Below, in pieces: positions 1 to 64,000 of a stretch of DNA of 64,000 bases. Position 1 is the first letter of the stretch; each line of letters starts with the position of its first letter. The notes beneath the pieces were generated by a model. It saw only the letters and a program-made list of their open reading frames with translations, searched no databases and had not been told where the DNA came from. Source of the stretch: Olsenella sp. An285 (GTDB lineage Bacteria; Actinomycetota; Coriobacteriia; Coriobacteriales; Atopobiaceae). A program made the position numbers and the translations under genes. The DNA is taken from contig NZ_NFIZ01000002.1 of NCBI RefSeq assembly GCF_002159625.1, positions 62,001-126,000 on the forward strand. Direction: 5' to 3'.

Positions 1-345
1 AACATCCTTGAACGTGAGGCTGGTCTCCGCCGTGGCTGAGTCGCCGTTCACCGTCACATTTCCGATCTCGTAGTCGAATCCTCCGAGCACCGCCCGTACC
101 ATGTCCTCCCCGGTGATGCCGAAACTCTCGAGGGTCTCCGTCGCCGCCCCCAGGCTCTCCGTCAGCGTACCCATCGTCTCCTCGTCGAGCTCCTTGAAGG
201 GCTCGAGCTCCGACGCGATGAGCTCCCGGATGACCTCCTCGGGGTTCGGCTCCTGCGTGCCGCAGGCCGTCACGCCAATGCAGCAGGTCAGCGCGAGCGC
301 GAGGGCGGCCAGCCCCGAGATTATCCGGCTGAGGTGCTTGTTCAT
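1..345 (-). CDS. Lipoprotein, partial (C-terminus beyond window)
   Basis: This reading frame is open to the left edge, so only the first 115 codons are seen. The start ATG at 345 has a strong GGAGGA ribosome site just upstream. The product begins MNKHLSRIISG and has a short basic n-region, a hydrophobic stretch and a lipobox VTAC, so Cys28 should be lipidated and the protein anchored outside the cell membrane. The mature part is acidic, with E/L-rich helices and then a stretch (GNVTVNGDSATAETSLTF) that reads like the beta-strand part of small NTF2-like or DUF5105-type lipoproteins. That family guess is weak. The gene is divergent from the redox pair that begins at 602. Confidence 0.8.
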   Translation of the reverse strand, partial: MNKHLSRIISGLAALALALTCCIGVTACGTQEPNPEEVIRELIASELEPFKELDEETMGTLTESLGAATETLESFGITGEDMVRAVLGGFDYEIGNVTVNGDSATAETSLTFKDV

Positions 346-601
346 CAGGTCCTCCTTGCGTCGTTGGTCCCTCAAGTATGAGGCAGGGCTTTCAGACTGC
401 TTCAAGCTTTCGGCCGGCGGGCCCACATCGGGGGCGGGGAGCCCAATGCCCGTGCCGTGCCAAGACCGCTCGCCGGCCAGACGTTCTTCTCGCCGATTGC
501 CCGACACATTCCGGAAATCTGTTGGATACGCTGAACTGACTATGCCGTGGCCGAGGGGGCCGCGGTGCGCAATAGACTCCAGAAGTGCAAGGAGAGGGCC
601 T
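346..601. other. Divergent intergenic region with one CGAGAAGAAC-family copy
   Basis: This is 256 bases between two divergent genes, so promoters for both should lie here. I see no confident -35/-10 pair. One exact copy of the window-wide 10-mer lies at 483-492 in the GTTCTTCTCG orientation. No ORF with a ribosome site is visible. Confidence 0.5.
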
Positions 602-2428
602 ATGGCAAGAATGCACGTCATGGAGCAGAGCGAGTCCCAGGCGATCATGTCGAGCATGCACGAGATGCTCGAGAAGCGCCTCTCGGTGAGCTCACTCGCC
701 CCATGCCCCGTCGAGTTCACGGCCTCCTACGTGGCGATGTGCGCCACGCAGAGCTGTGGCAAGTGCACGCCGTGCAGGAACGGTCTGCGCATGCTGCGTC
801 ACCTGTTCAACGACGTGCTCAACAACCGCGCCACGATGGAGACGCTCGACCTCATCGAGTCCACCGCGCGCACCGTCTACCTGTCGAGCGACTGCGCGAT
901 CGGCTACGAGGCCGGCGAGGTCGCGCTCATGGCCATCCGCGGCTTCCGCGACGACTTCGAGCACCACGTGCAGAAGCACGCGTGCGGCTTCGCGCAGCAC
1001 CAGACGGTGCCGTGCGTCTCCGGCTGCCCGGCCGGCGTGGACATCCCGGGCTACATCGCCCTGGTGGAGGCCGGCCGCTACACCGAGGCCGTGCGCCTCA
1101 TCCGCAAGGACAACCCGCTGCCGCTGGTCTGCGGCCTCGTGTGCGAGCACCCGTGCGAGATGCACTGCCGCCGCGGCATGGTGGACGACCCGATGAACAT
1201 CCGCGGCCTCAAGCGCTACGCCGTGGAGCACGCGGGCGACTACAAGCCCATCATCAAGGCCCCCACCAAGAAGCGCGTCGCCGTCATCGGCGGCGGCCCG
1301 GCGGGCCTCTCGTGCGCGTACTACCTCACCCTCATGGGCCACAGCGTCAAGATCTTCGAGCAGCGTCAGCACCTCGGCGGCATGCTCCGCTACGGCATCC
1401 CCAACTACCGCTTGCCGCGCGAGCAGCTTGACTCCGAGATTCAGTGGATTCTCGACTGCGGCATCGAGGTCGAGAGGAACCACAGCGTCGACGGCGACGA
1501 GCTCAACCGCCTGCGCAAGGAGTACGACGCCGTCTACCTGGCCATCGGTGCGCACTCGGACAAGAAGCTCGGGCTTCCGGGCGAGGACGCCGAGGGCGTC
1601 ATGTCCGCCGTCCAGCTCCTGAGGGACATGGGCGACAACAACCCGCCCGACTTCGAGGGCCTCACGGTCGCCGTCGTGGGCGGCGGCAACGTGGCCATGG
1701 ACGTGGCCCGCACCTCCGTGCGCCTGGGCGCCAAGAAGGTCGTCATCGCGTACCGTCGCCGCGTGGCGGACATGACGGCGCAGGACGAGGAGATCGCCGG
1801 CGCCGAGGCCGAGGGCTGCGAGGTCATGGACCTGCACGCGCCCAAGGAGGTCGTGGTGGACGAGTCCGGCCGCGTCTGCGGGCTCAAGGTCGAGCCGCAG
1901 ATCATCGGCGGGCTCAAGCGCGGGCGCCCCGCGCCGCGCACCGCGGAGGGCGGCGACGTCGTGGTCCCGTGCGACCGCGTCATCGTGGCCATCGGCCAGG
2001 ACATCGACTCCGGCACCTTCGAGGAGCAGGGCGTCCCCACCAAGTGGGGCCGCATCGTGACGGACCCGGACGGCGCCGTGCCCGGCCAGGACGGCCTCTT
2101 CTCCGGCGGCGACTGCCAGAGCGGCCCGGCCACCGTCATCCGCGCCATCAACGCGGGCAAGGTCGCCGCGGGCAACATCGACAACTACCTCGGCTACAAC
2201 CACAAGATCGAGCTCGACGTCGAGCTGCCGCCCGTGCAGTTCAAGGGCAAGATCAGCTGCGCGCGCTGCGAGATGCGCGAGCGCGAGGCGTCTGACCGCA
2301 TCCATGACTTTGACATCGTCGAGAACGGCCTCACCGACCAGGAGGCGCACCAGGAGGCGTCCCGCTGCCTGCGCTGCGACCACTTTGGCTTCGGTGCGTT
2401 CCGCGGGGGGAGGATCGAGCAGTGGTAA
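602..2428 (+). CDS. NuoF-tail/GltD-like FAD-dependent oxidoreductase
   Basis: The 608-residue protein probably moves electrons between NAD(P)H and the hydrogenase encoded next. Residues about 30-100 resemble the C-terminal 4Fe-4S domain of NuoF/HoxF proteins, with the cluster motif CGKCTPCRNG (Cys52, 55, 58) and a later Cys in SSDCAIGYEAG. Then comes a GltD-like part: a Cys-rich Fer4_20 segment (CVSGCPAGVDIP, CGLVCEHPCEMHCRRG), an FAD Rossmann motif IGGGPAG near residue 229, a second nucleotide motif VVGGGNVAMD near 358, and a final CARC...CLRCD. The ATG at 602 was chosen because AAGGAGAG lies just upstream; the frame stays open to 101 but without NuoF-like sequence. It overlaps the next gene by 7 bases. 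The arrangement recalls SfrB/NfnB-type subunits. The cofactor preference cannot be read from the sequence. Confidence 0.85.
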   Translation: MARMHVMEQSESQAIMSSMHEMLEKRLSVSSLAPCPVEFTASYVAMCATQSCGKCTPCRNGLRMLRHLFNDVLNNRATMETLDLIESTARTVYLSSDCAIGYEAGEVALMAIRGFRDDFEHHVQKHACGFAQHQTVPCVSGCPAGVDIPGYIALVEAGRYTEAVRLIRKDNPLPLVCGLVCEHPCEMHCRRGMVDDPMNIRGLKRYAVEHAGDYKPIIKAPTKKRVAVIGGGPAGLSCAYYLTLMGHSVKIFEQRQHLGGMLRYGIPNYRLPREQLDSEIQWILDCGIEVERNHSVDGDELNRLRKEYDAVYLAIGAHSDKKLGLPGEDAEGVMSAVQLLRDMGDNNPPDFEGLTVAVVGGGNVAMDVARTSVRLGAKKVVIAYRRRVADMTAQDEEIAGAEAEGCEVMDLHAPKEVVVDESGRVCGLKVEPQIIGGLKRGRPAPRTAEGGDVVVPCDRVIVAIGQDIDSGTFEEQGVPTKWGRIVTDPDGAVPGQDGLFSGGDCQSGPATVIRAINAGKVAAGNIDNYLGYNHKIELDVELPPVQFKGKISCARCEMREREASDRIHDFDIVENGLTDQEAHQEASRCLRCDHFGFGAFRGGRIEQW

Positions 2429-4146
2429 ACCTCACTATCGACGGCCGCGCCGTCAGCGTTCCCGAGGGTACGTCCATCCTCGACGCCGCCGCCCAGCTGG
2501 GCATCAAGATCCCGACGCTGTGCTACCTCAAGGACCTCAACGAGATCGGCGCCTGCCGCGTCTGCGTGGTCGAGGTCGAGGGCATAGACCAGCTCGTCGC
2601 CGCGTGCAACAACACCGTGCTCGAGGGCATGGTCGTGCGCACCAACAGCCCCAAGGTTCGCGTGGCGCGCCGCATGAACATGGAGCTCCTGCTGGCGACG
2701 CACGACTCCGAGTGCACGAGCTGCGTTCGCTCCGGCAACTGCACCCTGCAGTCGCTCGCCAACGATCTTGGCATCTCCGACCTGCCCTACGAGAAGCGCC
2801 TCATGCACGACCCGTGGGACAAGTCCTTCCCGCTCATCCGCAACAACGACAAGTGCATCAACTGCCTGCGCTGCATCCAGGTGTGCGAGAAGATCCAGGG
2901 CCTGGGCGTCTGGGACCTCGCCAACCGCGCCACGCACACGAGCGTGAACGTCCGCGGCGGCATGACGATCCAGGAGTCCGACTGCACCCTCTGCGGCCAG
3001 TGCATCACGCACTGCCCGACGGGGGCCCTGCGCGAGCGCGACGACACGCAGAAGGTCTTCGACGCGCTGGCCGACCCCGAGAAGGTCGTCGTGGTGCAGA
3101 TCGCGCCGGCGGTGCGCGCGGCATGGGGCGAGAGCCTCGGCCTCGACCGCCAGGACGCCACGGTGGGCCGCCTGGTTGCGGCGCTGCGCCGCATGGGCGT
3201 GGACTACGTCTTTGACACCAACTTCTCGGCTGACCTCACCATCATGGAGGAGGGCACCGAGCTGCTGCACAAGCTCGCGCACCGCGAGGAGAACACCTTC
3301 CCGATGTTCACCTCCTGCTGCCCGGGCTGGGTGCGCTACGTCAAGGCCGTGCGCCCCGAGCTCACCGACCAGCTCTCCACCTCCAAGTCCCCGGGCCAGA
3401 TGTTCGGCGCCATCACCAAGAGCTACTTCGCCGAGCTCAAGGGCATCGACCCCAAGAACATCTTCTGCGTGGAGATCATGCCGTGCGTGGCCAAGAAGCA
3501 CGAGGTGGCCATCCCCGTCATGAACGACGCCTGCGGAGACCCCGACGTCGACGTCTCGCTCACCACGCGCGAGATCGACCGCATGATCCGCGCCGAGCAC
3601 ATCGACGCCACCACGCTCCCCGAGGAGAAGTTCGACGACCCGCTGGGCACCTCCACGGGCGCCGGCGTCATCTTCGGCGCCACCGGCGGCGTCATGGAGG
3701 CGGCCCTTCGCACCGCCTACCACGTGGTCACCGGCGAGACCCCGCGCCCGGACGCCTTCTCCGAGGTTCGCGGTCTCGACGGCTGGAAGGAGGCCACCTT
3801 CGACCTCGCCGGCACCCCGGTGCGCGTGGCGGTGGTCCACGGCCTCGCCAACACGGCCTTCCTGCTCGACGCCATCGCCGAGGGCGCGGTCGAGTATGAC
3901 TTCGTCGAGGTCATGGCCTGCCCGGGCGGCTGCGCGGGCGGCGGCGGCCAGCCCATCCACGACGGCGAGGAGCTCGCGAGCGTTCGCGGCGACGTCCTCT
4001 GGGGCCTCGACCGCAAGTCCAAGCTGCGCAACTCCTATGAGAACCCGGCCATCCAGACGCTCTACAAGGAGTACCTGGGCGAGCCGCTCTCCGAGCGCGC
4101 GGAGGAGCTCCTCCACACGGACCATCACGCCTGGTCCATTCACTAG
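2422..4146 (+). CDS. hydA: [FeFe]-hydrogenase, CpI-like domain layout
   Basis: This 574-residue protein should catalyse reversible H2 formation in the cytoplasm. It starts at GTG 2422 inside the end of the upstream gene, with GGGGGAGG before it. The N-terminus is a 2Fe-2S ferredoxin-like domain (CYLKDLNEIGACRVC), followed by a His-Cys3 type segment (HDSECTSCVRSGNC), two 4Fe-4S motifs (CINCLRCIQVC, CTLCGQCITHC) and the H-cluster domain. The three H-cluster motifs are intact: FTSCCPGW (Cys299, 300), IMPCVAKKHE (Cys355) and EVMACPGGCAGGGGQP (Cys500, 504). Length and cysteine spacing are nearly those of Clostridium pasteurianum CpI. The overlap with the flavoprotein gene suggests a two-subunit NAD(P)H-linked enzyme. 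H2-producing versus H2-consuming use is not decided by the sequence. Confidence 0.93.
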   Translation: MVNLTIDGRAVSVPEGTSILDAAAQLGIKIPTLCYLKDLNEIGACRVCVVEVEGIDQLVAACNNTVLEGMVVRTNSPKVRVARRMNMELLLATHDSECTSCVRSGNCTLQSLANDLGISDLPYEKRLMHDPWDKSFPLIRNNDKCINCLRCIQVCEKIQGLGVWDLANRATHTSVNVRGGMTIQESDCTLCGQCITHCPTGALRERDDTQKVFDALADPEKVVVVQIAPAVRAAWGESLGLDRQDATVGRLVAALRRMGVDYVFDTNFSADLTIMEEGTELLHKLAHREENTFPMFTSCCPGWVRYVKAVRPELTDQLSTSKSPGQMFGAITKSYFAELKGIDPKNIFCVEIMPCVAKKHEVAIPVMNDACGDPDVDVSLTTREIDRMIRAEHIDATTLPEEKFDDPLGTSTGAGVIFGATGGVMEAALRTAYHVVTGETPRPDAFSEVRGLDGWKEATFDLAGTPVRVAVVHGLANTAFLLDAIAEGAVEYDFVEVMACPGGCAGGGGQPIHDGEELASVRGDVLWGLDRKSKLRNSYENPAIQTLYKEYLGEPLSERAEELLHTDHHAWSIH

Positions 4147-4149
4147 ACC

Positions 4150-4176
4150 TGACAGGGGGACAGTCCCTTTGTCAAG
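4150..4176. repeat. GGGACAGTCCC-type palindromic repeat (REP-like)
   Basis: A quasi-palindrome of TGACAGGGGGAC, a central A and GTCCCTTTGTCA lies three bases after the hydrogenase stop. The same element recurs at 37984-38048 (inverted pair), and close relatives with other arms occur at 50566, 57066 and 59519. Confidence 0.75.
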
Positions 4177-4180
4177 TTAT

Positions 4181-4213
4181 GGGCCCGGACCGCAACCCCC
4201 ACGGTCCGGGCCC
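4181..4213 (+). terminator. Strong hairpin, likely terminator of the hydrogenase operon
   Basis: A perfect 12-bp stem, GGGCCCGGACCG at 4181-4192 with CGGTCCGGGCCC at 4202-4213, encloses a 9-base loop. It lies 34 bases after the hydrogenase stop. Only CTTCGT follows, so there is no real U-tract; termination is inferred from stem strength and position. Confidence 0.65.
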
Positions 4214-4287
4214 CCTTCGTGGCGGGGGAGCGTCGGGGCGCACGTCAAGGCGCTATACTGTGCAGGTTCCCGAACGACGGAGGCCGA

Positions 4288-5478
4288 GTGGCAAGGCGTA
4301 CCCAGAAGAGAAGACGCGGCGGCGAGAAGAACCTGGATCAGGCGGCGCTTCCCGCGCTCTCCGCGCTGACGGAGCTCCCCTCCTTCGAGGAGCTTGCTCC
4401 GAGCGAGCGCCAGCTCGACGCCTATCGCGAGGCCTGCGCGCGAGCCGTCTCCTCCGGGGCGGGTGCGTCCGAGCTCGTCCTTGGCTGCGTCGTGCGCCTC
4501 GACCGGGGCTTCCCGGCCGTCCTCTGCGAGGACTCCACCTTCCGCGCCGAGTTCTCCGCCCGCCTCACCAAGGGCGGCCTCGCCGGACGAGCGGACGCGC
4601 GCGTGGCGGTGGGCGACTGGGTGTGCGCCCGGCGTCCCCACGGCCACGACATGGGCCTCATCGAGGAGATCGTCCCGCGCGAGAGCGACATCGCGCGCTG
4701 GCGCGGGGGGGCGCGCGGCGAGCGCCAGACGCTCGCGGCCAACGTGGACGTGGTGCTCGTGGTGCAGCAGCTCGGGGAGCGAGCCGTGTCCTGCGAGCGC
4801 ATCGCCCGCTCGGCCGTCATCGCCCGCGACTGCGGGGCGGGCGTGGCCGTGGTCCTCACCAAGGCCGATCGCGCCTCCGACGACGTCCTCGCCCGCGACG
4901 TCGCCGCCATCCGGGAGATCCTGGGGGAGGCCTGCCCGCTCGCGCTGACGTCGTCTGCCGCCACCGGCGCGGAGGAGGAGCGCGTCCGCGCGTGCGCCGA
5001 GCGCCTGGGAGTGCCGTGGGGGACGGATGCCGTCCGCGCGCTCGTGCCCGCGGGCGTGGTGGCCATCGTGCTGGGGGAGTCCGGTGCGGGCAAGTCCACG
5101 CTGCTCAACGCCCTTCTGGGCCGCGAGGCGCTGGAGACGGGCGAGGTGCGCGCCTCGGACGACACGGGTCGGCACACCACCGTGGCCCGTCGCATGGTGT
5201 CCCTGCCCGGCGCCGGCATCATCGTGGACGAGCCGGGGCTCAGGTCGCTGCCCATCGTGGGGCACGAGCGCGGGCTCGCCAAGGTCTTCCCGGACGTCGC
5301 GGAGGCCGCGCGGGGGTGCCGGTTCAGGGACTGCACGCACACGCACGAGCCCGGGTGCGAGGTGCGCGCCGGGCTTGCCCGGGGGGACTACTCAGAGGAG
5401 AGGCTCGCGTGCTACGTGGCGCTGGCGAACGAGATGCGGGAGAGCGCGTCCCAGCTCGACCCCGACGTCGTTCTGTGA
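4288..5478 (+). CDS. rsgA: Ribosome small-subunit GTPase RsgA
   Basis: RsgA is a circularly permuted GTPase that checks late maturation of the 30S subunit. The G motifs appear in the permuted order: G4 as TKAD (191-194), then the P-loop GESGAGKST (263-271), then G3 as DEPG (DTPG is usual). The zinc knuckle is C-x4-C-x-H-x-H-x3-C (Cys344 to Cys357, ending THEPGC). The N-terminal part before residue about 120 is the OB-fold region. The start is GTG 4288, preceded by ACGGAGG; the frame opens upstream, but the extra sequence looks non-coding. A TATACT -10 lies at 4254-4259. The 10-mer CGAGAAGAAC at 4323-4332 encodes Glu-Lys-Asn close to the N-terminus. Confidence 0.93.
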   Translation: MARRTQKRRRGGEKNLDQAALPALSALTELPSFEELAPSERQLDAYREACARAVSSGAGASELVLGCVVRLDRGFPAVLCEDSTFRAEFSARLTKGGLAGRADARVAVGDWVCARRPHGHDMGLIEEIVPRESDIARWRGGARGERQTLAANVDVVLVVQQLGERAVSCERIARSAVIARDCGAGVAVVLTKADRASDDVLARDVAAIREILGEACPLALTSSAATGAEEERVRACAERLGVPWGTDAVRALVPAGVVAIVLGESGAGKSTLLNALLGREALETGEVRASDDTGRHTTVARRMVSLPGAGIIVDEPGLRSLPIVGHERGLAKVFPDVAEAARGCRFRDCTHTHEPGCEVRAGLARGDYSEERLACYVALANEMRESASQLDPDVVL

Positions 5479-5762
5479 CCGGGGCCTAGACAGCATCAAA
5501 TTACAAATCACATAGACCCTCGCGAAGATTCTGCCCTGTGACGGCCCTGTGGCGGCCGTGCGGTGCCCTCGAGGTTCTTCTCGATAGCGAGAAGAACCTC
5601 GAGCTGGTGTTTCGCCCTCCTGTGCAAGCGCGCGGGAAGATTCGCGCACGCCCCGTGGCGAGCAATGCCGCGACGACCCGGGTTTTGCCGGGACGCGGGC
5701 GGACAATGCGCTCACGGAAGTCGCCGCCCGCGGGCGGCGGGCACGAGGGGAGGCATTGGCAG
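5479..5762. other. Intergenic stretch with paired 10-mer hairpin
   Basis: About 280 bases separate rsgA from the Tad operon. The recognisable content is the perfect inverted pair at 5568-5603 and, further on, the leader of cpaB. No gene with a ribosome site is seen. Confidence 0.55.
5568..5603. terminator. Perfect stem-loop built from two head-to-head CGAGAAGAAC copies
   Basis: CTCGAGGTTCTTCTCG at 5568-5583 pairs perfectly with CGAGAAGAACCTCGAG at 5588-5603 around the 4-base loop ATAG. Each arm contains one exact copy of the repeated 10-mer. It lies 90 bases downstream of rsgA and upstream of the Tad operon, a terminator-like position. No T-run follows. Confidence 0.7.
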
Positions 5763-6485
5763 ATGACGCGTCGCTTCAGGCTTGTGGTTTCGGGCGCCTG
5801 TGCGCTGCTGGCGGCGGTGCTCTGCGGGCTCTACGGGCAGCACGTCCGCGACGAGGCGGACCGCGTGCGCGCGGAGGCGCTCGAGCGCTACGGGGGCGAG
5901 GTGGTGAGCCTCGTCGTGGCGCCGGAGGGTCTCGAGGCGGGGGACGTGGTGGACCGCCGCAACGTGACCGAGCGCGACTGGCTCTCCGACCTCGCGCCGC
6001 GCGACGCCATCGTGGGGATGGACGAGGTGCTGGGGGCGGAGGTCACCATTCCCGCTGCCGCGGGCACGCCGCTGACCTCCCTCAACTTCCGCGACAACGA
6101 GGACGCCGTCGAGGTCCCGTCCGGATGCGTGGCGCTCACGGTTCCCGTGACGCAGGACCTGGGGCTTCCTGCGGCGACAGCCGCGGGGACCACGCTCGCC
6201 GCATACGAGGTCGAGGACTCGGGGGTGAGCCTCGTAGCCTCCGACCTCCTCGTCCTCCGGGCACCGGCGGACCAGTCCGGCATAGGGTCCCGCGGGGACG
6301 TGACGATCGCGGCTCGGCCGGAGAGCGTCGCGAGCGTCCTCTCCGCGAGCGCCGAGGGGAGCCTGCGCCTCGCGCTCCCCGCGGACGACGCGGAGGACCT
6401 CTCCGCCGGCCTGGGCACGGCGCCCAACCAGGTGGCGCCCGAGGAAGGCGGGGACGAGGGCTCGGAGGGGGTTGACGAGCCATGA
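5763..6485 (+). CDS. cpaB: CpaB/RcpC-like Flp pilus assembly protein (SAF domain)
   Basis: This 240-residue protein has an N-terminal membrane anchor (about 6-22, hydrophobic LVVSGACALLAAVLCGLYG). An SAF-like segment follows (VVAPEGLEAGDVVDRRNVTERDW...), the hallmark of CpaB/RcpC proteins that help assemble Flp pili at the membrane. The C-terminal tail is acidic and low-complexity. ATG 5763 was chosen for the GGGGAGG nine bases upstream; an in-frame ATG at 5706 is possible. The stop overlaps the next start as ATGA. In organisms without an outer membrane this protein has no secretin partner, and none is encoded here. Confidence 0.8.
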   Translation: MTRRFRLVVSGACALLAAVLCGLYGQHVRDEADRVRAEALERYGGEVVSLVVAPEGLEAGDVVDRRNVTERDWLSDLAPRDAIVGMDEVLGAEVTIPAAAGTPLTSLNFRDNEDAVEVPSGCVALTVPVTQDLGLPAATAAGTTLAAYEVEDSGVSLVASDLLVLRAPADQSGIGSRGDVTIAARPESVASVLSASAEGSLRLALPADDAEDLSAGLGTAPNQVAPEEGGDEGSEGVDEP

Positions 6486-7735
6486 GCGACTGGCTGGCGG
6501 CCTGCGACCAGGGGGACCGCAGGGCAGTCCGCGCGCTCGTCCGCTCCCTCGACCCCACGGGGTCCCTCGAGTTCGCCGCAACGGCAGACGCCGCGCGGCG
6601 CATGGTCTTCGAGTCTGCGCCGGGCGAGCTTGGCGTGGTGGTGGGGCCTCTCTCCGGGGGCGTCTCTGAGGTGAACCTCGCCGCTGCCGTGGCGCAGGAC
6701 GGCAACGCGCGCTGCGTGGTGCTCGCGCGGGGAGGGGCGACCGGGTCGCTTCGCTCCCGTGCGGAGCGGGCGGGCGTTGACCTCGTGGCGGACCTCGACG
6801 GGGTTCTCCCGGCGGAGGCTCGGGCGGAGAGCGATGGGGGTCGCCGCTCCGCCGAGCCCCCGCTCCTCAGGGCGGCGCGGAGCGCCCCCGCGCTCGTGGG
6901 CGACGTCTCCGAGCGGGCGCCCGTCATCGTCTTCTGCTCCGGGCGCGGGGGCGTGGGAAAGACCTCCGTCGTGGCAATGGCGGCGGCAACCGCGGCCTCG
7001 TGGGGAATGCGGGTGTGCGCCATCGACCTCGACCTCTCGTGTGGGAACCTCTACAGCTGCTTCGGCCTTGGCAACGGCGTTGACCTTGCGCGGGTCGTGG
7101 GGCAGGCGGGCGGGGAGTCGATGTCCCGCGAGCTCCCCGGGGCCCTGGCGGACCCGGGCGTGCAGGTTCTGGGCCCCTGCGAGCTTCCCGAGGCGGCGGA
7201 GCTCGTTGCCCCGTACGCCGGCGAGCTCCTCTCGCATGCGTCGGTCGAGTTCGACCTCGTTCTGGTGGACACCTCGGCGTGCTTCACGGACGCCGTCGCG
7301 CAGGCGGCGCAGCTCGCGGACAGGCTCGTGCTCGTCTGCGACGGGAGGCCCGGCGCCACTTCGTCCCTCGCTCGCACGAGCGGTCTTGCCGCCCGGCTGG
7401 GCGTCGAGCGGACGAGGATGGTTCGCCTGGAGAACGGGGTGAGCCCCCGCGCACGGCGCGACGAGGTCCGGGCGCCCGCCGGCGAGGGTCTGGAGGCGGC
7501 GAGGACCCAGCGCGTCCTCGACGGCGGGACCGAGGTGCCCGACCTTCTTGGGTCGGGGCAGGTGTGCGAGCTCGTGGGCTCCGCCTCCCCGTTTGCCGAG
7601 TCGGTCGCGACCCTGGTGGCGCAGATTCTCTCGGAGCTGGGCGGGCTTCCGGAGTGCGAGGAGGCGGAGCGGGCGCTCTCCGGCGCCGCGCCGCGCAGGC
7701 GGTCCCTCTTCGGGGGCAGATGGGGGGCGAGGTAG
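6482..7735 (+). CDS. tadZ: TadZ/CpaE-like MinD-family ATPase
   Basis: The 417-residue protein has an N-terminal receiver-like region (about 1-130) and a MinD/ParA ATPase domain. The deviant Walker A is GRGGVGKTS, preceded by VIVFCS. A second motif VCAIDLDLSCGNL and LVLVDTSA follow, as in CpaE/TadZ, which place the pilus machine at a cell site. It overlaps cpaB by four bases and is followed directly by tadA, the usual order in actinobacterial tad loci. Regulation beyond operon membership cannot be seen. Confidence 0.85.
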   Translation: MSDWLAACDQGDRRAVRALVRSLDPTGSLEFAATADAARRMVFESAPGELGVVVGPLSGGVSEVNLAAAVAQDGNARCVVLARGGATGSLRSRAERAGVDLVADLDGVLPAEARAESDGGRRSAEPPLLRAARSAPALVGDVSERAPVIVFCSGRGGVGKTSVVAMAAATAASWGMRVCAIDLDLSCGNLYSCFGLGNGVDLARVVGQAGGESMSRELPGALADPGVQVLGPCELPEAAELVAPYAGELLSHASVEFDLVLVDTSACFTDAVAQAAQLADRLVLVCDGRPGATSSLARTSGLAARLGVERTRMVRLENGVSPRARRDEVRAPAGEGLEAARTQRVLDGGTEVPDLLGSGQVCELVGSASPFAESVATLVAQILSELGGLPECEEAERALSGAAPRRRSLFGGRWGAR

Positions 7736-7736
7736 G

Positions 7737-9062
7737 ATGTCGGTCCTCGAGCGCGTGAGGGAGGCGGAGACGACCTCCGGGACGTCCCCCGCGGGAGGGC
7801 GAGACCTGAGGGCGCTGCGGGAGCGCCTCAAGGCGGCGCTGGTGGAGCGCTTGGGTCTCCCCGTCATCGCCGGGATGCTCTCCGGCGACGAGGCCGCCCG
7901 CGTGAGGTCGGAGCTGGGCGTGGCCCTCGAGGCGATTCTCAACTCCCAGGGGTTCGAGTCCGTGCTCCCGGGGGAGCGGGGCACGCTCGTGCGCCAGGTG
8001 CTCGACGAGGTCTGCGGGCTCGGGCCCATCCAGCCCCTGCTCGAGGACGCCGAGATTACCGAGGTCATGATCAACGGGTGCCAGGCGCTCTTCTACGAGA
8101 AGGACGGCGAGCTCTTTGCCGCGGACACCGTCTTCGACTCTCCCGAGCAGATCATGATCGTCATGGACCGGATTCTGGCCCCGCTGGGGCGCAGGCTCGA
8201 CAGGTCGAGCCCCATCGTGAGCGCGCGCCTCGCCAATGGCGACCGAGTGAACGCCGTGGCGGCGCCCATAGCGATTGACGGTCCCGCCGTCACGATACGC
8301 AAGTTCTCGGACAGCATCCGGACCCTCGCCCGGCTCGTGGAGCTCGGGTCGCTGCCCGCATGGTACGCGCGCCTCCTCTCCTGGGCGGTCCGCTCGCGGA
8401 GGTCCATGGCCGTTGCGGGCGGGACGGGCTCCGGAAAGACCACGCTGCTCAACGCGCTCTCGTGCGAGATTCCGCTGGGCGAGAGGATCGTGACCATCGA
8501 GGACTCGGCCGAGCTGCGCTTTGACGCGCACCCCAACGTCGTGCGCCTCGAGGCGCGCGGGACCTCCATCGAGGGGTCGGGGGAGATCACGATTCGCGAT
8601 CTCGTGAAGAACGCGCTGCGCATGCGGCCGGACCGCATCGTCGTGGGCGAGGTTCGCGGGGAGGAGGCGGTGGACATGCTCAACGCGCTCAACACCGGAC
8701 ACGACGGGTCGCTCACGACGCTCCACGCGGGCAGCGCCGAGGAGGCGGTCCTGCGCCTGATCCTCATGGCGCGCTTTGGCATGGACCTTCCCACGGAGCT
8801 CATCGAGGAGCAGATAGCCACCGCCATCAACCTCATCGTGGTGACGCGGCGCCTGGCGAGCGGGAGGCGCGTGGTGACCTCCATGACCGAGGTCTCGCGC
8901 GCCCCGGACGGGTCTGCCCGGCTGGACGAGTGCGTCTCGTTCGACAGGGGGTCGCTCTCCTGGCATCTGCGGAGGGAACCCGAGTTCGTGGGGCGCTCCG
9001 TCGCGGACGGCGTCCTTGCGGGGGAGGAGGTGCGGGAGTGGAGGGAGTTCTTCTCGCTGTAG
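7737..9062 (+). CDS. tadA: TadA/CpaF secretion ATPase
   Basis: This 441-residue ATPase powers Flp pilus assembly. The Walker A motif is GGTGSGKTT, followed by the Asp box VTIEDSAEL, Walker B region DRIVVGEVRGEE and the His box DGSLTTLHAG, all typical of CpaF-type VirB11-like ATPases. The N-terminal domain has GPIQPLLEDAEITEVMING. The start ATG 7737 follows the tadZ stop by one base with GAGGTAGG before it; longer in-frame starts would run back inside tadZ. Its last codons overlap tadB by 25 bases, and the overlap holds a copy of GTTCTTCTCG (9047-9056) read here as Glu-Phe-Phe-Ser. Confidence 0.93.
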   Translation: MSVLERVREAETTSGTSPAGGRDLRALRERLKAALVERLGLPVIAGMLSGDEAARVRSELGVALEAILNSQGFESVLPGERGTLVRQVLDEVCGLGPIQPLLEDAEITEVMINGCQALFYEKDGELFAADTVFDSPEQIMIVMDRILAPLGRRLDRSSPIVSARLANGDRVNAVAAPIAIDGPAVTIRKFSDSIRTLARLVELGSLPAWYARLLSWAVRSRRSMAVAGGTGSGKTTLLNALSCEIPLGERIVTIEDSAELRFDAHPNVVRLEARGTSIEGSGEITIRDLVKNALRMRPDRIVVGEVRGEEAVDMLNALNTGHDGSLTTLHAGSAEEAVLRLILMARFGMDLPTELIEEQIATAINLIVVTRRLASGRRVVTSMTEVSRAPDGSARLDECVSFDRGSLSWHLRREPEFVGRSVADGVLAGEEVREWREFFSL

Positions 9063-9976
9063 GGACGGGCGCCCTCGCCGGGGCATCCGCGTTCGTCGCG
9101 CTCTCCGGTGACGTGGCGGTGCGCTCGCCCGGCCTCCTCACGCGCGCGGCAGTGAGGCGCGGCACGACGGCGCTGAGGCGCATCGGCCAGACGCGCCTCG
9201 TCGGGTGGGTGCTCTCCACGGGGCCCGGAGGCAGGCTCGCCGCGGAGGTCGCGTCCGCGCCGGTCCCGACGGTCCTGGGGCTGGGGCCGTCGGAGTCTGC
9301 CGCCGCGGTGTCGTGCGGCGTCCTCCTCGCGTCCCTTGCGAGCGGCGTCCTTCTCGGCTCGCCGCTGGCCGGCCTCGTGAGCGCCGCCGCGCTCGTGGCG
9401 CTTGTCGTCGCCCGGGACGCCTCGGCGCGGCAGCGCCTGAGGCGCGAGGTCCTGGGGGAGATGCCCGGGGTGTACCGGGCCCTCTCGATGGCAATGGCCT
9501 CCGGCCAGACGCTGGCACAGGCGGTCGAGTACGTGGGGTCGCACGAGCGGGGTCCGGCGGCGTCGGTCTTTGCGAGGATGTCCCTTCGCCTGCGGTGCGG
9601 CGTGGGCACGGAGGAGGCGGTGAGGCTGCTCGCGGACGAGCTCGACGTGCCCGGGGCGGAGCTCCTCGCCGCCGCGCTCGTGATTTCGCACCGGACCGGG
9701 AGCCCCCTTCGGGACCTCCTGCTGCGCTCCGCGCGCCTGGCCGAGCGACAGGGGGAGTTCGAGAGGCTCCTCACGGTCAAGACGGCACAGGTGAGGCTTT
9801 CCGTGAGGATCGTCTGCCTGCTGCCCGTGGTGATGGTGGGGGTCCTCACGCTCGTCTCTCCTGACTTTCAGAAGGGGCTGCTCACTCCCTCCGGGGTGGG
9901 ATGCGTCGCCGGCGCGCTCCTTCTCGACGGGGTGGCCCTGCTGCTCATTCGAAAGATCATGAGGGGGGTGATGTGA
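9038..9976 (+). CDS. tadB: TadB-like pilus assembly inner membrane protein
   Basis: This 312-residue T2SSF-domain protein forms, with TadC, the membrane platform of the Tad machine. Membrane segments are visible near the N-terminus (VLLAVGTGALAGASAFVAL), around residue 90-125 and near the C-terminus (VRIVCLLPVVMVGVLTLV, GCVAGALLLDGVALLLI). The T2SSF part includes EMPGVYRALSMAMASGQTL. GTG 9038 was chosen because GGAGGAGG sits seven bases upstream; it lies inside tadA. A copy of the 10-mer falls nine bases after this start and encodes Gly-Val-Leu-Leu-Ala here. Confidence 0.85.
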   Translation: MEGVLLAVGTGALAGASAFVALSGDVAVRSPGLLTRAAVRRGTTALRRIGQTRLVGWVLSTGPGGRLAAEVASAPVPTVLGLGPSESAAAVSCGVLLASLASGVLLGSPLAGLVSAAALVALVVARDASARQRLRREVLGEMPGVYRALSMAMASGQTLAQAVEYVGSHERGPAASVFARMSLRLRCGVGTEEAVRLLADELDVPGAELLAAALVISHRTGSPLRDLLLRSARLAERQGEFERLLTVKTAQVRLSVRIVCLLPVVMVGVLTLVSPDFQKGLLTPSGVGCVAGALLLDGVALLLIRKIMRGVM

Positions 9977-9977
9977 G

Positions 9978-10619
9978 ATGGACGAGGCGTCGGTCGTGCT
10001 CGTGGCGTCCGTCTCCGTGCTGGCGCTCCTGGGGACGTTCGTCCTCTCCGGCGAGCGATGGCGGCTGCGGGCGGCGCCCGTCCACCCGATGCTGGCGGAC
10101 GTGCTCGGGACGGTTGCGTCGCTGGGGCCGGTGAGGCGGGCGCAGGAGGCGGAGGTGAGGGCGCGCAGACGGGCGGAGTGCCTCTCCGAGCTGCCCGTCA
10201 TGCTCGACGTGGTGACGCTCGGCCTCTCCGCAGGCCTCTCGTTCGACTCGTCGCTCGAGCTCTACTGCGAGCGCTACGGGAGCGAGCTCTCGAGGCTCTT
10301 CTCGGAGTCGATGCTCAGCTGGCGCATCGGCGCGCGCAGCAGGGAGGAGGCGCTCTCGCGGGTGGCGGACGAGGTCGGGGTCTCGGCCCTGGGGAGGTTC
10401 GCCGCCGTGGTGTCCGAGGCGCTGGCGTTTGGCACGCCCCTCGCCGAGGCGCTGGAGCAGCAGGCGCAGGCCATTCGAGAGGAGCAGCGCTCGCAGGTCG
10501 AGGAGGAGATCGAGAAGGTGCCGGTGAAGATGCTCGTTCCGCTGGGGACGCTCATTGTCCCCGCGATGTTTCTTGCCATCCTGGGCCCCCTCCTGGGGTC
10601 CGCGCTGGTGGTCGGATGA
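9978..10619 (+). CDS. tadC: TadC-like pilus assembly inner membrane protein
   Basis: The 213-residue protein is the second T2SSF platform subunit. It has an N-terminal membrane span, the family segment ELPVMLDVVTLGLSAGLSFD near residue 73, and a C-terminal span (KMLVPLGTLIVPAMFLAILGPLL). It starts one base after the tadB stop. It is shorter than typical TadC (about 300 residues) because the region before the T2SSF domain is brief, which is common in actinobacterial loci. Confidence 0.85.
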   Translation: MDEASVVLVASVSVLALLGTFVLSGERWRLRAAPVHPMLADVLGTVASLGPVRRAQEAEVRARRRAECLSELPVMLDVVTLGLSAGLSFDSSLELYCERYGSELSRLFSESMLSWRIGARSREEALSRVADEVGVSALGRFAAVVSEALAFGTPLAEALEQQAQAIREEQRSQVEEEIEKVPVKMLVPLGTLIVPAMFLAILGPLLGSALVVG

Positions 10620-10650
10620 GGGCGCGAGCCCGTGAGAGAAGGGAGACCCG

Positions 10651-10848
10651 ATGGACCTGACGTGCGTTGTGGGAGGAGCGGCGCATGCCGCGAGAAGGCT
10701 GGCGAGGGACGAGTCCGGGCAGGGCACCACCGAGTACGCGATTCTCGTGGGCGTGCTCGTGGTGATAGCCATCCTGGCGATCATCGCCTTCAGGGACAAG
10801 GTGGCGGAACTGTGGGACGCCATCGCGAACGGCATCAACTCGCTGTGA
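10651..10848 (+). CDS. flp: Flp-type pilin
   Basis: This 65-residue protein has the hallmark of Flp pilins: a basic leader, then GQGTTEYAILVGVLVVIAIL, where cleavage after a glycine and the conserved Glu at mature position about 5 are expected. A short amphipathic tail ends INSL. It is probably the major structural pilin. The start ATG 10651 follows GGGAGA. The stop overlaps the next GTG start. No prepilin peptidase gene (TadV/CpaA) is present in the window, so processing must depend on a gene elsewhere. Confidence 0.88.
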   Translation: MDLTCVVGGAAHAARRLARDESGQGTTEYAILVGVLVVIAILAIIAFRDKVAELWDAIANGINSL

Positions 10849-11273
10849 GGCCCCGCTGGGCGGCGGGCGCGCTCGCCGCCCTCCTTGTCGCCGTCCTGAT
10901 TGCCATGGGAGGGGGCGACAAGGACGGGGAATCGCACGCAGGTTCCGAGGGTGATGTCGGGGCGCTTGGCGGGATTGTCTCGGACGAGGCCGCGAGTCCC
11001 CTCTCGGATGCGCTGTCCGCGGCGGAGGCGGGGGGCTACGAGAGCGATCGCACGCTCGTCGAGGAGGGCGAGGCGGTGCTCGAGGGGTATCGCTCGCGTG
11101 GGGACTGCGTCCTCGCGCGCGCAGGGTACCTGGACCTGACGGGACGGACGTGGGGATGCGTGACGCAGGGAGCGGGGTGGGTCGAGATATGCATCGTTCG
11201 GGAGGCGCCCGACGGAGGGGGATGCTCCGTCGCCACGTGGCGCATGGACTCAGGCGACGTGGGCGCGCCGTGA
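10845..11273 (+). CDS. Small membrane-anchored protein between two pilin genes, unknown function
   Basis: I do not recognise this 142-residue protein. It starts VRPRWAAGALAALLVAVLIAMGGG, a single N-terminal membrane anchor or signal, followed by an acidic, Gly-rich extracytoplasmic domain with four cysteines (DCVLA, WGCVT, EICIV, GGCSV) that could form two disulfides. GTG 10845 was chosen because it overlaps the pilin stop as GTGA, the same coupling used by the next gene. Lying inside the tad operon, it may be a pilus-associated or tip protein; that is inference from position only. Confidence 0.6.
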   Translation: MRPRWAAGALAALLVAVLIAMGGGDKDGESHAGSEGDVGALGGIVSDEAASPLSDALSAAEAGGYESDRTLVEEGEAVLEGYRSRGDCVLARAGYLDLTGRTWGCVTQGAGWVEICIVREAPDGGGCSVATWRMDSGDVGAP

Positions 11274-11476
11274 CGCGCACCGTGGCGGATGAGGCGGGCC
11301 AGTCGACCCTGGAGTACCTGCTCACGCTCGTCGCCTTCGTGGCGATGGTCGTGGCGCTCGGCTTCATCTGGCATGCCGCGCGGGACGGGCGCCTCCTGGG
11401 GATCGCGATCGAGGTGGCCTCGCACGGCTCGGGGAGGGGCGGCCTCACGCTGCTCCAGGACGTGGTGGAGTACTGA
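11270..11476 (+). CDS. Second small pilin-like protein
   Basis: This 68-residue protein has the class III/Flp-like core GQSTLEYLLTLVAFVAMVVALGF after a short leader, matching the Gln-Ser/Thr-x-x-Glu-Tyr pattern of the first pilin. The tail beyond the hydrophobic part is longer and different. It is likely a minor pilin. GTG 11270 overlaps the upstream stop (GTGA), and its own TGA overlaps the start of the next gene, so translation is probably coupled. Confidence 0.75.
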   Translation: MTRTVADEAGQSTLEYLLTLVAFVAMVVALGFIWHAARDGRLLGIAIEVASHGSGRGGLTLLQDVVEY

Positions 11477-11952
11477 TGGCGGAGCGCGCGGACAACTGCT
11501 CCGGGCAGGCGACGGTTGAGGCGGCGCTGCTCGTGCCCGTGGTCCTCACGCTCGTGGCGCTCCTCGTGCAGCCCGCGTGCGCGCTCTACACGAGGTCCGT
11601 CATGGCGGGGACCGCGGCTGAGGTGGCACGGCTGGTGGCGACGGCGCGGGGGTCGGATGGGGACGTGCGCGACTACGCGCTCAGGCGCCTCGCCGCGGTG
11701 CCGGACGTCTCGGTCTTCCACGAGGGAGGGCCCGAGGCGTGGGACGTGGAAGCGGAGGGCCCGGGGGACGACGGGAGGGTGACGGTGCGCATTGAGGGGA
11801 GCGTGAGGCCCCTGCCGCTGCTCGGGGCCCTCGTCTCTGCGCTCGGGCCCTCGGGTGACGGGTGCGTGACCCTGCGCGCGGAGGCGACGCTCGACGCGCG
11901 GTCGGAATGGGTGAGGGGGAGCTATGAGGAGTGGATCGGAATATGGGGGTGA
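11476..11952 (+). CDS. tadE: TadE-like pseudopilin
   Basis: The 158-residue protein begins MAERADNCSGQATVEAALLV, the TadE/G leader with a hydrophobic helix directly after GQATVEAA. The remainder is an extracytoplasmic domain with Arg/Asp-rich beta structure. TadE proteins are minor pseudopilins needed for pilus formation. The start ATG shares its first base with the stop of the upstream pilin-like gene. Confidence 0.8.
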   Translation: MAERADNCSGQATVEAALLVPVVLTLVALLVQPACALYTRSVMAGTAAEVARLVATARGSDGDVRDYALRRLAAVPDVSVFHEGGPEAWDVEAEGPGDDGRVTVRIEGSVRPLPLLGALVSALGPSGDGCVTLRAEATLDARSEWVRGSYEEWIGIWG

Positions 11953-13987
11953 GGGGCGCGCGCCGCGCGCCCCGGTGCTCTCGATCTTCAGGGACAGCGA
12001 GGACGGCTTCACCACCGTGGCCGTTGCGGTCTCGCTGGTGCTGAGCCTGACGCTGGTGTTTGCCTCGGCGAGCGTCCTGTGGGTGGGAGGGAGGTCCTCC
12101 GAGGTCCAGCGCGTCGCAGACGCGAGCGCCATGGCCGGCCAGAACGCCGTGTCCGCCTTCTCGACGGTGGTGCAAGTGCTCGACGCGTGCGCGCTCAGCA
12201 TGGGTCTCACCGGGGTGATCGTATTCGGGGCGGGCCTGGTGGTCTCCTGCGTGCCGGGCCTCTCTGCGGTGGGGGCGCAGATCACGGGCGCGGGAGGCAG
12301 GATCCTCGAGGCGCGGAGGAGCTTCGTGAGAAGCGCCGCGGATGGGGTCGAGAAGCTGGAGGCCACGCTCCCGCTGCTGATAGTCGCCAACTCGGCGTCC
12401 TGCGTGGCAGCAAACTCCCAGGGCGGGATCTCATACACGGGGTGCGCGCTCCCGTTTCCCGCGGAGTCCGCCTCTGACTTCTCGGCGCTTCGGGCGGACG
12501 TCGACGACGAGCGCCTCGAGGACCTCTCCGAGAAGATGCGGGAGGCGTCGGACGAGCAGGCAAGAGCCCAGGAGCGCGCGGACGAGGCCAAGGAGCGCGG
12601 GTGGAGGGCGGACTGCGTCCCCTCGCCGTACTGCATGCGCGAGCGCGCCGCCTCTCTCGCGGGCCTCTCGGGCGCGGCGAATCCGGACTACCCCTCGGTG
12701 GACGGATGGACGTTTGCGGCGCCCCTTCTCCGGGCGCGGAACTACTACGCGGCGCGCCTCTCCTCGGCGACGGTGGGAGGGTCTACCGCCGAGGAGATCA
12801 CGGACTCGGCCTGCAGGCGAGCCTTCTACGAGTACGCCCTCGACCAGGTGCGGGGAGGATCCTACGTGGAGAACGCCGACGGGAGCGTGAGCATCGACCT
12901 GCCGAGCCTTCCTCGCAACGCGGACCAGACGCGCGCGACCGAGCTCTACACCCGCTCCATGTGGCCGTGTACCGTGGAGGACGGGGCAAGGACGCTCCAC
13001 TCCTCCCTCCTGTGCCCGGGCGCCACCGGCGCGGGGTCGGGCACCGCCTCGCTCGCGGAGCTGGAGGCGGGCGCGCTCTCCCCCTGCAAGGAGTGCCGCA
13101 TGGACATCGGGGACATGGGTAGGGTCGCCTCCGCCTCCACCTCGATAGCCAACGGCTTCGAGCACCATTGGCGCGACGTGGTCGAGGCGTCGGAGGACTA
13201 CGAGCAGGCGAAGCGCGAGGAGGCGGAGGCCAAAAGGCGCGCCCAGGAGCTTGCCGAGGAGGGGGAGGACGCGTTTGGCGAGGAGATGGAGCGACTCGCC
13301 GCGGAGCGCCCCGAGCTCTGCCCGCCCGGGGCGTGGGGCTGCGTCTCGGTGGTCGCCAGGGGGGAGGCGCATGCGGTCCCGGCCGAGCTCACGAGCTCGT
13401 TCCTCTCGTCCGCGGAGCTTCCCGAGGGAGCTGCCGTATCTGCCGCCGCTCTCGCCCCGGACGAGTCCACCGCAGAGAACAACGTGCTCTCGAGGTTCTT
13501 CGACTCGCTCACCGCGAGCGGGTCCGTGATGGGCGGCGTCCTTGACGGGGTCATGGACCTCTGGGGAAGCCTTCTCGTGGGCTATGGCTCGGCGTACGGG
13601 AGCGTGGCGGAGGCCGGAGGGGAGTTTCTCGACGGGCTGGACGGGGTTCTCGGCGGGACGGTGGGGTCCTGGCTCAGGGGCAGGCTCAAGCAGGTCATGC
13701 AGGACATGGGCTTCGAGCCCGTTGACATGCGACTGAGAAAGCCCGTGCTCACGAACACGCAGGACGTGCTCGAGCAGAGCGGCTTCGAGCAGCTCTCAAC
13801 GGTGAGGTCGCTCGTTCGCGCGCTGCCCGCCTCCGGCACCTCCGCCGAGGACTTCGCCCGGTCGGTGGGATACTGGCTCTCGGATGAGACGGGCGGCGAG
13901 TTCACGGTCGCCGAGCTCGCCATCCCCGGCACGGAGATATCCATACCGCTCACCATCGATCTCGAGGCGTTGGGGGCGGGGTCATGA
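11924..13987 (+). CDS. TadG-like large membrane-anchored pilus protein
   Basis: This 687-residue protein has an N-terminal TadG/TadE-like hydrophobic helix after EDGFTTVAVAVSLVLSLTLVF and a second hydrophobic stretch around residue 90-110. The rest is likely extracytoplasmic. Two charged helical segments, about 190-230 (DDERLEDLSEKMREASDEQA) and about 425-465 (EQAKREEAEAKRRAQELAEE), look like coiled coils. Several Cys pairs occur between them. ATG 11924 lies inside tadE and follows GAGGGGGAGCT. The final TGA overlaps the next start. It is probably a surface or tip component; the length is unusual for TadG in loci I know. Confidence 0.65.
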   Translation: MRSGSEYGGEGRAPRAPVLSIFRDSEDGFTTVAVAVSLVLSLTLVFASASVLWVGGRSSEVQRVADASAMAGQNAVSAFSTVVQVLDACALSMGLTGVIVFGAGLVVSCVPGLSAVGAQITGAGGRILEARRSFVRSAADGVEKLEATLPLLIVANSASCVAANSQGGISYTGCALPFPAESASDFSALRADVDDERLEDLSEKMREASDEQARAQERADEAKERGWRADCVPSPYCMRERAASLAGLSGAANPDYPSVDGWTFAAPLLRARNYYAARLSSATVGGSTAEEITDSACRRAFYEYALDQVRGGSYVENADGSVSIDLPSLPRNADQTRATELYTRSMWPCTVEDGARTLHSSLLCPGATGAGSGTASLAELEAGALSPCKECRMDIGDMGRVASASTSIANGFEHHWRDVVEASEDYEQAKREEAEAKRRAQELAEEGEDAFGEEMERLAAERPELCPPGAWGCVSVVARGEAHAVPAELTSSFLSSAELPEGAAVSAAALAPDESTAENNVLSRFFDSLTASGSVMGGVLDGVMDLWGSLLVGYGSAYGSVAEAGGEFLDGLDGVLGGTVGSWLRGRLKQVMQDMGFEPVDMRLRKPVLTNTQDVLEQSGFEQLSTVRSLVRALPASGTSAEDFARSVGYWLSDETGGEFTVAELAIPGTEISIPLTIDLEALGAGS

Positions 13988-14463
13988 GCGTCGAGGCGGG
14001 CGGCCTTGCCAGGGACCGCTCGGGGCAGATGGTGGTGGAGCTCGCCGTCGTGGTGCCGGTGGCTATCGTGGTGGCGCTGGTGGTGCTCAACCTGATGGGC
14101 TTCATCGAGGCGTGCGCCGCCTTCGATCAGGTGGCGCTGGACGCCGTCGTCGCCCACGGGGTGGCGCCGGCGGGGGAGCAGACCCAGGTGGCCTCGGTGG
14201 AGGAGGTTCGCGCGGCCCTTGCCGAGGGGCTCGGCAGGGAGGACACGTGCGAGGTCGAGGTGAGCGCAGAGGGGGTCTCCCCTGGCGCAAGCGGCGGCTC
14301 GTTCGTCATATCGCCCCTGCTCACGCGCTACACCTGCACGCTCTACTACCATCCCTGGCCGCGCCTTCTCCGCATGCCGGGAATCACCTTCGAGGCCCCT
14401 CTCTCGCTGCGTCACGAGCGGCAGCTGGTGGTCGACCGCTACCGGCCCGGGGTGGTGGTCTGA
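13984..14463 (+). CDS. Second TadE-like pseudopilin
   Basis: This 159-residue protein has the leader RSGQMVVELAVVVPVAIVVALVVLNLMGF with the conserved Glu directly before the hydrophobic helix, as in TadE. The mature part ends in a beta-rich segment. It overlaps the large TadG-like gene by four bases (ATGA) and is followed one base later by the DUF192 gene. A minor pilin role is likely. Confidence 0.75.
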   Translation: MSVEAGGLARDRSGQMVVELAVVVPVAIVVALVVLNLMGFIEACAAFDQVALDAVVAHGVAPAGEQTQVASVEEVRAALAEGLGREDTCEVEVSAEGVSPGASGGSFVISPLLTRYTCTLYYHPWPRLLRMPGITFEAPLSLRHERQLVVDRYRPGVVV

Positions 14464-14464
14464 G

Positions 14465-14824
14465 GTGGTCACGGCGAGGCTCAGGTCGGACGAGAGGCCG
14501 TGGGTGACGCACGAGCTCGTGGTCCTCTCGAGCTGGCTCGAGCGGCTCCGCGGCCTGCTGGGCACGGGACGCGGCGCGCGCCCCGTCCTTCTCGCGCGCT
14601 GCGGGTCCGTTCACACCTTTGGCATGCGCTATCCCATCGACGTCGCGTTCATCGGCGAGCGCGGGGAGGTGCTGCGCGTGCGGCGCTCCGTCGCGCCCGG
14701 CTGCCTCTGCTCGTGCCCGGGGGCCGAGTGCGTGGCGGAGCGGCCGGCGGGTGAGGACGAGTGGCTCGTGGAGGGGGAGCACCTGTGGATCGTCTCCGTC
14801 GGCGCCAACGCCGCGGGGGCCTAG
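14465..14824 (+). CDS. DUF192 family protein
   Basis: The 119-residue protein matches the DUF192 fold: a central LLARCGSVHTFGMRYPIDVAFI segment (the H-T-F-x-M-x-x-P-I-D motif) and a C-terminal LRVRRSVAPG...E element. Function of the family is unknown. It starts with GTG one base after the upstream stop. Its place at the end of the tad operon suggests a pilus link, but DUF192 genes are also found elsewhere. No signal peptide is seen, unlike many DUF192 proteins. Confidence 0.8.
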   Translation: MVTARLRSDERPWVTHELVVLSSWLERLRGLLGTGRGARPVLLARCGSVHTFGMRYPIDVAFIGERGEVLRVRRSVAPGCLCSCPGAECVAERPAGEDEWLVEGEHLWIVSVGANAAGA

Positions 14825-14853
14825 GAAGGAAGCTGGGAAGGAAGGTATGCGAC

Positions 14854-15441
14854 ATGGAAGTGGCTGGACGGCATCGCGCGCGGTACGCGACGAAGGTGTG
14901 CCCGCGCTGCGGGGCGAGGCTCTACGAGGACATGAACATCTGTTACGACTGCCTGTACGACTTCTCTCGCGACGGCTCCTCGGATGGGGATGACGAAGAG
15001 GGGGAGAGGGGCCGATGCGAGGAGGCTCTTCCGGAGCCTCCCGCCGTCGTCAGGCCCCTTGATGCCGGCGAGTCTCTCGGCCCGGGGGACACCCAGGACC
15101 TCTCGATCCCGCCCGAGGCGCTGCTGCGTGCGGATGAGGTTGGCATGCTCTTGAGGACACCCACGGTGGATCTCTGGGTTCCCGTCTCGCCGGACGCGGG
15201 GTGCGTCATCGGCCGCGACCCGGCAAACGACGTCGTGCTGCACGCCCCCACGGTCTCCCGCAGGCATCTGGGGCTCGTGCCCACGCCGGACGGCATGGAG
15301 GTGAGCGACCTCGGGGCCACCAACCCCGCAACGTATCGCGGCGAGGAGGTGCGCGGGAGCGTCGTCGTGCCCTACGGGGACTCCGTGGAGGTCTGCGGAT
15401 GCGTCCTCACCATGACGGGGCCGGAGCCAACGCTGGGGTGA
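14854..15441 (+). CDS. Zinc-ribbon and FHA domain protein
   Basis: This 195-residue protein starts with a zinc ribbon (CPRCGARLYEDMNICYDC, residues about 16-33), then an acidic linker, then a C-terminal FHA domain with GRDPANDVVLHAPTVSRRHL. FHA domains bind phosphothreonine, so it may link the pilus operon to Ser/Thr kinase signalling. ATG 14854 is preceded by GGAAGGAAGG. No kinase gene is present in the window. The 29-base gap after the DUF192 gene suggests co-transcription. Confidence 0.8.
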   Translation: MEVAGRHRARYATKVCPRCGARLYEDMNICYDCLYDFSRDGSSDGDDEEGERGRCEEALPEPPAVVRPLDAGESLGPGDTQDLSIPPEALLRADEVGMLLRTPTVDLWVPVSPDAGCVIGRDPANDVVLHAPTVSRRHLGLVPTPDGMEVSDLGATNPATYRGEEVRGSVVVPYGDSVEVCGCVLTMTGPEPTLG

Positions 15442-15505
15442 TGCGAGCGGCAGCCCGACAAACCCGCTGCCGGACGTTCTTCTCGGCAAAATGGGAAAAA
15501 AGTCT

Positions 15506-15533
15506 TTGACAGCGGCGATGAGTTTGCTATAGT
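15506..15533 (+). promoter_or_regulatory. Promoter of tRNA-Phe
   Basis: A consensus -35 TTGACA at 15506-15511 and -10 TATAGT at 15528-15533 are 16 bases apart and end 16 bases before the tRNA 5' end. A 10-mer copy (15476-15485) lies upstream. Confidence 0.8.
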
Positions 15534-15549
15534 AATTCCCGCACCAAAT

Positions 15550-15625
15550 GGCTGGGTAGCTCAGTTGGTAGAGCAGGGGACTGAAAATCCCCGTGTCAGG
15601 GGTTCGACTCCCTTCCCCGCCACCA
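15550..15625 (+). tRNA. tRNA-Phe (anticodon GAA)
   Basis: This 76-base cloverleaf has encoded CCA. The D arm is GCTCAGTTGGTAGAGC, the anticodon stem GGGGA/TCCCC encloses CTGAAAA with anticodon GAA, and the T arm is AGGGG-TTCGACT-CCCTT. The acceptor stem GGCTGGG/CCCCGCC has an apparent T-C mismatch at pair 4-69, and the T stem has one G-T pair. Confidence 0.95.
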
Positions 15626-15639
15626 GAACTTTCGCAGGT

Positions 15640-16112
15640 CGGAGGCCATGTGTCTCCGGCCTGCTTTGCTATCGGTACCATGTGCGTCCCCAAATCGGTG
15701 CAAGAAGCGGTGCTCCTTTATTGCTGGGCTGCCGGAGGGCGTTCTCGCCGCGATTGCGACAGCACGTTCTTCTTGCCCCTGCGTCTTCGGGTGCCTGCTG
15801 CTCCGCACCTCTCTGCATCTCGCGAGAGCGCGCCCGCACATATGAGTGCGGGCCAGGAGTGCGGTCGATTATGGGGGTTCTTTGCATCAGGTGCGGGCTG
15901 CTTCTCGTGTGATGTGCACGGGTGCGGCCTAGGAGTGCGGGCGGGGCCGCACCTGTATTTGGGGAAGCCGGGAGTGCGGGCGTCATCTCGCGCGACGTGC
16001 CCAGGTGCGCTCCAGGAGTGCGGGTGGGGCCGCACCTGAGTATGGGGGCGCGGGAGTGCGGGGCTACTTCTTGGCAGGTGCCGAGAAATGCGCTCCGGAA
16101 GTGCGGCCCGCC
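15640..16112. repeat. Array B1: GAGTGCGGGC hairpin repeats
   Basis: No credible gene lies between the tRNA and the acylphosphatase. The stretch is made of partly degenerate units around GAGTGCGGG. A hairpin GCCCGCAC/GTGCGGGC with loop ATATGA is at 15832-15853. A longer unit, AGGAGTGCGGGCGGGGCCGCACC, recurs nearly identically near 15933 and 16015, each followed by a second GGGAGTGCGGG. Related arrays are at 39995-40310 and 60385-60610. Confidence 0.7.
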
Positions 16113-16457
16113 CTAGTAGCGCACCTCAAAGCGGCGCTCGTCTCTCACCAGGGGGATCTCCTCCCGCTCGGAGACCACGTAGCGTATGGGATGGCGGCGG
16201 TACTCGTCGAGCATCCGCGGGAAGAAGGCTCCCACGTGCGACGTGCCGCCCTGGATCTCCGCGGTGACGGAGCCGTCGCTCTCGTTTCTCACCCAGCCGG
16301 TGAGGCCCAGCTCGCGCGCCACGAGCGAGGACGTCCAGCGAAAGCCCACGCCCTGGACCTGCCCGGTGAAGCGCAGGTGGAGCCTCTTGGCATCGTCCGG
16401 CAGCTCGGGGGCCTCGTCTGCCTCGCGTCCCTCTCGCCAGCGATCGAACAGCGTCAT
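16113..16457 (-). CDS. acyP: Acylphosphatase
   Basis: The 114-residue protein hydrolyses acyl phosphates. It has both catalytic motifs: GQVQGVGFRW (phosphate-binding Arg) and GWVRNESDGSV (catalytic Asn). The N-terminal 25 residues (FDRWREGREADEAPELPDD) precede the usual domain. ATG 16457 has GAGGAGG upstream on the minus strand. It is divergent from the hydrolase lipoprotein gene. Confidence 0.9.
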   Translation of the reverse strand: MTLFDRWREGREADEAPELPDDAKRLHLRFTGQVQGVGFRWTSSLVARELGLTGWVRNESDGSVTAEIQGGTSHVGAFFPRMLDEYRRHPIRYVVSEREEIPLVRDERRFEVRY

Positions 16458-16537
16458 CGGTGCCTCCTCGCAATGGCCCTGGAATACGGAAATGATGGTC
16501 GGGAGGGTACGCCGGGGTGCGCCCGCGACCCGTTGCG

Positions 16538-16543
16538 TACAAT
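16538..16543 (+). promoter_or_regulatory. Likely -10 element of the lipoprotein hydrolase gene
   Basis: TACAAT, preceded by GTTGCG, lies 38 bases upstream of the start at 16582 in a GC-rich context. No convincing -35 is seen. Confidence 0.4.
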
Positions 16544-16581
16544 AGTAGCCGCGTCGAAGGCTCAGTTCACGAGGAGGAACG

Positions 16582-18573
16582 ATGGGCTGCACAAGAAGAG
16601 AGTTTCTCGCACTTGCCTCCGTAGGCGCGGTTGGCGGTCTGGCGGCCTGCACGCCCGCCCAGCAGCCCGACCCCGCCCCGGACGATCAGGAGCCCACCAA
16701 CCCGGACTTCGACCTCGAGGAGTTCAAGAGCCTCGCGCTCGACCAGTCGGCCTGGCGCTACGACGAGGACAACGACGTCTACTACCAGCTTGGTCTCACC
16801 TACTGCAAGAGCCCCGCGACGACCACCTACGAGTCCCTCGCGGTCTTCGTGCCCGGGCCCTTCTTCACGGCCGAGAAGAACGGCGACACCTACACCTGCA
16901 CCGTCAACGAGAAGGCCGTCGTGGGCAACTTCACGGCGTCGACCGCTCCCGTCCTCATGCCCATCAACACGGGTACGCTCTCTGCCCAGATGAGCCCCAC
17001 GGTCTACGGCTACGAGGGCCTCGCCCCCTACCTGGAGGCGGGCTGCGTCTACGTGTACGCCGGCTTCCGCGGCCGCTCTGCGGGCTACGACACCGCCTCG
17101 GGCTCCGACGAGCTCTTCCCGGGGGGCTCCCCCTGGCCCGTGGTTGACCTCAAGGCCGCGGTGCGCTACCTGCGCTACAACCGCTCCTGCCTTCCGTGCG
17201 ACACGAGCCGCGTCTTTGTCTTTGGCTTCTCCGCGGGCGGCGGCGTGAGCGCCGTCATGGGCGTCTCGGGCGACTCCGCGCTCTACGAGCCCTACCTCGA
17301 GTCCATCGGCGCCGTGACCCATGACGCCGAGGGCGAGTCGGTCTCCGACGCCATCGCCGGCAGCGCCTCGTGGTGCCCGGTCACCTCGTTCGACATGGCG
17401 GACGCCGCGTACGAGTGGGGATCCGGGCAGTATGCGAGCGATGGCACGCGTGCCGAGGGCACCTGGACGCGCGCCCTCTCCCAGGACCTCGCCGCCGCCT
17501 ACGGCGCGTGGGTGAACGAGATGGACCTGCGCAACGCCGACGACGAGCAGCTCACCCTGGACGAGACCGAGGCGGGCGCCTACTCGATGGGCTCCTATGC
17601 CTCCGCGGTGCTGGGAAGCATCGACGAGGCCGCCACGTACTTCGTCCAGAACACGCCGTTCCCGTACACCTACACCCCGCAGCGCCTGGACGAGCCCTCC
17701 TTCCCCGGGGACCCCAACCTCGCCGCCACGCGCGCCTCCGAGGCCGCGCAGTCGCCCGCCGCGGGCGTTCAGGCGGACGGAACCGGCGAGGCTGCGGCCG
17801 ACGGCACCGGTTCCGAGCCCGTGGAGGGCGAAGCTGCCACGGGGGCAGCCGGAGAGGCCGCGGAGGCCACCGACGGCGCCGCCACGGATGCCGCCGAGGC
17901 GGCCGCACCCCTCGCGGGCGTGACCCAGGTGCCCTCGACGATCTACGACTCCGCTCAGAACTACTTCGCCGCCCTCAACAACGAGGGCTGGTGGATCAAC
18001 TACAGCCTTCGCTCCCAGAGCGTCTCCGTCTCCAGCCTGCGGGACTTCTCGCTCCACATGCGCCCGGCCGAGCGCGCGACCTCGCCCTTCGACCTGCCGG
18101 ACCGCAGCTCCCGCACGAACCAGCTCTTTGGCATCGGCGAGGAGTCCACGCTGCACTTCGACGCCGTCGCCGGCGAGCTCGTGCAGAGCAGGGCGGGGGA
18201 CTACGCCGCCCTCGAGGGCTGGGAGGACGACTACGAGCTCGAGTGGGCCGAGGACCTCGAGAAGGTCGACTCCCTCGAGACGGACATGGCCACGCGCGTG
18301 GCCATGATGAATCCGCTCTTCTGGCTGAGCGGCCACTACGAGGGCTACGGCCAGGCCAAGGTGGCCCCCCACTGGCGCATCAACGAGGGCCTCTTTGACA
18401 CCGACGCGCCCCTCACCAGCGCCATCAACGTCGTTCTGGCGCTGCGCAAGTACGACGGCGTCGCGGACGTCTCCCACACGCCCGTCTGGGGCCAGGGCCA
18501 CGTCCTCGCCGAGCGCTCGGGCTCGGCCACATCGAACCTCATTGACTGGGTCATCGCCTGCTGCACGGCGTAG
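16582..18573 (+). CDS. Lipoprotein alpha/beta hydrolase (esterase-like)
   Basis: This 663-residue protein starts with a twin-arginine-type lipoprotein signal: TRREFLALASVGAVGGLAAC, with Cys22 as lipid site. The mature protein shows an alpha/beta-hydrolase nucleophile elbow FGFSAGGG near residue 213-220 and a late His (VSHTPVWGQGH). The pattern resembles large secreted esterases such as tannase or feruloyl-esterase-like proteins; the substrate is not decided. Residues about 390-450 are an Ala/Glu/Thr-rich linker inserted into the catalytic domain. A 10-mer copy at 16872 encodes Glu-Lys-Asn. A hairpin terminator follows. Confidence 0.75.
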   Translation: MGCTRREFLALASVGAVGGLAACTPAQQPDPAPDDQEPTNPDFDLEEFKSLALDQSAWRYDEDNDVYYQLGLTYCKSPATTTYESLAVFVPGPFFTAEKNGDTYTCTVNEKAVVGNFTASTAPVLMPINTGTLSAQMSPTVYGYEGLAPYLEAGCVYVYAGFRGRSAGYDTASGSDELFPGGSPWPVVDLKAAVRYLRYNRSCLPCDTSRVFVFGFSAGGGVSAVMGVSGDSALYEPYLESIGAVTHDAEGESVSDAIAGSASWCPVTSFDMADAAYEWGSGQYASDGTRAEGTWTRALSQDLAAAYGAWVNEMDLRNADDEQLTLDETEAGAYSMGSYASAVLGSIDEAATYFVQNTPFPYTYTPQRLDEPSFPGDPNLAATRASEAAQSPAAGVQADGTGEAAADGTGSEPVEGEAATGAAGEAAEATDGAATDAAEAAAPLAGVTQVPSTIYDSAQNYFAALNNEGWWINYSLRSQSVSVSSLRDFSLHMRPAERATSPFDLPDRSSRTNQLFGIGEESTLHFDAVAGELVQSRAGDYAALEGWEDDYELEWAEDLEKVDSLETDMATRVAMMNPLFWLSGHYEGYGQAKVAPHWRINEGLFDTDAPLTSAINVVLALRKYDGVADVSHTPVWGQGHVLAERSGSATSNLIDWVIACCTA

Positions 18574-18583
18574 CCCGGCCCGA

Positions 18584-18604
18584 GCCCCCGCACCCGGCGG
18601 GGGC
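18584..18604 (+). terminator. Short GC hairpin after the hydrolase gene
   Basis: GCCCCCGC at 18584-18591 pairs with GCGGGGGC at 18597-18604 around a 5-base loop, ten bases after the stop. No T-run follows; it may also attenuate transcription into the cyclophilin gene. Confidence 0.45.
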
Positions 18605-18628
18605 AACGTGCCAAGCGTTAGGAGAACC

Positions 18629-19309
18629 ATGAGAACCTTTGACAGGAGAGAGGCCCTGGGCCTCGCCGCCCTTCTCGGCACCTCGCTCTTCTCGCTCTCG
18701 GGCTGCGAGTCCGGCGAGCCCGCGGCCGACGCCTCCTCTGGCGAGGACGCCGCCTCGGACGGGCAGACGGACGACTCCCTGTACGTTCCCGCAGAGGACG
18801 ATCCGTACGCGACGGGCGTGCACCACGCCACCATAGAGGTGGAGGGCTACGGCACCATCGAGGTGGCGCTCAACGCCAACGTGGCGCCCATCACCGTCTC
18901 CAACTTCTGCAACCTGGCGGAGGAGGGCTTCTACGACGGGCTCACGTTCCATCGCATCATCGAGGGCTTCATGATCCAGGGCGGCGACCCCCTGGGCAAC
19001 GGCACGGGCGGCTCCGAGAAGAACATCAAGGGCGAGTTCTCCTCCAACGGCGTGGAGAACAACATCCCGCACGTCCGCGGGACGATCTCCATGGCGCGCT
19101 CCCAGGACCCGGACTCTGCGAGCTCGCAGTTCTTCATCATGCAGGAGACCGCCGAGCACCTGGACGGGGAGTACGCCGCCTTTGGCAACGTGACCTCGGG
19201 CATCGAGGTCGTGGACGCCATCTGCGAGGCCGTGCCGGTCGAGGACTCCAACGGCACCGTCGCCGCGGAGAACCAGCCCGTCATCACCAAGATCTCCATC
19301 GTGGACTAG
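18629..19309 (+). CDS. Lipoprotein cyclophilin-type peptidyl-prolyl isomerase
   Basis: The 226-residue protein has a signal with RR and a lipobox (FDRREALGLAALLG...LSGC, Cys26), then an acidic linker and a cyclophilin domain (about 66-226). Catalytic-core motifs are FHRIIEGFMIQGGD and SSQFFIMQ. It should isomerise X-Pro bonds of exported proteins at the outer face of the membrane. AGGAG lies before ATG 18629. A 10-mer copy at 19015 encodes Glu-Lys-Asn. Confidence 0.9.
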   Translation: MRTFDRREALGLAALLGTSLFSLSGCESGEPAADASSGEDAASDGQTDDSLYVPAEDDPYATGVHHATIEVEGYGTIEVALNANVAPITVSNFCNLAEEGFYDGLTFHRIIEGFMIQGGDPLGNGTGGSEKNIKGEFSSNGVENNIPHVRGTISMARSQDPDSASSQFFIMQETAEHLDGEYAAFGNVTSGIEVVDAICEAVPVEDSNGTVAAENQPVITKISIVD

Positions 19310-19456
19310 CCGCGGCCCGCGGGTCGGTCGCGGCCCGCGGGCGCCTTCACGTCGCAGACGTAGATGGTGCCAACAGAGATAAACGCAAAAAAATAGCGGT
19401 ACACGTGTTAGGTTGCAATAACCTTTCCGTAAACGGCATGAATTCACTCTTTTCCG

Positions 19457-19465
19457 TGCTATACT
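19457..19465 (+). promoter_or_regulatory. Extended -10 promoter element of the CarD gene
   Basis: TGC followed by TATACT (19460-19465) is an extended -10 element 19 bases before the CarD start. The preceding 150 bases hold an A-rich tract and no gene. Confidence 0.55.
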
Positions 19466-19483
19466 GCACAAAAGGAAAGGAGC

Positions 19484-19990
19484 ATGCATATGTATGCCAT
19501 TGGGGAGTACGTCGTCCATCCGGGTCAGGGAGTCTGTCAGGTGAAGGATGTGACGGAAAGCCCCGATGCTGTCTACCAGCTCATGCCCGTCGGCCAGCGC
19601 CATCCCGTGCACATCAGCTTCCCCGTTGCGAGCGAGGGCCGTCTTCGCCCCGTGCTCTCCCGCGTCGAGGCCGAGAAGATCATCGAGGACTACCCGGTGA
19701 TGCAGCTCGATGACTTTGCCGCGAGGAACATCTCCCTCGAGGAGGAGCACTTCCGCAAGGAGATTCGCGCGGGGAGCTGCCGGGACTCGGTGCGCATAGC
19801 AAAGACGTTCCGCGTGCGCATACAGGACCTCTCCCAGCGCAACAAGAAGCCGCCCGTGGCCTATGAGCGCATCCTCAAGCAGGCGCGCGAGCGCTCCCTC
19901 CTTGAGCTCGCGGTGGCGCTCGACAGCACGCCCGAGGACGTCGAGCTGCTCTTCCGCGCTCGCGAGGGGGAGGTTCCGGAGAACAACTAG
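19484..19990 (+). CDS. carD: CarD/CdnL-type RNA polymerase-binding regulator
   Basis: The 168-residue protein belongs to the CarD family, which binds the RNA polymerase beta subunit and stabilises open complexes at promoters. The N-terminal RNAP-interaction domain is recognisable from IGEYVVHPGQGVCQVKDV and the loop around PVGQRHPVHISFPV. The C-terminal half is helical, with basic RIAKTFRVRIQDLSQRNKK. AAAGGAAAGG precedes ATG 19484. An alternative start two codons later is possible. It is monocistronic by spacing. Confidence 0.85.
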   Translation: MHMYAIGEYVVHPGQGVCQVKDVTESPDAVYQLMPVGQRHPVHISFPVASEGRLRPVLSRVEAEKIIEDYPVMQLDDFAARNISLEEEHFRKEIRAGSCRDSVRIAKTFRVRIQDLSQRNKKPPVAYERILKQARERSLLELAVALDSTPEDVELLFRAREGEVPENN

Positions 19991-20111
19991 CCGGCCCTCC
20001 AGCACCTCTCCGGGTTTCAGTTTGCGGACATAGTCATGTTGGTGCTGTGAGACTCGGCGCCGACCAACTAGAATTGGAGCACCTGTCAGTGTCCAGTCCT
20101 AGGAGGAAACC

Positions 20112-20414
20112 ATGACGAACGTCACCAACGCCGCCGAGGAGACCGCCTCCGGCCGCGCGATCATCACCGTTCTCGGCAGCGACCGTCCCGGCATCGTCGC
20201 CGCCGTGGCGGGGGCCCTCTCCGAGCGCGAGGCCAACATCCTGGACATCTCCCAGACCATCCTGCAGGGCACCTTCACCATGACGATGCTCGTGGACCTG
20301 GCCTCAGCCGAGTTCTCCGAGCTCAAGAGCGCCCTCGACGCCCTCGCCGAGCAGCTCGGCGTGCAGATCAACCTGCAGCGCGAGGAGGTCTTCAAGTTCA
20401 TGTACCGCCTGTAG
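20112..20414 (+). CDS. ACT domain protein (UPF0237-like)
   Basis: The 100-residue protein is one ACT domain, a small-molecule binding fold: IITVLGSDRPGIVAAVAGALSEREANILDISQ. It resembles UPF0237 proteins, which are usually encoded next to a UPF0210 partner; here the next gene is citrate synthase instead. AGGAGGAAACC precedes the start. A TAGAAT -10 is at 20069-20074. The ligand is unknown. Confidence 0.85.
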   Translation: MTNVTNAAEETASGRAIITVLGSDRPGIVAAVAGALSEREANILDISQTILQGTFTMTMLVDLASAEFSELKSALDALAEQLGVQINLQREEVFKFMYRL

Positions 20415-20466
20415 CGGCGACATTCCCCGGGTGTGCACGCGCCCGGCTCACAGAGAGGACTCGCCC

Positions 20467-21918
20467 ATGATCAAGCTTTCCAAGGGGGCCGGCTGGCCCA
20501 TCCTCACACCGCGCGAGACGCCCGCCTTCGAGCACGTGGCGGACGCCTATCCCATGCCCTCCGTGGGGCTGGGGCTCCCTCCCGTCTCTGACGGGCTCTA
20601 CCACGGCTTCGAGGAAGTCGACGTGGTCCCGCAGGAGCTGTACGAGAAGTACGACGTCAAGCGCGGCCTGCGCAACGCGGACGGATCGGGCGTCCTCGTG
20701 GGCCTCACCACCATCTCCAACGTGCACGGCTACAACAGGACCGAGCACGGCATCGAGCCGGACGACGGACAGCTGATCTACCGCGGCTACGGCGTGGACC
20801 AGCTCATCAACGCCGCCCAGGCCGAGGACCGATTTGGCTACGAGGAGGTCGCGTACCTGCTCATCTCCGGGCGGCTTCCCACGCGCGAGGAGCTGGGCGA
20901 CTTCCGCGCCCGCATCGACGCGCGCAAGCAGCTCCCCGAGGGCTACCTCGGCATCTTCCCGCGCGCGACGTACAGCCACAGCATCATGAACGTCCTCCAG
21001 CGCGCGACGCTGCTGCTCTACGCGTTTGACCCCACGCCGGACGACACCTCGCCCACGCACGAGATCGACGTGGCGCTCTCGCTGCTCGGGCGCTGGCCGC
21101 GCACGGCCGCCGTGGCGCATGCCGCGCACGTGGCCGAGCAGAATGACACCAAGCTCATGGTCCCGCCCATACGCGAGGGCTACTCCATGGCAGAGACCGT
21201 GCTCGACGTCCTGCGCAGCGACGAGGGCTTCACGCACGAGGAGGCCATGCTCCTCGACGTCATGCTCATCCTGCACGCCGAGCACGGCGGCGGCAACAAC
21301 TCCACGTTCACCACGCGCGTCCTCTCCTCCTCCGGGACGGACGCCTACTCCGCCTACGCCGCCGCCATCGGCTCGCTCAAGGGCCCCAAGCACGGCGGCG
21401 CCAACTTCAAGGCCGGGGACATGATCGAGGACGTGGCCGCGCACGTGCGCGACTGGTCCAACGATGACGAGGTGGCCGACTACCTGGCCAAGATCCTGCG
21501 CAAGGAGGCCTTCGACAAGGCGGGCCTGCTCTACGGCCTGGGCCACGCCGTCTACACCAAGACCGACCCGCGCGCGGAGATCATCCGCGAGTACGCGCGC
21601 CGCCTCGCCGAGCAGAAGGGCCAGGTGGAGAAGCTCGACCTCATCGCCAGCATCGAGCGGCTGGGCCCCCAGGTCATGCGCGACGTTCGCGGCATCACCA
21701 AGCCCATCAGCACCAACATCGACATGTACACGGGCTTCGTGTACTCGATGCTCGGCATCCCGCAGGACCTCTACACGCCCATCTTCGCGATGGCGCGCCT
21801 CGCGGGCTGGACCGCGCACCGCATGGAGGAGCTCTACGGCGCCGGGCGCATCATCCGTCCCGCCTACAACTCCATCATGCCCAACTCCGACGGCTACGTG
21901 CCCATGGGCGAGCGCTAG
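20467..21918 (+). CDS. gltA: Citrate synthase
   Basis: The 483-residue protein condenses acetyl-CoA and oxaloacetate. Active-site regions are present: HAEHGGGNNSTFTTRV, SLKGPKHGGAN, GLGHAVYTKTDPRA and FAMARLAGWTAHRMEE. It is longer than the usual 370-430 residues at the N-terminus (residues 1-70), as in some anaerobe enzymes. The start ATG 20467 follows GAGAGGACTC. In a fermentative anaerobe it probably serves glutamate synthesis through a partial TCA path; no aconitase or IDH gene is nearby. Confidence 0.93.
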   Translation: MIKLSKGAGWPILTPRETPAFEHVADAYPMPSVGLGLPPVSDGLYHGFEEVDVVPQELYEKYDVKRGLRNADGSGVLVGLTTISNVHGYNRTEHGIEPDDGQLIYRGYGVDQLINAAQAEDRFGYEEVAYLLISGRLPTREELGDFRARIDARKQLPEGYLGIFPRATYSHSIMNVLQRATLLLYAFDPTPDDTSPTHEIDVALSLLGRWPRTAAVAHAAHVAEQNDTKLMVPPIREGYSMAETVLDVLRSDEGFTHEEAMLLDVMLILHAEHGGGNNSTFTTRVLSSSGTDAYSAYAAAIGSLKGPKHGGANFKAGDMIEDVAAHVRDWSNDDEVADYLAKILRKEAFDKAGLLYGLGHAVYTKTDPRAEIIREYARRLAEQKGQVEKLDLIASIERLGPQVMRDVRGITKPISTNIDMYTGFVYSMLGIPQDLYTPIFAMARLAGWTAHRMEELYGAGRIIRPAYNSIMPNSDGYVPMGER

Positions 21919-21951
21919 CGACGTCGCGCACCAGATTCGCTACGCACGCAC

Positions 21952-21987
21952 GAGGGCCCGGCGCAGTTCGATCTGCGCCGGGCCCTC
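21952..21987. terminator. Bidirectional terminator between gltA and kup
   Basis: GAGGGCCCGGCGCAG at 21952-21966 pairs perfectly with CTGCGCCGGGCCCTC at 21973-21987 around loop TTCGAT. It sits between two convergent genes, 33 bases after gltA and 40 bases from the kup stop. Confidence 0.85.
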
Positions 21988-22027
21988 GTCTCATGCGCGG
22001 GTCTCGCGGGGAGGCTGGGGGAGGGGC

Positions 22028-24298
22028 CTAGCCCTCGTCCTTCTCGTCCTTCTCTTCCTCCTCGTCGAGGCGCAGCGGGCGGAAGCTCGCCGTGTCGCCT
22101 CCGAGCAGGCTCTTGCTCGCCTCCTCGGCCACCTCCTCGCGCTCGGTCTTCATGCGCACGGAGAAGATGTCCTCGTCCTCGTCTCCGTGGGCGCGCTCGG
22201 CCTCGCGCGCCTTGTCCGCGACCACCCTGGAGTGGTCGAGCACGACGTGCGTGGGCTCGTGGTCGAGGCGCTCGAGCTTGTGCTGGCGCTTGGTCTTGGA
22301 GAAGAGGGGCACGTACTCGTAGATGACGCTCGAGTTCTCGAGGCCGTACCAGCGGTCCGCCGAGCCGCAGAGGCTGCGGATGAAGTACTTGATCTCCATG
22401 GTGCGGCGGTTGATGCCGGAGAGGTCGGTCTCGGGGGAGACGGTCTTGCGGATGAGGCAGAACTTGAAGTCGCCCACCTCGCTCGGCTCGAGGTAGATCG
22501 AGTACTTGTGCTCCTGCGGGGCCATCTGGCCGCGCTTCACCAGGTCGTCGACGATCTGGTAGAGATAGGTGTTGACGCGCTGGTTCACGCGAAAGCCCAG
22601 GCGCAGCTGGACCTTGAAGAGGAAGTCCGTGTCAAACGTGTCGACGATGTACTCGTGGGTGTAGGGCTCGTCCGTCACCTGGACGTTGAGGAAGTAGTAC
22701 GCCTTGGCGCGCTTGGGGCGCTTGTCCAGGATCGAGTAGAGGATGTCGCGGTCGAGCTTGTCGAAGGACGAGTCGTTGGTGAGGAAGACCAGGTTGTCCG
22801 CCAGGTACGGGTAGGCGTCGTCGTGGCTGAGGTCAAAGAGCTGGTCGAGGTACTTCACCACGGGCAGGTACATGGTCTGCGTGCGCTCGATGGCGGTGCC
22901 GCGGCGCCACACGTACATGACCAGGAAGATCGCGGAGGCCATGACCACGGTGACGTAGCCGCCGTGGAAGAACTTGGTGAGGCTCGAGAAGAAGAACATG
23001 AACTCGATGGCCCCGAAGAAGATGGCAAAGGGCACGGCCAGCGCGGGCTTGCGGCGGATGCGCGAGAGGTACGTGAAGAGCAGCACCGTGGTCATGAGCA
23101 TCGTCACGGTGATGGCCAGGCCGTAGGCGGCCTCCATGTGCGCGGAGGTCTGGAAGAAGAGCACCACGCAGATGCAGGCGACCCACATGACGTTGTTGAT
23201 CATGGGGATGTAGATCTGGCCCTTGGTCTCGGACGGGTAGTTGATGCGCATGTGGGGCATGAGGTCCAGGCGCACCGCCTCGGAGACGATGGAGAACGAG
23301 CCGGTGATGAGCGCCTGGGACGCGATGATGGCCGCCAGCGTGGAGAGCAGGACGGCGAAGACGCGCACCTGCTCGGGGAGCATCTGGAAGAACGGGTTGA
23401 GGTCGGCGATGGAGCCGAGCTCGGCCGAGCCGCTGTTGGCGATGATCCAGGCGCCCTGGCCCAGGTAGTTGAGGATGAGGCAGACCTTCACGAACGGCCA
23501 GGTGGCGTAGATGTTGGGCTTGCCCACGTGGCCCATGTCCGAGTAGAGGGCCTCGGCGCCGGTGGTGCAGAGGAAGACGTTGCCCAGGACCATGACGCCG
23601 GCGGCGTTGAGGTTGCCGCTAAAGAGGAACGTGATGCCGCGCACGGGGTTGAGGGCGCGCAGCACGCCGAAGTTCTCGAAGATGTGCGGCAGGCCGGCCA
23701 CGGCGAGGAAGAGGAACCACAGGGTCATGATGGGGCCAAAGGCCTTGCCGATCTTGGAGGTTCCGGCCTTCTGCAGGAAGAAGAGCACGCTGATGATGCA
23801 CACCACGATCACGATGACGATCTGCTGGCTGTCGCCTATGAGCCGGTAGAGGAAGTCCACCGTCCGAAGGCCCTCGATCGCGGTGGTCACGGTGACGGCC
23901 GGCGTGAGGATGCCGTCTGCCAGGAGCGCCGCGCCGCCGATCATGGCGGGGATGATGAGCCAGCGCCCGCACCGCTTGACGAGGCTGTAGAGCGCGAAGA
24001 TGCCGCCCTCGTTGTGGTTGTCGGCCTTCATCGCCACGAGCACGTACTTGACGGTGGTGATGAGGGTGAGCGTCCAGATGATGAGGGAGAGGGCGCCCAG
24101 CACCACGTCCTCGGACATCGTGGCGAGGCCGCCGTTGCCGGCGATGATGGCCTTGAGGGTGTACATCGGGCTCGTGCCGATGTCTCCGTACACCACGCCG
24201 AGCGTGACGAGGAGCATTGCCGCGGAGAGCGGGATGCCGGTGTATTTTGCCCTCGGGCGTCCCGACGGGGCGGGGGAGGGCACGGTCGTAGCGTTCAT
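22028..24298 (-). CDS. kup: KUP-family potassium uptake transporter
   Basis: The 756-residue protein takes up K+ (proton-coupled in the family). The KUP signature VVYGDIGTSPMYT lies near residue 37-49, followed by about 12 membrane spans up to residue about 440, including VTLGVVYGDIG, WTLTLITTVKYVLVA and MTTVLLFTYL. The C-terminal half is a long cytoplasmic domain ending in an acidic tail (RLDEEEEKDEKDEG). ATG 24298 follows GGAG at a close distance; a GTG ten codons upstream is less likely. Long ORFs on the opposite strand are artefacts of GC-rich codon use. Confidence 0.93.
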   Translation of the reverse strand: MNATTVPSPAPSGRPRAKYTGIPLSAAMLLVTLGVVYGDIGTSPMYTLKAIIAGNGGLATMSEDVVLGALSLIIWTLTLITTVKYVLVAMKADNHNEGGIFALYSLVKRCGRWLIIPAMIGGAALLADGILTPAVTVTTAIEGLRTVDFLYRLIGDSQQIVIVIVVCIISVLFFLQKAGTSKIGKAFGPIMTLWFLFLAVAGLPHIFENFGVLRALNPVRGITFLFSGNLNAAGVMVLGNVFLCTTGAEALYSDMGHVGKPNIYATWPFVKVCLILNYLGQGAWIIANSGSAELGSIADLNPFFQMLPEQVRVFAVLLSTLAAIIASQALITGSFSIVSEAVRLDLMPHMRINYPSETKGQIYIPMINNVMWVACICVVLFFQTSAHMEAAYGLAITVTMLMTTVLLFTYLSRIRRKPALAVPFAIFFGAIEFMFFFSSLTKFFHGGYVTVVMASAIFLVMYVWRRGTAIERTQTMYLPVVKYLDQLFDLSHDDAYPYLADNLVFLTNDSSFDKLDRDILYSILDKRPKRAKAYYFLNVQVTDEPYTHEYIVDTFDTDFLFKVQLRLGFRVNQRVNTYLYQIVDDLVKRGQMAPQEHKYSIYLEPSEVGDFKFCLIRKTVSPETDLSGINRRTMEIKYFIRSLCGSADRWYGLENSSVIYEYVPLFSKTKRQHKLERLDHEPTHVVLDHSRVVADKAREAERAHGDEDEDIFSVRMKTEREEVAEEASKSLLGGDTASFRPLRLDEEEEKDEKDEG

Positions 24299-24469
24299 GT
24301 GACTCCAAAACTTGGGGACAGTGGACACGTGGGGTTTCCCGCGTTTGCCGCACTAGTTTAGCGCTTGCCGCGGACGCCAATGACGAGCGCTGGGCATGCC
24401 GCGCGGGCAGGCTCGGGGAGAGGGCTAGAATGGGGCGTGGCAGGCAGCTCGCGACAAGGGAGGAAGAGC

Positions 24470-25987
24470 ATGGCTGACGAGAAGAACGAGGCAAAGGCCC
24501 CGGCCGAGGCCGGCGGCGCCGTGAGGGGCGTCTACGCGAGCGTCCCGGCGGACCGCGCGACGGGCGTTCCCGAGGCGGCCTCGGCGCGCCTCGCGTGGAC
24601 GGACGGCGAGCGCAGCCTCGAGTACGAGGCGCGGGCCGCTCACCTGGAGGTGCGTGACGACGCGGGCGTTCTTCTCGGCCGCATGTTCTCGCTCTCCTAC
24701 GTCGCGGTGGACGCCGAGGGCATGCCGGACGTCTCCCGGCCCGTGACCTTTGCCTACAACGGTGGCCCGGGCTCAAGCTCCGTGCCCATCAACTTTGGCG
24801 GCATCGGGCCGCGTCGCGTTGCCACGGACGGTGTGCGTCACGTGCGCGCGGACGCCCCGGTTGAGGACAACCCGCATACGCTCCTGGTTGACTCGGACGT
24901 GGTGTTCCTGGACGCCCTGGGCACCGGCTGGTCCGTGCTCGCGGAGGACGCCGACCCCAAGAAGATCTTCTGCACGGACGGTGACGCGGACGCCTTCGCG
25001 CGCGCCATCTGCGCGTGGCTCACGGAGAACGGCCGCTGGTCGAGCCCGCTCTACCTCTTTGGCGAGTCCTACGGCACCGTGCGCAACGCCGCGCTCATGC
25101 GCCTTCTGGGCGAGCGGGGCGTGCAGCTCACCGGCGTGGTCATGCTCTCGGCCGTCTTCAACATCGCGGGGCTCCTCAACCCCGGCGACGACCTCTACTA
25201 CCTTGGCATGATGCCCACCTTTGCGGCCACGGCGCAGTTCTTCGGCCGCGCCGGCGCCGGCGTGGGCGAAGAGGAGTGGTTCGAGCGCGCCATGGCCTTT
25301 GCCGAGGACGAGCTCGCCCCCGCGCTCCTGCGCGGCGACCGCCTGGGAGAGGCGGACGAGCGCGCCGTGGCCGAGCGCATGGCCACCTTCATCGGGCTTC
25401 CCGCCGAGCACATCCTGGCGCACCACCTGAGGATCGACCTGCTCGACTTCCGCACGCACCTGCTCGCGAACGAGGGACGGGTGTGCGGCAGGCTGGACAC
25501 GCGCTTCTCCTCCGACGCGCCGTCTCCCATGCAGAGCCACGACATGTGGCTCGCCGGCGAGGACGCCGCGGACGACGCCGTCGAGGGCGCCTGGGTGCGC
25601 GCGTTCAGGCGCTTCTGCGCGGACGAGCTGGGGTACCAGGGCCCCGCGCGCTACCTCTCCAACAACTACGACAAGGTCAACGCCGGCTGGGACTGGGGAC
25701 ACGAGGAGCCTGGCCTGGGTCGCGTGGCCACGCCCAACGTCTCGCTCGACGTGGCCGTGGCGCTGCGTCGCAATCCCACGATGAAGCTCGCCCTCATCGG
25801 CGGGCGCTACGACGCCGCCACCACCTGGTGGAACGTCGTCCACGACATGAGCTGCCAGTTCCTCTCCCCCGAGCTCAAGAGCCGCGTGAGCTGGTATCTC
25901 TACGGCTGCGGCCACATGTCCTACGTGGACGTTCCCACCCTCGAGGCCATGGGTCGCGACCTGCACGAGTTCTACGAGAGGCGCTAG
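24470..25987 (+). CDS. Serine carboxypeptidase-like (peptidase S10) protein, cytoplasmic
   Basis: The 505-residue protein has the S10 features: oxyanion segment YNGGPGSSS (about 102-110), nucleophile FGESYG (about 197-202), Asp in GGRYDAATTWW (about 444) and His in GCGHMSY. Unlike most S10 enzymes it has no signal peptide, so it should act inside the cell on peptides. GGGAGGAAGA precedes ATG 24470. Two 10-mer copies are inside the gene: 24478-24487 directly after the start (Glu-Lys-Asn) and 24668-24677 on the other strand. Confidence 0.85.
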   Translation: MADEKNEAKAPAEAGGAVRGVYASVPADRATGVPEAASARLAWTDGERSLEYEARAAHLEVRDDAGVLLGRMFSLSYVAVDAEGMPDVSRPVTFAYNGGPGSSSVPINFGGIGPRRVATDGVRHVRADAPVEDNPHTLLVDSDVVFLDALGTGWSVLAEDADPKKIFCTDGDADAFARAICAWLTENGRWSSPLYLFGESYGTVRNAALMRLLGERGVQLTGVVMLSAVFNIAGLLNPGDDLYYLGMMPTFAATAQFFGRAGAGVGEEEWFERAMAFAEDELAPALLRGDRLGEADERAVAERMATFIGLPAEHILAHHLRIDLLDFRTHLLANEGRVCGRLDTRFSSDAPSPMQSHDMWLAGEDAADDAVEGAWVRAFRRFCADELGYQGPARYLSNNYDKVNAGWDWGHEEPGLGRVATPNVSLDVAVALRRNPTMKLALIGGRYDAATTWWNVVHDMSCQFLSPELKSRVSWYLYGCGHMSYVDVPTLEAMGRDLHEFYERR

Positions 25988-26260
25988 GGGCCGAGGTTCT
26001 TCTCGCCCTGTCGGACGTCGCGCCCCCGCACCCCTTGTTGAGGTGCGGGGGCGCGACGGCTTCTTGGGCGGGAGCGTCGTTCTTTCGCACCCCAACGGGA
26101 CGCGTGCGCGAAAACGACAGTTTCCACGTCCGGACTGTCGTTCCACCGCACCTCACGTTTTGACGTGCGGGAAAACGACAATCTGGTCGAGAAGAACGTC
26201 CATCTCCCGCACCCCAACGGGAGCGGTGCGTGAGATGGACGATTCGTGGGCAGGCGAAGG
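25988..26260. repeat. Array A1: four hairpins with GGTGCGGG...AACGAC arms
   Basis: This gene-free stretch holds four stem-loops. Unit 1: GTCGCGCCCCCGCACC (26017-26032) with its perfect complement at 26042-26057. Unit 2: 26077-26090 with 26104-26118. Unit 3: 26136-26151 with 26165-26180. Unit 4: 26197-26213 with 26225-26241, where both arms changed together to CGTCCATCT/AGATGGACG. 10-mer copies flank it at 25996 and 26188. Related arrays are at 36105-36265 and 45596-45740. Confidence 0.75.
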
Positions 26261-26277
26261 GGGAGCCGCGCGCCCGG

Positions 26278-26283
26278 TAGAAT
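26278..26283 (+). promoter_or_regulatory. Likely -10 element of the rlmL-like gene
   Basis: TAGAAT, in the context GGTAGAATGGGC, lies 38 bases upstream of the start at 26322. A similar TAGAATGGGGC lies before the S10 gene (24426-24431). No clear -35 is seen. Confidence 0.4.
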
Positions 26284-26321
26284 GGGCGGGCAGGAGAGAG
26301 TGACGGGCGAGAGGTGACCCG

Positions 26322-28586
26322 ATGGAGTTTGTTGCAACGTGCCCCAAGGGCTTCGAGCGACTGCTGGCGGACGAGCTGGCCGGACTGGGCGCGCGCCGCC
26401 TGCGCCCGCTGAGGGGACAGGTCTCCTTTGGCGGGGAGCTCGCGGACGCGTATCGGGTCTGCCTGTGGTCGCGCCTGGCGTCGCGCGTGCTGCTCGTGCT
26501 CGCGCGCGTGGACGCGGCGAACTCCGACGCGCTCTACGAGGGCGTTCGCGCGCTCTCGTGGGAGACGCAGCTCGCGCCCGGCGCCACCTTTGCGGTGGAC
26601 GCCCACGGCACTAACGCCGAGCTCAGAAACACCCAGTTCGTGGCCCTTCGCGTGAAGGACGCCGTGGTGGACCGCGTCTTCGAGGTGGGCGGCGTCCGCC
26701 CGGTCACGGACACCGCGCATCCCGACCTCACCGTTGACGTGCGCCTCTCGGGCGGGCACGCCACGGTCTCCCTCGACCTTGCCGGGGAGCCGCTCTTCCG
26801 GCGCGGCTACGACTCGCGCACCGAGGCGGCCGCCGCGCCGCTGCGCCCGGACTACGCCGCGGCCCTTCTTGCCGCGGGCGGGTGGGGCGACGTCGCCCGC
26901 TCGGGCTCTCCCGTGCTCTCCGCCCTGTGGGCGGGTCAGGGGAGCGTGCTCGTGGAGGCCGCCGGCCAGGCCCTTGACCGTGCGCCCGGCCTCCTGCGCT
27001 CCCGGTGGGGCTTCCAGGGATGGGCGGGGCACGACCGCGCCGCCTGGGAGAGGCTCCTTGCAGAGGCGGACGCCCGCGCGGGCGCTGGCGAGAAGAACGC
27101 CTGCTCGCTGCTCGTGGCGGACGACCGCCCGGGCGTCGCCTCGGCGTGTCGCCAGGCCCTCCGGGCGGCGGGCATCCCCCTCGAGCCCACGTTCTGCTCG
27201 CCCGCTGCCGCTGCCGACGCCGCCCGCGAGGCCGAGGCCGCGCTCGTGACCTGCGACCTCTCGTGGATCGGCGAGACCGCCCTCGCCACTGAGGCGGCCG
27301 CCCTCGCCGCGGCGTCCGCTGCCTCCGGCCTTCGCGCCGCGGCCCTTGCCCGCGACGCCTCCCTCGACGCCGCCTTGCGCCAGGAGCCCGAGTCCGCGAC
27401 CGAGGTCATCGTGGGGCGCGACCCCGCGAGCATCCGCGTCTACGGGGGAGGCGACGCCGTCGAGTCCCCCGCGACCGTGGAGGTTGCCGGCGAGCGCGTG
27501 CCCGTGCTCGTTCCCGCCTCGGAGCAGTTTGCCCGGCGCCTTGCCAAGGTGGCGCGCCTGCGCGCCAAGTGGGCACGCCGCGAGGACGTGACGTGCTACC
27601 GCGTCTACGACGCCGACCTGCCGGACTACTCGGTTGCCATTGAGCTCTACGAGGGTTCGGAGACGCCGGGCCGCTGGCTCCAGATCTCCGAGTACGCCGC
27701 CCCGCGCGCGGTGGACCCCGAGCTCGCGCGCCGCCGCCTGCTCGACGTGCTGGCCATCGCGCCGCGCGTGATGGGCGTGGCCTGGCGCGACGTGAGCGTA
27801 CGGGTGCGCACGCGGGCGCGCGGCGGCTCCCAGTACGCCGACGAGGCCCGCTCCCCGCAGATGCGCCCCCCGCGCGGCCGCCGCGGCCCCCAGCTGCCCG
27901 GTTCTTCTCGCCCGGCCAGGCGCGTGGAGCTCCCGGCGGGCTCGCACCTGGTGGACGAGGGAGGACTCACCTTCGAGGTCAACTTTGACGCGCGGCATGA
28001 CTGCGGCATCTTCCTGGACCACCGGGAGACCCGCTCGCGCATCCGCGAGATGATGAAGGAGACCAAGGGGTCCAAGCGCTTCCTCAACCTCTTTGCCTAC
28101 ACCGGTACCGCCACCTGCTACGCGGCGGACGGCGGTGCCAAGCACACCACGACGGTGGACCTCTCGCGCCCGAGCCTGGACTGGGCGCGCCGCAACATGG
28201 CGCGCAACGGCTTTGACGGTCCCGAGCACGAGTTCGTGCAGGCGGACGTCCTCGCGTGGGTGATGGAGCAGCGCCACACGCGCAACCGCTGGGACCTCAT
28301 CTTCTGCGACGTGCCCACGTTCTCCAACTCGGCGCGCATGAAGAAGGCGTCCTTCGACGTGCAGCGCGACCACGCGGAGCTCGTCATTGGCGTGTCCCGT
28401 CTGCTGGTGCGCGGGGGGCGCGCGATCTTCTCGTGCAACCTGCGCAACTTCAAGCCGGACGTGGAGAAGCTCGAGCGCGCGGGCGTGCGCCTCACGGACA
28501 TCACGGACGAGACCATCCCCGAGGACTTCTCGCGCAACCGCAAGATTCACCACGCCTATCTGGTGGAGCGTGTCGAGCGGGCGTAG
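26322..28586 (+). CDS. rlmL: RlmL/RlmKL-like 23S rRNA methyltransferase with degenerate first domain
   Basis: This 754-residue protein has the RlmKL layout: an N-terminal ferredoxin-like/THUMP region (FVATCPKGFERLLADEL), a first methyltransferase-like domain (about 180-370) and a second, RlmK-like domain (about 540-754). The second domain looks active, with LFAYTGTATCYAADGGA for SAM binding and CDVPTFSNSARM in place of the usual DPPTFSNS. The first domain lacks the expected DPxCGSGT and NPPYG motifs: the positions read PVLSALWAGQGSVLVEAA and LVTCDLSWIGE. It may thus be a single-activity m7G-type enzyme with a dead scaffold domain. Two 10-mer copies (27089, 27901) are inside. Confidence 0.85.
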   Translation: MEFVATCPKGFERLLADELAGLGARRLRPLRGQVSFGGELADAYRVCLWSRLASRVLLVLARVDAANSDALYEGVRALSWETQLAPGATFAVDAHGTNAELRNTQFVALRVKDAVVDRVFEVGGVRPVTDTAHPDLTVDVRLSGGHATVSLDLAGEPLFRRGYDSRTEAAAAPLRPDYAAALLAAGGWGDVARSGSPVLSALWAGQGSVLVEAAGQALDRAPGLLRSRWGFQGWAGHDRAAWERLLAEADARAGAGEKNACSLLVADDRPGVASACRQALRAAGIPLEPTFCSPAAAADAAREAEAALVTCDLSWIGETALATEAAALAAASAASGLRAAALARDASLDAALRQEPESATEVIVGRDPASIRVYGGGDAVESPATVEVAGERVPVLVPASEQFARRLAKVARLRAKWARREDVTCYRVYDADLPDYSVAIELYEGSETPGRWLQISEYAAPRAVDPELARRRLLDVLAIAPRVMGVAWRDVSVRVRTRARGGSQYADEARSPQMRPPRGRRGPQLPGSSRPARRVELPAGSHLVDEGGLTFEVNFDARHDCGIFLDHRETRSRIREMMKETKGSKRFLNLFAYTGTATCYAADGGAKHTTTVDLSRPSLDWARRNMARNGFDGPEHEFVQADVLAWVMEQRHTRNRWDLIFCDVPTFSNSARMKKASFDVQRDHAELVIGVSRLLVRGGRAIFSCNLRNFKPDVEKLERAGVRLTDITDETIPEDFSRNRKIHHAYLVERVERA

Positions 28587-28925
28587 TCCCAGGGAGTTTC
28601 GTTTGTAGGGTATTTCACGGAGGCAACCCCAAGTATGACCAAGGGTTAACTTTCGTAAAAGAGCAGGTAGATGGCTTGGATTATTTGTAGTGTATTTGAT
28701 TTGACGTCCGCAAAATACCCTACAAATGAGCTCTCGGTCACAGCGCGCCTCATTTTGGTCAGTTTGGACGCTCAGGTGGAGCGCGGACGATGCCATCCGC
28801 CGCCTGTCGGCGTCCGCCTGCGCAAGCGACGGCCGGGCCGCCCGCACGTGCTAGTAATATTTCCCTATACGTGTGGGTTTGGCGCGGGCAGCGGCTCGCG
28901 CCCCGAGCAATTGGGGGAACACGCA
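28587..28925. other. AT-richer intergenic island with three TTTGTAGGGTATTT copies
   Basis: The first 140 bases are clearly poorer in GC than the neighbours. TTTGTAGGGTATTT occurs at 28602-28615, with one mismatch at 28684-28697 in the same direction, and inverted at 28713-28726. Outer flanks CACGG and CCGCA extend the match partly. It may be a small inverted-repeat element or a regulator-binding region. No gene with a ribosome site is visible until pgm. Confidence 0.55.
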
Positions 28926-30647
28926 ATGGACCCTAGCATCGAGGCCACGGTCAAGACCTGGCAGGACAACGTCAAGGAGCCCGACCTCGCGGACGAGCTC
29001 GCGGAGCTCACGAAGGAGGGCAACGAGGACAAGCTCTTCGACGCCTTCTATCGTGACCTCGCCTTCGGCACCGCGGGCCTGCGCGGCACGCTGGGCGTGG
29101 GCACCAACCGCATGAACGTCTACGTGGTCGCGCAGGCCACCCAGGGCGTCGCGGACTATCTGAACGCGCACTACGAGAACCCGACGCTCGCCCTCGCGCG
29201 CGACTCGCGCAACAAGGGAGAGGACTTCCAGAAGGTCGCCGCCGGCGTGCTCGCGGCCAACGGCGTGCACGTCTACGTGTACCCGCGCATCGAGCCCGTC
29301 CCCACGCTGTCCTTTGCCGTGCGCTACCTGCACACCTCGGCGGGCATCGTGCTCACGGCCTCCCACAACCCCGCCCCGTACAACGGCTACAAGGTCTACA
29401 ACGACAACGGCGGTCAGATCACGGACGAGGCCGCGGCGGAGATCTCGGCCAACATCGCCAAGGCCGACCCGTTCAACGTGAAGATCATGGACTTTGACGA
29501 AGGCATCGAGAAGGGTCTCATCGAGTGGACCCCCGAGGAGGTCCTCGACGGCTTCATCGAGAACATCAAGAAGGTCTCCGTCCCGGGCTTCAAGGCCTCC
29601 GACGACTACTCCGTGGTCTACACCCCGCTCAACGGCACCGGCATGGAGCTCGTGACCCGCATCCTCAAGGAGATCGGCGTCGAGAAGGTCTCCGTGGTGC
29701 CCGAGCAGGCCAACCCGGACGGCAACTTCCCCACCTGCACCTATCCCAACCCCGAGTTCCGCGAGGCCCTCGAGCTCGCCCTCAAGCTCGCCGAGGAGGT
29801 CAAGCCCAACCTCGTCGTGGCCACCGACCCGGACGCCGACCGCATGGGCACCGCCATCCCGCACGACGGCGACTACGTGCTGCTCTCCGGCAACGAGATG
29901 GGCGTCCTGCTCATGGACTGGCTCGCCACGATGGCCAAGGACCGCGGCGAGGACGTCGCCTCCAAGGTTGCCGTCTCCACGATCGTCTCCTCCTCCATGC
30001 CCGATGCCCTCGCGCGCGACTGGGGCTTTGAGATGAGGCGCGTGCTCACCGGCTTCAAGTACATCGGCGACCAGATCGACCAGCTCAAGGACGAGGGCGA
30101 GGAGGACCGCTTCCTCATGGGCTTCGAGGAGTCCTACGGCTACCTCGTGGGCACGCACGCCCGCGACAAGGACGCCATCGTCGCCACGATGCTCTGCGTC
30201 GAGATGGCCTCCTACTACGCCGAGAAGGGCATGGACCTCTACGAGGCCATGGACGCCCTCTACCAGAAGTACGGCTACTACCTCAACGGCACCGTCAACG
30301 CGTCCTTCCCGGGCGCCGCGGGCGCCGAGAAGATGGCCGGCATCATGGACGGCCTGCGCAAGAACCCGCCCGCCGAGATCGCCGGCTACAAGGTCCTCGG
30401 CATGACCGACTACGCCACCGGCCCCGAGATGCCGCGCGTCTCCGGCCTGCAGAAGGAGGCCGCGCAGGTGCTGCCGCCGGCCAACGTCATCGAGTTCCGC
30501 CTCGAGGACGACAACAAGGTCATCTTCCGTCCGTCCGGCACCGAGCCCAAGGTCAAGGCGTACCTCTTCTCCAAGGGTGCCACTCGCGCCGACTCCGAGG
30601 CCGTGCGCGCCAAGCTCGAGGCCGCGAGCAAGGAGATTCTGTCGTAG
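28926..30647 (+). CDS. pgm: Phospho-sugar mutase (phosphoglucomutase type)
   Basis: The 573-residue enzyme interconverts hexose 1- and 6-phosphates. It has the catalytic serine loop TASHNPAPYNGYKVY, metal loop ATDPDADRMG, sugar-binding loop GFEESYGYLVG and phosphate loop RPSGTEPK, all as in the PgcA/PGM2 branch of the alpha-D-phosphohexomutases. The start ATG 28926 follows TTGGGGGAAC; the longer open frame upstream is non-coding intergenic DNA. A large hairpin follows the stop. Confidence 0.93.
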   Translation: MDPSIEATVKTWQDNVKEPDLADELAELTKEGNEDKLFDAFYRDLAFGTAGLRGTLGVGTNRMNVYVVAQATQGVADYLNAHYENPTLALARDSRNKGEDFQKVAAGVLAANGVHVYVYPRIEPVPTLSFAVRYLHTSAGIVLTASHNPAPYNGYKVYNDNGGQITDEAAAEISANIAKADPFNVKIMDFDEGIEKGLIEWTPEEVLDGFIENIKKVSVPGFKASDDYSVVYTPLNGTGMELVTRILKEIGVEKVSVVPEQANPDGNFPTCTYPNPEFREALELALKLAEEVKPNLVVATDPDADRMGTAIPHDGDYVLLSGNEMGVLLMDWLATMAKDRGEDVASKVAVSTIVSSSMPDALARDWGFEMRRVLTGFKYIGDQIDQLKDEGEEDRFLMGFEESYGYLVGTHARDKDAIVATMLCVEMASYYAEKGMDLYEAMDALYQKYGYYLNGTVNASFPGAAGAEKMAGIMDGLRKNPPAEIAGYKVLGMTDYATGPEMPRVSGLQKEAAQVLPPANVIEFRLEDDNKVIFRPSGTEPKVKAYLFSKGATRADSEAVRAKLEAASKEILS

Positions 30648-30664
30648 TTCGCTCTCAGCCGTAG

Positions 30665-30738
30665 GGGAGGCCCCGCCGACTTCCACGCAGGACTGCGCTT
30701 CGCGGAAGATCCTGCTTAGGAAGTCGGTGGGGCCTCCG
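30665..30738. terminator. Long interrupted hairpin after pgm
   Basis: GGAGGCCCCGCCGACTTCC pairs with GGAAGTCGGTGGGGCCTCC (one G-T pair). The loop contains a second small stem, GCAGGA/TCCTGC. It begins about 20 bases after the pgm stop. Together with the next hairpin it separates two convergent genes. Confidence 0.65.
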
Positions 30739-30775
30739 TCTGTCGATCGGCTACTTGCTGCCGAGGGAGATGGAA

Positions 30776-30810
30776 AAGGGCCGAGAAGAACCATGTTCTT
30801 CTCGGCCCTT
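30776..30810. terminator. Second perfect stem-loop from paired CGAGAAGAAC copies
   Basis: AAGGGCCGAGAAGAAC at 30776-30791 pairs perfectly with GTTCTTCTCGGCCCTT at 30795-30810 around loop CAT, a 16-bp stem. Each arm carries an exact 10-mer. It lies between convergent pgm and the C39-like gene, ending 21 bases before the latter's stop. AAAA precedes it on the + strand, giving a T-run for minus-strand transcripts. Confidence 0.8.
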
Positions 30811-30831
30811 GTGCTGCTATGGGGCGGGGTC

Positions 30832-31986
30832 CTACTCGTAGGAGGCGTCGGAGTCGGAGGTGGAGTCAGAGGCGCCGTCGTCCGTGCCGTCCGCGTTGTC
30901 GTCATCGGAGCCAGGGACGCTGAGGACGTAGAAGTCCGTGCAGGTGGAGGCCAGCGTGGCGGGGGCCCAGGGGTGGGCGCTCACGTCGGGCGAGGTGGGG
31001 TCGTAGACCTGCATGGAGCCGTCCTCGTTCTCCGTCACCACGAGGACCCAGTGCGCGGCGCTCGTGAGGGAGCCCGCCTTGGTCTCCATGAGGACGTAGG
31101 TTCCTGAGTCGAGCATCTGGGAGAGGTTGTCCGCGTTGGAGGCGAAGGACTCGCAGGTGAGCCCGAGCTTCTCCGCCTCGGACACGAGGAAGTCCGCCGT
31201 CATGGCGGAGTCTCCCGTGGCGGCCTCGTCATCGGTGGCGGACTGGGCGATCTCGGCCGGCGTGCTGTCGGTGGCGCCGGTGAGGCCCATGTAGGCCATG
31301 GAGAGGGCGGTGGGGCCGGAGCCAGTGATGGCGAGCGCGCGCCCGGCGTAGTCGACGTTGCCCCAGCGGGAGTCCCAGCACCAGAGCTGCGGGGCGGTGC
31401 CCTTGGTCACGGCCTCGTCATAGGGCTGGGCGGTCTTCTCGGCGGTGGGGTAGGCGGCGACGAAGTCGATGGCCTCGGGCACGTTGAGGGCGAGCTCGAG
31501 GAGGCCCTGGTCGCCGTACTGGTCCGCATTGGCGGCGATGGTGGCGAGCTTCTCGTTCTGGTCGAGCTCGCTCGTGAAGTCGTTCGTGAGCTCCTCGGAG
31601 AGCCCTGCGGCAACGCGCACGTCGCTCTGGCTGGTCTGGGTGTCGGTGCCCTCGCCGCCCGAGCAGCTGCGCACGCAGGTGGAGACGCCCACGATCACGA
31701 GAACGGCAAGGACGATGGCGAGCGCCCCCAGGATGACGAGCCTGCGGTCGATGCCGAGGATTCTGTTGCGGTTGCCCTGGAAGTTGATGCTGCGGGAGCG
31801 CAGGGGGTAGCCGCCGCGGCTGCTGCCCCTGAGGCTGGACTTGGGACGCGTGCGCGTGCCGGTGGGACCGTGATAGACGCCGCTGCTGGGGACGCGCGCC
31901 CTCGCGGCGCCCGTGTACTGGCGCGAGGAAGATCCCGTTCTTGAGGAGCCCGAGCGCGGGCGCCTTCCCTGGTCCTGATATGCCAT
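30832..31986 (-). CDS. C39-like domain membrane protein with Ser in place of the catalytic Cys
   Basis: The 384-residue protein has a basic, Ser/Arg-rich cytoplasmic N-terminus (about 1-85), one membrane span (RRLVILGALAIVLAVLVIVGVST, about 88-110) and an outside papain-like C39_2 domain. The family start pattern WDSRWGNVDYAG and the late HWVLVV His region are present. The expected G-C-G-P-T catalytic motif reads ITGSGPTALSMAY, encoded TCC instead of TGC, so peptidase activity is doubtful. It ends in an Asp/Ser-rich tail. GGAGGGACC precedes ATG 31986. It lies downstream of the PBP gene in the same direction and may be a cell-wall-linked binding protein. Confidence 0.75.
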   Translation of the reverse strand: MAYQDQGRRPRSGSSRTGSSSRQYTGAARARVPSSGVYHGPTGTRTRPKSSLRGSSRGGYPLRSRSINFQGNRNRILGIDRRLVILGALAIVLAVLVIVGVSTCVRSCSGGEGTDTQTSQSDVRVAAGLSEELTNDFTSELDQNEKLATIAANADQYGDQGLLELALNVPEAIDFVAAYPTAEKTAQPYDEAVTKGTAPQLWCWDSRWGNVDYAGRALAITGSGPTALSMAYMGLTGATDSTPAEIAQSATDDEAATGDSAMTADFLVSEAEKLGLTCESFASNADNLSQMLDSGTYVLMETKAGSLTSAAHWVLVVTENEDGSMQVYDPTSPDVSAHPWAPATLASTCTDFYVLSVPGSDDDNADGTDDGASDSTSDSDASYE

Positions 31987-32174
31987 GGTCCCTCCGTAGG
32001 TGCGTATGAGGTGAAAGAGCCTGGCGGCTCGTTGCACAGTCCTGTTAGGCATGATACGGCAGCGGGGGACGTGTGCCTCCTCCGTACGTTGTATCTTTTC
32101 GGGGAGCGGGGCTGAGCGGCTGGCAGGAAGGGCCACTTCGGAGCACCGTGCGGCAGCGCGCGCTCGGCACATGA

Positions 32175-32211
32175 GGGGAGGGGGCGGCGGATAATCCGCT
32201 GCCCCCTCCTC
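32175..32211 (-). terminator. Hairpin downstream of the PBP gene
   Basis: GAGGGGGCGGCGGA at 32178-32191 pairs with TCCGCTGCCCCCTC at 32195-32208 (one G-T pair) around TAA. It follows the minus-strand PBP stop by about 16 bases. No T-run is present. Confidence 0.6.
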
Positions 32212-32226
32212 GTGTGAGCGAACTTG

Positions 32227-34572
32227 TTATGCCGCGGGTGCGAGCTCCCCGCCGCCACCGGTGTCGCCGCCGGACTCGGACCCGCCGCCGGTGCCGCCGC
32301 CGGTGCCGGAGCCTCCTCCGCCGACGTCACCTCCGGCTCCGCCTCCGCCGGTGCCGCCGCCGGTCTCTCCGCCGGTCTGGCCGCCGCCGGAGGTCCCGCC
32401 GCCGGTTCCGCCACCAGTGCCACCGCCGCCGGACCCGCCGGTCCCGCCGCCCGTGCTGCCGCCGTCGGGGACGGTGGGCACGATGGGCGTCGTGGGCTCG
32501 GTGGGGGTGCCGGTCTCGGGCTCCTCGTAGGTGGGCTCGTAGTAGTCGTCGCCGTAGTCGTCGTCGTACCAGCCGCTGTAGTCATCGTCGTAGTAGCCGC
32601 CGCCGTTGACGTACTTCTCGGTGCCCACGAAGGTCCAGGAGTCGTTGGACTTGAACGTCGCCTCGTGGTCGGAGGTGGGGAACTCGGCGCGCGGCACGCC
32701 CTCGAGGGCGGCGTTCATGTACGCGGTCCAGATGGGCTGCGGCAGGTTCTGCGTGGTGCCGTGGCCGCCCTGATAGTAGACCGTGGAGTTATCGCTCAGG
32801 TGACCGGTCCAGACGGTGGTGGTGAGCTGCGGGGTGTAGCCGCAGAACCAGAGGTCGCCGTAGTTCTCGGTCGTGCCGGTCTTGCCCGCCACGGGCTGGT
32901 CGGGCTCGAAGTAGATGCCCACGTAGTAGGAGGCGGAGCCGCGGGAGACGACGGTCTCGAGGATTTCCGTCACCTCCTCCATGATGGCGGAGTCCACCAC
33001 CTGCTCGGAGCTCTCCTGGTGCTCATAGACAAGGTTGCCGTTGCGGTCCTCGATGCGCGTGATGGCGATGGCGTCGCGGTGCAGGCCGCAGTTGGCGAAG
33101 GTGGAGTAGACCTCGGCCATCTCGAGCGGGGACGCGGCCTGGGTTCCCAGCGTGATGGAGTTCACGGGGTTGAGGGTGGAGTCAACGCCCAGGAGGTGCG
33201 CCGCGTCGACGACCTTCTCGGGACCGATGGCCAGGACCACCTGCGCGTAGGCCACGTTGGAGGAGACCGTCGTGGCCTCGGCCAGCGAGATGATGCCGTA
33301 CTGCGCGTTGTCGACGTTCTGGACGGGCCAGGTGGGCGTCACCTGCAGCGGCGAGTTGGCGTAGAGCTGCACCGTGGGGCTCATGCCCTCGAGCATGGCC
33401 GCCGTGAGGGTGATGGGCTTGAAGCTCGAGCCCGGCTGGCGCGGGTTGGTGGCCAGGTTGATGACGTTCTGGCCCGCCGCGGCGTCGTTGCCGTAGCTCT
33501 GGCCGCCCACCATGGCCACGATGTGACCGTTGGAGTTGTCAACGGAGACGAGGGCGCCGCGCAGGTCGGGGTCGTTGGAGGCGGCGATGCGCTCGTTCAC
33601 CGCCGTCTCGGCTGCGGCCTGGAGCGTGGGGTCGAGCGTGGTGTAGACCTTGAGGCCGCCCTGCATGATGGTCTCGGACGAGAAGTCCTGGAGCAGGAGG
33701 TTCCTCACGTAGTCCGTGAAGTAGGGGTAGGTGCCCACGGAGTCGCCGAGCTCGCCGGGGTTGAGGACGAGGTCCTCGGCGCAGGCGGACTCGTACTCCT
33801 CCTGCGAGATGTCGCCGGCCTCGAGCATGCGGTAGAGGACGAGGTTGCGGCGCTCCTTGCAGGCGTCGGGGTTCTGGAAGGGGTCGTAGAGCGAGGGCGC
33901 GTTGGGCAGGCCCACGAGGGTGGCCGACTCGGCCAGGGTGAGCTCGCTCGCGTGCTTGTTGAAGTAGGTGATGCTGGCGGCCTCGATGCCCCATGCCCCG
34001 TTGCCGTAGAAGATGGTGTTGAGGTACATGTTGAGGATCTGGTCCTTCGTGTACTCCTTCTCCAGCTGGATGGCGATGTAGGCCTCGCGGACCTTGCGCT
34101 TGAGCGACTGCTCGAACTGCTCGTCGGAGAGAACGGTGTTGCGCACGAGCTGCTGGGTGATGGTGGAGCCGCCGCCGGCGTCGCCCGACCCGGTGATCTG
34201 GCCCCAGACCGCGCGCAGGACGCCCTGCGGGTCAACGCCGTTGTGGTCGTAGAAGCGCTTGTCCTCGGTGTCGACCACGCCCTTCTTCACGTAGTCGGAG
34301 ACCTCGTCGAGCGTGACGGAGCGGCGGTTCTGCAGGTAGTACGAGGCAATCTCGTTGCCGTCCGCGTCATAGACGCGCGTGGGCTCGGCAAGGAGGTAGG
34401 CGTCTGCCGAGGTGTAGTCGGGCAGGTCCTCGAGCCACGAGCTCACCACGCCGCCCAGGGAGAGCGCGAGCGTGACCATGAGAAGCGCCAAGAAGCCAAA
34501 GACGCCTGCTATGCCAAATCCCACGAAGTGGGTCCTGGAGTGCTGATGGGCCCTGCGGGTTCTGATCCCCAT
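32227..34572 (-). CDS. Class A penicillin-binding protein (PBP1A type)
   Basis: The 781-residue bifunctional enzyme polymerises and cross-links peptidoglycan outside the membrane. One membrane span lies near residue 17-40. The GT51 domain shows EDKRFYDHNGVD (catalytic Glu) and GSTITQQLVRN. The transpeptidase domain shows SxxK as SSFKP, SxN as SSN and KTGTT. The last about 110 residues are acidic Tyr/Asp repeats, then a Pro/Thr stretch and a Gly-rich tail of GGG(T/S) units, typical for actinobacterial PBPs. GGAGGACC precedes ATG 34572 on the minus strand. Confidence 0.93.
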   Translation of the reverse strand: MGIRTRRAHQHSRTHFVGFGIAGVFGFLALLMVTLALSLGGVVSSWLEDLPDYTSADAYLLAEPTRVYDADGNEIASYYLQNRRSVTLDEVSDYVKKGVVDTEDKRFYDHNGVDPQGVLRAVWGQITGSGDAGGGSTITQQLVRNTVLSDEQFEQSLKRKVREAYIAIQLEKEYTKDQILNMYLNTIFYGNGAWGIEAASITYFNKHASELTLAESATLVGLPNAPSLYDPFQNPDACKERRNLVLYRMLEAGDISQEEYESACAEDLVLNPGELGDSVGTYPYFTDYVRNLLLQDFSSETIMQGGLKVYTTLDPTLQAAAETAVNERIAASNDPDLRGALVSVDNSNGHIVAMVGGQSYGNDAAAGQNVINLATNPRQPGSSFKPITLTAAMLEGMSPTVQLYANSPLQVTPTWPVQNVDNAQYGIISLAEATTVSSNVAYAQVVLAIGPEKVVDAAHLLGVDSTLNPVNSITLGTQAASPLEMAEVYSTFANCGLHRDAIAITRIEDRNGNLVYEHQESSEQVVDSAIMEEVTEILETVVSRGSASYYVGIYFEPDQPVAGKTGTTENYGDLWFCGYTPQLTTTVWTGHLSDNSTVYYQGGHGTTQNLPQPIWTAYMNAALEGVPRAEFPTSDHEATFKSNDSWTFVGTEKYVNGGGYYDDDYSGWYDDDYGDDYYEPTYEEPETGTPTEPTTPIVPTVPDGGSTGGGTGGSGGGGTGGGTGGGTSGGGQTGGETGGGTGGGGAGGDVGGGGSGTGGGTGGGSESGGDTGGGGELAPAA

Positions 34573-34881
34573 CTGGTCCTCCTGTCTGGGAGATCGGTCC
34601 ACAACTGCCCAACATTATAGGTGGTGGCGGCGGATTGCGCCGCGCGGGCCCCGTCACGTGTTGAGACCGTGGACGCGACCCGTGCGAGGGCCCCATTGGT
34701 GGGGGAGGCCCCACCGTAACACGTTCTTCTCGCCTGCGCCGCCTACCCGGAGCTACGTGCGGCGGATGTGGGGAATCGCCACCGCCCTGCCCCTCCGTGC
34801 TGCGGCTGCGCTATCCTAGTACCCCGTATGGCCGTCCGGCGGGCGGCTTGGCTAAGCGAAGAACCTATGGAGGAGAGATCG
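34573..34881. other. Divergent intergenic region between PBP and tyrS
   Basis: These 309 bases should carry both promoters. A 10-mer copy is at 34723-34732. A hairpin-like GGGCCCCATTGGTGGGGGAGGC segment lies around 34688-34710. No T-box leader features were recognised before tyrS. Confidence 0.4.
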
Positions 34882-36099
34882 TTGCTTCCCGTTGACGAAC
34901 AGCTCAAGGTCATCACGTCCGGCACCATGCAGATCGTGCCGCTGGACGAGCTCAAGAAGAAGCTCGAGAAGGGCGTGCCCCTCAACATCAAGCTGGGCGT
35001 GGACCCCACCAGCCCTGACCTGCACCTCGGCCACGCCGTGCCGCTGCGCAAGATGCGCCAGTTCCAGGACCTCGGCCACAACGTGACCCTCATCATCGGC
35101 AACGGCACCGCCCTCATCGGCGACCCGTCCGGTCGCGACTCCACCCGCCCGCCCCTCACCGAGGAGCAGGTCGAGGCCAACGCCAAGACCTACGTCGAGC
35201 AGGCCATGAAGGTCCTCGATCCCGAGAAGACCCAGATCGTCCACAACGGCGACTGGCTGAAGGGCCTCAACCTGGCGGAGATGCTCAAGCTCATGAGCCA
35301 GTTCAACGTGGCTCGCATCCTCGAGCGCGAGGACTTCCACAACCGCTACACCGAGGGCAAGTCCATCGCCCTGCACGAGTTCATCTACCCGGTGCTGCAG
35401 GCCTACGACTCCGTGGTGATCAAGGCCGACCTCGAGATGGGCGGCAACGACCAGATCTTCAACCTCCTCGCCGGCCGCGACCTCATGCGCGCCATGGGGA
35501 TGGAGCCGCAGGTGGCCCTCACGATGCCGCTCCTGGTGGGTACCGACGGCCACAAGAAGATGTCCAAGAGCTACGGCAACTACGTGGGCCTCACCGACGA
35601 GCCGGCGGACATGTACGGCAAGGTCATGTCCATCACCGACGAGCTGGTGCCGCTCTACTGGCGCCTCTGCTCCACCGCGGGCATGGACAAGCTCGACGCG
35701 ATCGACGCGGCCTTCGCGGACGGCTCCGCGGACCCGTACGCGCTCAAGCGCGAGCTCGCCGCCAACATCGTGGACCTCTACCACGGCGAGGGCGCCGGCG
35801 CCGCTGCGAGCGCGGCCTTTGACGCGCAGTTCAAGCGCGCCGAGGCGCCTGCGGACATGCCGGAGTTCCCCGTGAGCGTGGCCGAGGTCAACGACGAGGG
35901 CAAGGTCTACCTGGGCAAGCTGCTCGTCGAGGTGGGCATCGCCAAGTCCGCCGGCGAGGCGCGCCGCCTCGTGGACGGCGGTGGCGTCAAGATCAACGGC
36001 GAGGCCGTGGCGCCCAAGTGCTACAACGTGGACGCCGCGCTCTTCTCCGCCGGCACCATGGTCCAGTCCGGCAAGAAGCGCTGGGCTCGCCTGGTGTAA
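34882..36099 (+). CDS. tyrS: Tyrosyl-tRNA synthetase
   Basis: The 405-residue class I synthetase charges tRNA-Tyr. HLGH (the HIGH motif) occurs in DPTSPDLHLGHAVPLRK, and KMSKS in GHKKMSKSYGNYVG. The C-terminal S4 RNA-binding domain is at about 345-405 (SAGEARRLVDGGGVKINGEAV). TTG 34882 was preferred because AGGAGAG is six bases upstream. The in-frame ATG five codons earlier (34867) has no ribosome site, because that site would lie inside the gene; it stays possible. Confidence 0.93.
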   Translation: MLPVDEQLKVITSGTMQIVPLDELKKKLEKGVPLNIKLGVDPTSPDLHLGHAVPLRKMRQFQDLGHNVTLIIGNGTALIGDPSGRDSTRPPLTEEQVEANAKTYVEQAMKVLDPEKTQIVHNGDWLKGLNLAEMLKLMSQFNVARILEREDFHNRYTEGKSIALHEFIYPVLQAYDSVVIKADLEMGGNDQIFNLLAGRDLMRAMGMEPQVALTMPLLVGTDGHKKMSKSYGNYVGLTDEPADMYGKVMSITDELVPLYWRLCSTAGMDKLDAIDAAFADGSADPYALKRELAANIVDLYHGEGAGAAASAAFDAQFKRAEAPADMPEFPVSVAEVNDEGKVYLGKLLVEVGIAKSAGEARRLVDGGGVKINGEAVAPKCYNVDAALFSAGTMVQSGKKRWARLV

Positions 36100-36104
36100 C
36101 GCCT

Positions 36105-36265
36105 CGCGCCGCACGCCCGTCGATGAGGTGCGGCAAAACGACGAAACTGACCGTCAGAGTGTCGTTTCCCCGCACTTCTCTGTTTGAGGTGCGGGGAAAC
36201 GACGTTCTCGTCCGATAGACCGTCCATCTCTTGCACGCCAATCGCTGAGGTGCGGCAAAACGACG
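36105..36265. repeat. Array A2: hairpins with GGTGCGG...AACGAC arms
   Basis: Three units follow tyrS. The best preserved is GTCGTTTCCCCGCACTTC (36161-36178) with GAGGTGCGGGGAAACGAC (36186-36203). The other two (around 36108-36142 and 36221-36264) are partly decayed on the left arm. A 10-mer copy follows at 36272-36281. Confidence 0.7.
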
Positions 36266-36315
36266 AACTGGCGAGAAGAACCATCCGGTCGCGGCACGTT
36301 TGGAAGGAAGCCCAT

Positions 36316-38841
36316 ATGCACGGAACCACGTTTCTTGAGGTCCACGGCGTGCCGGAGCTGCTGGCGCCGGCGGGCGGCCCGGAGCCCTTCAACGCGGCGC
36401 TCGCCGCGGGGGCCGACGCCATCTACTGCGGCCTGGGCAACGACTTCAACGCCCGCCGCGGCGCCCACAACTTCGACGACGAGTCCTTCTCCGCCGCGTG
36501 CCGCAGGGCGCATCTGGCGGGCACGCGCGTCTACGTGACCGTCAACGTGGCCATAGCCACCGAGGAGATGCCACGCGTGCTGGAGCTGGTGCGCCGGGCG
36601 TGGGAGCTCGGTGCCGACGCCTTCATCATCCAGGACTGGGGCCTCATGGCGGAGATCCGTCGCAGGTGGCCCGAGGTCGAGACGCACGTCTCCACCCAGG
36701 CAAACGTGCATGACGCGCGCGGCGTGGCGTGGTGCCGCGACGTGTGGGGCGTCGACCGCGTGACCCTCTCCCGCGAGCTCTCGCTCGAGGAGATCTCCCG
36801 CATCTCGCGGGAGGGCGTCGAGCTGGAGTGCTTCGGCCACGGGGCGCTCTGCTTCTGCTACTCCGGCGTGTGCCTCATGAGCTCGCTCGCCGGCGGGCGC
36901 TCCGCCAACCGCGGGCTCTGCGCCCAGCCGTGCCGTCTTCCCTACGACCTCGTGGACGAGGACGGTCGCGTCATGGAGATCCCGGGCGTGGCAACGCAGG
37001 GCCTTCCCGAGAAGAACCGCGGCGTGGGCGGCACGCGCCTGCTCTGCCCCAAGGACTACTGCACCGTGGACCGCCTCGCCGAGATGCGCGACGCCGGCGT
37101 GGGCTCGCTCAAGGTGGAGGGCCGCATGAAGGCGCCCGACTACGTGCTCTCGGTGGTGGGCGCCTATCGCGAGGCGCTCGACGCGCTGGCGAGCGGCTCG
37201 GACGACGAAGGTGCCGTCGCCGCGCGCCGGCGCAGGCTCAAGCGCGCCTTCAACCGCGACTTCACGGAGAGCTACCTCTGGGGTCGCTCCGACAACGACA
37301 TGATGAGCTACGAGCGGTCCAACAACCGCGGGGAGATCGTGGGCGAGGTCACCGGCTCGCGCGCGCTCGAGGACAGCGTGGTGCGCCGCGGTGGCGGCAA
37401 CGGCGGCCGCGAGCGCATGCGCCGCCACACGCGCGCGGACGTCGACGTGCTCCTGAGCGCGCCCGTGGGCGCGGGCGACCTGCTCGAGGTGCGCCCCTCG
37501 GACGACCCCACGCAGTTCCTGACCGTGAACGCACCTGCGGACGCGGCGGCGGGGGAGACCGTGACCTGCCGCGCGGCGCGCCCGATGCCCGCGGGCTCGC
37601 TCGTGCGCGTCATCCGCTCACAGCGGGCGCTCGACGAGGCGGCGCGCGTTGCGGACAAGGACGTCGTGCGCCGCCGCCCGGTGCGCGTGCGCGTGGTCGC
37701 GCAGCTGGGCAAGCCGTTCTCTGTGGAGCTCTCGTGCGCCGACGGCTCGGCCTCGGCGCGCGCGGAGGGCTTCGTCGTGGAGGCCGCGCGCACGAAGGCG
37801 GTCACGGCGGAGGACCTCATGGAGCACGTGGGGCGCATGGGCCAGAGTCCGTTTGCGCCCGTGGAATGGGACGTGGAGCTTGACCCCGGCTGCGGCATGG
37901 GCTTCTCGGCGGTGCACAGGGTCCGCGCCGAGGCGTGCCGCCTGCTGGAGGAGGCCCTTCTCGCGCCGTACTTCTCCCGACGACTTGACAGGGGGACAGT
38001 CCCTTTGTCAAGCGGCGAACTTGACAAAGGGACTGTCCCCCTGTCAAGTCCCGAGGTATGCGCGCTGGTGGTGACGCCGGAGTGCGCCGAGGCGGCGCTC
38101 GCCGCGGGGGCGACGCGCGTCTACGCCCCGGCGGACGAGCTCTCCGAGGGAGCCTGGCCAGAGGGCGTCGTGCCCTGGCTCGACGAGGTCTGCCGCGAGG
38201 CCGACCACGCCCGCCTGGACCCGTGGGTTCGCGAGGGCGAGCCCGTGGCCGTGGGCAACGTCTCCGAGCTCGCCCTCGCCGCGGAGCGCGGGGCTGCCGC
38301 GGAGGTGCGCTCCTGCGTGCCCGTGCACAACGTCTCCGCCCTGCGCGCGCTGGAGGCGGCGGGCGCTCAGGGCGTCTGGCTCTCCCCGGAGCTCACGCTG
38401 GACGAGGTCTGCGCGCTCGCCCGCGAGGCCAGCGTGCCCGTGGGCCTCTCCGTCATCGGCCGCGAGCGCGTGATGACGAGCGAGCACTGCGTGCTGCAGG
38501 CGCTCGGGCGCTGCGTCCACGACTGCCGCCGCTGCGGGCTGCGCCGCCGCCGGCTCTCTCTGCGCGACATCGACGGCCGCGAGCTGCCCGTGCGCACGGA
38601 CGTCAACGGCCGCTCGCGCATCTGGTCCGCCCGCCCGCTCGACGCCACGCCCCAGGCGGCCGAGCTCCTCGCCGCCGGCGTGTCCCGCCTCATGGTGGAC
38701 GCGCAGCTCATGGGCGCGACGGAGACGCGCTCGGCCGTGGAGCGCACGGTGCGCGCGGTCGAGGCCGCCCGCGCCGGGCGCCGCCCGGCCCCGCGCATGA
38801 ACGGCGCCACTTCCGGGCATCTTTTCTCGGGCATTGGGTAA
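36316..38841 (+). CDS. Peptidase U32 family protein (RlhA/YegQ-like) with an in-frame repeat insertion
   Basis: This 841-residue protein has the U32 signature ECFGHGALCFCYSGVCLMSS (about 170-190) with nearby CAQPCR and a further Cys pair, as in the RlhA/YegQ/TrhP group of RNA hydroxylation enzymes that carry an iron-sulfur cluster. RNA modification is more probable than proteolysis. The N-terminal part (ELLAPAGGPEPFNAALAAGADAIYCG) is a TIM-barrel start. Near residue 555-580 the chain reads LDRGTVPLSS then LDKGTVPLSS, encoded by an inverted pair of the GGGACAGTCCC repeat. The C-terminal about 260 residues form a second barrel-like half. GGAAGGAAG precedes ATG 36316. Confidence 0.85.
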   Translation: MHGTTFLEVHGVPELLAPAGGPEPFNAALAAGADAIYCGLGNDFNARRGAHNFDDESFSAACRRAHLAGTRVYVTVNVAIATEEMPRVLELVRRAWELGADAFIIQDWGLMAEIRRRWPEVETHVSTQANVHDARGVAWCRDVWGVDRVTLSRELSLEEISRISREGVELECFGHGALCFCYSGVCLMSSLAGGRSANRGLCAQPCRLPYDLVDEDGRVMEIPGVATQGLPEKNRGVGGTRLLCPKDYCTVDRLAEMRDAGVGSLKVEGRMKAPDYVLSVVGAYREALDALASGSDDEGAVAARRRRLKRAFNRDFTESYLWGRSDNDMMSYERSNNRGEIVGEVTGSRALEDSVVRRGGGNGGRERMRRHTRADVDVLLSAPVGAGDLLEVRPSDDPTQFLTVNAPADAAAGETVTCRAARPMPAGSLVRVIRSQRALDEAARVADKDVVRRRPVRVRVVAQLGKPFSVELSCADGSASARAEGFVVEAARTKAVTAEDLMEHVGRMGQSPFAPVEWDVELDPGCGMGFSAVHRVRAEACRLLEEALLAPYFSRRLDRGTVPLSSGELDKGTVPLSSPEVCALVVTPECAEAALAAGATRVYAPADELSEGAWPEGVVPWLDEVCREADHARLDPWVREGEPVAVGNVSELALAAERGAAAEVRSCVPVHNVSALRALEAAGAQGVWLSPELTLDEVCALAREASVPVGLSVIGRERVMTSEHCVLQALGRCVHDCRRCGLRRRRLSLRDIDGRELPVRTDVNGRSRIWSARPLDATPQAAELLAAGVSRLMVDAQLMGATETRSAVERTVRAVEAARAGRRPAPRMNGATSGHLFSGIG
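37984..38048. repeat. Inverted pair of GGGACAGTCCC repeats inside the U32 gene
   Basis: The 29-base copy at 37984-38012 is the exact reverse complement of the copy at 38020-38048; 7 bases separate them. Each is itself nearly palindromic. The frame passes through, giving LDRGTVPLSS and LDKGTVPLSS. Confidence 0.9.
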
Positions 38842-38897
38842 CATGATTCACGGTACAAAGCGCCCCGCAGCCGCGGGGCCCGCGGAAAGGAACTCAC

Positions 38898-39134
38898 ATG
38901 GCCGTTGATCGCGCCCTTCTCGACGCCACCCTCGACGTCATCCGCCAGAGCCTCCAGGCCGACGGCGGCGACGTCGCCCTCATCGACTGCACCGACGACG
39001 GCGTGGTCACCCTGGAGATGCAGGGCGCCTGCGCCGGCTGCCCGCTCTCGAGCCTGGACATGTCCGAGGGCATCGAGCGCATCCTCATGGAGCACGTCCC
39101 CGGCGTGACGCGCGTCCAGCCCGCCGCCTTCTAG
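38898..39134 (+). CDS. NifU-like C-terminal domain protein (Fe-S scaffold)
   Basis: The 78-residue protein is a stand-alone Nfu domain: LDVIRQSLQADGGDVALIDC then GACAGCPLSS, with the CxxC that binds an iron-sulfur cluster for delivery to apoproteins. AAAGGAAC precedes ATG 38898. The neighbour U32 protein is a probable Fe-S protein, which fits, although Nfu proteins serve many targets. Confidence 0.9.
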   Translation: MAVDRALLDATLDVIRQSLQADGGDVALIDCTDDGVVTLEMQGACAGCPLSSLDMSEGIERILMEHVPGVTRVQPAAF

Positions 39135-39164
39135 CGCGGGCAAGAAGAACGGGCGGAGAAGAAC

Positions 39165-39992
39165 GTGTTTCTCGACGACCTCTATCACATGCTCGACCCG
39201 GTGGCCTTCACGCTGGGTCCGCTCACGGTGCGCTGGTACGGCATCGCCTACCTGCTCGGATTCATCTGCGCCGGCATCGTGATGTACCGGACGGCGCGCC
39301 GCTGGAAGCTCGGGCTCACCGTCGACGACGTCTTCTCCATCGTGATAGGCGTGGTCTTTGGCATCATCATCGGCGCGCGCCTCTTCTACGTGGTCTTCTA
39401 CATCTGGGGCGCGGGGCTGAGCCTCTCGAGCCCGCTGGAGATCTTCGCCACCTGGGAGGGCGGCATGAGCTTCCACGGCGGCCTCGTGGGAGCCGTCATC
39501 GGCGGAAGCCTGGTGTGCCGCCACTACGGCATCTCCGTCGCATCAGTCTGCGACCTTGGCGTGATAGGCGCGCCGCTCGGGCTCTTCTTCGGCCGCTGCG
39601 CCAACTTCGTGAACGGCGAGCTCTGGGGCAAGGAGACCGACCTTCCCTGGGGCGTCATGTTCGAGACGGGCGGCAACGTCTACCGCCACCCTTCCCAGCT
39701 CTACGAGGCCATCCTCGAGGGGCTCGTGATCTTCGCGGTGCTCTACGCGCTCTCCCGACGCGTGCCGGCGCGTCCGCAGGGCACCTTCATGGGTTGGTTC
39801 CTCACGCTCTACGGCGTGTTCCGCTTCCTCGTTGAGTTCGTCCGCGTGCCCGACGAGCAGCTCGGCTACCTCCTTGGCCCCATCACGATGGGCCAGCTCC
39901 TGAGCCTTCCGCTCGTCCTTCTGGGCGTGGTCGTCCTGGTGGTGGCGCACCGCCTTGCGCGCCCGCAGGTGGGCTACGTCGAGCGCGGCTAG
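39165..39992 (+). CDS. lgt: Prolipoprotein diacylglyceryl transferase
   Basis: The 275-residue membrane enzyme attaches diacylglycerol to lipobox cysteines, the first step for the lipoproteins seen in this window. The signature GRCANFVNGELWG is near residue 143-155, with RHPSQLYEA further on and MSFHGGLVGA before it. About seven membrane spans are visible. The start GTG 39165 is directly preceded by GGAGAAGAAC, in which the Shine-Dalgarno overlaps the 9-base core of the repeated 10-mer. Confidence 0.93.
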   Translation: MFLDDLYHMLDPVAFTLGPLTVRWYGIAYLLGFICAGIVMYRTARRWKLGLTVDDVFSIVIGVVFGIIIGARLFYVVFYIWGAGLSLSSPLEIFATWEGGMSFHGGLVGAVIGGSLVCRHYGISVASVCDLGVIGAPLGLFFGRCANFVNGELWGKETDLPWGVMFETGGNVYRHPSQLYEAILEGLVIFAVLYALSRRVPARPQGTFMGWFLTLYGVFRFLVEFVRVPDEQLGYLLGPITMGQLLSLPLVLLGVVVLVVAHRLARPQVGYVERG

Positions 39993-39994
39993 CC

Positions 39995-40310
39995 GCTGTG
40001 TGCCCTGCGGTCCGCGTTTGGCTGGCCGCGGTCTCGCACCTCTCGCTATTCCTCGGGTGTCTGCCCGCACTTCTCGCTCCGACGGAGGGGTGCGCGCCGC
40101 AGCGCACCCCTTGCCCGCATCTGCGCGCATACGCCAAGAGCTGGCCCGCACCTGACATCTATGAGAGCCGATTTTGCCCGCACTCCTGCCTCAGGTCATC
40201 GAGTGCGGGGGCACCTGCGCGCATCCGCCGAGAGCGCGCTGACACCCGCTGTGCCGCCGCGCTTCGAGGTCTCGATTGCTCCCGCGCGCATCCGTCCCGT
40301 GCCGTCGTCC
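39995..40310. repeat. Array B2: GAGTGCGGG-type repeats
   Basis: No gene lies between lgt and the activase. The stretch holds TGCCCGCACT, GAGTGCGGGG and related GCGCGCAT units, as in arrays B1 and B3, but with fewer intact hairpins. An internal stem GGGGTGCGC/GCGCACCCC occurs around 40086-40108. Confidence 0.55.
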
Positions 40311-40323
40311 CAAGCCCTGTGGT

Positions 40324-40346
40324 TTTTTAGACAGCGTGTCTAAAAA
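40324..40346. promoter_or_regulatory. Palindromic operator, likely TetR-type
   Basis: Arms TTTTTAGACA (40324-40333) and TGTCTAAAAA (40337-40346) form a perfect inverted repeat with a 3-base centre. It overlaps the expected -35 of the extended -10 TGGTACAGT (40358-40366). The operon ends with a TetR gene, the likely binder. Confidence 0.65.
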
Positions 40347-40357
40347 GCGCCTCGCGT

Positions 40358-40366
40358 TGGTACAGT
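40358..40366 (+). promoter_or_regulatory. Extended -10 of the activase operon
   Basis: TGG followed by TACAGT (40361-40366) lies 34 bases upstream of the activase start. The -35 position falls within the palindrome at 40324-40346, which suggests repression by steric block. Confidence 0.5.
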
Positions 40367-40400
40367 CACCTACAGGAAAGACTGCGGGACGGGAGTGCGC

Positions 40401-44908
<4,508 letters not shown>

Positions 44909-44912
<4 letters not shown>

Positions 44913-45556
44913 CGGCCACGTCTGGCCCCGAGCCCCGCGGAACGTCCGCGCGCGCGGCGGAGCGCATGAAGGCGCGCCTGGCGGATGCCCTCTGGGGCTG
45001 CCTCGAGACGCGCCGGCTCACCGAGGTCTCCGTGGGCGACGTCATCCAGGAGGCGGGCGTGAGCAGGGGATCCTTCTACTACCACTTCTCCGACCTCGAC
45101 CACCTCATCGCATGGGCGCTCTCCCAGGAGATGCTGAACTCCGACCGCAGGGGCAACTCCTTCATGGCGCTCGCCGCGCAGGTCGAGCCCCCGGCGGAGA
45201 GCGAGACCGTCTCGCGCAGCCTCTCGCGCGTGTGCCTCCTGCTCGACAGGGGCGGAATGGGGGCCGTCTTTGACGTCGCGCTCGACGCGCAGCTCGCCCT
45301 GTGGACCAAGGCGCTCTGCCCCGAGGGAGAGCTCCTGCCCGACGAGGTGGTCGCCCAGCTCGAGTACGCCGTGGGCGGCACGGTGGGCATGCTGTCGCGT
45401 GCGGGCCGCTCCTCCGACTCCAAGCGACGCGCCTCGATGGCCTTCGTGCACGAGCGTCACCTCTGGATGGTGGGGCGCGTGGCGGAGGTCCTGGGCGAGA
45501 GCCCGCGCAGCGTGGCCGCCCGTCTCGAGCGGGTCCGCCGCGCCGCCGTGGCGTGA
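44909..45556 (+). CDS. TetR-family regulator of the activase operon
   Basis: This 215-residue protein has an N-terminal TetR helix-turn-helix, VSVGDVIQEAGVSRGSFYYHFSDLDHLI (about 39-66), and a ligand domain with no recognised identity. It is translationally coupled to the activase gene by an ATGA overlap, so it probably regulates its own operon through the palindrome at 40324-40346. A strong intrinsic terminator of array A3 lies 100 bases downstream. Confidence 0.88.
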
Positions 45557-45595
45557 GCGGGGCGGCCGCTGCAGCTCGTTCTTCTCGGCAGTGGC

Positions 45596-45740
45596 GTCGT
45601 TCTCCCGCACCTCAGCCGTTGGCGTGCGGCGTCGCGACAGTTTTCCGGCTCAGAGCGTCGTTCTCCCGCACCTCAATCGCTCAGGTGCGGGAGAACGACG
45701 TTTTTGGCTCCAGGATCGTCGGATTCCCGCACCTCGGCTC
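45596..45740. repeat. Array A3: hairpins with GGTGCGGGAGAACGACG arms
   Basis: Three units lie between the TetR gene and the convergent membrane-protein gene. The centre unit is perfect (45656-45700). The left unit, 45596-45610 with 45624-45638, is imperfect; the right unit at 45716-45740 keeps only the left arm. A 10-mer copy precedes it at 45578-45587. Confidence 0.75.
45656..45705 (+). terminator. Intrinsic terminator within array A3
   Basis: An 18-bp perfect stem, CGTCGTTCTCCCGCACCT (45656-45673) with AGGTGCGGGAGAACGACG (45683-45700), has a 9-base loop and is followed directly by TTTTT. It shows that array units can work as rho-independent terminators. Confidence 0.85.
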
Positions 45741-45758
45741 CGGCACCCGGTCCCGGTC

Positions 45759-46964
45759 CTACGAGCGGGCGGAGTCCTCGGGCGTGATGGTCATGGACTG
45801 GAAGCGGTGCGCCATGTAGGCGTCGTCGTAGTGCTCGGCGTAGAACTCCTCCACGGGGGACGACGGCGGAAGGCCGCTCTCGCGCTGGTACCAGCACTCA
45901 AGGGACTGAAGCGTCATGACGCCGTTCACGAGCATGAGCGCGGCGCAGAGCGCGGTCACGGAGTAGCGCGCCTGCCACGGGATGAGGTTGATGAGCTTGA
46001 GCAGCCACGGCAGGCAGACCTTGATCCAGACGAAGCCCAGCGCGCCCCACATGCACATGAAGAGGGTGGACGTGCGCCCGTCGAAGAGCAGGGCGATGGG
46101 GTCCGGGAAGAGCCCAAGGATGGTGGAGCCCGAGTAGTCCCATGCCACGGCGCCAAAGCCGACCTGCATGAACCAGGAGACCGCCGCCTCGAAGAGGCCT
46201 CCGATCACCGCGGAGACGAGGAAGATGATGACGGGGTTCGCGCGATAGAAGCGGTTGAGCGCCACCGTCATGAGCACGGCGCCAAATCCGTAGATGGGAG
46301 AGAAGGGCCCGTAGAGCATGCCGGCGCGGTCCTGGTAGACGCCCGGGTCAACCACGACCATGTGGTAGACGGTCTCGATCACGAGGCCGAGGACGCAGCA
46401 GACCACGAAGACCCAGAACAGGTTGAAGAAGTCCAGCTCTATGAAGCCGCGGTCGCCCTTGGCGCGGCCGAGCGTGCCGGCCTCGGCGGCCTCCTCGGTC
46501 TCCATGTCGCGGAGCTTGCGCTGGAGCTGGCGCTCGGTGACGAGCGTGGGGTCGATGGTCGCGGAGATGACGAGCAGCACCACGAGGCGCACGCCGTCGT
46601 AGATGAGGTTGTCGCCAAATCCGTTGAGCATGATCTCGAGCACGAGGTTGACGATGCCCACGCCCAGGAGCGCGTAGGCGATCTGCGCCACGTGACGCCG
46701 GCGGTTGCGCAGCATGAGGACGCCAAAGGCGACGTATCCCACTGCGCCCACGAACATCGTCACCATCTGCACGATGACAAGCGTCATCGTGAGCGTGACG
46801 TCGTGGCGCTCGCGGAAGAGGTCGACGCCGTACTGCGCGAGGGGGACGGCTATGAGGGCTATGAGCACCAGCACCGCCGCAGCGGTGACCAGGCAGTAGA
46901 TGCCGTAGAGCTTGAGCAGCGGCCCGATCTTTCGCGACTCGGCGGGGGCGGTGGCTTCGTTCAT
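45759..46964 (-). CDS. Putative ABC transporter permease-like membrane protein (CmpB type)
   Basis: The 401-residue membrane protein has about 8-9 spans. The C-terminal half carries the pattern of the PF06541-type putative ABC permeases: FVVCCVLGLVIETVYH, then AGMLYGPFSPIYGFGAVLMT, and GGLFEAAVSWFMQ. The N-terminal half is four spans with a short linker of charged residues (about 150-185, RQLQRKLRDMETEEAAEAG). No ABC ATPase gene is adjacent. The start ATG 46964 is preceded by AAGGAGAAGAAC, so the 9-base core of the repeated 10-mer serves as ribosome site. Confidence 0.75.
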   Translation of the reverse strand: MNEATAPAESRKIGPLLKLYGIYCLVTAAAVLVLIALIAVPLAQYGVDLFRERHDVTLTMTLVIVQMVTMFVGAVGYVAFGVLMLRNRRRHVAQIAYALLGVGIVNLVLEIMLNGFGDNLIYDGVRLVVLLVISATIDPTLVTERQLQRKLRDMETEEAAEAGTLGRAKGDRGFIELDFFNLFWVFVVCCVLGLVIETVYHMVVVDPGVYQDRAGMLYGPFSPIYGFGAVLMTVALNRFYRANPVIIFLVSAVIGGLFEAAVSWFMQVGFGAVAWDYSGSTILGLFPDPIALLFDGRTSTLFMCMWGALGFVWIKVCLPWLLKLINLIPWQARYSVTALCAALMLVNGVMTLQSLECWYQRESGLPPSSPVEEFYAEHYDDAYMAHRFQSMTITPEDSARS

Positions 46965-47076
46965 GTTCTTCTCCTTGGGGGAGGGGCCAATGAGGGCATC
47001 GTACCCCAATCTGGCTAGCACTAACGGACGGCGAGAAGAACCGAGGCGGGTGCGCGCCGGACGAGGCGCGCGGCGC

Positions 47077-47403
47077 TCAGAACACGAGCTGCACGAGCGC
47101 CATGTAGCAGATGGTGCCGCCTGCGATGGAGAGCAGCATCTGCCGGCGCCAGAGGTGGAGTCCGGCGGTGACGGCGATGCCGATGAGCTCGGGCACGCCG
47201 TGGGAGCCCGAGAGCCAGCTCACGTCCTTGAGGCAGTAGACCACGAGCATGGCAAAGAGCGCGAGCGGCAGCACCTGCCCGAGGTAGGTGATGACGCGAG
47301 GCGTCCCGCGGCGGCCGGAGAAGACGAGGAAGGGGAGCCAACGCGTGAGCTGGGTGCCCAGGACGCACGCACCTATGGTGACGACCTGCTGGACGAGCGT
47401 CAT
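47077..47403 (-). CDS. azlD: AzlD-type branched-chain amino acid exporter subunit
   Basis: The 108-residue protein is all membrane helices and matches Azl[23 protein letters not shown] and [21 protein letters not shown]. With AzlC it exports branched-chain amino acids or their analogues. It overlaps the azlC stop as ATGA, so both are made together. A 10-mer copy lies at 47032-47041, downstream of the stop. Confidence 0.9.
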
Positions 47404-48161
47404 GATGCGTCTTCCTCCCGAGGTGCGGCCGGCGGCATGGCTGCTCCTCTCGCCCGCGCCTCGCGGACGACCAGGAGGGCGAGGACCATGCAGACCATGG
47501 TGGGCACCATGAAGCTGTCCGCCCCAAACACGGCGAGGCACCCCGCCGCGCAAGCCCCGCCCACGACGGCGCTCCAGCGGTGCTCCGGGTCCTTCTGCCA
47601 CTGATCGAGGAAGATGACCACGAAGAGCGCCGTCATCACAAAGGAGAGGCCCTCGGTGTCAAAGGGCACCACCTCTCCCAGAACGCCTCCGATGGTGGCG
47701 CCCGACACCCAGTAGAGCTGGTTCAGCAGCGTGACGAAGAACATGAACCAGCCGCGGTCGACGCCCGCCGGGACCTCGGCGGAGTAGTTGATGGAGAAGG
47801 TCTCGTCGCAGAGGCCAAAGATGAGGTAGGGCTTCTTCCAGCCCATGTCACGGTAGCGCTCCAGCATGGCGATGCCGTAGAAGAGGTGGCGCGCCTGAAC
47901 CATGAGCGAGACGAGCAGCGCCGCCAGCGGGTTGAACGGGGCGAGCAGGAGGCTCACCGCCACGAACTCGAGCGAGCCGCCAAAGATGAGGAGCGACATC
48001 AGCATGGGGTAGGCAAAGCCAAAGCCCGCGGCGTGCATGTAGATGCCATAGGCCATGCCCAGGAACCAGAATCCCGCGAAGATGGGAATGGTGTGGGGGA
48101 AGGCGGCCCTGAGGGCGGCGACGGCGGTGCCGCGCGACGCGTTGTCATGGGTTGCTGACAT
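47400..48161 (-). CDS. azlC: AzlC-type branched-chain amino acid exporter
   Basis: The 253-residue membrane protein has the AzlC pattern: [50 protein letters not shown], then [36 protein letters not shown]. It is the larger subunit of the AzlCD exporter. GGAG precedes the ATG at 48161. The last residues are Arg/Ala-rich and cytoplasmic. Confidence 0.9.
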
Positions 48162-48604
48162 GGTGACTCCGTATCTCCGACGAGCCAGACAAGGATACGC
48201 CCTCGGTTTTTCGTGAGGGAGGCGAGGGAGGAAAGTGGTCCGAAGCTGTTACGTGCACCGCGACGTCAGAATCGCTCCGAGTGCGAGCTGTTGGCGGTGG
48301 ATCTGTCTGCAAAACTGGGTTTGAAGGTGCCTTGCAGTTGGGTGTCGATGCAAAATCCCGCTTCGGGCCGGTGGTTTTTTCTCCGTTATCGAAAAATCGA
48401 TTAAACTGATGATATTACAAGCTGGGATAACGCTGTCATTTCCATTTTGGAAAGTCGTTCGAAGGAGAAAATAGCACTACCCGAAGGGCAGTTTTGCATG
48501 GAGGCCGCTGTCAATCACTGCCCGAAGCTCGATTTTGCAGAGACCGCCACCTTCTGACGCCTCGCGGTCTTGGTGGTGATGCCAAAGGCGTGAGTTGGAC
48601 GGGA
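48162..48604. other. Gene-free island with nested inverted repeats
   Basis: This is 443 bases of lower GC than the neighbours. TGCAAAATC-CCG-CTTCGGGC (48349-48368) matches the complement of 48520-48539 at 18 of 20 positions. TGCAAAA also occurs at 48308-48314 and its complement at 48492-48498. GGCGGT (48293) and ACCGCC (48543) bracket the whole. The centre (about 48370-48470) is AT-rich. No credible coding frame or ribosome site is seen. Confidence 0.5.
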
Positions 48605-49246
48605 CTACCGCGCGTAGTGGTCGAGGCACATCCCTATGAAGTCGCGCATCTCGGCGCGGAAGTCCGTCTCGGGGCGCGCGATCTCGAGCCGCTCGAGCGC
48701 CTCGGCGATGAGCGGGTTGCTCCAGCAGCCGCTGACCAGGCCGGTCGCGTGATAGTAGATCGCCACGAGCAGCGGCTCCACACGCTCGGGCTCGATGTCG
48801 AGGATGAGGGGCAGGTGTTCGCGCATACGGGCGACGTGGTCGTAGTATGCGCGCTTGAAGGCCATGAGGCGCTCGACGGTGACGTTGGTCTCCACGATGG
48901 TGGTGAGCAGGTCACCCAGGCGGAAGTACTCCTGGTGCGCGTTGGCGATGCCGGCCCAGACCTCGGCCACGGTTTCCGGAGAGAGGCCGCAGCCCTCGGG
49001 CAGGGCGGTGAGCAGCGCGTTGAAGTATGCGCCCATCTCGTCCGCCGTCAGGAGCAGGAAGACCTCCTCCTTGGTGCTGACGTACTTGTAGAGGTTGGCG
49101 CGCGACCAGCCGAGCTCGTCGGCGATGGTGGTGAGCGTGATCTCGTGATAGGGGCGCTCGGCAAACTGCCTGCGTACGGCACCCTTTATCTCCTCGAGGC
49201 GCTGACCCTTCTGCTCGGGGCTGCGCGCCCGGATGAACTCTGCCAT
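48605..49246 (-). CDS. TetR-family regulator
   Basis: The 213-residue protein has a TetR DNA-binding domain with HEITLTTIADELGWSRANLYKYVSTKEEVF (about 34-63), then a helical domain with DFRAEMRDFIGMCLDHY at the end, as in regulators with a PF17929-like C-domain. It is divergent from the iron alcohol dehydrogenase gene and probably controls it. GGAGGAG precedes ATG 49246. The region between the starts (49247-49388) is AT-rich; I see no perfect palindrome in it. Confidence 0.88.
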   Translation of the reverse strand: MAEFIRARSPEQKGQRLEEIKGAVRRQFAERPYHEITLTTIADELGWSRANLYKYVSTKEEVFLLLTADEMGAYFNALLTALPEGCGLSPETVAEVWAGIANAHQEYFRLGDLLTTIVETNVTVERLMAFKRAYYDHVARMREHLPLILDIEPERVEPLLVAIYYHATGLVSGCWSNPLIAEALERLEIARPETDFRAEMRDFIGMCLDHYAR

Positions 49247-49388
49247 GACTCCTCCAAACTGTTTACGAGGAAAGTATACCGCAGCTTATCGAGAAAATAA
49301 GAAAAAAGACGTCGCTTAACCATTGACAAGATACGCAACGCCACGTAACTTATTTGTAGAGAAGAACCTCTCGTCGAAAGGATTGCCC

Positions 49389-50570
49389 ATGCTCGGCAAT
49401 TTCAGCTATCACAACCCCACCAAGCTCATCTTTGGTAAGGACGCCATGGGCACCCTGGTTGGTGAGCTTGCTGACTACGGTAAGAACGTCCAGCTCGTCT
49501 ACGGTGGCGGCTCCATCAAGAGGAACGGCATCTACGAACAGGTGGTCGCTGCGCTCGAGATGGCGGGCAAGACCGTCGTCGAGGATGCGGGCGTCATGCC
49601 CAACCCCACGGTCGAGAAGCTCCGCGAGGGCGTGTGTATCGCGCGCGAGAACCGCGTGGACCTCATCCTGGCGGTGGGCGGCGGCTCCTGCATCGACTAC
49701 GCCAAGGCCGTGGCCGTCTCTGCCAACCTGCCGGCAGATGTGGACCCCTGGCAGAAGTACTGGGTGGACTTTGATGAGCCGGCGGCCGACCTCGACGTCA
49801 TCCCCGTGGGCTCGGTCCTCACGATGGTGGGCACCGGCTCCGAGATGAACTGTGGCTCGGTCATCACCAACCACGAGACAAAGATGAAGGTCGGTCACGT
49901 CTTCGCGGATGCGCGCGTGTTCCCCAAGTTTGCCGTGCTGAACCCCGAGTTCACCTTTACGCTGCCCAAGTATCAGATGGTAGCCGGCATCTTCGACATC
50001 ATGAACCACATCACCGAGCAGTACTTCTCAGGTGAGGATGACAACACGAGCGATTATCTGTCCGAGGGCCTCATGCGCTCCCTGGTCACCGCTAGCCGCG
50101 CCGCCGTGGCCAACCCGGAGGACTATGAGGCTCGTTCCAACATCATGTGGTGCGCCACGTGGGCGCTCAACACGCTCGTTGCCTGCGGCAAGTCCACGGA
50201 TTGGGAGGTCCACATGCTCGGCCAGGCCGTGGGCGCCCACACCGACGCCACGCACGGCATGACCCTCGCCGCAGTGGCATTGCCGTACTACCGCCTGGTC
50301 ATGCCGTACGGCGTGGAGAAGTTCGCGCGGTTTGCGACCAACGTGTGGGGCATCTCGCCCGAGGGCCGCACGACCGAGGAGCTCGCGTCTGCCGGCCTCG
50401 ACGCGATGGAGGCCTGGATGCGCGAGATCGGCTGCGTCATGAGCATCTCCGAGCTCGGCGCCACCGAGGACATGCTCGAGGATCTTGCCGACTCCACCCT
50501 CGTCATGCAGGGCGGTTATCACGTGCTCACGCGCGACGAGATCATCTCCGTCCTTCGCGCCAGCCTGTGA
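49389..50570 (+). CDS. Iron-containing alcohol dehydrogenase (YqhD/BdhA type)
   Basis: The 393-residue enzyme reduces aldehydes to alcohols with NAD(P)H. The N-terminus NFSYHNPTKLIFG and nucleotide motif GGGSCIDYAKAVAV fit the butanol-dehydrogenase/YqhD group. Metal ligands lie in GIFDIMNHITEQYF (Asp, His) and in VHMLGQAVGAHTDATHGMTLA (His, His). AAAGGA precedes ATG 49389. A GAGAAGAAC copy lies 22 bases upstream. The stop codon is part of the palindrome at 50566-50594. Confidence 0.9.
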   Translation: MLGNFSYHNPTKLIFGKDAMGTLVGELADYGKNVQLVYGGGSIKRNGIYEQVVAALEMAGKTVVEDAGVMPNPTVEKLREGVCIARENRVDLILAVGGGSCIDYAKAVAVSANLPADVDPWQKYWVDFDEPAADLDVIPVGSVLTMVGTGSEMNCGSVITNHETKMKVGHVFADARVFPKFAVLNPEFTFTLPKYQMVAGIFDIMNHITEQYFSGEDDNTSDYLSEGLMRSLVTASRAAVANPEDYEARSNIMWCATWALNTLVACGKSTDWEVHMLGQAVGAHTDATHGMTLAAVALPYYRLVMPYGVEKFARFATNVWGISPEGRTTEELASAGLDAMEAWMREIGCVMSISELGATEDMLEDLADSTLVMQGGYHVLTRDEIISVLRASL

Positions 50571-50594
50571 ATTGGGGACAGTCCCCAATTCACA
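50566..50594. repeat. GGGGACAGTCCCC palindrome at the dehydrogenase stop
   Basis: TGTGAATTGGGGAC (50566-50579), one central A, and GTCCCCAATTCACA (50581-50594) form a perfect odd palindrome. Its left end supplies the TGA stop of the dehydrogenase. It is followed by the leader of the broken flavin reductase. Confidence 0.85.
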
Positions 50595-50620
50595 CAAACG
50601 TTTGATATGGAGGAGAACGC

Positions 50621-51174
50621 ATGAAAAGGAACATCGGGTCCAAGCCCGCACTCTATCCCATGCCCGTGATCGTGGTGGGCGCCATGAACGGTGACGAGCC
50701 TACCTGGACGCCATCGCCCACACGGGCATTCCTAGCCACAGCAAGATCATGGTGAGCCTGGCGGCTGCGCACTTCATCAACGGCTGCATCAAGCAGACCG
50801 GCGTGCTCTCCGTGAACGTGGTCGACGAGTCCTGGCTCGACCGCGCGGACTTCTGCGGCAGCGTGAGCGGCGCGCGCGAGAGCAAGGCCGACGTCTTCGC
50901 TTGGACCGCGGGCGAGGCCGGCTCCCCGCTCGTCGACGACGCCAAGCTCTCCTTGGAGTGCCGCGTTGAGGACGTCTACGAGGTCGACCACTTCGAGAAC
51001 TTCATCTGCTCGGTGGCCGGCGCCTATGCGGACGACGCGATCGTGACCGAGGCCGGCAAGGTCGACGTCGCGGCGCTCAAGCCTGTGCTCTTTGAGATGC
51101 CCACCTACACCTATCTGGCCACGGGCGAGAAGATCGCTGACTGCCTGAGCTTCGCCAAGGCGAGCAAGGCATAG
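50621..51174 (+). pseudogene. Flavin reductase-like gene broken by a frameshift
   Basis: GGAGGAGAACGC precedes ATG 50621, which opens MKRNIGSKPALYPMPVIVVGAMNGDEPTWT. After that the frame ends at a TGA near 50752. The continuation, IAHTGIPSHSKIMVSLAAAHFINGC and onward to 51174, is in another frame. One missing base near 50710-50712 would rejoin both parts into a normal flavin reductase (FMN-binding split-barrel) of about 184 residues. The downstream part from ATG 50749 may be translated but lacks the N-terminal strands. A sequencing error is the other explanation. Confidence 0.75.
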
Positions 51175-51190
51175 GCCGTCACGGACTAGC

Positions 51191-51234
51191 CCAAGCTGGC
51201 GAGAAGAACCGCAAGCTCGCGGTTCTCTCGCTTG
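51191..51234 (+). terminator. Imperfect hairpin containing a 10-mer copy
   Basis: GCGAGAAGAACCGC pairs with GCGGTTCTCTCGC (one base bulged), and outer CCAAGC pairs with GCTTGG. It follows the flavin reductase stop by 16 bases. The left arm has an exact CGAGAAGAAC (51200-51209); the right arm has a copy that lost a TC. Confidence 0.6.
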
Positions 51235-51252
51235 GGAAGGACGGAGAAGAAC

Positions 51253-52635
51253 ATGCTGACGAGAAGGACGTTCGTGAATGCGCTGGCTGCGACCGCGGCG
51301 ACGGCGGTACTCGCGGGTTGTGACACCACGGAGAACATGCCAGAGACAGCTGTGCCGGAGCCCACGTTGCAGGAGCCTGAGTCCCCTGCCGTCCCGGCGA
51401 TCTCGACTGCGCCCGTCTACTTCACGCGTGAAATCTCGCCGGAGGGCCTCGCCCGCGCCTTCGACGCCCTGGGCTTCTCGCCCGCCGGAAACGTGGCCGT
51501 GAAGCTCTCGACCGGCGAGCCGGGCGGGCACAACTTCCTCTCTCCCGACCTCATCGGCGATTTCGTGCGCAGCCTCGGCGCCACTATCGTGGAGTGCAAC
51601 ACCGCCTACGGAGGGGCGCGCGGAACCACGGAGAGTCACCTCCGGGCCGCCGCCGATCACGGCTTTACTGCCATCGCTAACGTGGACATTATGGACGCCG
51701 ACGGCTCGATGAGCCTGCCCGTCGAGGGCGGCACGCACCTCACCGAGGACCTCGTGGGCGCCCACCTGGCGAGCTACGACTCCGTGGTCTCGCTCGCGCA
51801 CTTCAAGGGACACGCGATGGGCGGCTTCGGCGGCGCCATCAAGAACTGCTCGATCGGCATCGCCAGCCGAGAGGGCAAGATGCTCATCCACAGCGCGGGC
51901 ACCTCCACCACGAGCTGGGGCAGTCCCGCGCAGGATGACTTTCTCGAGTCCATGGCCGAGGCTGCCAAGGCGGTCTCGGACCACTTCGGCGGCGTGGGCG
52001 GCGCCATGGCGTACGTCAACGTGATGAACCGCCTGTCGGTGGACTGCGATTGCGACTCGCATCCCGCCGAGCCCGAGATGGCCGACATCGGCATCCTGGC
52101 CTCGCTCGACCCAGTGGCGCTCGACCGGGCGTGCGTGGACCTCGTCTACTCGGCTCCGGACGGCGCGGCGCTCGTTGAGCGCATCGAGAGCAGAAACGGC
52201 GCCCACACGCTCGACCACGCGGAGGCGATCGGCCTGGGCAGCCAGACCTACGAGCTGGTTGACCTGGACGCCGGAACGACAGAGGAGGAGCCCATGACCA
52301 TCAACGTGACCTGCAACGGGCGGACGGTGACCTACGAGCTCAATGACAGCGCCGCCGCGCGCGGGCTCGTGGGGCAGCTGCCACTGACGCTTGATGTGGA
52401 GCCCTTCGGCAGCAACGAGCAGACCTTCTACCCGCCCGAGGCGCTCGACTGCTCGGACGCCCCGCTCGCCGAGGGAGGCGCCGGCGTGCTCGCCTACTAC
52501 GAGCCGTGGGGAGACGTCGTGATGTTCTACGACGGCTTCTCCGGTAACGGCGGCCTCTACGAGCTGGGGCGCGCGGTGGCAGGCGCGGAGAACGTGGCGG
52601 GCATGGCGGGGACCATCGAAGTGACGCGCGCATAG
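51253..52635 (+). CDS. DUF362 lipoprotein with C-terminal cyclophilin-like domain
   Basis: The 460-residue protein starts with a Tat-like lipoprotein signal (TRRTFVNALAATAATAVLAGC). The DUF362 domain (about 60-340) carries VAVKLSTGEPGGHNFLSPDLI and GHAMGGFGGAIKNCSIG; the typical ferredoxin insert is missing. From about 350 on there is a cyclophilin-like fold (MTINVTCNGRTVTYELNDSAAARGLVGQ) of the type found alone in the gene at 57107. The fusion places both outside the membrane, perhaps in flavin or metal handling; function is unknown. The ribosome site is GGAGAAGAAC immediately before ATG 51253. Confidence 0.8.
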   Translation: MLTRRTFVNALAATAATAVLAGCDTTENMPETAVPEPTLQEPESPAVPAISTAPVYFTREISPEGLARAFDALGFSPAGNVAVKLSTGEPGGHNFLSPDLIGDFVRSLGATIVECNTAYGGARGTTESHLRAAADHGFTAIANVDIMDADGSMSLPVEGGTHLTEDLVGAHLASYDSVVSLAHFKGHAMGGFGGAIKNCSIGIASREGKMLIHSAGTSTTSWGSPAQDDFLESMAEAAKAVSDHFGGVGGAMAYVNVMNRLSVDCDCDSHPAEPEMADIGILASLDPVALDRACVDLVYSAPDGAALVERIESRNGAHTLDHAEAIGLGSQTYELVDLDAGTTEEEPMTINVTCNGRTVTYELNDSAAARGLVGQLPLTLDVEPFGSNEQTFYPPEALDCSDAPLAEGGAGVLAYYEPWGDVVMFYDGFSGNGGLYELGRAVAGAENVAGMAGTIEVTRA

Positions 52636-52771
52636 CGCCGCGTGCGTGTTTTTCCGGGGTGCACCGGAAAACGTACTTTTGACGATCGGACTCAGACGGA
52701 ATCCTGCGGTTATACGAATAGCAGCTAACAAAATGTGCGTTTTCAAACAGGACGAGAGAACGGAGAAGAAC

Positions 52772-53395
52772 ATGCTGTCGAGAAGAAACTTCCTGGCAGT
52801 TGGCGTTGCGGGCGCGACCTCGCTTCTGGCCGGTTGCTCTGACGAGAAGGGCGAGGCACCCGCGGCGGCTCCGGCAACGGAGCCGGCCGAGGACGCTCCC
52901 GCGGCGGACGCCGCACCGGCGGGCAACGTGCTCGTCGCGTACTTCTCCGCCACCGGAAACACGGAGGGCGTGGCTACCGCGATCGCGGAGCGTCTGGGTG
53001 CGGACGTCTTCGTCATCGAGGCGGCGCAGCCCTACACGGAGGCGGACCTCAACTACAACGACGGCGCCTCCCGCACGAGCGTCGAGCGCGCGGACGGGAC
53101 CAGCCCCGAACTCGCCCAGGTCATGCCCGACGGCTGGGCCGACTACGACACGGTCCTTCTCGGCTACCCGATCTGGTGGGGCGAGGCGGCGTGGCCGCTG
53201 CGCACGTTCATGACGGGCAACGACTTTGCCGGCAAGGCAGTGGTGCCGTTCTGCACGTCAGGCTCCTCGGGCATCGGGGGCAGCGCCGATGGCCTTGCGG
53301 AGCTCGCCGGCTCTGGTGACTGGCTCGAGGGCGAGCGCTTCTCTGCCGGCGCAGGTGACGAGGCTGCGGACTGGGCAGCGGGACTGGGGCTGTAG
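52772..53395 (+). CDS. Exported flavodoxin lipoprotein
   Basis: The 207-residue protein has a twin-arginine lipoprotein signal (SRRNFLAVGVAGATSLLAGC, Cys22), an Ala/Pro/Glu linker and a flavodoxin domain. The FMN phosphate loop is FSATGNTEGVA; YPIWWGEAAWPLRTF and CTSGSSGIGGS are the further FMN-binding loops. Flavodoxins are usually cytosolic, so the Tat export of a folded flavoprotein suggests extracytoplasmic electron transfer. GGAGAAGAAC stands directly before the ATG. The next gene starts 9 bases after its stop. Confidence 0.88.
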   Translation: MLSRRNFLAVGVAGATSLLAGCSDEKGEAPAAAPATEPAEDAPAADAAPAGNVLVAYFSATGNTEGVATAIAERLGADVFVIEAAQPYTEADLNYNDGASRTSVERADGTSPELAQVMPDGWADYDTVLLGYPIWWGEAAWPLRTFMTGNDFAGKAVVPFCTSGSSGIGGSADGLAELAGSGDWLEGERFSAGAGDEAADWAAGLGL

Positions 53396-53404
53396 GAGAA
53401 GAAC

Positions 53405-53941
53405 ATGAACATCGTCATCTTGCAGGGAAGTCCCAACCGCGACGGCTCCACCGCCATCCTCTGCGAGGAGTTCGCTCGCGGCGCGCGCCAGGCGGGACAC
53501 ACGGTCGAGCGCGTCGACGTGGCGCAGGCGGACGTGAGGCCCTGCACGGGCTGCGTGGCCTGCGGCTACGGCGTACGCCCGTGCGTCCAGCGCGACGACA
53601 TGGCGGCGATACTCGAGAAGGTCCTCGCCGCCGACGTGCTGGTCCTGGCGACCCCGCTCTACTACTACGGTATGACGGCCCAGCTCAAAGCCGTGATCGA
53701 CCGCTTCTGCTCCGAGAACTCCGCCATCACGGCGCGGCGGCTGCGCTCCGTCCTTCTCGCCGTGGCGTGGAACGCGGACAGCTGGACCTTCGACGCCCTT
53801 GAGGCGCACTACGACACACTGGTCCGCTATCTCGACCTGCGTGACTGCGGCCGCGTGCTCGGCCACGGCTGCGGCACGCCGTCCATGACGCGTGCCACGG
53901 ACGCCCCGCAGCGCGCCTTCGAGTTGGGCCGCTCGCTGTAA
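53405..53941 (+). CDS. NADPH-dependent FMN reductase/iron-sulfur flavoprotein-like
   Basis: The 178-residue protein has the flavodoxin-like fold ILQGSPNRDGSTAIL and the CTGCVACGYGVRPCVQRDDM cysteine cluster region of the multimeric flavodoxin WrbA/ISF group, then LATPLYYYGMTAQLKAVIDR. It is cytosolic. GTAGGAGAAGAAC sits immediately before ATG 53405, again combining ribosome site and repeat core. It is likely cotranscribed with the flavodoxin lipoprotein gene. Confidence 0.88.
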   Translation: MNIVILQGSPNRDGSTAILCEEFARGARQAGHTVERVDVAQADVRPCTGCVACGYGVRPCVQRDDMAAILEKVLAADVLVLATPLYYYGMTAQLKAVIDRFCSENSAITARRLRSVLLAVAWNADSWTFDALEAHYDTLVRYLDLRDCGRVLGHGCGTPSMTRATDAPQRAFELGRSL

Positions 53942-53967
53942 AGCCTTATCAGCATCTGCGCTCCATC

Positions 53968-54556
53968 ATGTCGTGGGCAGAGCATGTTTCATCGCCGGAA
54001 GGCTTTCGCCAAACGGGAAAAGAAGGGAAAACTCGGGAAAAGACGGGAAAACTTGCAAAACAAGTGAAAGATACCGAGAACTGGCGCACGCGCATGAATC
54101 GCCTGTTCAAGTCGCTGGAGAAGTACGACATAGGCCTCCTGATAACCATCGACGAGATTCGCGTCACGCTCGACGAGATGATCGCTTTCGCCTCTACGTA
54201 CCAACTCTTCGTCCGTGAGGGCAAACGAGCGGGACTGCTCATGGCGGGCCTTCTCCAGCAGGTGTCAGCGTTGTTGCGGGACGAGTCCGTTTCTTTCCTG
54301 CGCCGCTGCGTCCAGCATCATTTATCGCGAGCTCTTCGAACAGGATGTTCAGTTTCTTGAGGCGAGGCTGCCCGATAGCGGGGACGTGAGCTCCATTTCA
54401 AATGTCGCGAAGCGCATGGGTGTGAGCAGCAACTATGCGTCCAAGTATCGTGCGCGCCTCATTGAACAGGGCGTCATTGGAGAGCGCGGGCGCGGTCGGA
54501 TTGGCTATGATATGCCGTTCTTTAGGGAGTTCGTAGACAAGATGCACACAGCGTAG
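53968..54556 (+). pseudogene. Remnant of an ATP-binding/winged-helix protein gene
   Basis: Two overlapping frames, 53968-54360 and 54215-54556, hold pieces of one protein. The first has WRTRMNRLFKSLEKYDIGLLITIDEIRVTLDEMIAFASTYQLFVREGKRAGLLMAGL, which looks like the Walker B part of an AAA ATPase (ITIDEI). The second has SSISNVAKRMGVSSNYASKYRARLIEQGVIGERGRGRIGY, a winged helix. The P-loop is missing, a frame change lies near 54320, and the middle between ATPase and winged helix is much too short. The start region is a run of GGGAAAA repeats. It is a decayed gene, not a working one. Confidence 0.7.
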
Positions 54557-54581
54557 TCGAGAAGAAACTCGTGGGTCGTCC

Positions 54582-55130
54582 CTACGCCCAACCGCGTGCT
54601 CGGAGTTCGGTGACCAGCGGATCGAGGTAGCTGCGCTCGCAGCCGTCGTAGCCCTCGCGCATCTGGGCGAGGGCCGTGGCCGAGCGCTGGTCGCCCTTGC
54701 GCACCTCGCCTTCGAGCATCTTGAAGTAGATGCGCATCATGACTTTGTCAACCGCGCCGAGCCGCTCGAAGTGAAAGCCGCCCTGGCAGTAGCACCATGG
54801 CAGGTCGGGGTAGGCGTCTGTGGGGAAGGAGCGTCGGAACGCCTCCTCGTGCTCGCTTGCGGGCCAGAGCTCGCAGGGCATGGGCGTGGCGCCCACGGCA
54901 ACCACGGCATAGCGCTTCTCGCTGTGCGCTGCGATATAGGTCCTGAACCGTTTTGCCCCCTTGAGCGATGCCGCGTGGAACCAGCTGCAGAGGACCACGA
55001 GGTCCGCGTCTGCGGCGGCGACCTCGATTCGTTCGAGCGGGGCCGCCTGGCATCCGAGCTCCTCCGCGAGCCAGTCGGCGTATCTCTTGGCAGAGCCCGT
55101 CTGCGAGCAGTATGCGACGACCGCGGCCAT
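54582..55130 (-). CDS. Flavodoxin-fold protein
   Basis: The 182-residue protein starts VVAYCSQTGSAKRYADWLAEEL, an FMN-binding phosphate loop of flavodoxins, followed by DLVVLCSWFHAASLKGAKRF. The C-terminal half resembles flavodoxin-domain proteins that act with protoporphyrinogen oxidase-like or unknown partners. AGGGG precedes ATG 55130. A 10-mer copy (55165-55174) lies between it and the next gene on the same strand. The partner is unknown. Confidence 0.8.
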   Translation of the reverse strand: MAAVVAYCSQTGSAKRYADWLAEELGCQAAPLERIEVAAADADLVVLCSWFHAASLKGAKRFRTYIAAHSEKRYAVVAVGATPMPCELWPASEHEEAFRRSFPTDAYPDLPWCYCQGGFHFERLGAVDKVMMRIYFKMLEGEVRKGDQRSATALAQMREGYDGCERSYLDPLVTELRARGWA

Positions 55131-55259
55131 GATAACCCCTTTCGACGGAGGACGGATTATCCACGTTCTTCTCGCCAGTGTACGGGGTCGGCGTCAGCTC
55201 CCGGTAAGCCGCCTGCGAGATGCAGGCGTGAAGGGCTCTGGCCGTCGTCGCGGCTGTCC

Positions 55260-55895
55260 CTAACGGATGAAGTTCGTTGTCTGACCGGCCTCCTGCGCGG
55301 GCAGCGCAACGCCCGCCGCGCGACCCGCCTCCAGGCACTTGAGCATCCAGGCCATGTTGCGGCCGAGCTGGCGCATGGTCCAGAGGCCCTCGGCGTCATG
55401 CTCGGTCTCTGCCGCCACGTTGCCGTGGACGTTGTTCCAGTAGCGGGAGCTCACGACCGGCATCTGAGCGATGGTGAAGAACTTGTTGATGTCGTCGAAG
55501 GCCGAGGTGGTGCCGCCGCGCCGGGCGCTCGCCACGGCAGCCGCCGGCTTGTATGCGAGTACGTTCTTCTCGCTCGCGCGGCCGTTGCTGTAGAAGAGGC
55601 GGTCCATGAAGCCCAGAAGCGACGCCGCGGCGTGCGCGTAGTGGACCGGCGCGCCAAAGATGAAGCCGTCGGCCTCGGCGGCCTTGGGGCGGAACTCGTT
55701 CACCACGTCGTCGAACGCGCAACGGCCGAGCTTGGAGCATCCGCCGCAGGCTACGCAGCCGCCCACGGGCCGCGCGCCGATCCAGAAGATCTCCGCCTCG
55801 ACGCCCTCTGACTCCAGCGTGCGCGCCACCTCCTCGAGCGCGCGGTTGGTGCTCCCCGTCTTGTGCGGGCTTCCGTTAACGAGCATGACCTTCAT
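55260..55895 (-). CDS. NADPH-dependent FMN reductase family flavoprotein
   Basis: The 211-residue protein has MLVNGSPHKTGSTNRALEEV and the CVACGGCSKLGRCAFDD cysteine segment, then FIFGAPVHYAHAAASLLGFMDRL, as in iron-sulfur flavoprotein/flavodoxin family reductases. GAGGAGA precedes ATG 55895. A 10-mer copy at 55563-55572 is read on this strand as Glu-Lys-Asn. It lies downstream of and parallel to the LysR gene. Confidence 0.88.
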   Translation of the reverse strand: MKVMLVNGSPHKTGSTNRALEEVARTLESEGVEAEIFWIGARPVGGCVACGGCSKLGRCAFDDVVNEFRPKAAEADGFIFGAPVHYAHAAASLLGFMDRLFYSNGRASEKNVLAYKPAAAVASARRGGTTSAFDDINKFFTIAQMPVVSSRYWNNVHGNVAAETEHDAEGLWTMRQLGRNMAWMLKCLEAGRAAGVALPAQEAGQTTNFIR

Positions 55896-55981
55896 GGGTT
55901 TCTCCTCTTACGACGATGCAATGTTGTTAACAAAATGCTGCTAGCCCACCAAGATTCGATTGTTCTCGTAAGCAAATACTA

Positions 55982-56989
55982 CTAGGTCTCGATAAGGCCA
56001 TGCTCAGTTTCGTTACCGTTCCTCATGGCGCGATAGCGAGCGTCCATTTTCTCCGCATACTCGGCTTCGCTCGGATTGCGCCGGTGCGTGTCAAGAGAGG
56101 GAGCATCGCCCTCGCGAACGAGCTCAAGGAACCGCCGCGCGGCGTCGCCGAGGGGGACGTCGCGCTTCCAGGCGAGGTCGATGACCGAGACGAGCGGTGG
56201 GAAGAGCAGGCGAAACTCCAGCTCCGTGCCCGTGCCCGCCGTCGTGAGCCCGTCAAAGGAGAGCATGCGGCCCACGCCCTCGCCCACGAGCAGCGCGCCG
56301 TTGTAGGCGAGGTTGTACGTCGCGGCGACGTTGGCTTCGGCTGCCCGCTCGCCAAACCACGTGGCGAGAAGCCCGGTGAGCTTGTCGCCCCTGACATGGC
56401 GCTCCGGCACAATGAGCGGCACGTCGAGAAGGTCGGCGGGGCTCGCGGCCTCGCGCGCGACCAGCGGGTCGTCGTCACGCATGAGCACGCCCCAGGCGTC
56501 GGTGGGGGAGAGGCGCAGGTGCGCGTAGCGGTCCACGTCGGGGTAGCTCATGAGCACGGAGAAGTCGTCGACGCCGTGCTCCAGGCGCTCGATGAGGTCC
56601 GGCGCGTTGCCGCTGTGCAGGTGGAAGCGCACGCCGGGGTACTTCTCGCGAAAGGCGTGCACGTGGCGGGCGATCACGCGCAGGCCCTCTGACTCGCCGG
56701 CGCCGATGAAGACGTCGCCCTCCACGATGTCCTCGCCGTGCGCGAGGTCCGCCGTGGCCTGGTCCGCGAGGCTCACGATCTCCTGCGCACGTCGTCGCAG
56801 GTAGAGGCCCTTCTCGGTGGGCGTGACGCTGCGGCTGTGGCGCTCGAGGAGCGGGGTGCCGAGCTCGCGCTCCAGCGCTGCGATCTGGCGCGAGAGCGCG
56901 GGCTGCGTCACGTGCAGCGCCTCGGCCGCGCGCGACATGGTGCCGTGCTCGCAGACGGCGAGGAAGTAGCGAAGCGTGCGGAGTTCCAT
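55982..56989 (-). CDS. LysR-family transcription regulator
   Basis: The 335-residue protein has a LysR winged helix at the N-terminus (LRYFLAVCEHGTMSRAAEALHVTQPALSRQIAALERELG) and a periplasmic-binding-like effector domain. It probably controls the flanking flavoprotein, CMD-cupin and aldo/keto reductase genes. ATG 56989 was chosen because GGGAG lies upstream; ATG 57001 has none, and the much longer open frame upstream is non-coding. A LysR-type box lies just upstream. Confidence 0.9.
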   Translation of the reverse strand: MELRTLRYFLAVCEHGTMSRAAEALHVTQPALSRQIAALERELGTPLLERHSRSVTPTEKGLYLRRRAQEIVSLADQATADLAHGEDIVEGDVFIGAGESEGLRVIARHVHAFREKYPGVRFHLHSGNAPDLIERLEHGVDDFSVLMSYPDVDRYAHLRLSPTDAWGVLMRDDDPLVAREAASPADLLDVPLIVPERHVRGDKLTGLLATWFGERAAEANVAATYNLAYNGALLVGEGVGRMLSFDGLTTAGTGTELEFRLLFPPLVSVIDLAWKRDVPLGDAARRFLELVREGDAPSLDTHRRNPSEAEYAEKMDARYRAMRNGNETEHGLIET

Positions 56990-57014
56990 GCGTGCTCCCA
57001 TGAGAATACGGAAT

Positions 57015-57029
57015 ATCACGATATACGAT
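57015..57029. promoter_or_regulatory. Candidate LysR box ATC-N9-GAT
   Basis: ATC and GAT spaced by nine bases fit the T-N11-A LysR consensus. The box lies 26 bases upstream of the LysR start in an AT-rich patch, so autoregulation and control of the divergent gene at 57107 are plausible. Confidence 0.4.
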
Positions 57030-57065
57030 ATAAGTAATTGTAGCTCAGCATCCCACGACGGAGAA

Positions 57066-57094
57066 TGTGACAAAGGGACAGTCCCTTTGTCACA
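57066..57094. repeat. GGGACAGTCCC palindrome upstream of 57107
   Basis: TGTGACAAAGGGAC, central A, and GTCCCTTTGTCACA form a perfect odd palindrome between divergent genes, 12 bases before the GTG start at 57107. Confidence 0.85.
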
Positions 57095-57106
57095 TGGGAG
57101 GCGGAC

Positions 57107-57475
57107 GTGAGGGTTGAGCTGCGGATAGGCGAGGTTACGGTGCCGGTGGAGCTGAACGGGTCCGCCGCCGCCCGCGCGCTTGCCAGCCGCGTGCCGCTGG
57201 AGCTCTCCATGAGCGTCTCGAGCGTGGGGTGCTGCGGGCAGCTGCCCTTCTCGCTTCCGCACGACGAGGCCGACATCCACCCCGGCTGGTCCGACGGCGA
57301 CCTCAACTACAAGCCCGAGGGCGACTGGCTCGCGCTCTTCTTCGACGACGAGAAGAACTCCGCACGCTACGGCGGCCAGGTCACGCTGGGCCACGTGGTG
57401 GGCCCGCTCGACGCGCTGCGGGGTTTGGAGCGGACGTGCAGGGCGAAGATCGAAGCTCTGTATGAGGGGTCGTGA
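57107..57475 (+). CDS. Stand-alone cyclophilin-like fold protein
   Basis: The 122-residue protein begins VELRIGEVTVPVELNGSAAARALASRVPLEL, the same cyclophilin-like pattern as the C-terminal domain of the DUF362 lipoprotein, but without a signal peptide. Family members have no proven function. The GTG start has GGGAGGCGGAC upstream. A 10-mer copy (57349) encodes Glu-Lys-Asn. Confidence 0.75.
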   Translation: MRVELRIGEVTVPVELNGSAAARALASRVPLELSMSVSSVGCCGQLPFSLPHDEADIHPGWSDGDLNYKPEGDWLALFFDDEKNSARYGGQVTLGHVVGPLDALRGLERTCRAKIEALYEGS

Positions 57476-57566
57476 AATTAGTTCGCATTCGAATCGGCTC
57501 GTCAAAGAATCATCTGGGCAAACGTTGCTGGGTACATGGTTTTCAGCTATCCAATGCGAACTAATT
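57476..57566. repeat. Inverted repeat AATTAGTTCGCATT flanking 63 bases
   Basis: AATTAGTTCGCATT at 57476-57489 is the exact complement of 57553-57566. The left copy starts right after the stop at 57475. The interior is AT-richer than the surroundings and carries no gene. It may be a tiny non-autonomous element or a long hairpin. Confidence 0.6.
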
Positions 57567-57621
57567 CCTGGGATTCGTGAAGGAAGCGCATCCTACGGAC
57601 GTTGTCTGTGGGGAGGAGACA

Positions 57622-57695
57622 TGGCATTTTCGGTGAACCTGTATTACACGGTCGGGGCTGGCGTCACTCGTGACCAGGCACTCATTCGCAAGTAA
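57622..57695 (+). pseudogene. 24-codon remnant with intact ribosome site
   Basis: GGGGAGGAGAC precedes ATG 57622, which opens MAFSVNLYYTVGAG and stops after 24 codons. The start resembles the N-terminus of small antibiotic-biosynthesis-monooxygenase-like proteins found next to such redox genes, so it may be a truncated copy; this is a weak guess. The last bases run into the leader of the CMD-cupin gene. Confidence 0.4.
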
Positions 57696-57729
57696 CCAAG
57701 CGGACAAGGTCCGGTGAAAGGAGATCATC

Positions 57730-58479
57730 ATGGCAGTCAAGCAGACGGCGGGACGAGATCAGCTGGGTGGGCTCGCGCCCAAGTTCGCGCAGCTCAACGA
57801 TGATGTCCTCTTTGGCGAGGTATGGAGCCGTGAGGATCAGCTCAGCCTTAAGATTCGCTCGATCGTGACCGTGGTGACGCTGGTGGCCAAGGGCATGGTG
57901 GACAGCTCGTTCGAGTACCACATGCTCGCGGCGCGCACGAACGGCGTCACGCGCGAGGAGATGGCGGAGATTCTCACCCACGAGGCGTTCTATGCCGGTT
58001 GGCCCAATGCGTGGGCGGCATTCCGCGTGGCGCTCAAGGTCTACGGTGACGAGGCGGACGCTAGCGAGGGCACGTCCTTCTCGCCCATGTTCGGCCTGGG
58101 CAACCCCAACGACGGCTACGCCCAGTACTTCATCGGCCACTCGTACCTCAACCCGCTGACCAGCGCCGCGGAGTGCGGGGTGGGGCTTGCCAACGTCACC
58201 TTCGAACCGGGCTGCCGCAACAACTGGCACGTCCACCACGCCGACAAGGGCGGCGGGCAGATTCTCATCTGCACCGACGGTCGCGGCTGGTACCAAGAGT
58301 GGGGCAAGGACCCGCAGGAGCTCACGCCGGGCACCGTCGTGGTGATTCCGGCTGGCGTCAAGCACTGGCACGGTGCCGCGCGCGACAGCTGGTTCTCCCA
58401 CATCGCCTTTGAGGCGCCGGGCGAGAACTGCAGCAACGAGTGGCTCGAGCCCGTCACGGACGAGCAGTACCCGGCGTAG
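57730..58479 (+). CDS. Carboxymuconolactone decarboxylase-like and cupin fusion protein
   Basis: The 249-residue protein has a CMD/AhpD-like helical domain (about 1-110: IRSIVTVVTLVAKGMVDSSFEYHM, THEAFYAGWPNAWAAF) and a C-terminal cupin (about 135-249) with the metal site HVHHADKGGGQ and a second His in GVKHWHGA. The CMD part lacks a CxxC, so it is not a peroxidase of the AhpD type. Such fusions are common next to aldo/keto reductases. AAAGGAG precedes ATG 57730. Confidence 0.88.
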   Translation: MAVKQTAGRDQLGGLAPKFAQLNDDVLFGEVWSREDQLSLKIRSIVTVVTLVAKGMVDSSFEYHMLAARTNGVTREEMAEILTHEAFYAGWPNAWAAFRVALKVYGDEADASEGTSFSPMFGLGNPNDGYAQYFIGHSYLNPLTSAAECGVGLANVTFEPGCRNNWHVHHADKGGGQILICTDGRGWYQEWGKDPQELTPGTVVVIPAGVKHWHGAARDSWFSHIAFEAPGENCSNEWLEPVTDEQYPA

Positions 58480-58488
58480 GTGAGCTCT

Positions 58489-59514
58489 ATGGCAGACATG
58501 ACCTACACGACACTTGGACACTCCGGAATCCGGATCCCGCGCCTGTGCCTGGGCGGAATGAGCTTCGGCGCGCCCTCGGCGGACTTCCATCAGTGGACGA
58601 TCGGCCCGGACGAGACGCGCTCCGTCATCAAGCGTGCCCTCGAGCTGGGCGTGAACTTCATCGACACGGCAAACTGCTACGCGCACGGCACGAGCGAGGA
58701 GTTCATCGGCGCCGCCCTGCGCGAGCTGGGCGTGCGGCGCGACCAGGTGGTCCTCGCCAGCAAAGTCTTCTTCAACGAGGGTGGTCTCTCACGCGAGGCG
58801 ATCAACCGCGAGATCGACGGCACGCTCGCGCGCCTGGGCACGGACTACCTGGACCTCTACATCATCCACCGCTTCGACTACGCCACGCCCATCGAGGAGA
58901 CCATGGAGGCGCTCGACGGCCTCGTGCGCGCGGGCAAGGTGCGCGCCCTCGGCGCGAGCGCGATGTACGCCTACCAGCTTCACAACATGCAGGTCGCGGC
59001 CGTCCAGAACGGCTGGACTCCGTTTACGAGCATGCAGTGCCACTACAACCTGCTCTACCGCGAGGACGAGCGCGAGATGATTCCCGTCTGCCGCCAGTAT
59101 GACATGGCGCTGACGCCCTACAGCCCGCTGGCGTCCGGGCACCTGTGCCGCCCCACGTGGGACTCCGCGTCCAAGCGCTCCACGACCGACGCCACGATGC
59201 GCAACAAGTACGACGCCGACCGCGAGCGCGACATGCCCATCGTCGCGCGCGTGGCAGAGCTGGGCGAGCGCCGCGGCGTGCCCATGTCGCGCATCGCGCT
59301 CGCCTGGCACTGGGCGCGCGGCGTGGAGGCGCCCATCGTGGGCTGCTCCAAGCCCGAGCGCGTGGATGATGCGGTGGCGGCCCTCGACGTGGCGCTCGCG
59401 CCCGAGGAGGTCGCCTACCTCGAGGAGCCGTACGTCGCGCACGAGCTCGTGGGTCCGGCGGCCCGTCCCGGCGAGAAGCCCCTCGCGGGCACCACGAACC
59501 CCAACGCAAAGTAG
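58489..59514 (+). CDS. Aldo/keto reductase
   Basis: The 341-residue NADPH-dependent enzyme has GVNFIDTANCYAHGTSEEFIG (Asp and Tyr of the tetrad), a Lys in VVLASKVFF and the His in YIIHRFD. The C-terminus IVGCSKPERVDDAVAAL contacts the cofactor phosphate. ATG 58489 follows AGGTGAG; a GTG three codons earlier is possible. It is ten bases after the CMD-cupin stop, so they are one operon. Confidence 0.92.
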   Translation: MADMTYTTLGHSGIRIPRLCLGGMSFGAPSADFHQWTIGPDETRSVIKRALELGVNFIDTANCYAHGTSEEFIGAALRELGVRRDQVVLASKVFFNEGGLSREAINREIDGTLARLGTDYLDLYIIHRFDYATPIEETMEALDGLVRAGKVRALGASAMYAYQLHNMQVAAVQNGWTPFTSMQCHYNLLYREDEREMIPVCRQYDMALTPYSPLASGHLCRPTWDSASKRSTTDATMRNKYDADRERDMPIVARVAELGERRGVPMSRIALAWHWARGVEAPIVGCSKPERVDDAVAALDVALAPEEVAYLEEPYVAHELVGPAARPGEKPLAGTTNPNAK

Positions 59515-59518
59515 GGTA

Positions 59519-59547
59519 TGTAAATTGGGGACAGTCCCCAATTTACA
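59519..59547. repeat. GGGGACAGTCCCC palindrome between two genes
   Basis: TGTAAATTGGGGAC, a central A, and GTCCCCAATTTACA form a perfect odd palindrome five bases after the aldo/keto reductase stop. Confidence 0.85.
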
Positions 59548-59560
59548 GAAGGGGCGCACC

Positions 59561-60376
59561 ATGGACCTGAAGGGCGTCATCACCAACGAGAAGAACCAGG
59601 CTATGCCCGCCGGCGTCGTGCCCCTGGGCCCAGAGGCATTCGTCCCCCGCGCGGACACGGCGGTGACGTGGCTCGGCGGCGCGGGCATACTGCTCAACGC
59701 CCGGGGCACGCGCGTCATGATCGACCCCGTGCTCGAGGGCTTTGACATGCCCGTGCTCTTTGACGCGCCGGTGGCGCCCGCGAGCGTGCCCGCGCTCGAC
59801 GCCGTCCTGATCACGCACATCGACAACGATCACTTCAGTCGTTCCACCTGTCATGACCTCGCGGACGTGTGCCCCGCCTACCACGCGCCACGCTACGTGG
59901 CCCAGGTTGCGCGCGAGGAGGGCCTGCCCGGTGTCGGCCACGACATCGGAGAGTCCTTCTCGGTGGGCGCGGTGACGGCGCGCCTCACACCCGCGTGGCA
60001 CACCTGGCAGAACGAGTCGGCAAAATGGTCCTATCGCACGTGGGCGCGCGAGGACTACTGCGGCTACTGGCTCGATACGCCGGACGGCTCGGTCTGGCTG
60101 CCCGGTGACTCAAGGCTGCTGCCGGAGCACCTGGAGATGCCCGAGCCCGGCCTCATCCTCTTGGACTTCTCCGACAACGAGTGGCACATCACCTTCGACG
60201 GGGCGGTGCGCCTTGCCAACACCTACCCGAGCGCGCGGCTGCTGTGCATCCACTGGGGCACGGTCGACGCTCCGGACTGGTCTACCTTCAACGGCGACCC
60301 GCGGGTGCTCTCCGCGCAGGTGGTCAATCCTGAGCGCGTGCTCGCCCCGCTGCCCGGCGAGCCGGTTGTCCTGTAG
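59561..60376 (+). CDS. Metallo-beta-lactamase-fold hydrolase
   Basis: The 271-residue protein has an MBL core: TWLGGAGILLNARGTRVMIDPVLEG, metal motif THIDNDHF, WLPGDSRLLP and the late CIHWGTVD. It resembles UlaG-like or L-ascorbate-lactonase-like cytosolic hydrolases. The substrate is not known. It is downstream of the aldo/keto reductase, separated by a palindrome. A 10-mer copy (59587) lies near the start and encodes Glu-Lys-Asn. Confidence 0.82.
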   Translation: MDLKGVITNEKNQAMPAGVVPLGPEAFVPRADTAVTWLGGAGILLNARGTRVMIDPVLEGFDMPVLFDAPVAPASVPALDAVLITHIDNDHFSRSTCHDLADVCPAYHAPRYVAQVAREEGLPGVGHDIGESFSVGAVTARLTPAWHTWQNESAKWSYRTWAREDYCGYWLDTPDGSVWLPGDSRLLPEHLEMPEPGLILLDFSDNEWHITFDGAVRLANTYPSARLLCIHWGTVDAPDWSTFNGDPRVLSAQVVNPERVLAPLPGEPVVL

Positions 60377-60384
60377 GGCAACTT

Positions 60385-60610
60385 TGCGGGTGCCCGTACT
60401 TCTCGGCATTGTTCAAGGCGATGCCCGCACTTATGAGTGCGGGCATCGAGTGCGGGCAGTTTTGGCCGTTTTGACGAACAAGTGCGGGAAGACTCTCGGC
60501 GTCTCTTCTCAAGTGCGGGCATCGAGTGCGCTCCAGCCCGCACTTCTTGCGCAGGGCGAGAAGTGCGGGCGCGCTCTCGGGTGATGCCGAGAAGTGCGTG
60601 CGGCCGCGCC
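60385..60610. repeat. Array B3: GAGTGCGGGC hairpins
   Basis: A perfect 13-bp stem lies at 60419-60448 (CGATGCCCGCACT, loop TATG, and its complement). It is followed by several single AAGTGCGGG or GAGTGCGGG units alternating with GCCCGCACTT. The pattern matches B1 and B2. No gene is seen here. Confidence 0.7.
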
Positions 60611-60623
60611 CTCCACGTACCCG

Positions 60624-60896
60624 CTACGCCAGCAGCGCGGCGTGCTCCGGGTGCTTCTCGAACCAGCTGACCGCATACGAGCACGTGGGGCGCGCGTAGA
60701 ACCCGCTCGCGGCGATGCTTGCCACGGCGCGGCCCAGGAGCTCTCCCGCAACGCCCCGACCGCGGAGGCTCTCGTCCACGAAGGTGTGGTTGATCTCTAC
60801 GATGCCCGGCTCGACCTGCGGGAAGGTCACCTCGGCCAGAACGTTCCACTGCTCGTCCAGCACCTGCACGCGGTCGCGCTCCATGATCCAGTCCAT
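60624..60896 (-). CDS. GNAT-like N-acetyltransferase (YjdJ type)
   Basis: The 90-residue protein is the small GNAT subtype (PF14542): VLAEVTFPQVEPGIVEINHTFVDESLRGRGVAGELLGRAV, with the acetyl-CoA loop RGRGVAG, and ending FEKHPEH. GGAGGCAGC precedes ATG 60896. The substrate is unknown; the neighbours give no clue. Confidence 0.88.
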   Translation of the reverse strand: MDWIMERDRVQVLDEQWNVLAEVTFPQVEPGIVEINHTFVDESLRGRGVAGELLGRAVASIAASGFYARPTCSYAVSWFEKHPEHAALLA

Positions 60897-60996
60897 GCTG
60901 CCTCCTTTGATTGCGGTCGGACATGGCTATTGTCTCACACGACAACGGGTAGAACCTCCAGCGAGGACAGTTGGCAGCAGCGGGCGGAGGCGCACA

Positions 60997-61935
60997 ATGG
61001 CACGGGCTTGGCACATCGCAAACGGGCACCTCGCGACGGGCGAGAAGGACGGCGAGCATGTCACCATCCTCCTGCGCCTTGAGGAGGCGCGGTCGCGCCA
61101 GCTCTCTCACACGCAGCGCGAGGTCCTCGACCAGCTCGAGCACGCCGCGATGCCCTTTCTGGAGCGCACGTCCACCGGTGCGGCGGGGCTCGTGGTCACT
61201 CCGAGCGGACGGCGCCGCTTTGGCTTCATCCTCACTCCCAACGAGCTGGTGCTCATTGATGACGGAGACGCTTGCGCCACCGCGCTCGGCCGCGCCGTGG
61301 AGGACCGGGCGCGCGTCGAGGGACCGGCAGGCGCCCTCTGCGCCCTCCTCCGCGAGCTCTTGCGCGATCACCCGGCGCGTCTCTCTCGCATGCGCGAGGA
61401 CTTCGAGCTGATGGAGCAGCAGGTCCTCGAGGGGCGCGAGCGTCCGGACCGGCGCAAGATGATGGCGGACTCGCGTCGCATGCTCGGGCTCGACACGTTT
61501 TACCAGGGCATGTCGGATCTTGCCGGCGAACTCGCCGAGGACGATTCCGGCCTTGTGACGCCTGCGGACGGCGCGCGGCTCCGCTCGCTCGCACGCCTCC
61601 TGAGCCGGCTCGCCACGCGCCTGGAGTCACTGCAGGACTACAGCCTGCAGGTTCACAGCCTCTACCAGGAGTCCATCGACGTGCGGCAGAACAACGTCAT
61701 GCAGTGGCTCACGGTGGTGACCACGATCGTGATGCCGCTCACCTTTGTTACCGGGTGGTACGGCATGAACTTCCCGCACATGGCGCTCTTTGACGTGCCG
61801 TGGGGCTATGCCGCGGTGGTTGCGGTGTGCGTCGTAATCGTGGCCGTTGAGGTGGCGTTCTTCTGGCACCAGGGCTGGCTGAGCTTTGGTGAGCGGCGTG
61901 AGCGGCGTCGTAAGGACGGCAGACGGCGGGATTGA
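60997..61935 (+). CDS. CorA-like divalent cation transporter
   Basis: The 312-residue protein has a cytoplasmic N-terminal domain, a long helix (about 170-240) and two C-terminal membrane spans. The signature YGMNF follows the first span (VVTTIVMPLTFVTGWYGMNF), the mark of CorA/ZntB channels. It should move Mg2+ or a similar ion. GGGCGGAGG precedes ATG 60997. The tail is strongly basic (RRERRRKDGRRRD). Confidence 0.9.
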   Translation: MARAWHIANGHLATGEKDGEHVTILLRLEEARSRQLSHTQREVLDQLEHAAMPFLERTSTGAAGLVVTPSGRRRFGFILTPNELVLIDDGDACATALGRAVEDRARVEGPAGALCALLRELLRDHPARLSRMREDFELMEQQVLEGRERPDRRKMMADSRRMLGLDTFYQGMSDLAGELAEDDSGLVTPADGARLRSLARLLSRLATRLESLQDYSLQVHSLYQESIDVRQNNVMQWLTVVTTIVMPLTFVTGWYGMNFPHMALFDVPWGYAAVVAVCVVIVAVEVAFFWHQGWLSFGERRERRRKDGRRRD

Positions 61936-61992
61936 TAAGCGTCTGCGGGAGGGGTATAACATCGCGCAACGTTCTCGTCTGAGGAGGCTGAA

Positions 61993-62685
61993 ATGGCTGG
62001 CTTGGACTACACGACGCGCGACAAGGCCCTGTGGATCGCGCTTCTCGCCCTGTGCGTGGCGAACGCGGCGGCCTACGTCCTCTGGGCGCTGCCCGCGATG
62101 CCGGAGACGGTGCCCACGCACTGGGGCGTCGACGGCACGGCTGACGGCTGGGACAGCAAGGGCTCCACGATCTTCATGGGCGTCGTCATGCCGTTCCTGA
62201 TCCTGGCGCTGCTCTTCGCGGTCCCGCACTTCGACCCGCGCGGCGAGAGCTTCAACCGCTTCAAGGGCATCTATCAGGGATTCTCTGCGGCCTTCACGGT
62301 ATTCATGGTCGTCATGGCGTGGATCACGCCGCTGACGGCGCTCGGCGCCCTCCCGACAGCGGGCAGCTCGATCGTCAACGTCGTCGCGTTCGGTTTTCTG
62401 GGGCTTCTGCTCGTGGGTCTTGGCGTCGCGATGCCGCACATCGAACCCAACTACACCTTTGGCGTGCGCGTGCCGTGGACGCTCGCGGATCCTGAGAACT
62501 GGCGGCGCACGCACCGCTTCGCCGGTCCGGTCTTCGTGGTCATGGGCGTGGCCGCGCTCGCGTCTGCGCTTCTCTCCTCCACGGCGCCCGAGCTCACGCT
62601 GGTCGTGCTGCTCGTGGCCCTTCTCGGCGGCACGGCGCTCGTCGCGCTCTACAGCTTCCTGTTTTGGAGGGGTGTCATCCACTAG
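61993..62685 (+). CDS. SdpI/DUF1648 membrane protein
   Basis: The 230-residue membrane protein has a DUF1648 start (PAMPETVPTHWGVDGTADGW) and a C-terminal SdpI-like part (FGVRVPWTLADPENWRRTHRFAGPVF). About six membrane spans are visible. SdpI gives immunity to the SDP toxin in Bacillus subtilis; most homologues have unknown roles. GAGGAGGCTG precedes the ATG. No toxin gene is adjacent. Confidence 0.88.
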   Translation: MAGLDYTTRDKALWIALLALCVANAAAYVLWALPAMPETVPTHWGVDGTADGWDSKGSTIFMGVVMPFLILALLFAVPHFDPRGESFNRFKGIYQGFSAAFTVFMVVMAWITPLTALGALPTAGSSIVNVVAFGFLGLLLVGLGVAMPHIEPNYTFGVRVPWTLADPENWRRTHRFAGPVFVVMGVAALASALLSSTAPELTLVVLLVALLGGTALVALYSFLFWRGVIH

Positions 62686-62830
62686 GACTGTCACTTGGGG
62701 ACGCTGCCGCATTCGTCGCGCTCGGACGACCACAACACCGCCGTCGCGGCGGACGAATCTGGTCGTTTGAGCGCGATGAGTGAAAAACGTCGCAGCCTCT
62801 GGCCCTTCTCGTCCCCGGCAACGGCCCCAA

Positions 62831-64000
62831 TCACAGCTCGCGCACGCGACCGTCGCGGACCTCCCAGGTGCGAGCGGTGCAGGCATCGAGGAACCGCCGG
62901 TCGTGGCTCACCAGCAGGAGCGCGCCGGGATAGGCGGCGAGCGCGCGCTCGAGCGCCTCGGTGGAGTGCAGGTCAAGGTGGTTGGTGGGCTCGTCCATGA
63001 CGATGAGCGCGGGATGGCGCAGGATGCCCTCCGCGAGCATGAGCTTGCGAAGCTCCCCGGGGCTCGTGCGCCCGCCCTCGAGGATGCGGTCCGGGTCCGA
63101 GTTGAGCTGTGCCACGGTTGAGAGCACGCGGCCACGGTCAGCCGGCGTCAGGCTCGTCACGCGCCCCACCACGGCGTCGCGCGCCTCCGCCGGTAGCTCC
63201 TGCGGGATGTCCAGCACCTCCAGGCCCAGCCCCGCGTCCGCCGCCTGGGCGAGAAGAACCCGCAGGTGCGAAAGAAGCGTGGACTTTCCGGCGCCGTTGG
63301 GCCCGACGACGCCAACGTGGTCGGTGTTCCCCACCCAGAGCTCGGGAATCTCGAGCGTGCCCTCCGGGCCGCAGGGGATGGTTGCGGGCGGCACGTGCAG
63401 CACGGTGCGGCGGCGGGCGGGCTCGGCATCCATCCAGAGGTCGCCGTCGTAGCGCTTGGTCACTCGGACGGCCGCCAGGCGCTCCCGCGCGGCGACAAGG
63501 CGCGCGTCCATCTGGGACGAGAGGCGCCCTGCCTGCCCGTCCTTGCCGGTGAACACGGCGAGGTCAATCTTGCCGCGTGCGTCGTGGTCGCGTGGGTCCA
63601 GGTTGCGCTTGCTGCGCCGCGCGTCGGCCCGCGCCGCCTCGTGGGCCCGCTTGTCCTTCTCGGCAGCCAGCCGCGCGAGCTCGCGCTTTGCGTTCTGTCG
63701 CTCGGCTGCCGCGGAGCTGCGCTCGAGCTCTGCCTGGTCGTGCGCGGCGCTGTAGCCTCCCGGGCGCACGACGATGCCCCCGGGCTCGAAGGACGCGCAG
63801 CGCGTGGCGAGAAGGTCCACGAGCTCGCGGTCGTGGCTCACGAGGATCCCGATTCCGCGGAAGCGCGCGAGCGCCGCGCCCAGCTGCTCGCGGGCGTCCG
63901 CGTCCAGATGGTTGGTGGGCTCGTCCGCCACGAGGACGTCCGGTCTGCCCCAGAGGGCCGTCGCCACCTGCAGCTTCTTGCGCTCGCCAAAGGAGAGCTC
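62831..64000 (-). CDS. ABC-F family ATPase, partial (N-terminus beyond window)
   Basis: The open frame runs past the right edge; 389 residues are seen. The rest of the first ATP-binding domain ends with SFGERKKLQVATALW and Walker B VLVADEPTNHLD. A charged linker follows. The second domain has Walker A GPNGAGKST, signature SPGELRKLML and Walker B ALIVMDEPTNHLD. ABC-F proteins act on ribosomes, some giving antibiotic resistance. The variant signatures are typical of the Lsa/Msr-like side of the family, but the subgroup cannot be fixed from this part. A 10-mer copy (63250) lies just after Walker A. Confidence 0.9.
   Translation of the reverse strand, partial: ELSFGERKKLQVATALWGRPDVLVADEPTNHLDADAREQLGAALARFRGIGILVSHDRELVDLLATRCASFEPGGIVVRPGGYSAAHDQAELERSSAAAERQNAKRELARLAAEKDKRAHEAARADARRSKRNLDPRDHDARGKIDLAVFTGKDGQAGRLSSQMDARLVAARERLAAVRVTKRYDGDLWMDAEPARRRTVLHVPPATIPCGPEGTLEIPELWVGNTDHVGVVGPNGAGKSTLLSHLRVLLAQAADAGLGLEVLDIPQELPAEARDAVVGRVTSLTPADRGRVLSTVAQLNSDPDRILEGGRTSPGELRKLMLAEGILRHPALIVMDEPTNHLDLHSTEALERALAAYPGALLLVSHDRRFLDACTARTWEVRDGRVREL

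Follow-up and report, generated by a model that had tools for sequence, protein, structure and literature searches.

Why does a bacterial chromosome carry hundreds of copies of one 10-mer, and what does an inverted pair of them do between rsgA and a Tad/Flp pilus operon? Both questions are raised by a 64,000-nucleotide stretch of Olsenella sp. An285 (the window; C12:62001-126000 of genome G000, which comprises 2.41 Mb in 33 contigs and is 95.1% complete). The 10-mer, CGAGAAGAAC, belongs to the consensus GNCGAGAAG(A/G)AC and to the broader core GNCGAGAAGNNC. A sample of 864 kb, or 36% of the genome, consists of the window and 40 further stretches. Genes were called with a hexamer gene finder of our own, which gave 706 genes and a coding share of 82%; a few long gaps scored as intergenic may hide genes.

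The hairpin between rsgA and the Tad operon

The arms of the hairpin are CTCGAGGTTCTTCTCG (5568-5583) and CGAGAAGAACCTCGAG (5588-5603), separated by the loop ATAG (5584-5587), exactly the perfect 16-bp stem and four-base loop described in the original prediction. In addition to the two inverted 10-mers, the stem contains six base pairs (CTCGAG) that would be expected by chance in about 1 in 2000 cases for one given pair (own arithmetic, at this base composition). The hairpin lies 89 nt 3' of the rsgA stop codon and 159 nt 5' of the SAF-domain gene, and the 65-nt stretch containing it has a minimum free energy of about -33 kcal/mol. Both arms carry A at position -2 instead of the consensus G, and the genome contains the whole 16-mer CGAGAAGAACCTCGAG 11 times, a count that includes both arms. 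Upstream of rsgA, a gene pair resembling NADH-linked [FeFe]-hydrogenase occupies positions 101-4146. The features of the window are collected in Table 1.

Table 1. Coordinates of the hairpins, genes, motif copies and variant copies in the window
Feature	Position	Strand	Remark
Hairpin, 16-bp perfect stem	5568..5603		two inverted 10-mers with CTCGAG ends
Second hairpin, 16-bp perfect stem	30776..30810		loop of 3; between convergent genes
rsgA (RsgA GTPase)	4288..5478	+	5' of hairpin; Pfam RsgA_GTPase E 1.8e-31
Tad/Flp pilus operon	5763..14463	+	candidate uptake pilus; also encodes TadZ-like ATPase, TadB, TadC
SAF-domain gene	5763-6485	+	head of Tad operon
TadA gene	7737-9062		Tad operon
Flp gene	10651-10848		Tad operon
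TadE-like gene	11476-11952		Tad operon
Motif copy	483..492	-	intergenic; own gene finder
Motif copy	4323..4332	+	inside rsgA (Glu-Lys-Asn)
Motif copy ATCGAGAAGAAC	5574..5583	-	hairpin arm, A at -2
Motif copy AGCGAGAAGAAC	5588..5597	+	hairpin arm, A at -2
Motif copy	9047..9056	-	tadA/tadB overlap
Motif copy	15476..15485	-	intergenic
Motif copy	16872..16881	+	genic
Motif copy	19015..19024	+	genic
Motif copy	24478..24487	+	genic
Motif copy	24668..24677	-	genic
Motif copy	25996..26005	-	intergenic
Motif copy	26188..26197	+	intergenic, in repeat family
Motif copy	27089..27098	+	genic
Motif copy	27901..27910	-	genic
Motif copy GCCGAGAAGAAC	30782..30791	+	intergenic, second hairpin
Motif copy GCCGAGAAGAAC	30795..30804	-	intergenic, second hairpin
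Motif copy	34723..34732	-	intergenic
Motif copy	36272..36281	+	intergenic, in repeat family
Motif copy	37008..37017	+	genic
Motif copy	40410..40419	+	genic
Motif copy	41312..41321	-	genic
Motif copy	45578..45587	-	intergenic
Motif copy	47032..47041	+	intergenic
Motif copy	51200..51209	+	intergenic
Motif copy	55165..55174	-	intergenic
Motif copy	55563..55572	-	genic
Motif copy	57349..57358	+	genic
Motif copy	59587..59596	+	genic
Motif copy	63250..63259	+	intergenic
Variant CGAGAAGGAC	8096..8105	+	genic (tadA)
Variant CGAGAAGGAC	9347..9356	-	genic (tadB)
Variant CGAGAAGGAC	14585..14594	-	genic
Variant CGAGAAGGAC	22037..22046	-	genic
Variant CGAGAAGGAC	51260..51269	+	intergenic
Variant CGAGAAGGAC	53153..53162	-	genic
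Variant CGAGAAGGAC	53750..53759	-	genic
Variant CGAGAAGGAC	58074..58083	-	genic
Variant CGAGAAGGAC	59953..59962	-	genic
Variant CGAGAAGGAC	61041..61050	+	genic
Variant CGAGAAGGAC	63653..63662	-	intergenic

The pair could be a simple terminator of rsgA, with the 10-mer serving as a favoured stem sequence. Nine of the 16 pairs in the perfect stem are G-C, and the tail, CTGGTGTTTC, is weakly T-rich and meets the loose rule of a terminator scan, for which 0.3 such sites are expected by chance. That further paired copies should exist at gene ends was borne out by the second perfect pair between convergent genes; it and the rsgA pair are the two that form perfect 16-bp stems among the exact intergenic copies of the 864-kb sample. 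Convergent pairs with a gap of 0-12 also number 33 across the 31 genomes of the genus, spread over 17 of them, against 11.2 expected if placement were uniform and about 16 once a factor of 1.4 allows for intergenic crowding (P ~1e-4). This genome holds two (5568-5603 and C3:30505), where uniform placement predicts about 0.6 (own arithmetic). Divergent pairs exceed expectation (six in this genome and 73 across the 31), and their excess appears to come in part from a form with gap 0 that is found repeatedly in different genomes and is apparently coding.

As an account of the motif, however, a terminator module is very unlikely. Most copies are single, 166 of the 286 sample copies lie within genes, and 13 of 114 intergenic copies fall in hairpin arms compared with 57 of 570 (10%) in a flank-swapped control, which speaks against a general hairpin role. 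The inverted pair is found at the rsgA-tad gap in none of the eight closest named relatives, five of which have a single copy within 330 nt after rsgA, and termination would explain the hairpin at 5568-5603, not the 690 copies of the genome. The original prediction had treated an inverted pair at a gene end as a specific argument for an uptake-sequence-like role; with two convergent and six divergent pairs among 690 copies, and absence from the eight relatives, that argument is weak. Because close pairs are few genome-wide and none occurs at this site in the relatives, the pair at 5568-5603 is a local feature, which may, with its weak T tail, also terminate rsgA transcription as a secondary use.

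Abundance and placement of the motif

The window contains 29 copies of the 10-mer (16 on the plus and 13 on the minus strand), where an order-2 Markov model predicts 0.18. Genome-wide, the motif is non-palindromic and near strand balance, with 363 + 327 = 690 copies, and the reversed pattern occurs 8 + 10 = 18 times. In the 864-kb sample, CGAGAAGAAC ranks first of all 9-mers and 10-mers, with 286 copies against 19.7 expected from an order-4 Markov model. A G precedes it at -2 in 224 of the 286 copies and in 106 of the 120 intergenic ones. Of the single-base neighbours of the 10-mer in this sample, none exceeds 34 copies unless the change falls on one of the two letters preceding the last C: a change two letters before it gives CGAGAAGGAC, with 239 copies (183 with G at -2), and a change of the letter directly before it gives 90 copies with G, 78 with T and 47 with C.

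With a copy in overlapping genes counted twice, the sample holds 120 copies in 158.5 kb of intergenic DNA and 167 in 705.7 kb of coding DNA, an intergenic density 3.2 times that of coding sequence. When the 286 copies are sorted by frame, 120 are intergenic, 100 encode Glu-Lys-Asn, 36 are antisense to Val-Leu-Leu, 26 are antisense to Phe-Phe-Ser and four fall elsewhere. For the 114 intergenic copies with both neighbours known, the distance is below 30 nt for 29 of 121 flanking 3' ends and for 11 of 107 5' ends.

The large Glu-Lys-Asn share (100 of 286) and the occurrence of 29 of the 120 intergenic copies in nine repeat families would fit a motif produced by codon usage and the spread of repeats, a reading that we find scarcely credible. 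Synonymous-codon shuffles within genes yield 70 (65-79) of the 167 observed coding copies, which contradicts a codon artefact. Within the Glu-Lys-Asn frame, the base before GAGAAGAAC is C 100 times and G eight times, compared with 10267 and 4647 times for GAG in general; the rare-codon form GTTCTTCTC accounts for 42 of 246 Val-Leu-Leu. The same shuffle, applied to GNCGAGAAGNNC in ORFs of at least 600 nt, falls far short in every motif-bearing sample of the relatives: 36 observed vs 3.4 shuffled in Lancefieldella rimae (50% GC), 18 vs 2.4 in Atopobium oral taxon 199, 65 vs 20 in O. intestinalis, 212 vs 65 in T. provencensis, 30 vs 9 in Olsenella KGMB02461, 43 vs 12 in Tractidigestivibacter and 38 vs 15 in G026, a genome of the same genus. 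Olegusella shows no enrichment over its shuffle (1 vs 1.1). As 91 of the 120 intergenic copies lie outside the repeat families, an origin of the motif in these families was also rejected.

The intergenic repeat families carry the motif at a fixed place (at C1:33801, C1:48460, C28:55572 and others in G000). In the largest, which has ten copies in the sample, the flanks are GGGTATGTACAC and GTACATACCC, and window positions 26188 and 36272 represent other families. A known RNA family was considered and rejected, since an Rfam search of the window yields a tRNA only and the repeat loci L018 and L046 have no match. A REP-like repeat is also present in the window and sample (AATTGGGGACAGTCCC, TGACAAAGGGACTGTCCC), in which GGGGACAGTCCC occurs 48 times in 864 kb on both strands, with 0.1 expected; any tie to a RAYT-type transposase is conjecture.

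Motif density is lower in windows below 63% GC (2.2 copies per 10 kb vs 6.4 elsewhere; 6 vs 80 windows, the six from two places), and low-GC windows of T. provencensis give 2.2 vs 4.2 per 10 kb (6 vs 34 windows); the overall correlation of density with GC is weak (rho 0.23, P 0.03). Two motif deserts exceed chance, C23:122-145 kb and C1:69-95 kb (P 1e-4 and 3e-5). The former (L047; 23 kb, GC 58%) is a low-GC, motif-free, defence-type island; the four genes scanned there include those for GmrSD, a type III restriction subunit and an OLD-like protein. The latter has an ordinary GC of 67%, and its six scanned genes include some for ABC transporters, FeoB and a protein with a CHAP domain.

A motif that is abundant, sharp, clade-specific and rarer in low-GC DNA could also be a Chi-like signal, read inside the cell by a nuclease of the AddAB, RecBCD or AdnAB type so as to protect kin DNA or stimulate its recombination. 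Chi sequences vary between clades and, like HIP1, share with the motif that they are short and strongly over-represented. They are usually biased in orientation towards the leading strand, and to our knowledge all known Chi sequences are shorter than the motif. No leading-strand excess is seen among 157 T. provencensis copies in 20 stretches, a soft test given that the origin is not located and the skew is weak: by halves (60-1100 kb, mostly positive skew in 7/9 stretches; 1230-2530 kb, mostly negative in 7/11), 77 copies are presumed leading and 80 lagging (own sum), and by each stretch's own skew the division is 69 vs 88 (P 0.15). The 3.2-fold intergenic excess of the exact form also speaks against a Chi-like role, which we consider unlikely.

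Distribution and dialects in the Atopobiaceae

The nearest relatives of the window's RsgA (77-82% identity) are those of Thermophilibacter mediterraneus, T. provencensis, Olsenella isolates and further Atopobiaceae. In their ComEC coordinates, genus members G022, G008 and G025 coincide with the named genomes of T. provencensis, T. mediterraneus and T. gallinarum, which places species now assigned to Thermophilibacter in the genus of G000. In 60 genomes, the 10-mer is present in 100-698 copies in the 31 of the genus and in 2-126 copies in the other 29. The lowest count in the genus belongs to G026, where 100 copies compare with 257-698 in the other 30 and a 200-kb sample shows no excess between genes; the motif looks as though it were in decay there. 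Across 140 family genomes, GNCGAGAAGAAC occurs 184-618 times in 30 of the 31 genomes of the genus and 48 times in G026, with 0-14 for the reversed control. Outside the genus, counts reach 160-265 in a second genus (three genomes), 66-123 in a third (five), 50-85 in a fourth (eight) and 61-75 in four single genomes, and the other 89 genomes have fewer than 50.

Of 21 named genomes, 18 are clearly enriched in the core GNCGAGAAGNNC, with 300-2150 copies; 15 of the 21 belong to other genera, and 12 of these are enriched. Given as copies/reversed control, the six genomes that match members of the genus itself by ComEC coordinates are Olsenella A67 (2148/109), Olsenella uli An733 (2057/150), T. gallinarum (2053/125), T. 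provencensis (1967/150), Olsenella An270 (1953/112) and T. mediterraneus (1370/130). Beyond the genus, enrichment is found in Tractidigestivibacter (1625/108), OL-1 (1608/115), COR2 (1602/128), O. intestinalis (1562/169), L. rimae (843/51), oral taxon 199 (801/62), Parafannyhessea (747/54), Atopobium BS2 (610/71), KGMB02461 (540/91), O. porci (415/54), A. minutum (309/53) and O. massiliensis (303/46). Enorma (223/93) and Collinsella massiliensis (219/111) are hardly enriched, and in Olegusella (39/33) the core is not above chance. The ratio of intergenic to coding density for GNCGAGAAGNNC is 1.7 in G000, 1.2 in T. provencensis, 1.6 in O. intestinalis and 2.0 in L. rimae. It is 0.6-0.8 in oral taxon 199, KGMB02461, Tractidigestivibacter and G026 (few copies in some); among relatives, the broad core shows little or no excess between genes.

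Genera differ in the 5' end of the motif and in its two variable letters, which are AA and GA in Thermophilibacter and AG in O. intestinalis, whose form CGAGAAGAGC (484/Mb) is the clearest dialect. The forms of KGMB02461 and L. rimae are TGCCGAGAAG and GGCGAGAAG; the samples were 61-121 kb for the last four relatives compared.

Competence machinery and comparison with known uptake sequences

Among the 31 genomes of the genus, ComEC and ComEA are each encoded in 31 and DprA in 30, the exception being 81% complete. The ComEA and ComEC genes adjoin in G000 (C3:21145 and C3:22040). The Tad operon includes further genes without a Pfam match. The genome has a single match to the T2SSE-family ATPases, the TadA of the window, and Tad is therefore the likely pilus. 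Additional T2SSE matches that are far stronger (E ~1e-124) occur in O. intestinalis (G166 C2) and Parafannyhessea (G168 C4). Across the genomes compared, the motif does not co-vary with ComEC, ComEA, DprA, Tad or the number of T2SSE ATPases, the machinery being found with and without it. ComEC is present in motif-free Olegusella and motif-poor G026, and Tad genes adjoin rsgA in Olegusella and Collinsella as well. Because motif-free Olegusella has both ComEC and Tad, the link between machinery and motif is inferential.

This occurrence of ComEC and Tad where the motif is absent would suit a HIP1-like motif, that is, a site for methylation, protein binding or chromosome organisation that plays no part in uptake. 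HIP1 of cyanobacteria is comparably dense, and its function is unsettled. HIP1 is palindromic, however, and the motif is not; moreover, the genus variants, the preference for 3' ends and the depletion in low-GC DNA resemble those of uptake sequences. We consider this reading unlikely.

The DNA uptake sequence (DUS) of the Neisseriaceae is a 10-12-mer with hundreds to thousands of copies and genus or species variants around a fixed core; some copies form inverted pairs at gene ends, the DUS is scarce in acquired DNA, and some family members lack it (PMC3630211; PMC2397512). The Atopobiaceae motif is similar in length, copy number, dialects with a fixed core, some gene-end pairs and relatives without it. 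It differs in its core GNCGAGAAGNNC, in its occurrence in Gram-positive Coriobacteriia with Tad genes and in the rarity of close inverted pairs. In H. influenzae, 65% of the copies of the uptake signal sequence (USS) lie in ORFs, with about 86% of the genome coding, and no general orientation bias is seen (PMC2346458; PMC12616744). The motif is likewise abundant and unbiased in orientation, with a genic share (58%) below the coding fraction (82%), and is unlike the Pasteurellaceae USS in sequence, phylum and machinery. Natural transformation of Micrococcus luteus requires Tad/Flp together with ComEA/ComEC, and two tad loci are needed (PMC4322843). Here too an actinomycetote has Tad pili with ComEA/ComEC and no other type IV pilus genes, but a single Tad/Flp pilus was found. 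The term 'uptake sequence' is absent from the M. luteus paper (PMC4322843).

We judge it somewhat more likely than not that the motif is a DUS-like self tag for transformation through Tad, ComEA and ComEC. The uptake-like role first predicted is supported by the motif's abundance, its balance between strands, its excess between genes, its sharp consensus with variants by genus, its depletion in low-GC DNA and the competence genes; the inverted pair adds little. In the proposed mechanism, a surface protein, probably a pilin or another part of the Tad/Flp pilus, would bind the motif on extracellular double-stranded DNA. Pilus retraction and ComEA would then pass the DNA to ComEC, and DprA and presumably RecA would recombine it. 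Kin DNA would be favoured in uptake, and it is proposed that motif copies would therefore spread by biased conversion and remain sharp. For this genome, we infer competence, sequence-specific uptake, the receptor and the mechanism of spread alike.

A DUS-like tag here would lie outside the two families known for such tags. No uptake or competence experiment in Atopobiaceae was found; uptake sequences in Atopobiaceae or other Gram-positives were absent from the matches listed, in a search that covered no preprints and few subscription papers, and a search by motif letters gave unrelated titles among the matches listed. We regard it as evenly poised whether this is the first sequence-specific uptake tag in Gram-positives, shared by much of the Atopobiaceae as dialects of GNCGAGAAGNNC that differ by genus, recognised by a Tad/Flp pilus and not by a type IVa pilus such as that of Neisseria, and representing a third origin of kin-biased transformation, in a monoderm. 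If so, this third independent case, in a monoderm with another kind of pilus, would put explanations for the evolution of such motifs (molecular drive, repair or kin exchange) to the test, and DNA carrying the right variant would be a practical key to the genetics of gut and oral Atopobiaceae. Olegusella massiliensis (G169, L111), with ComEC and Tad genes and a motif not above chance, offers a natural comparison in the search for the protein that reads the motif.
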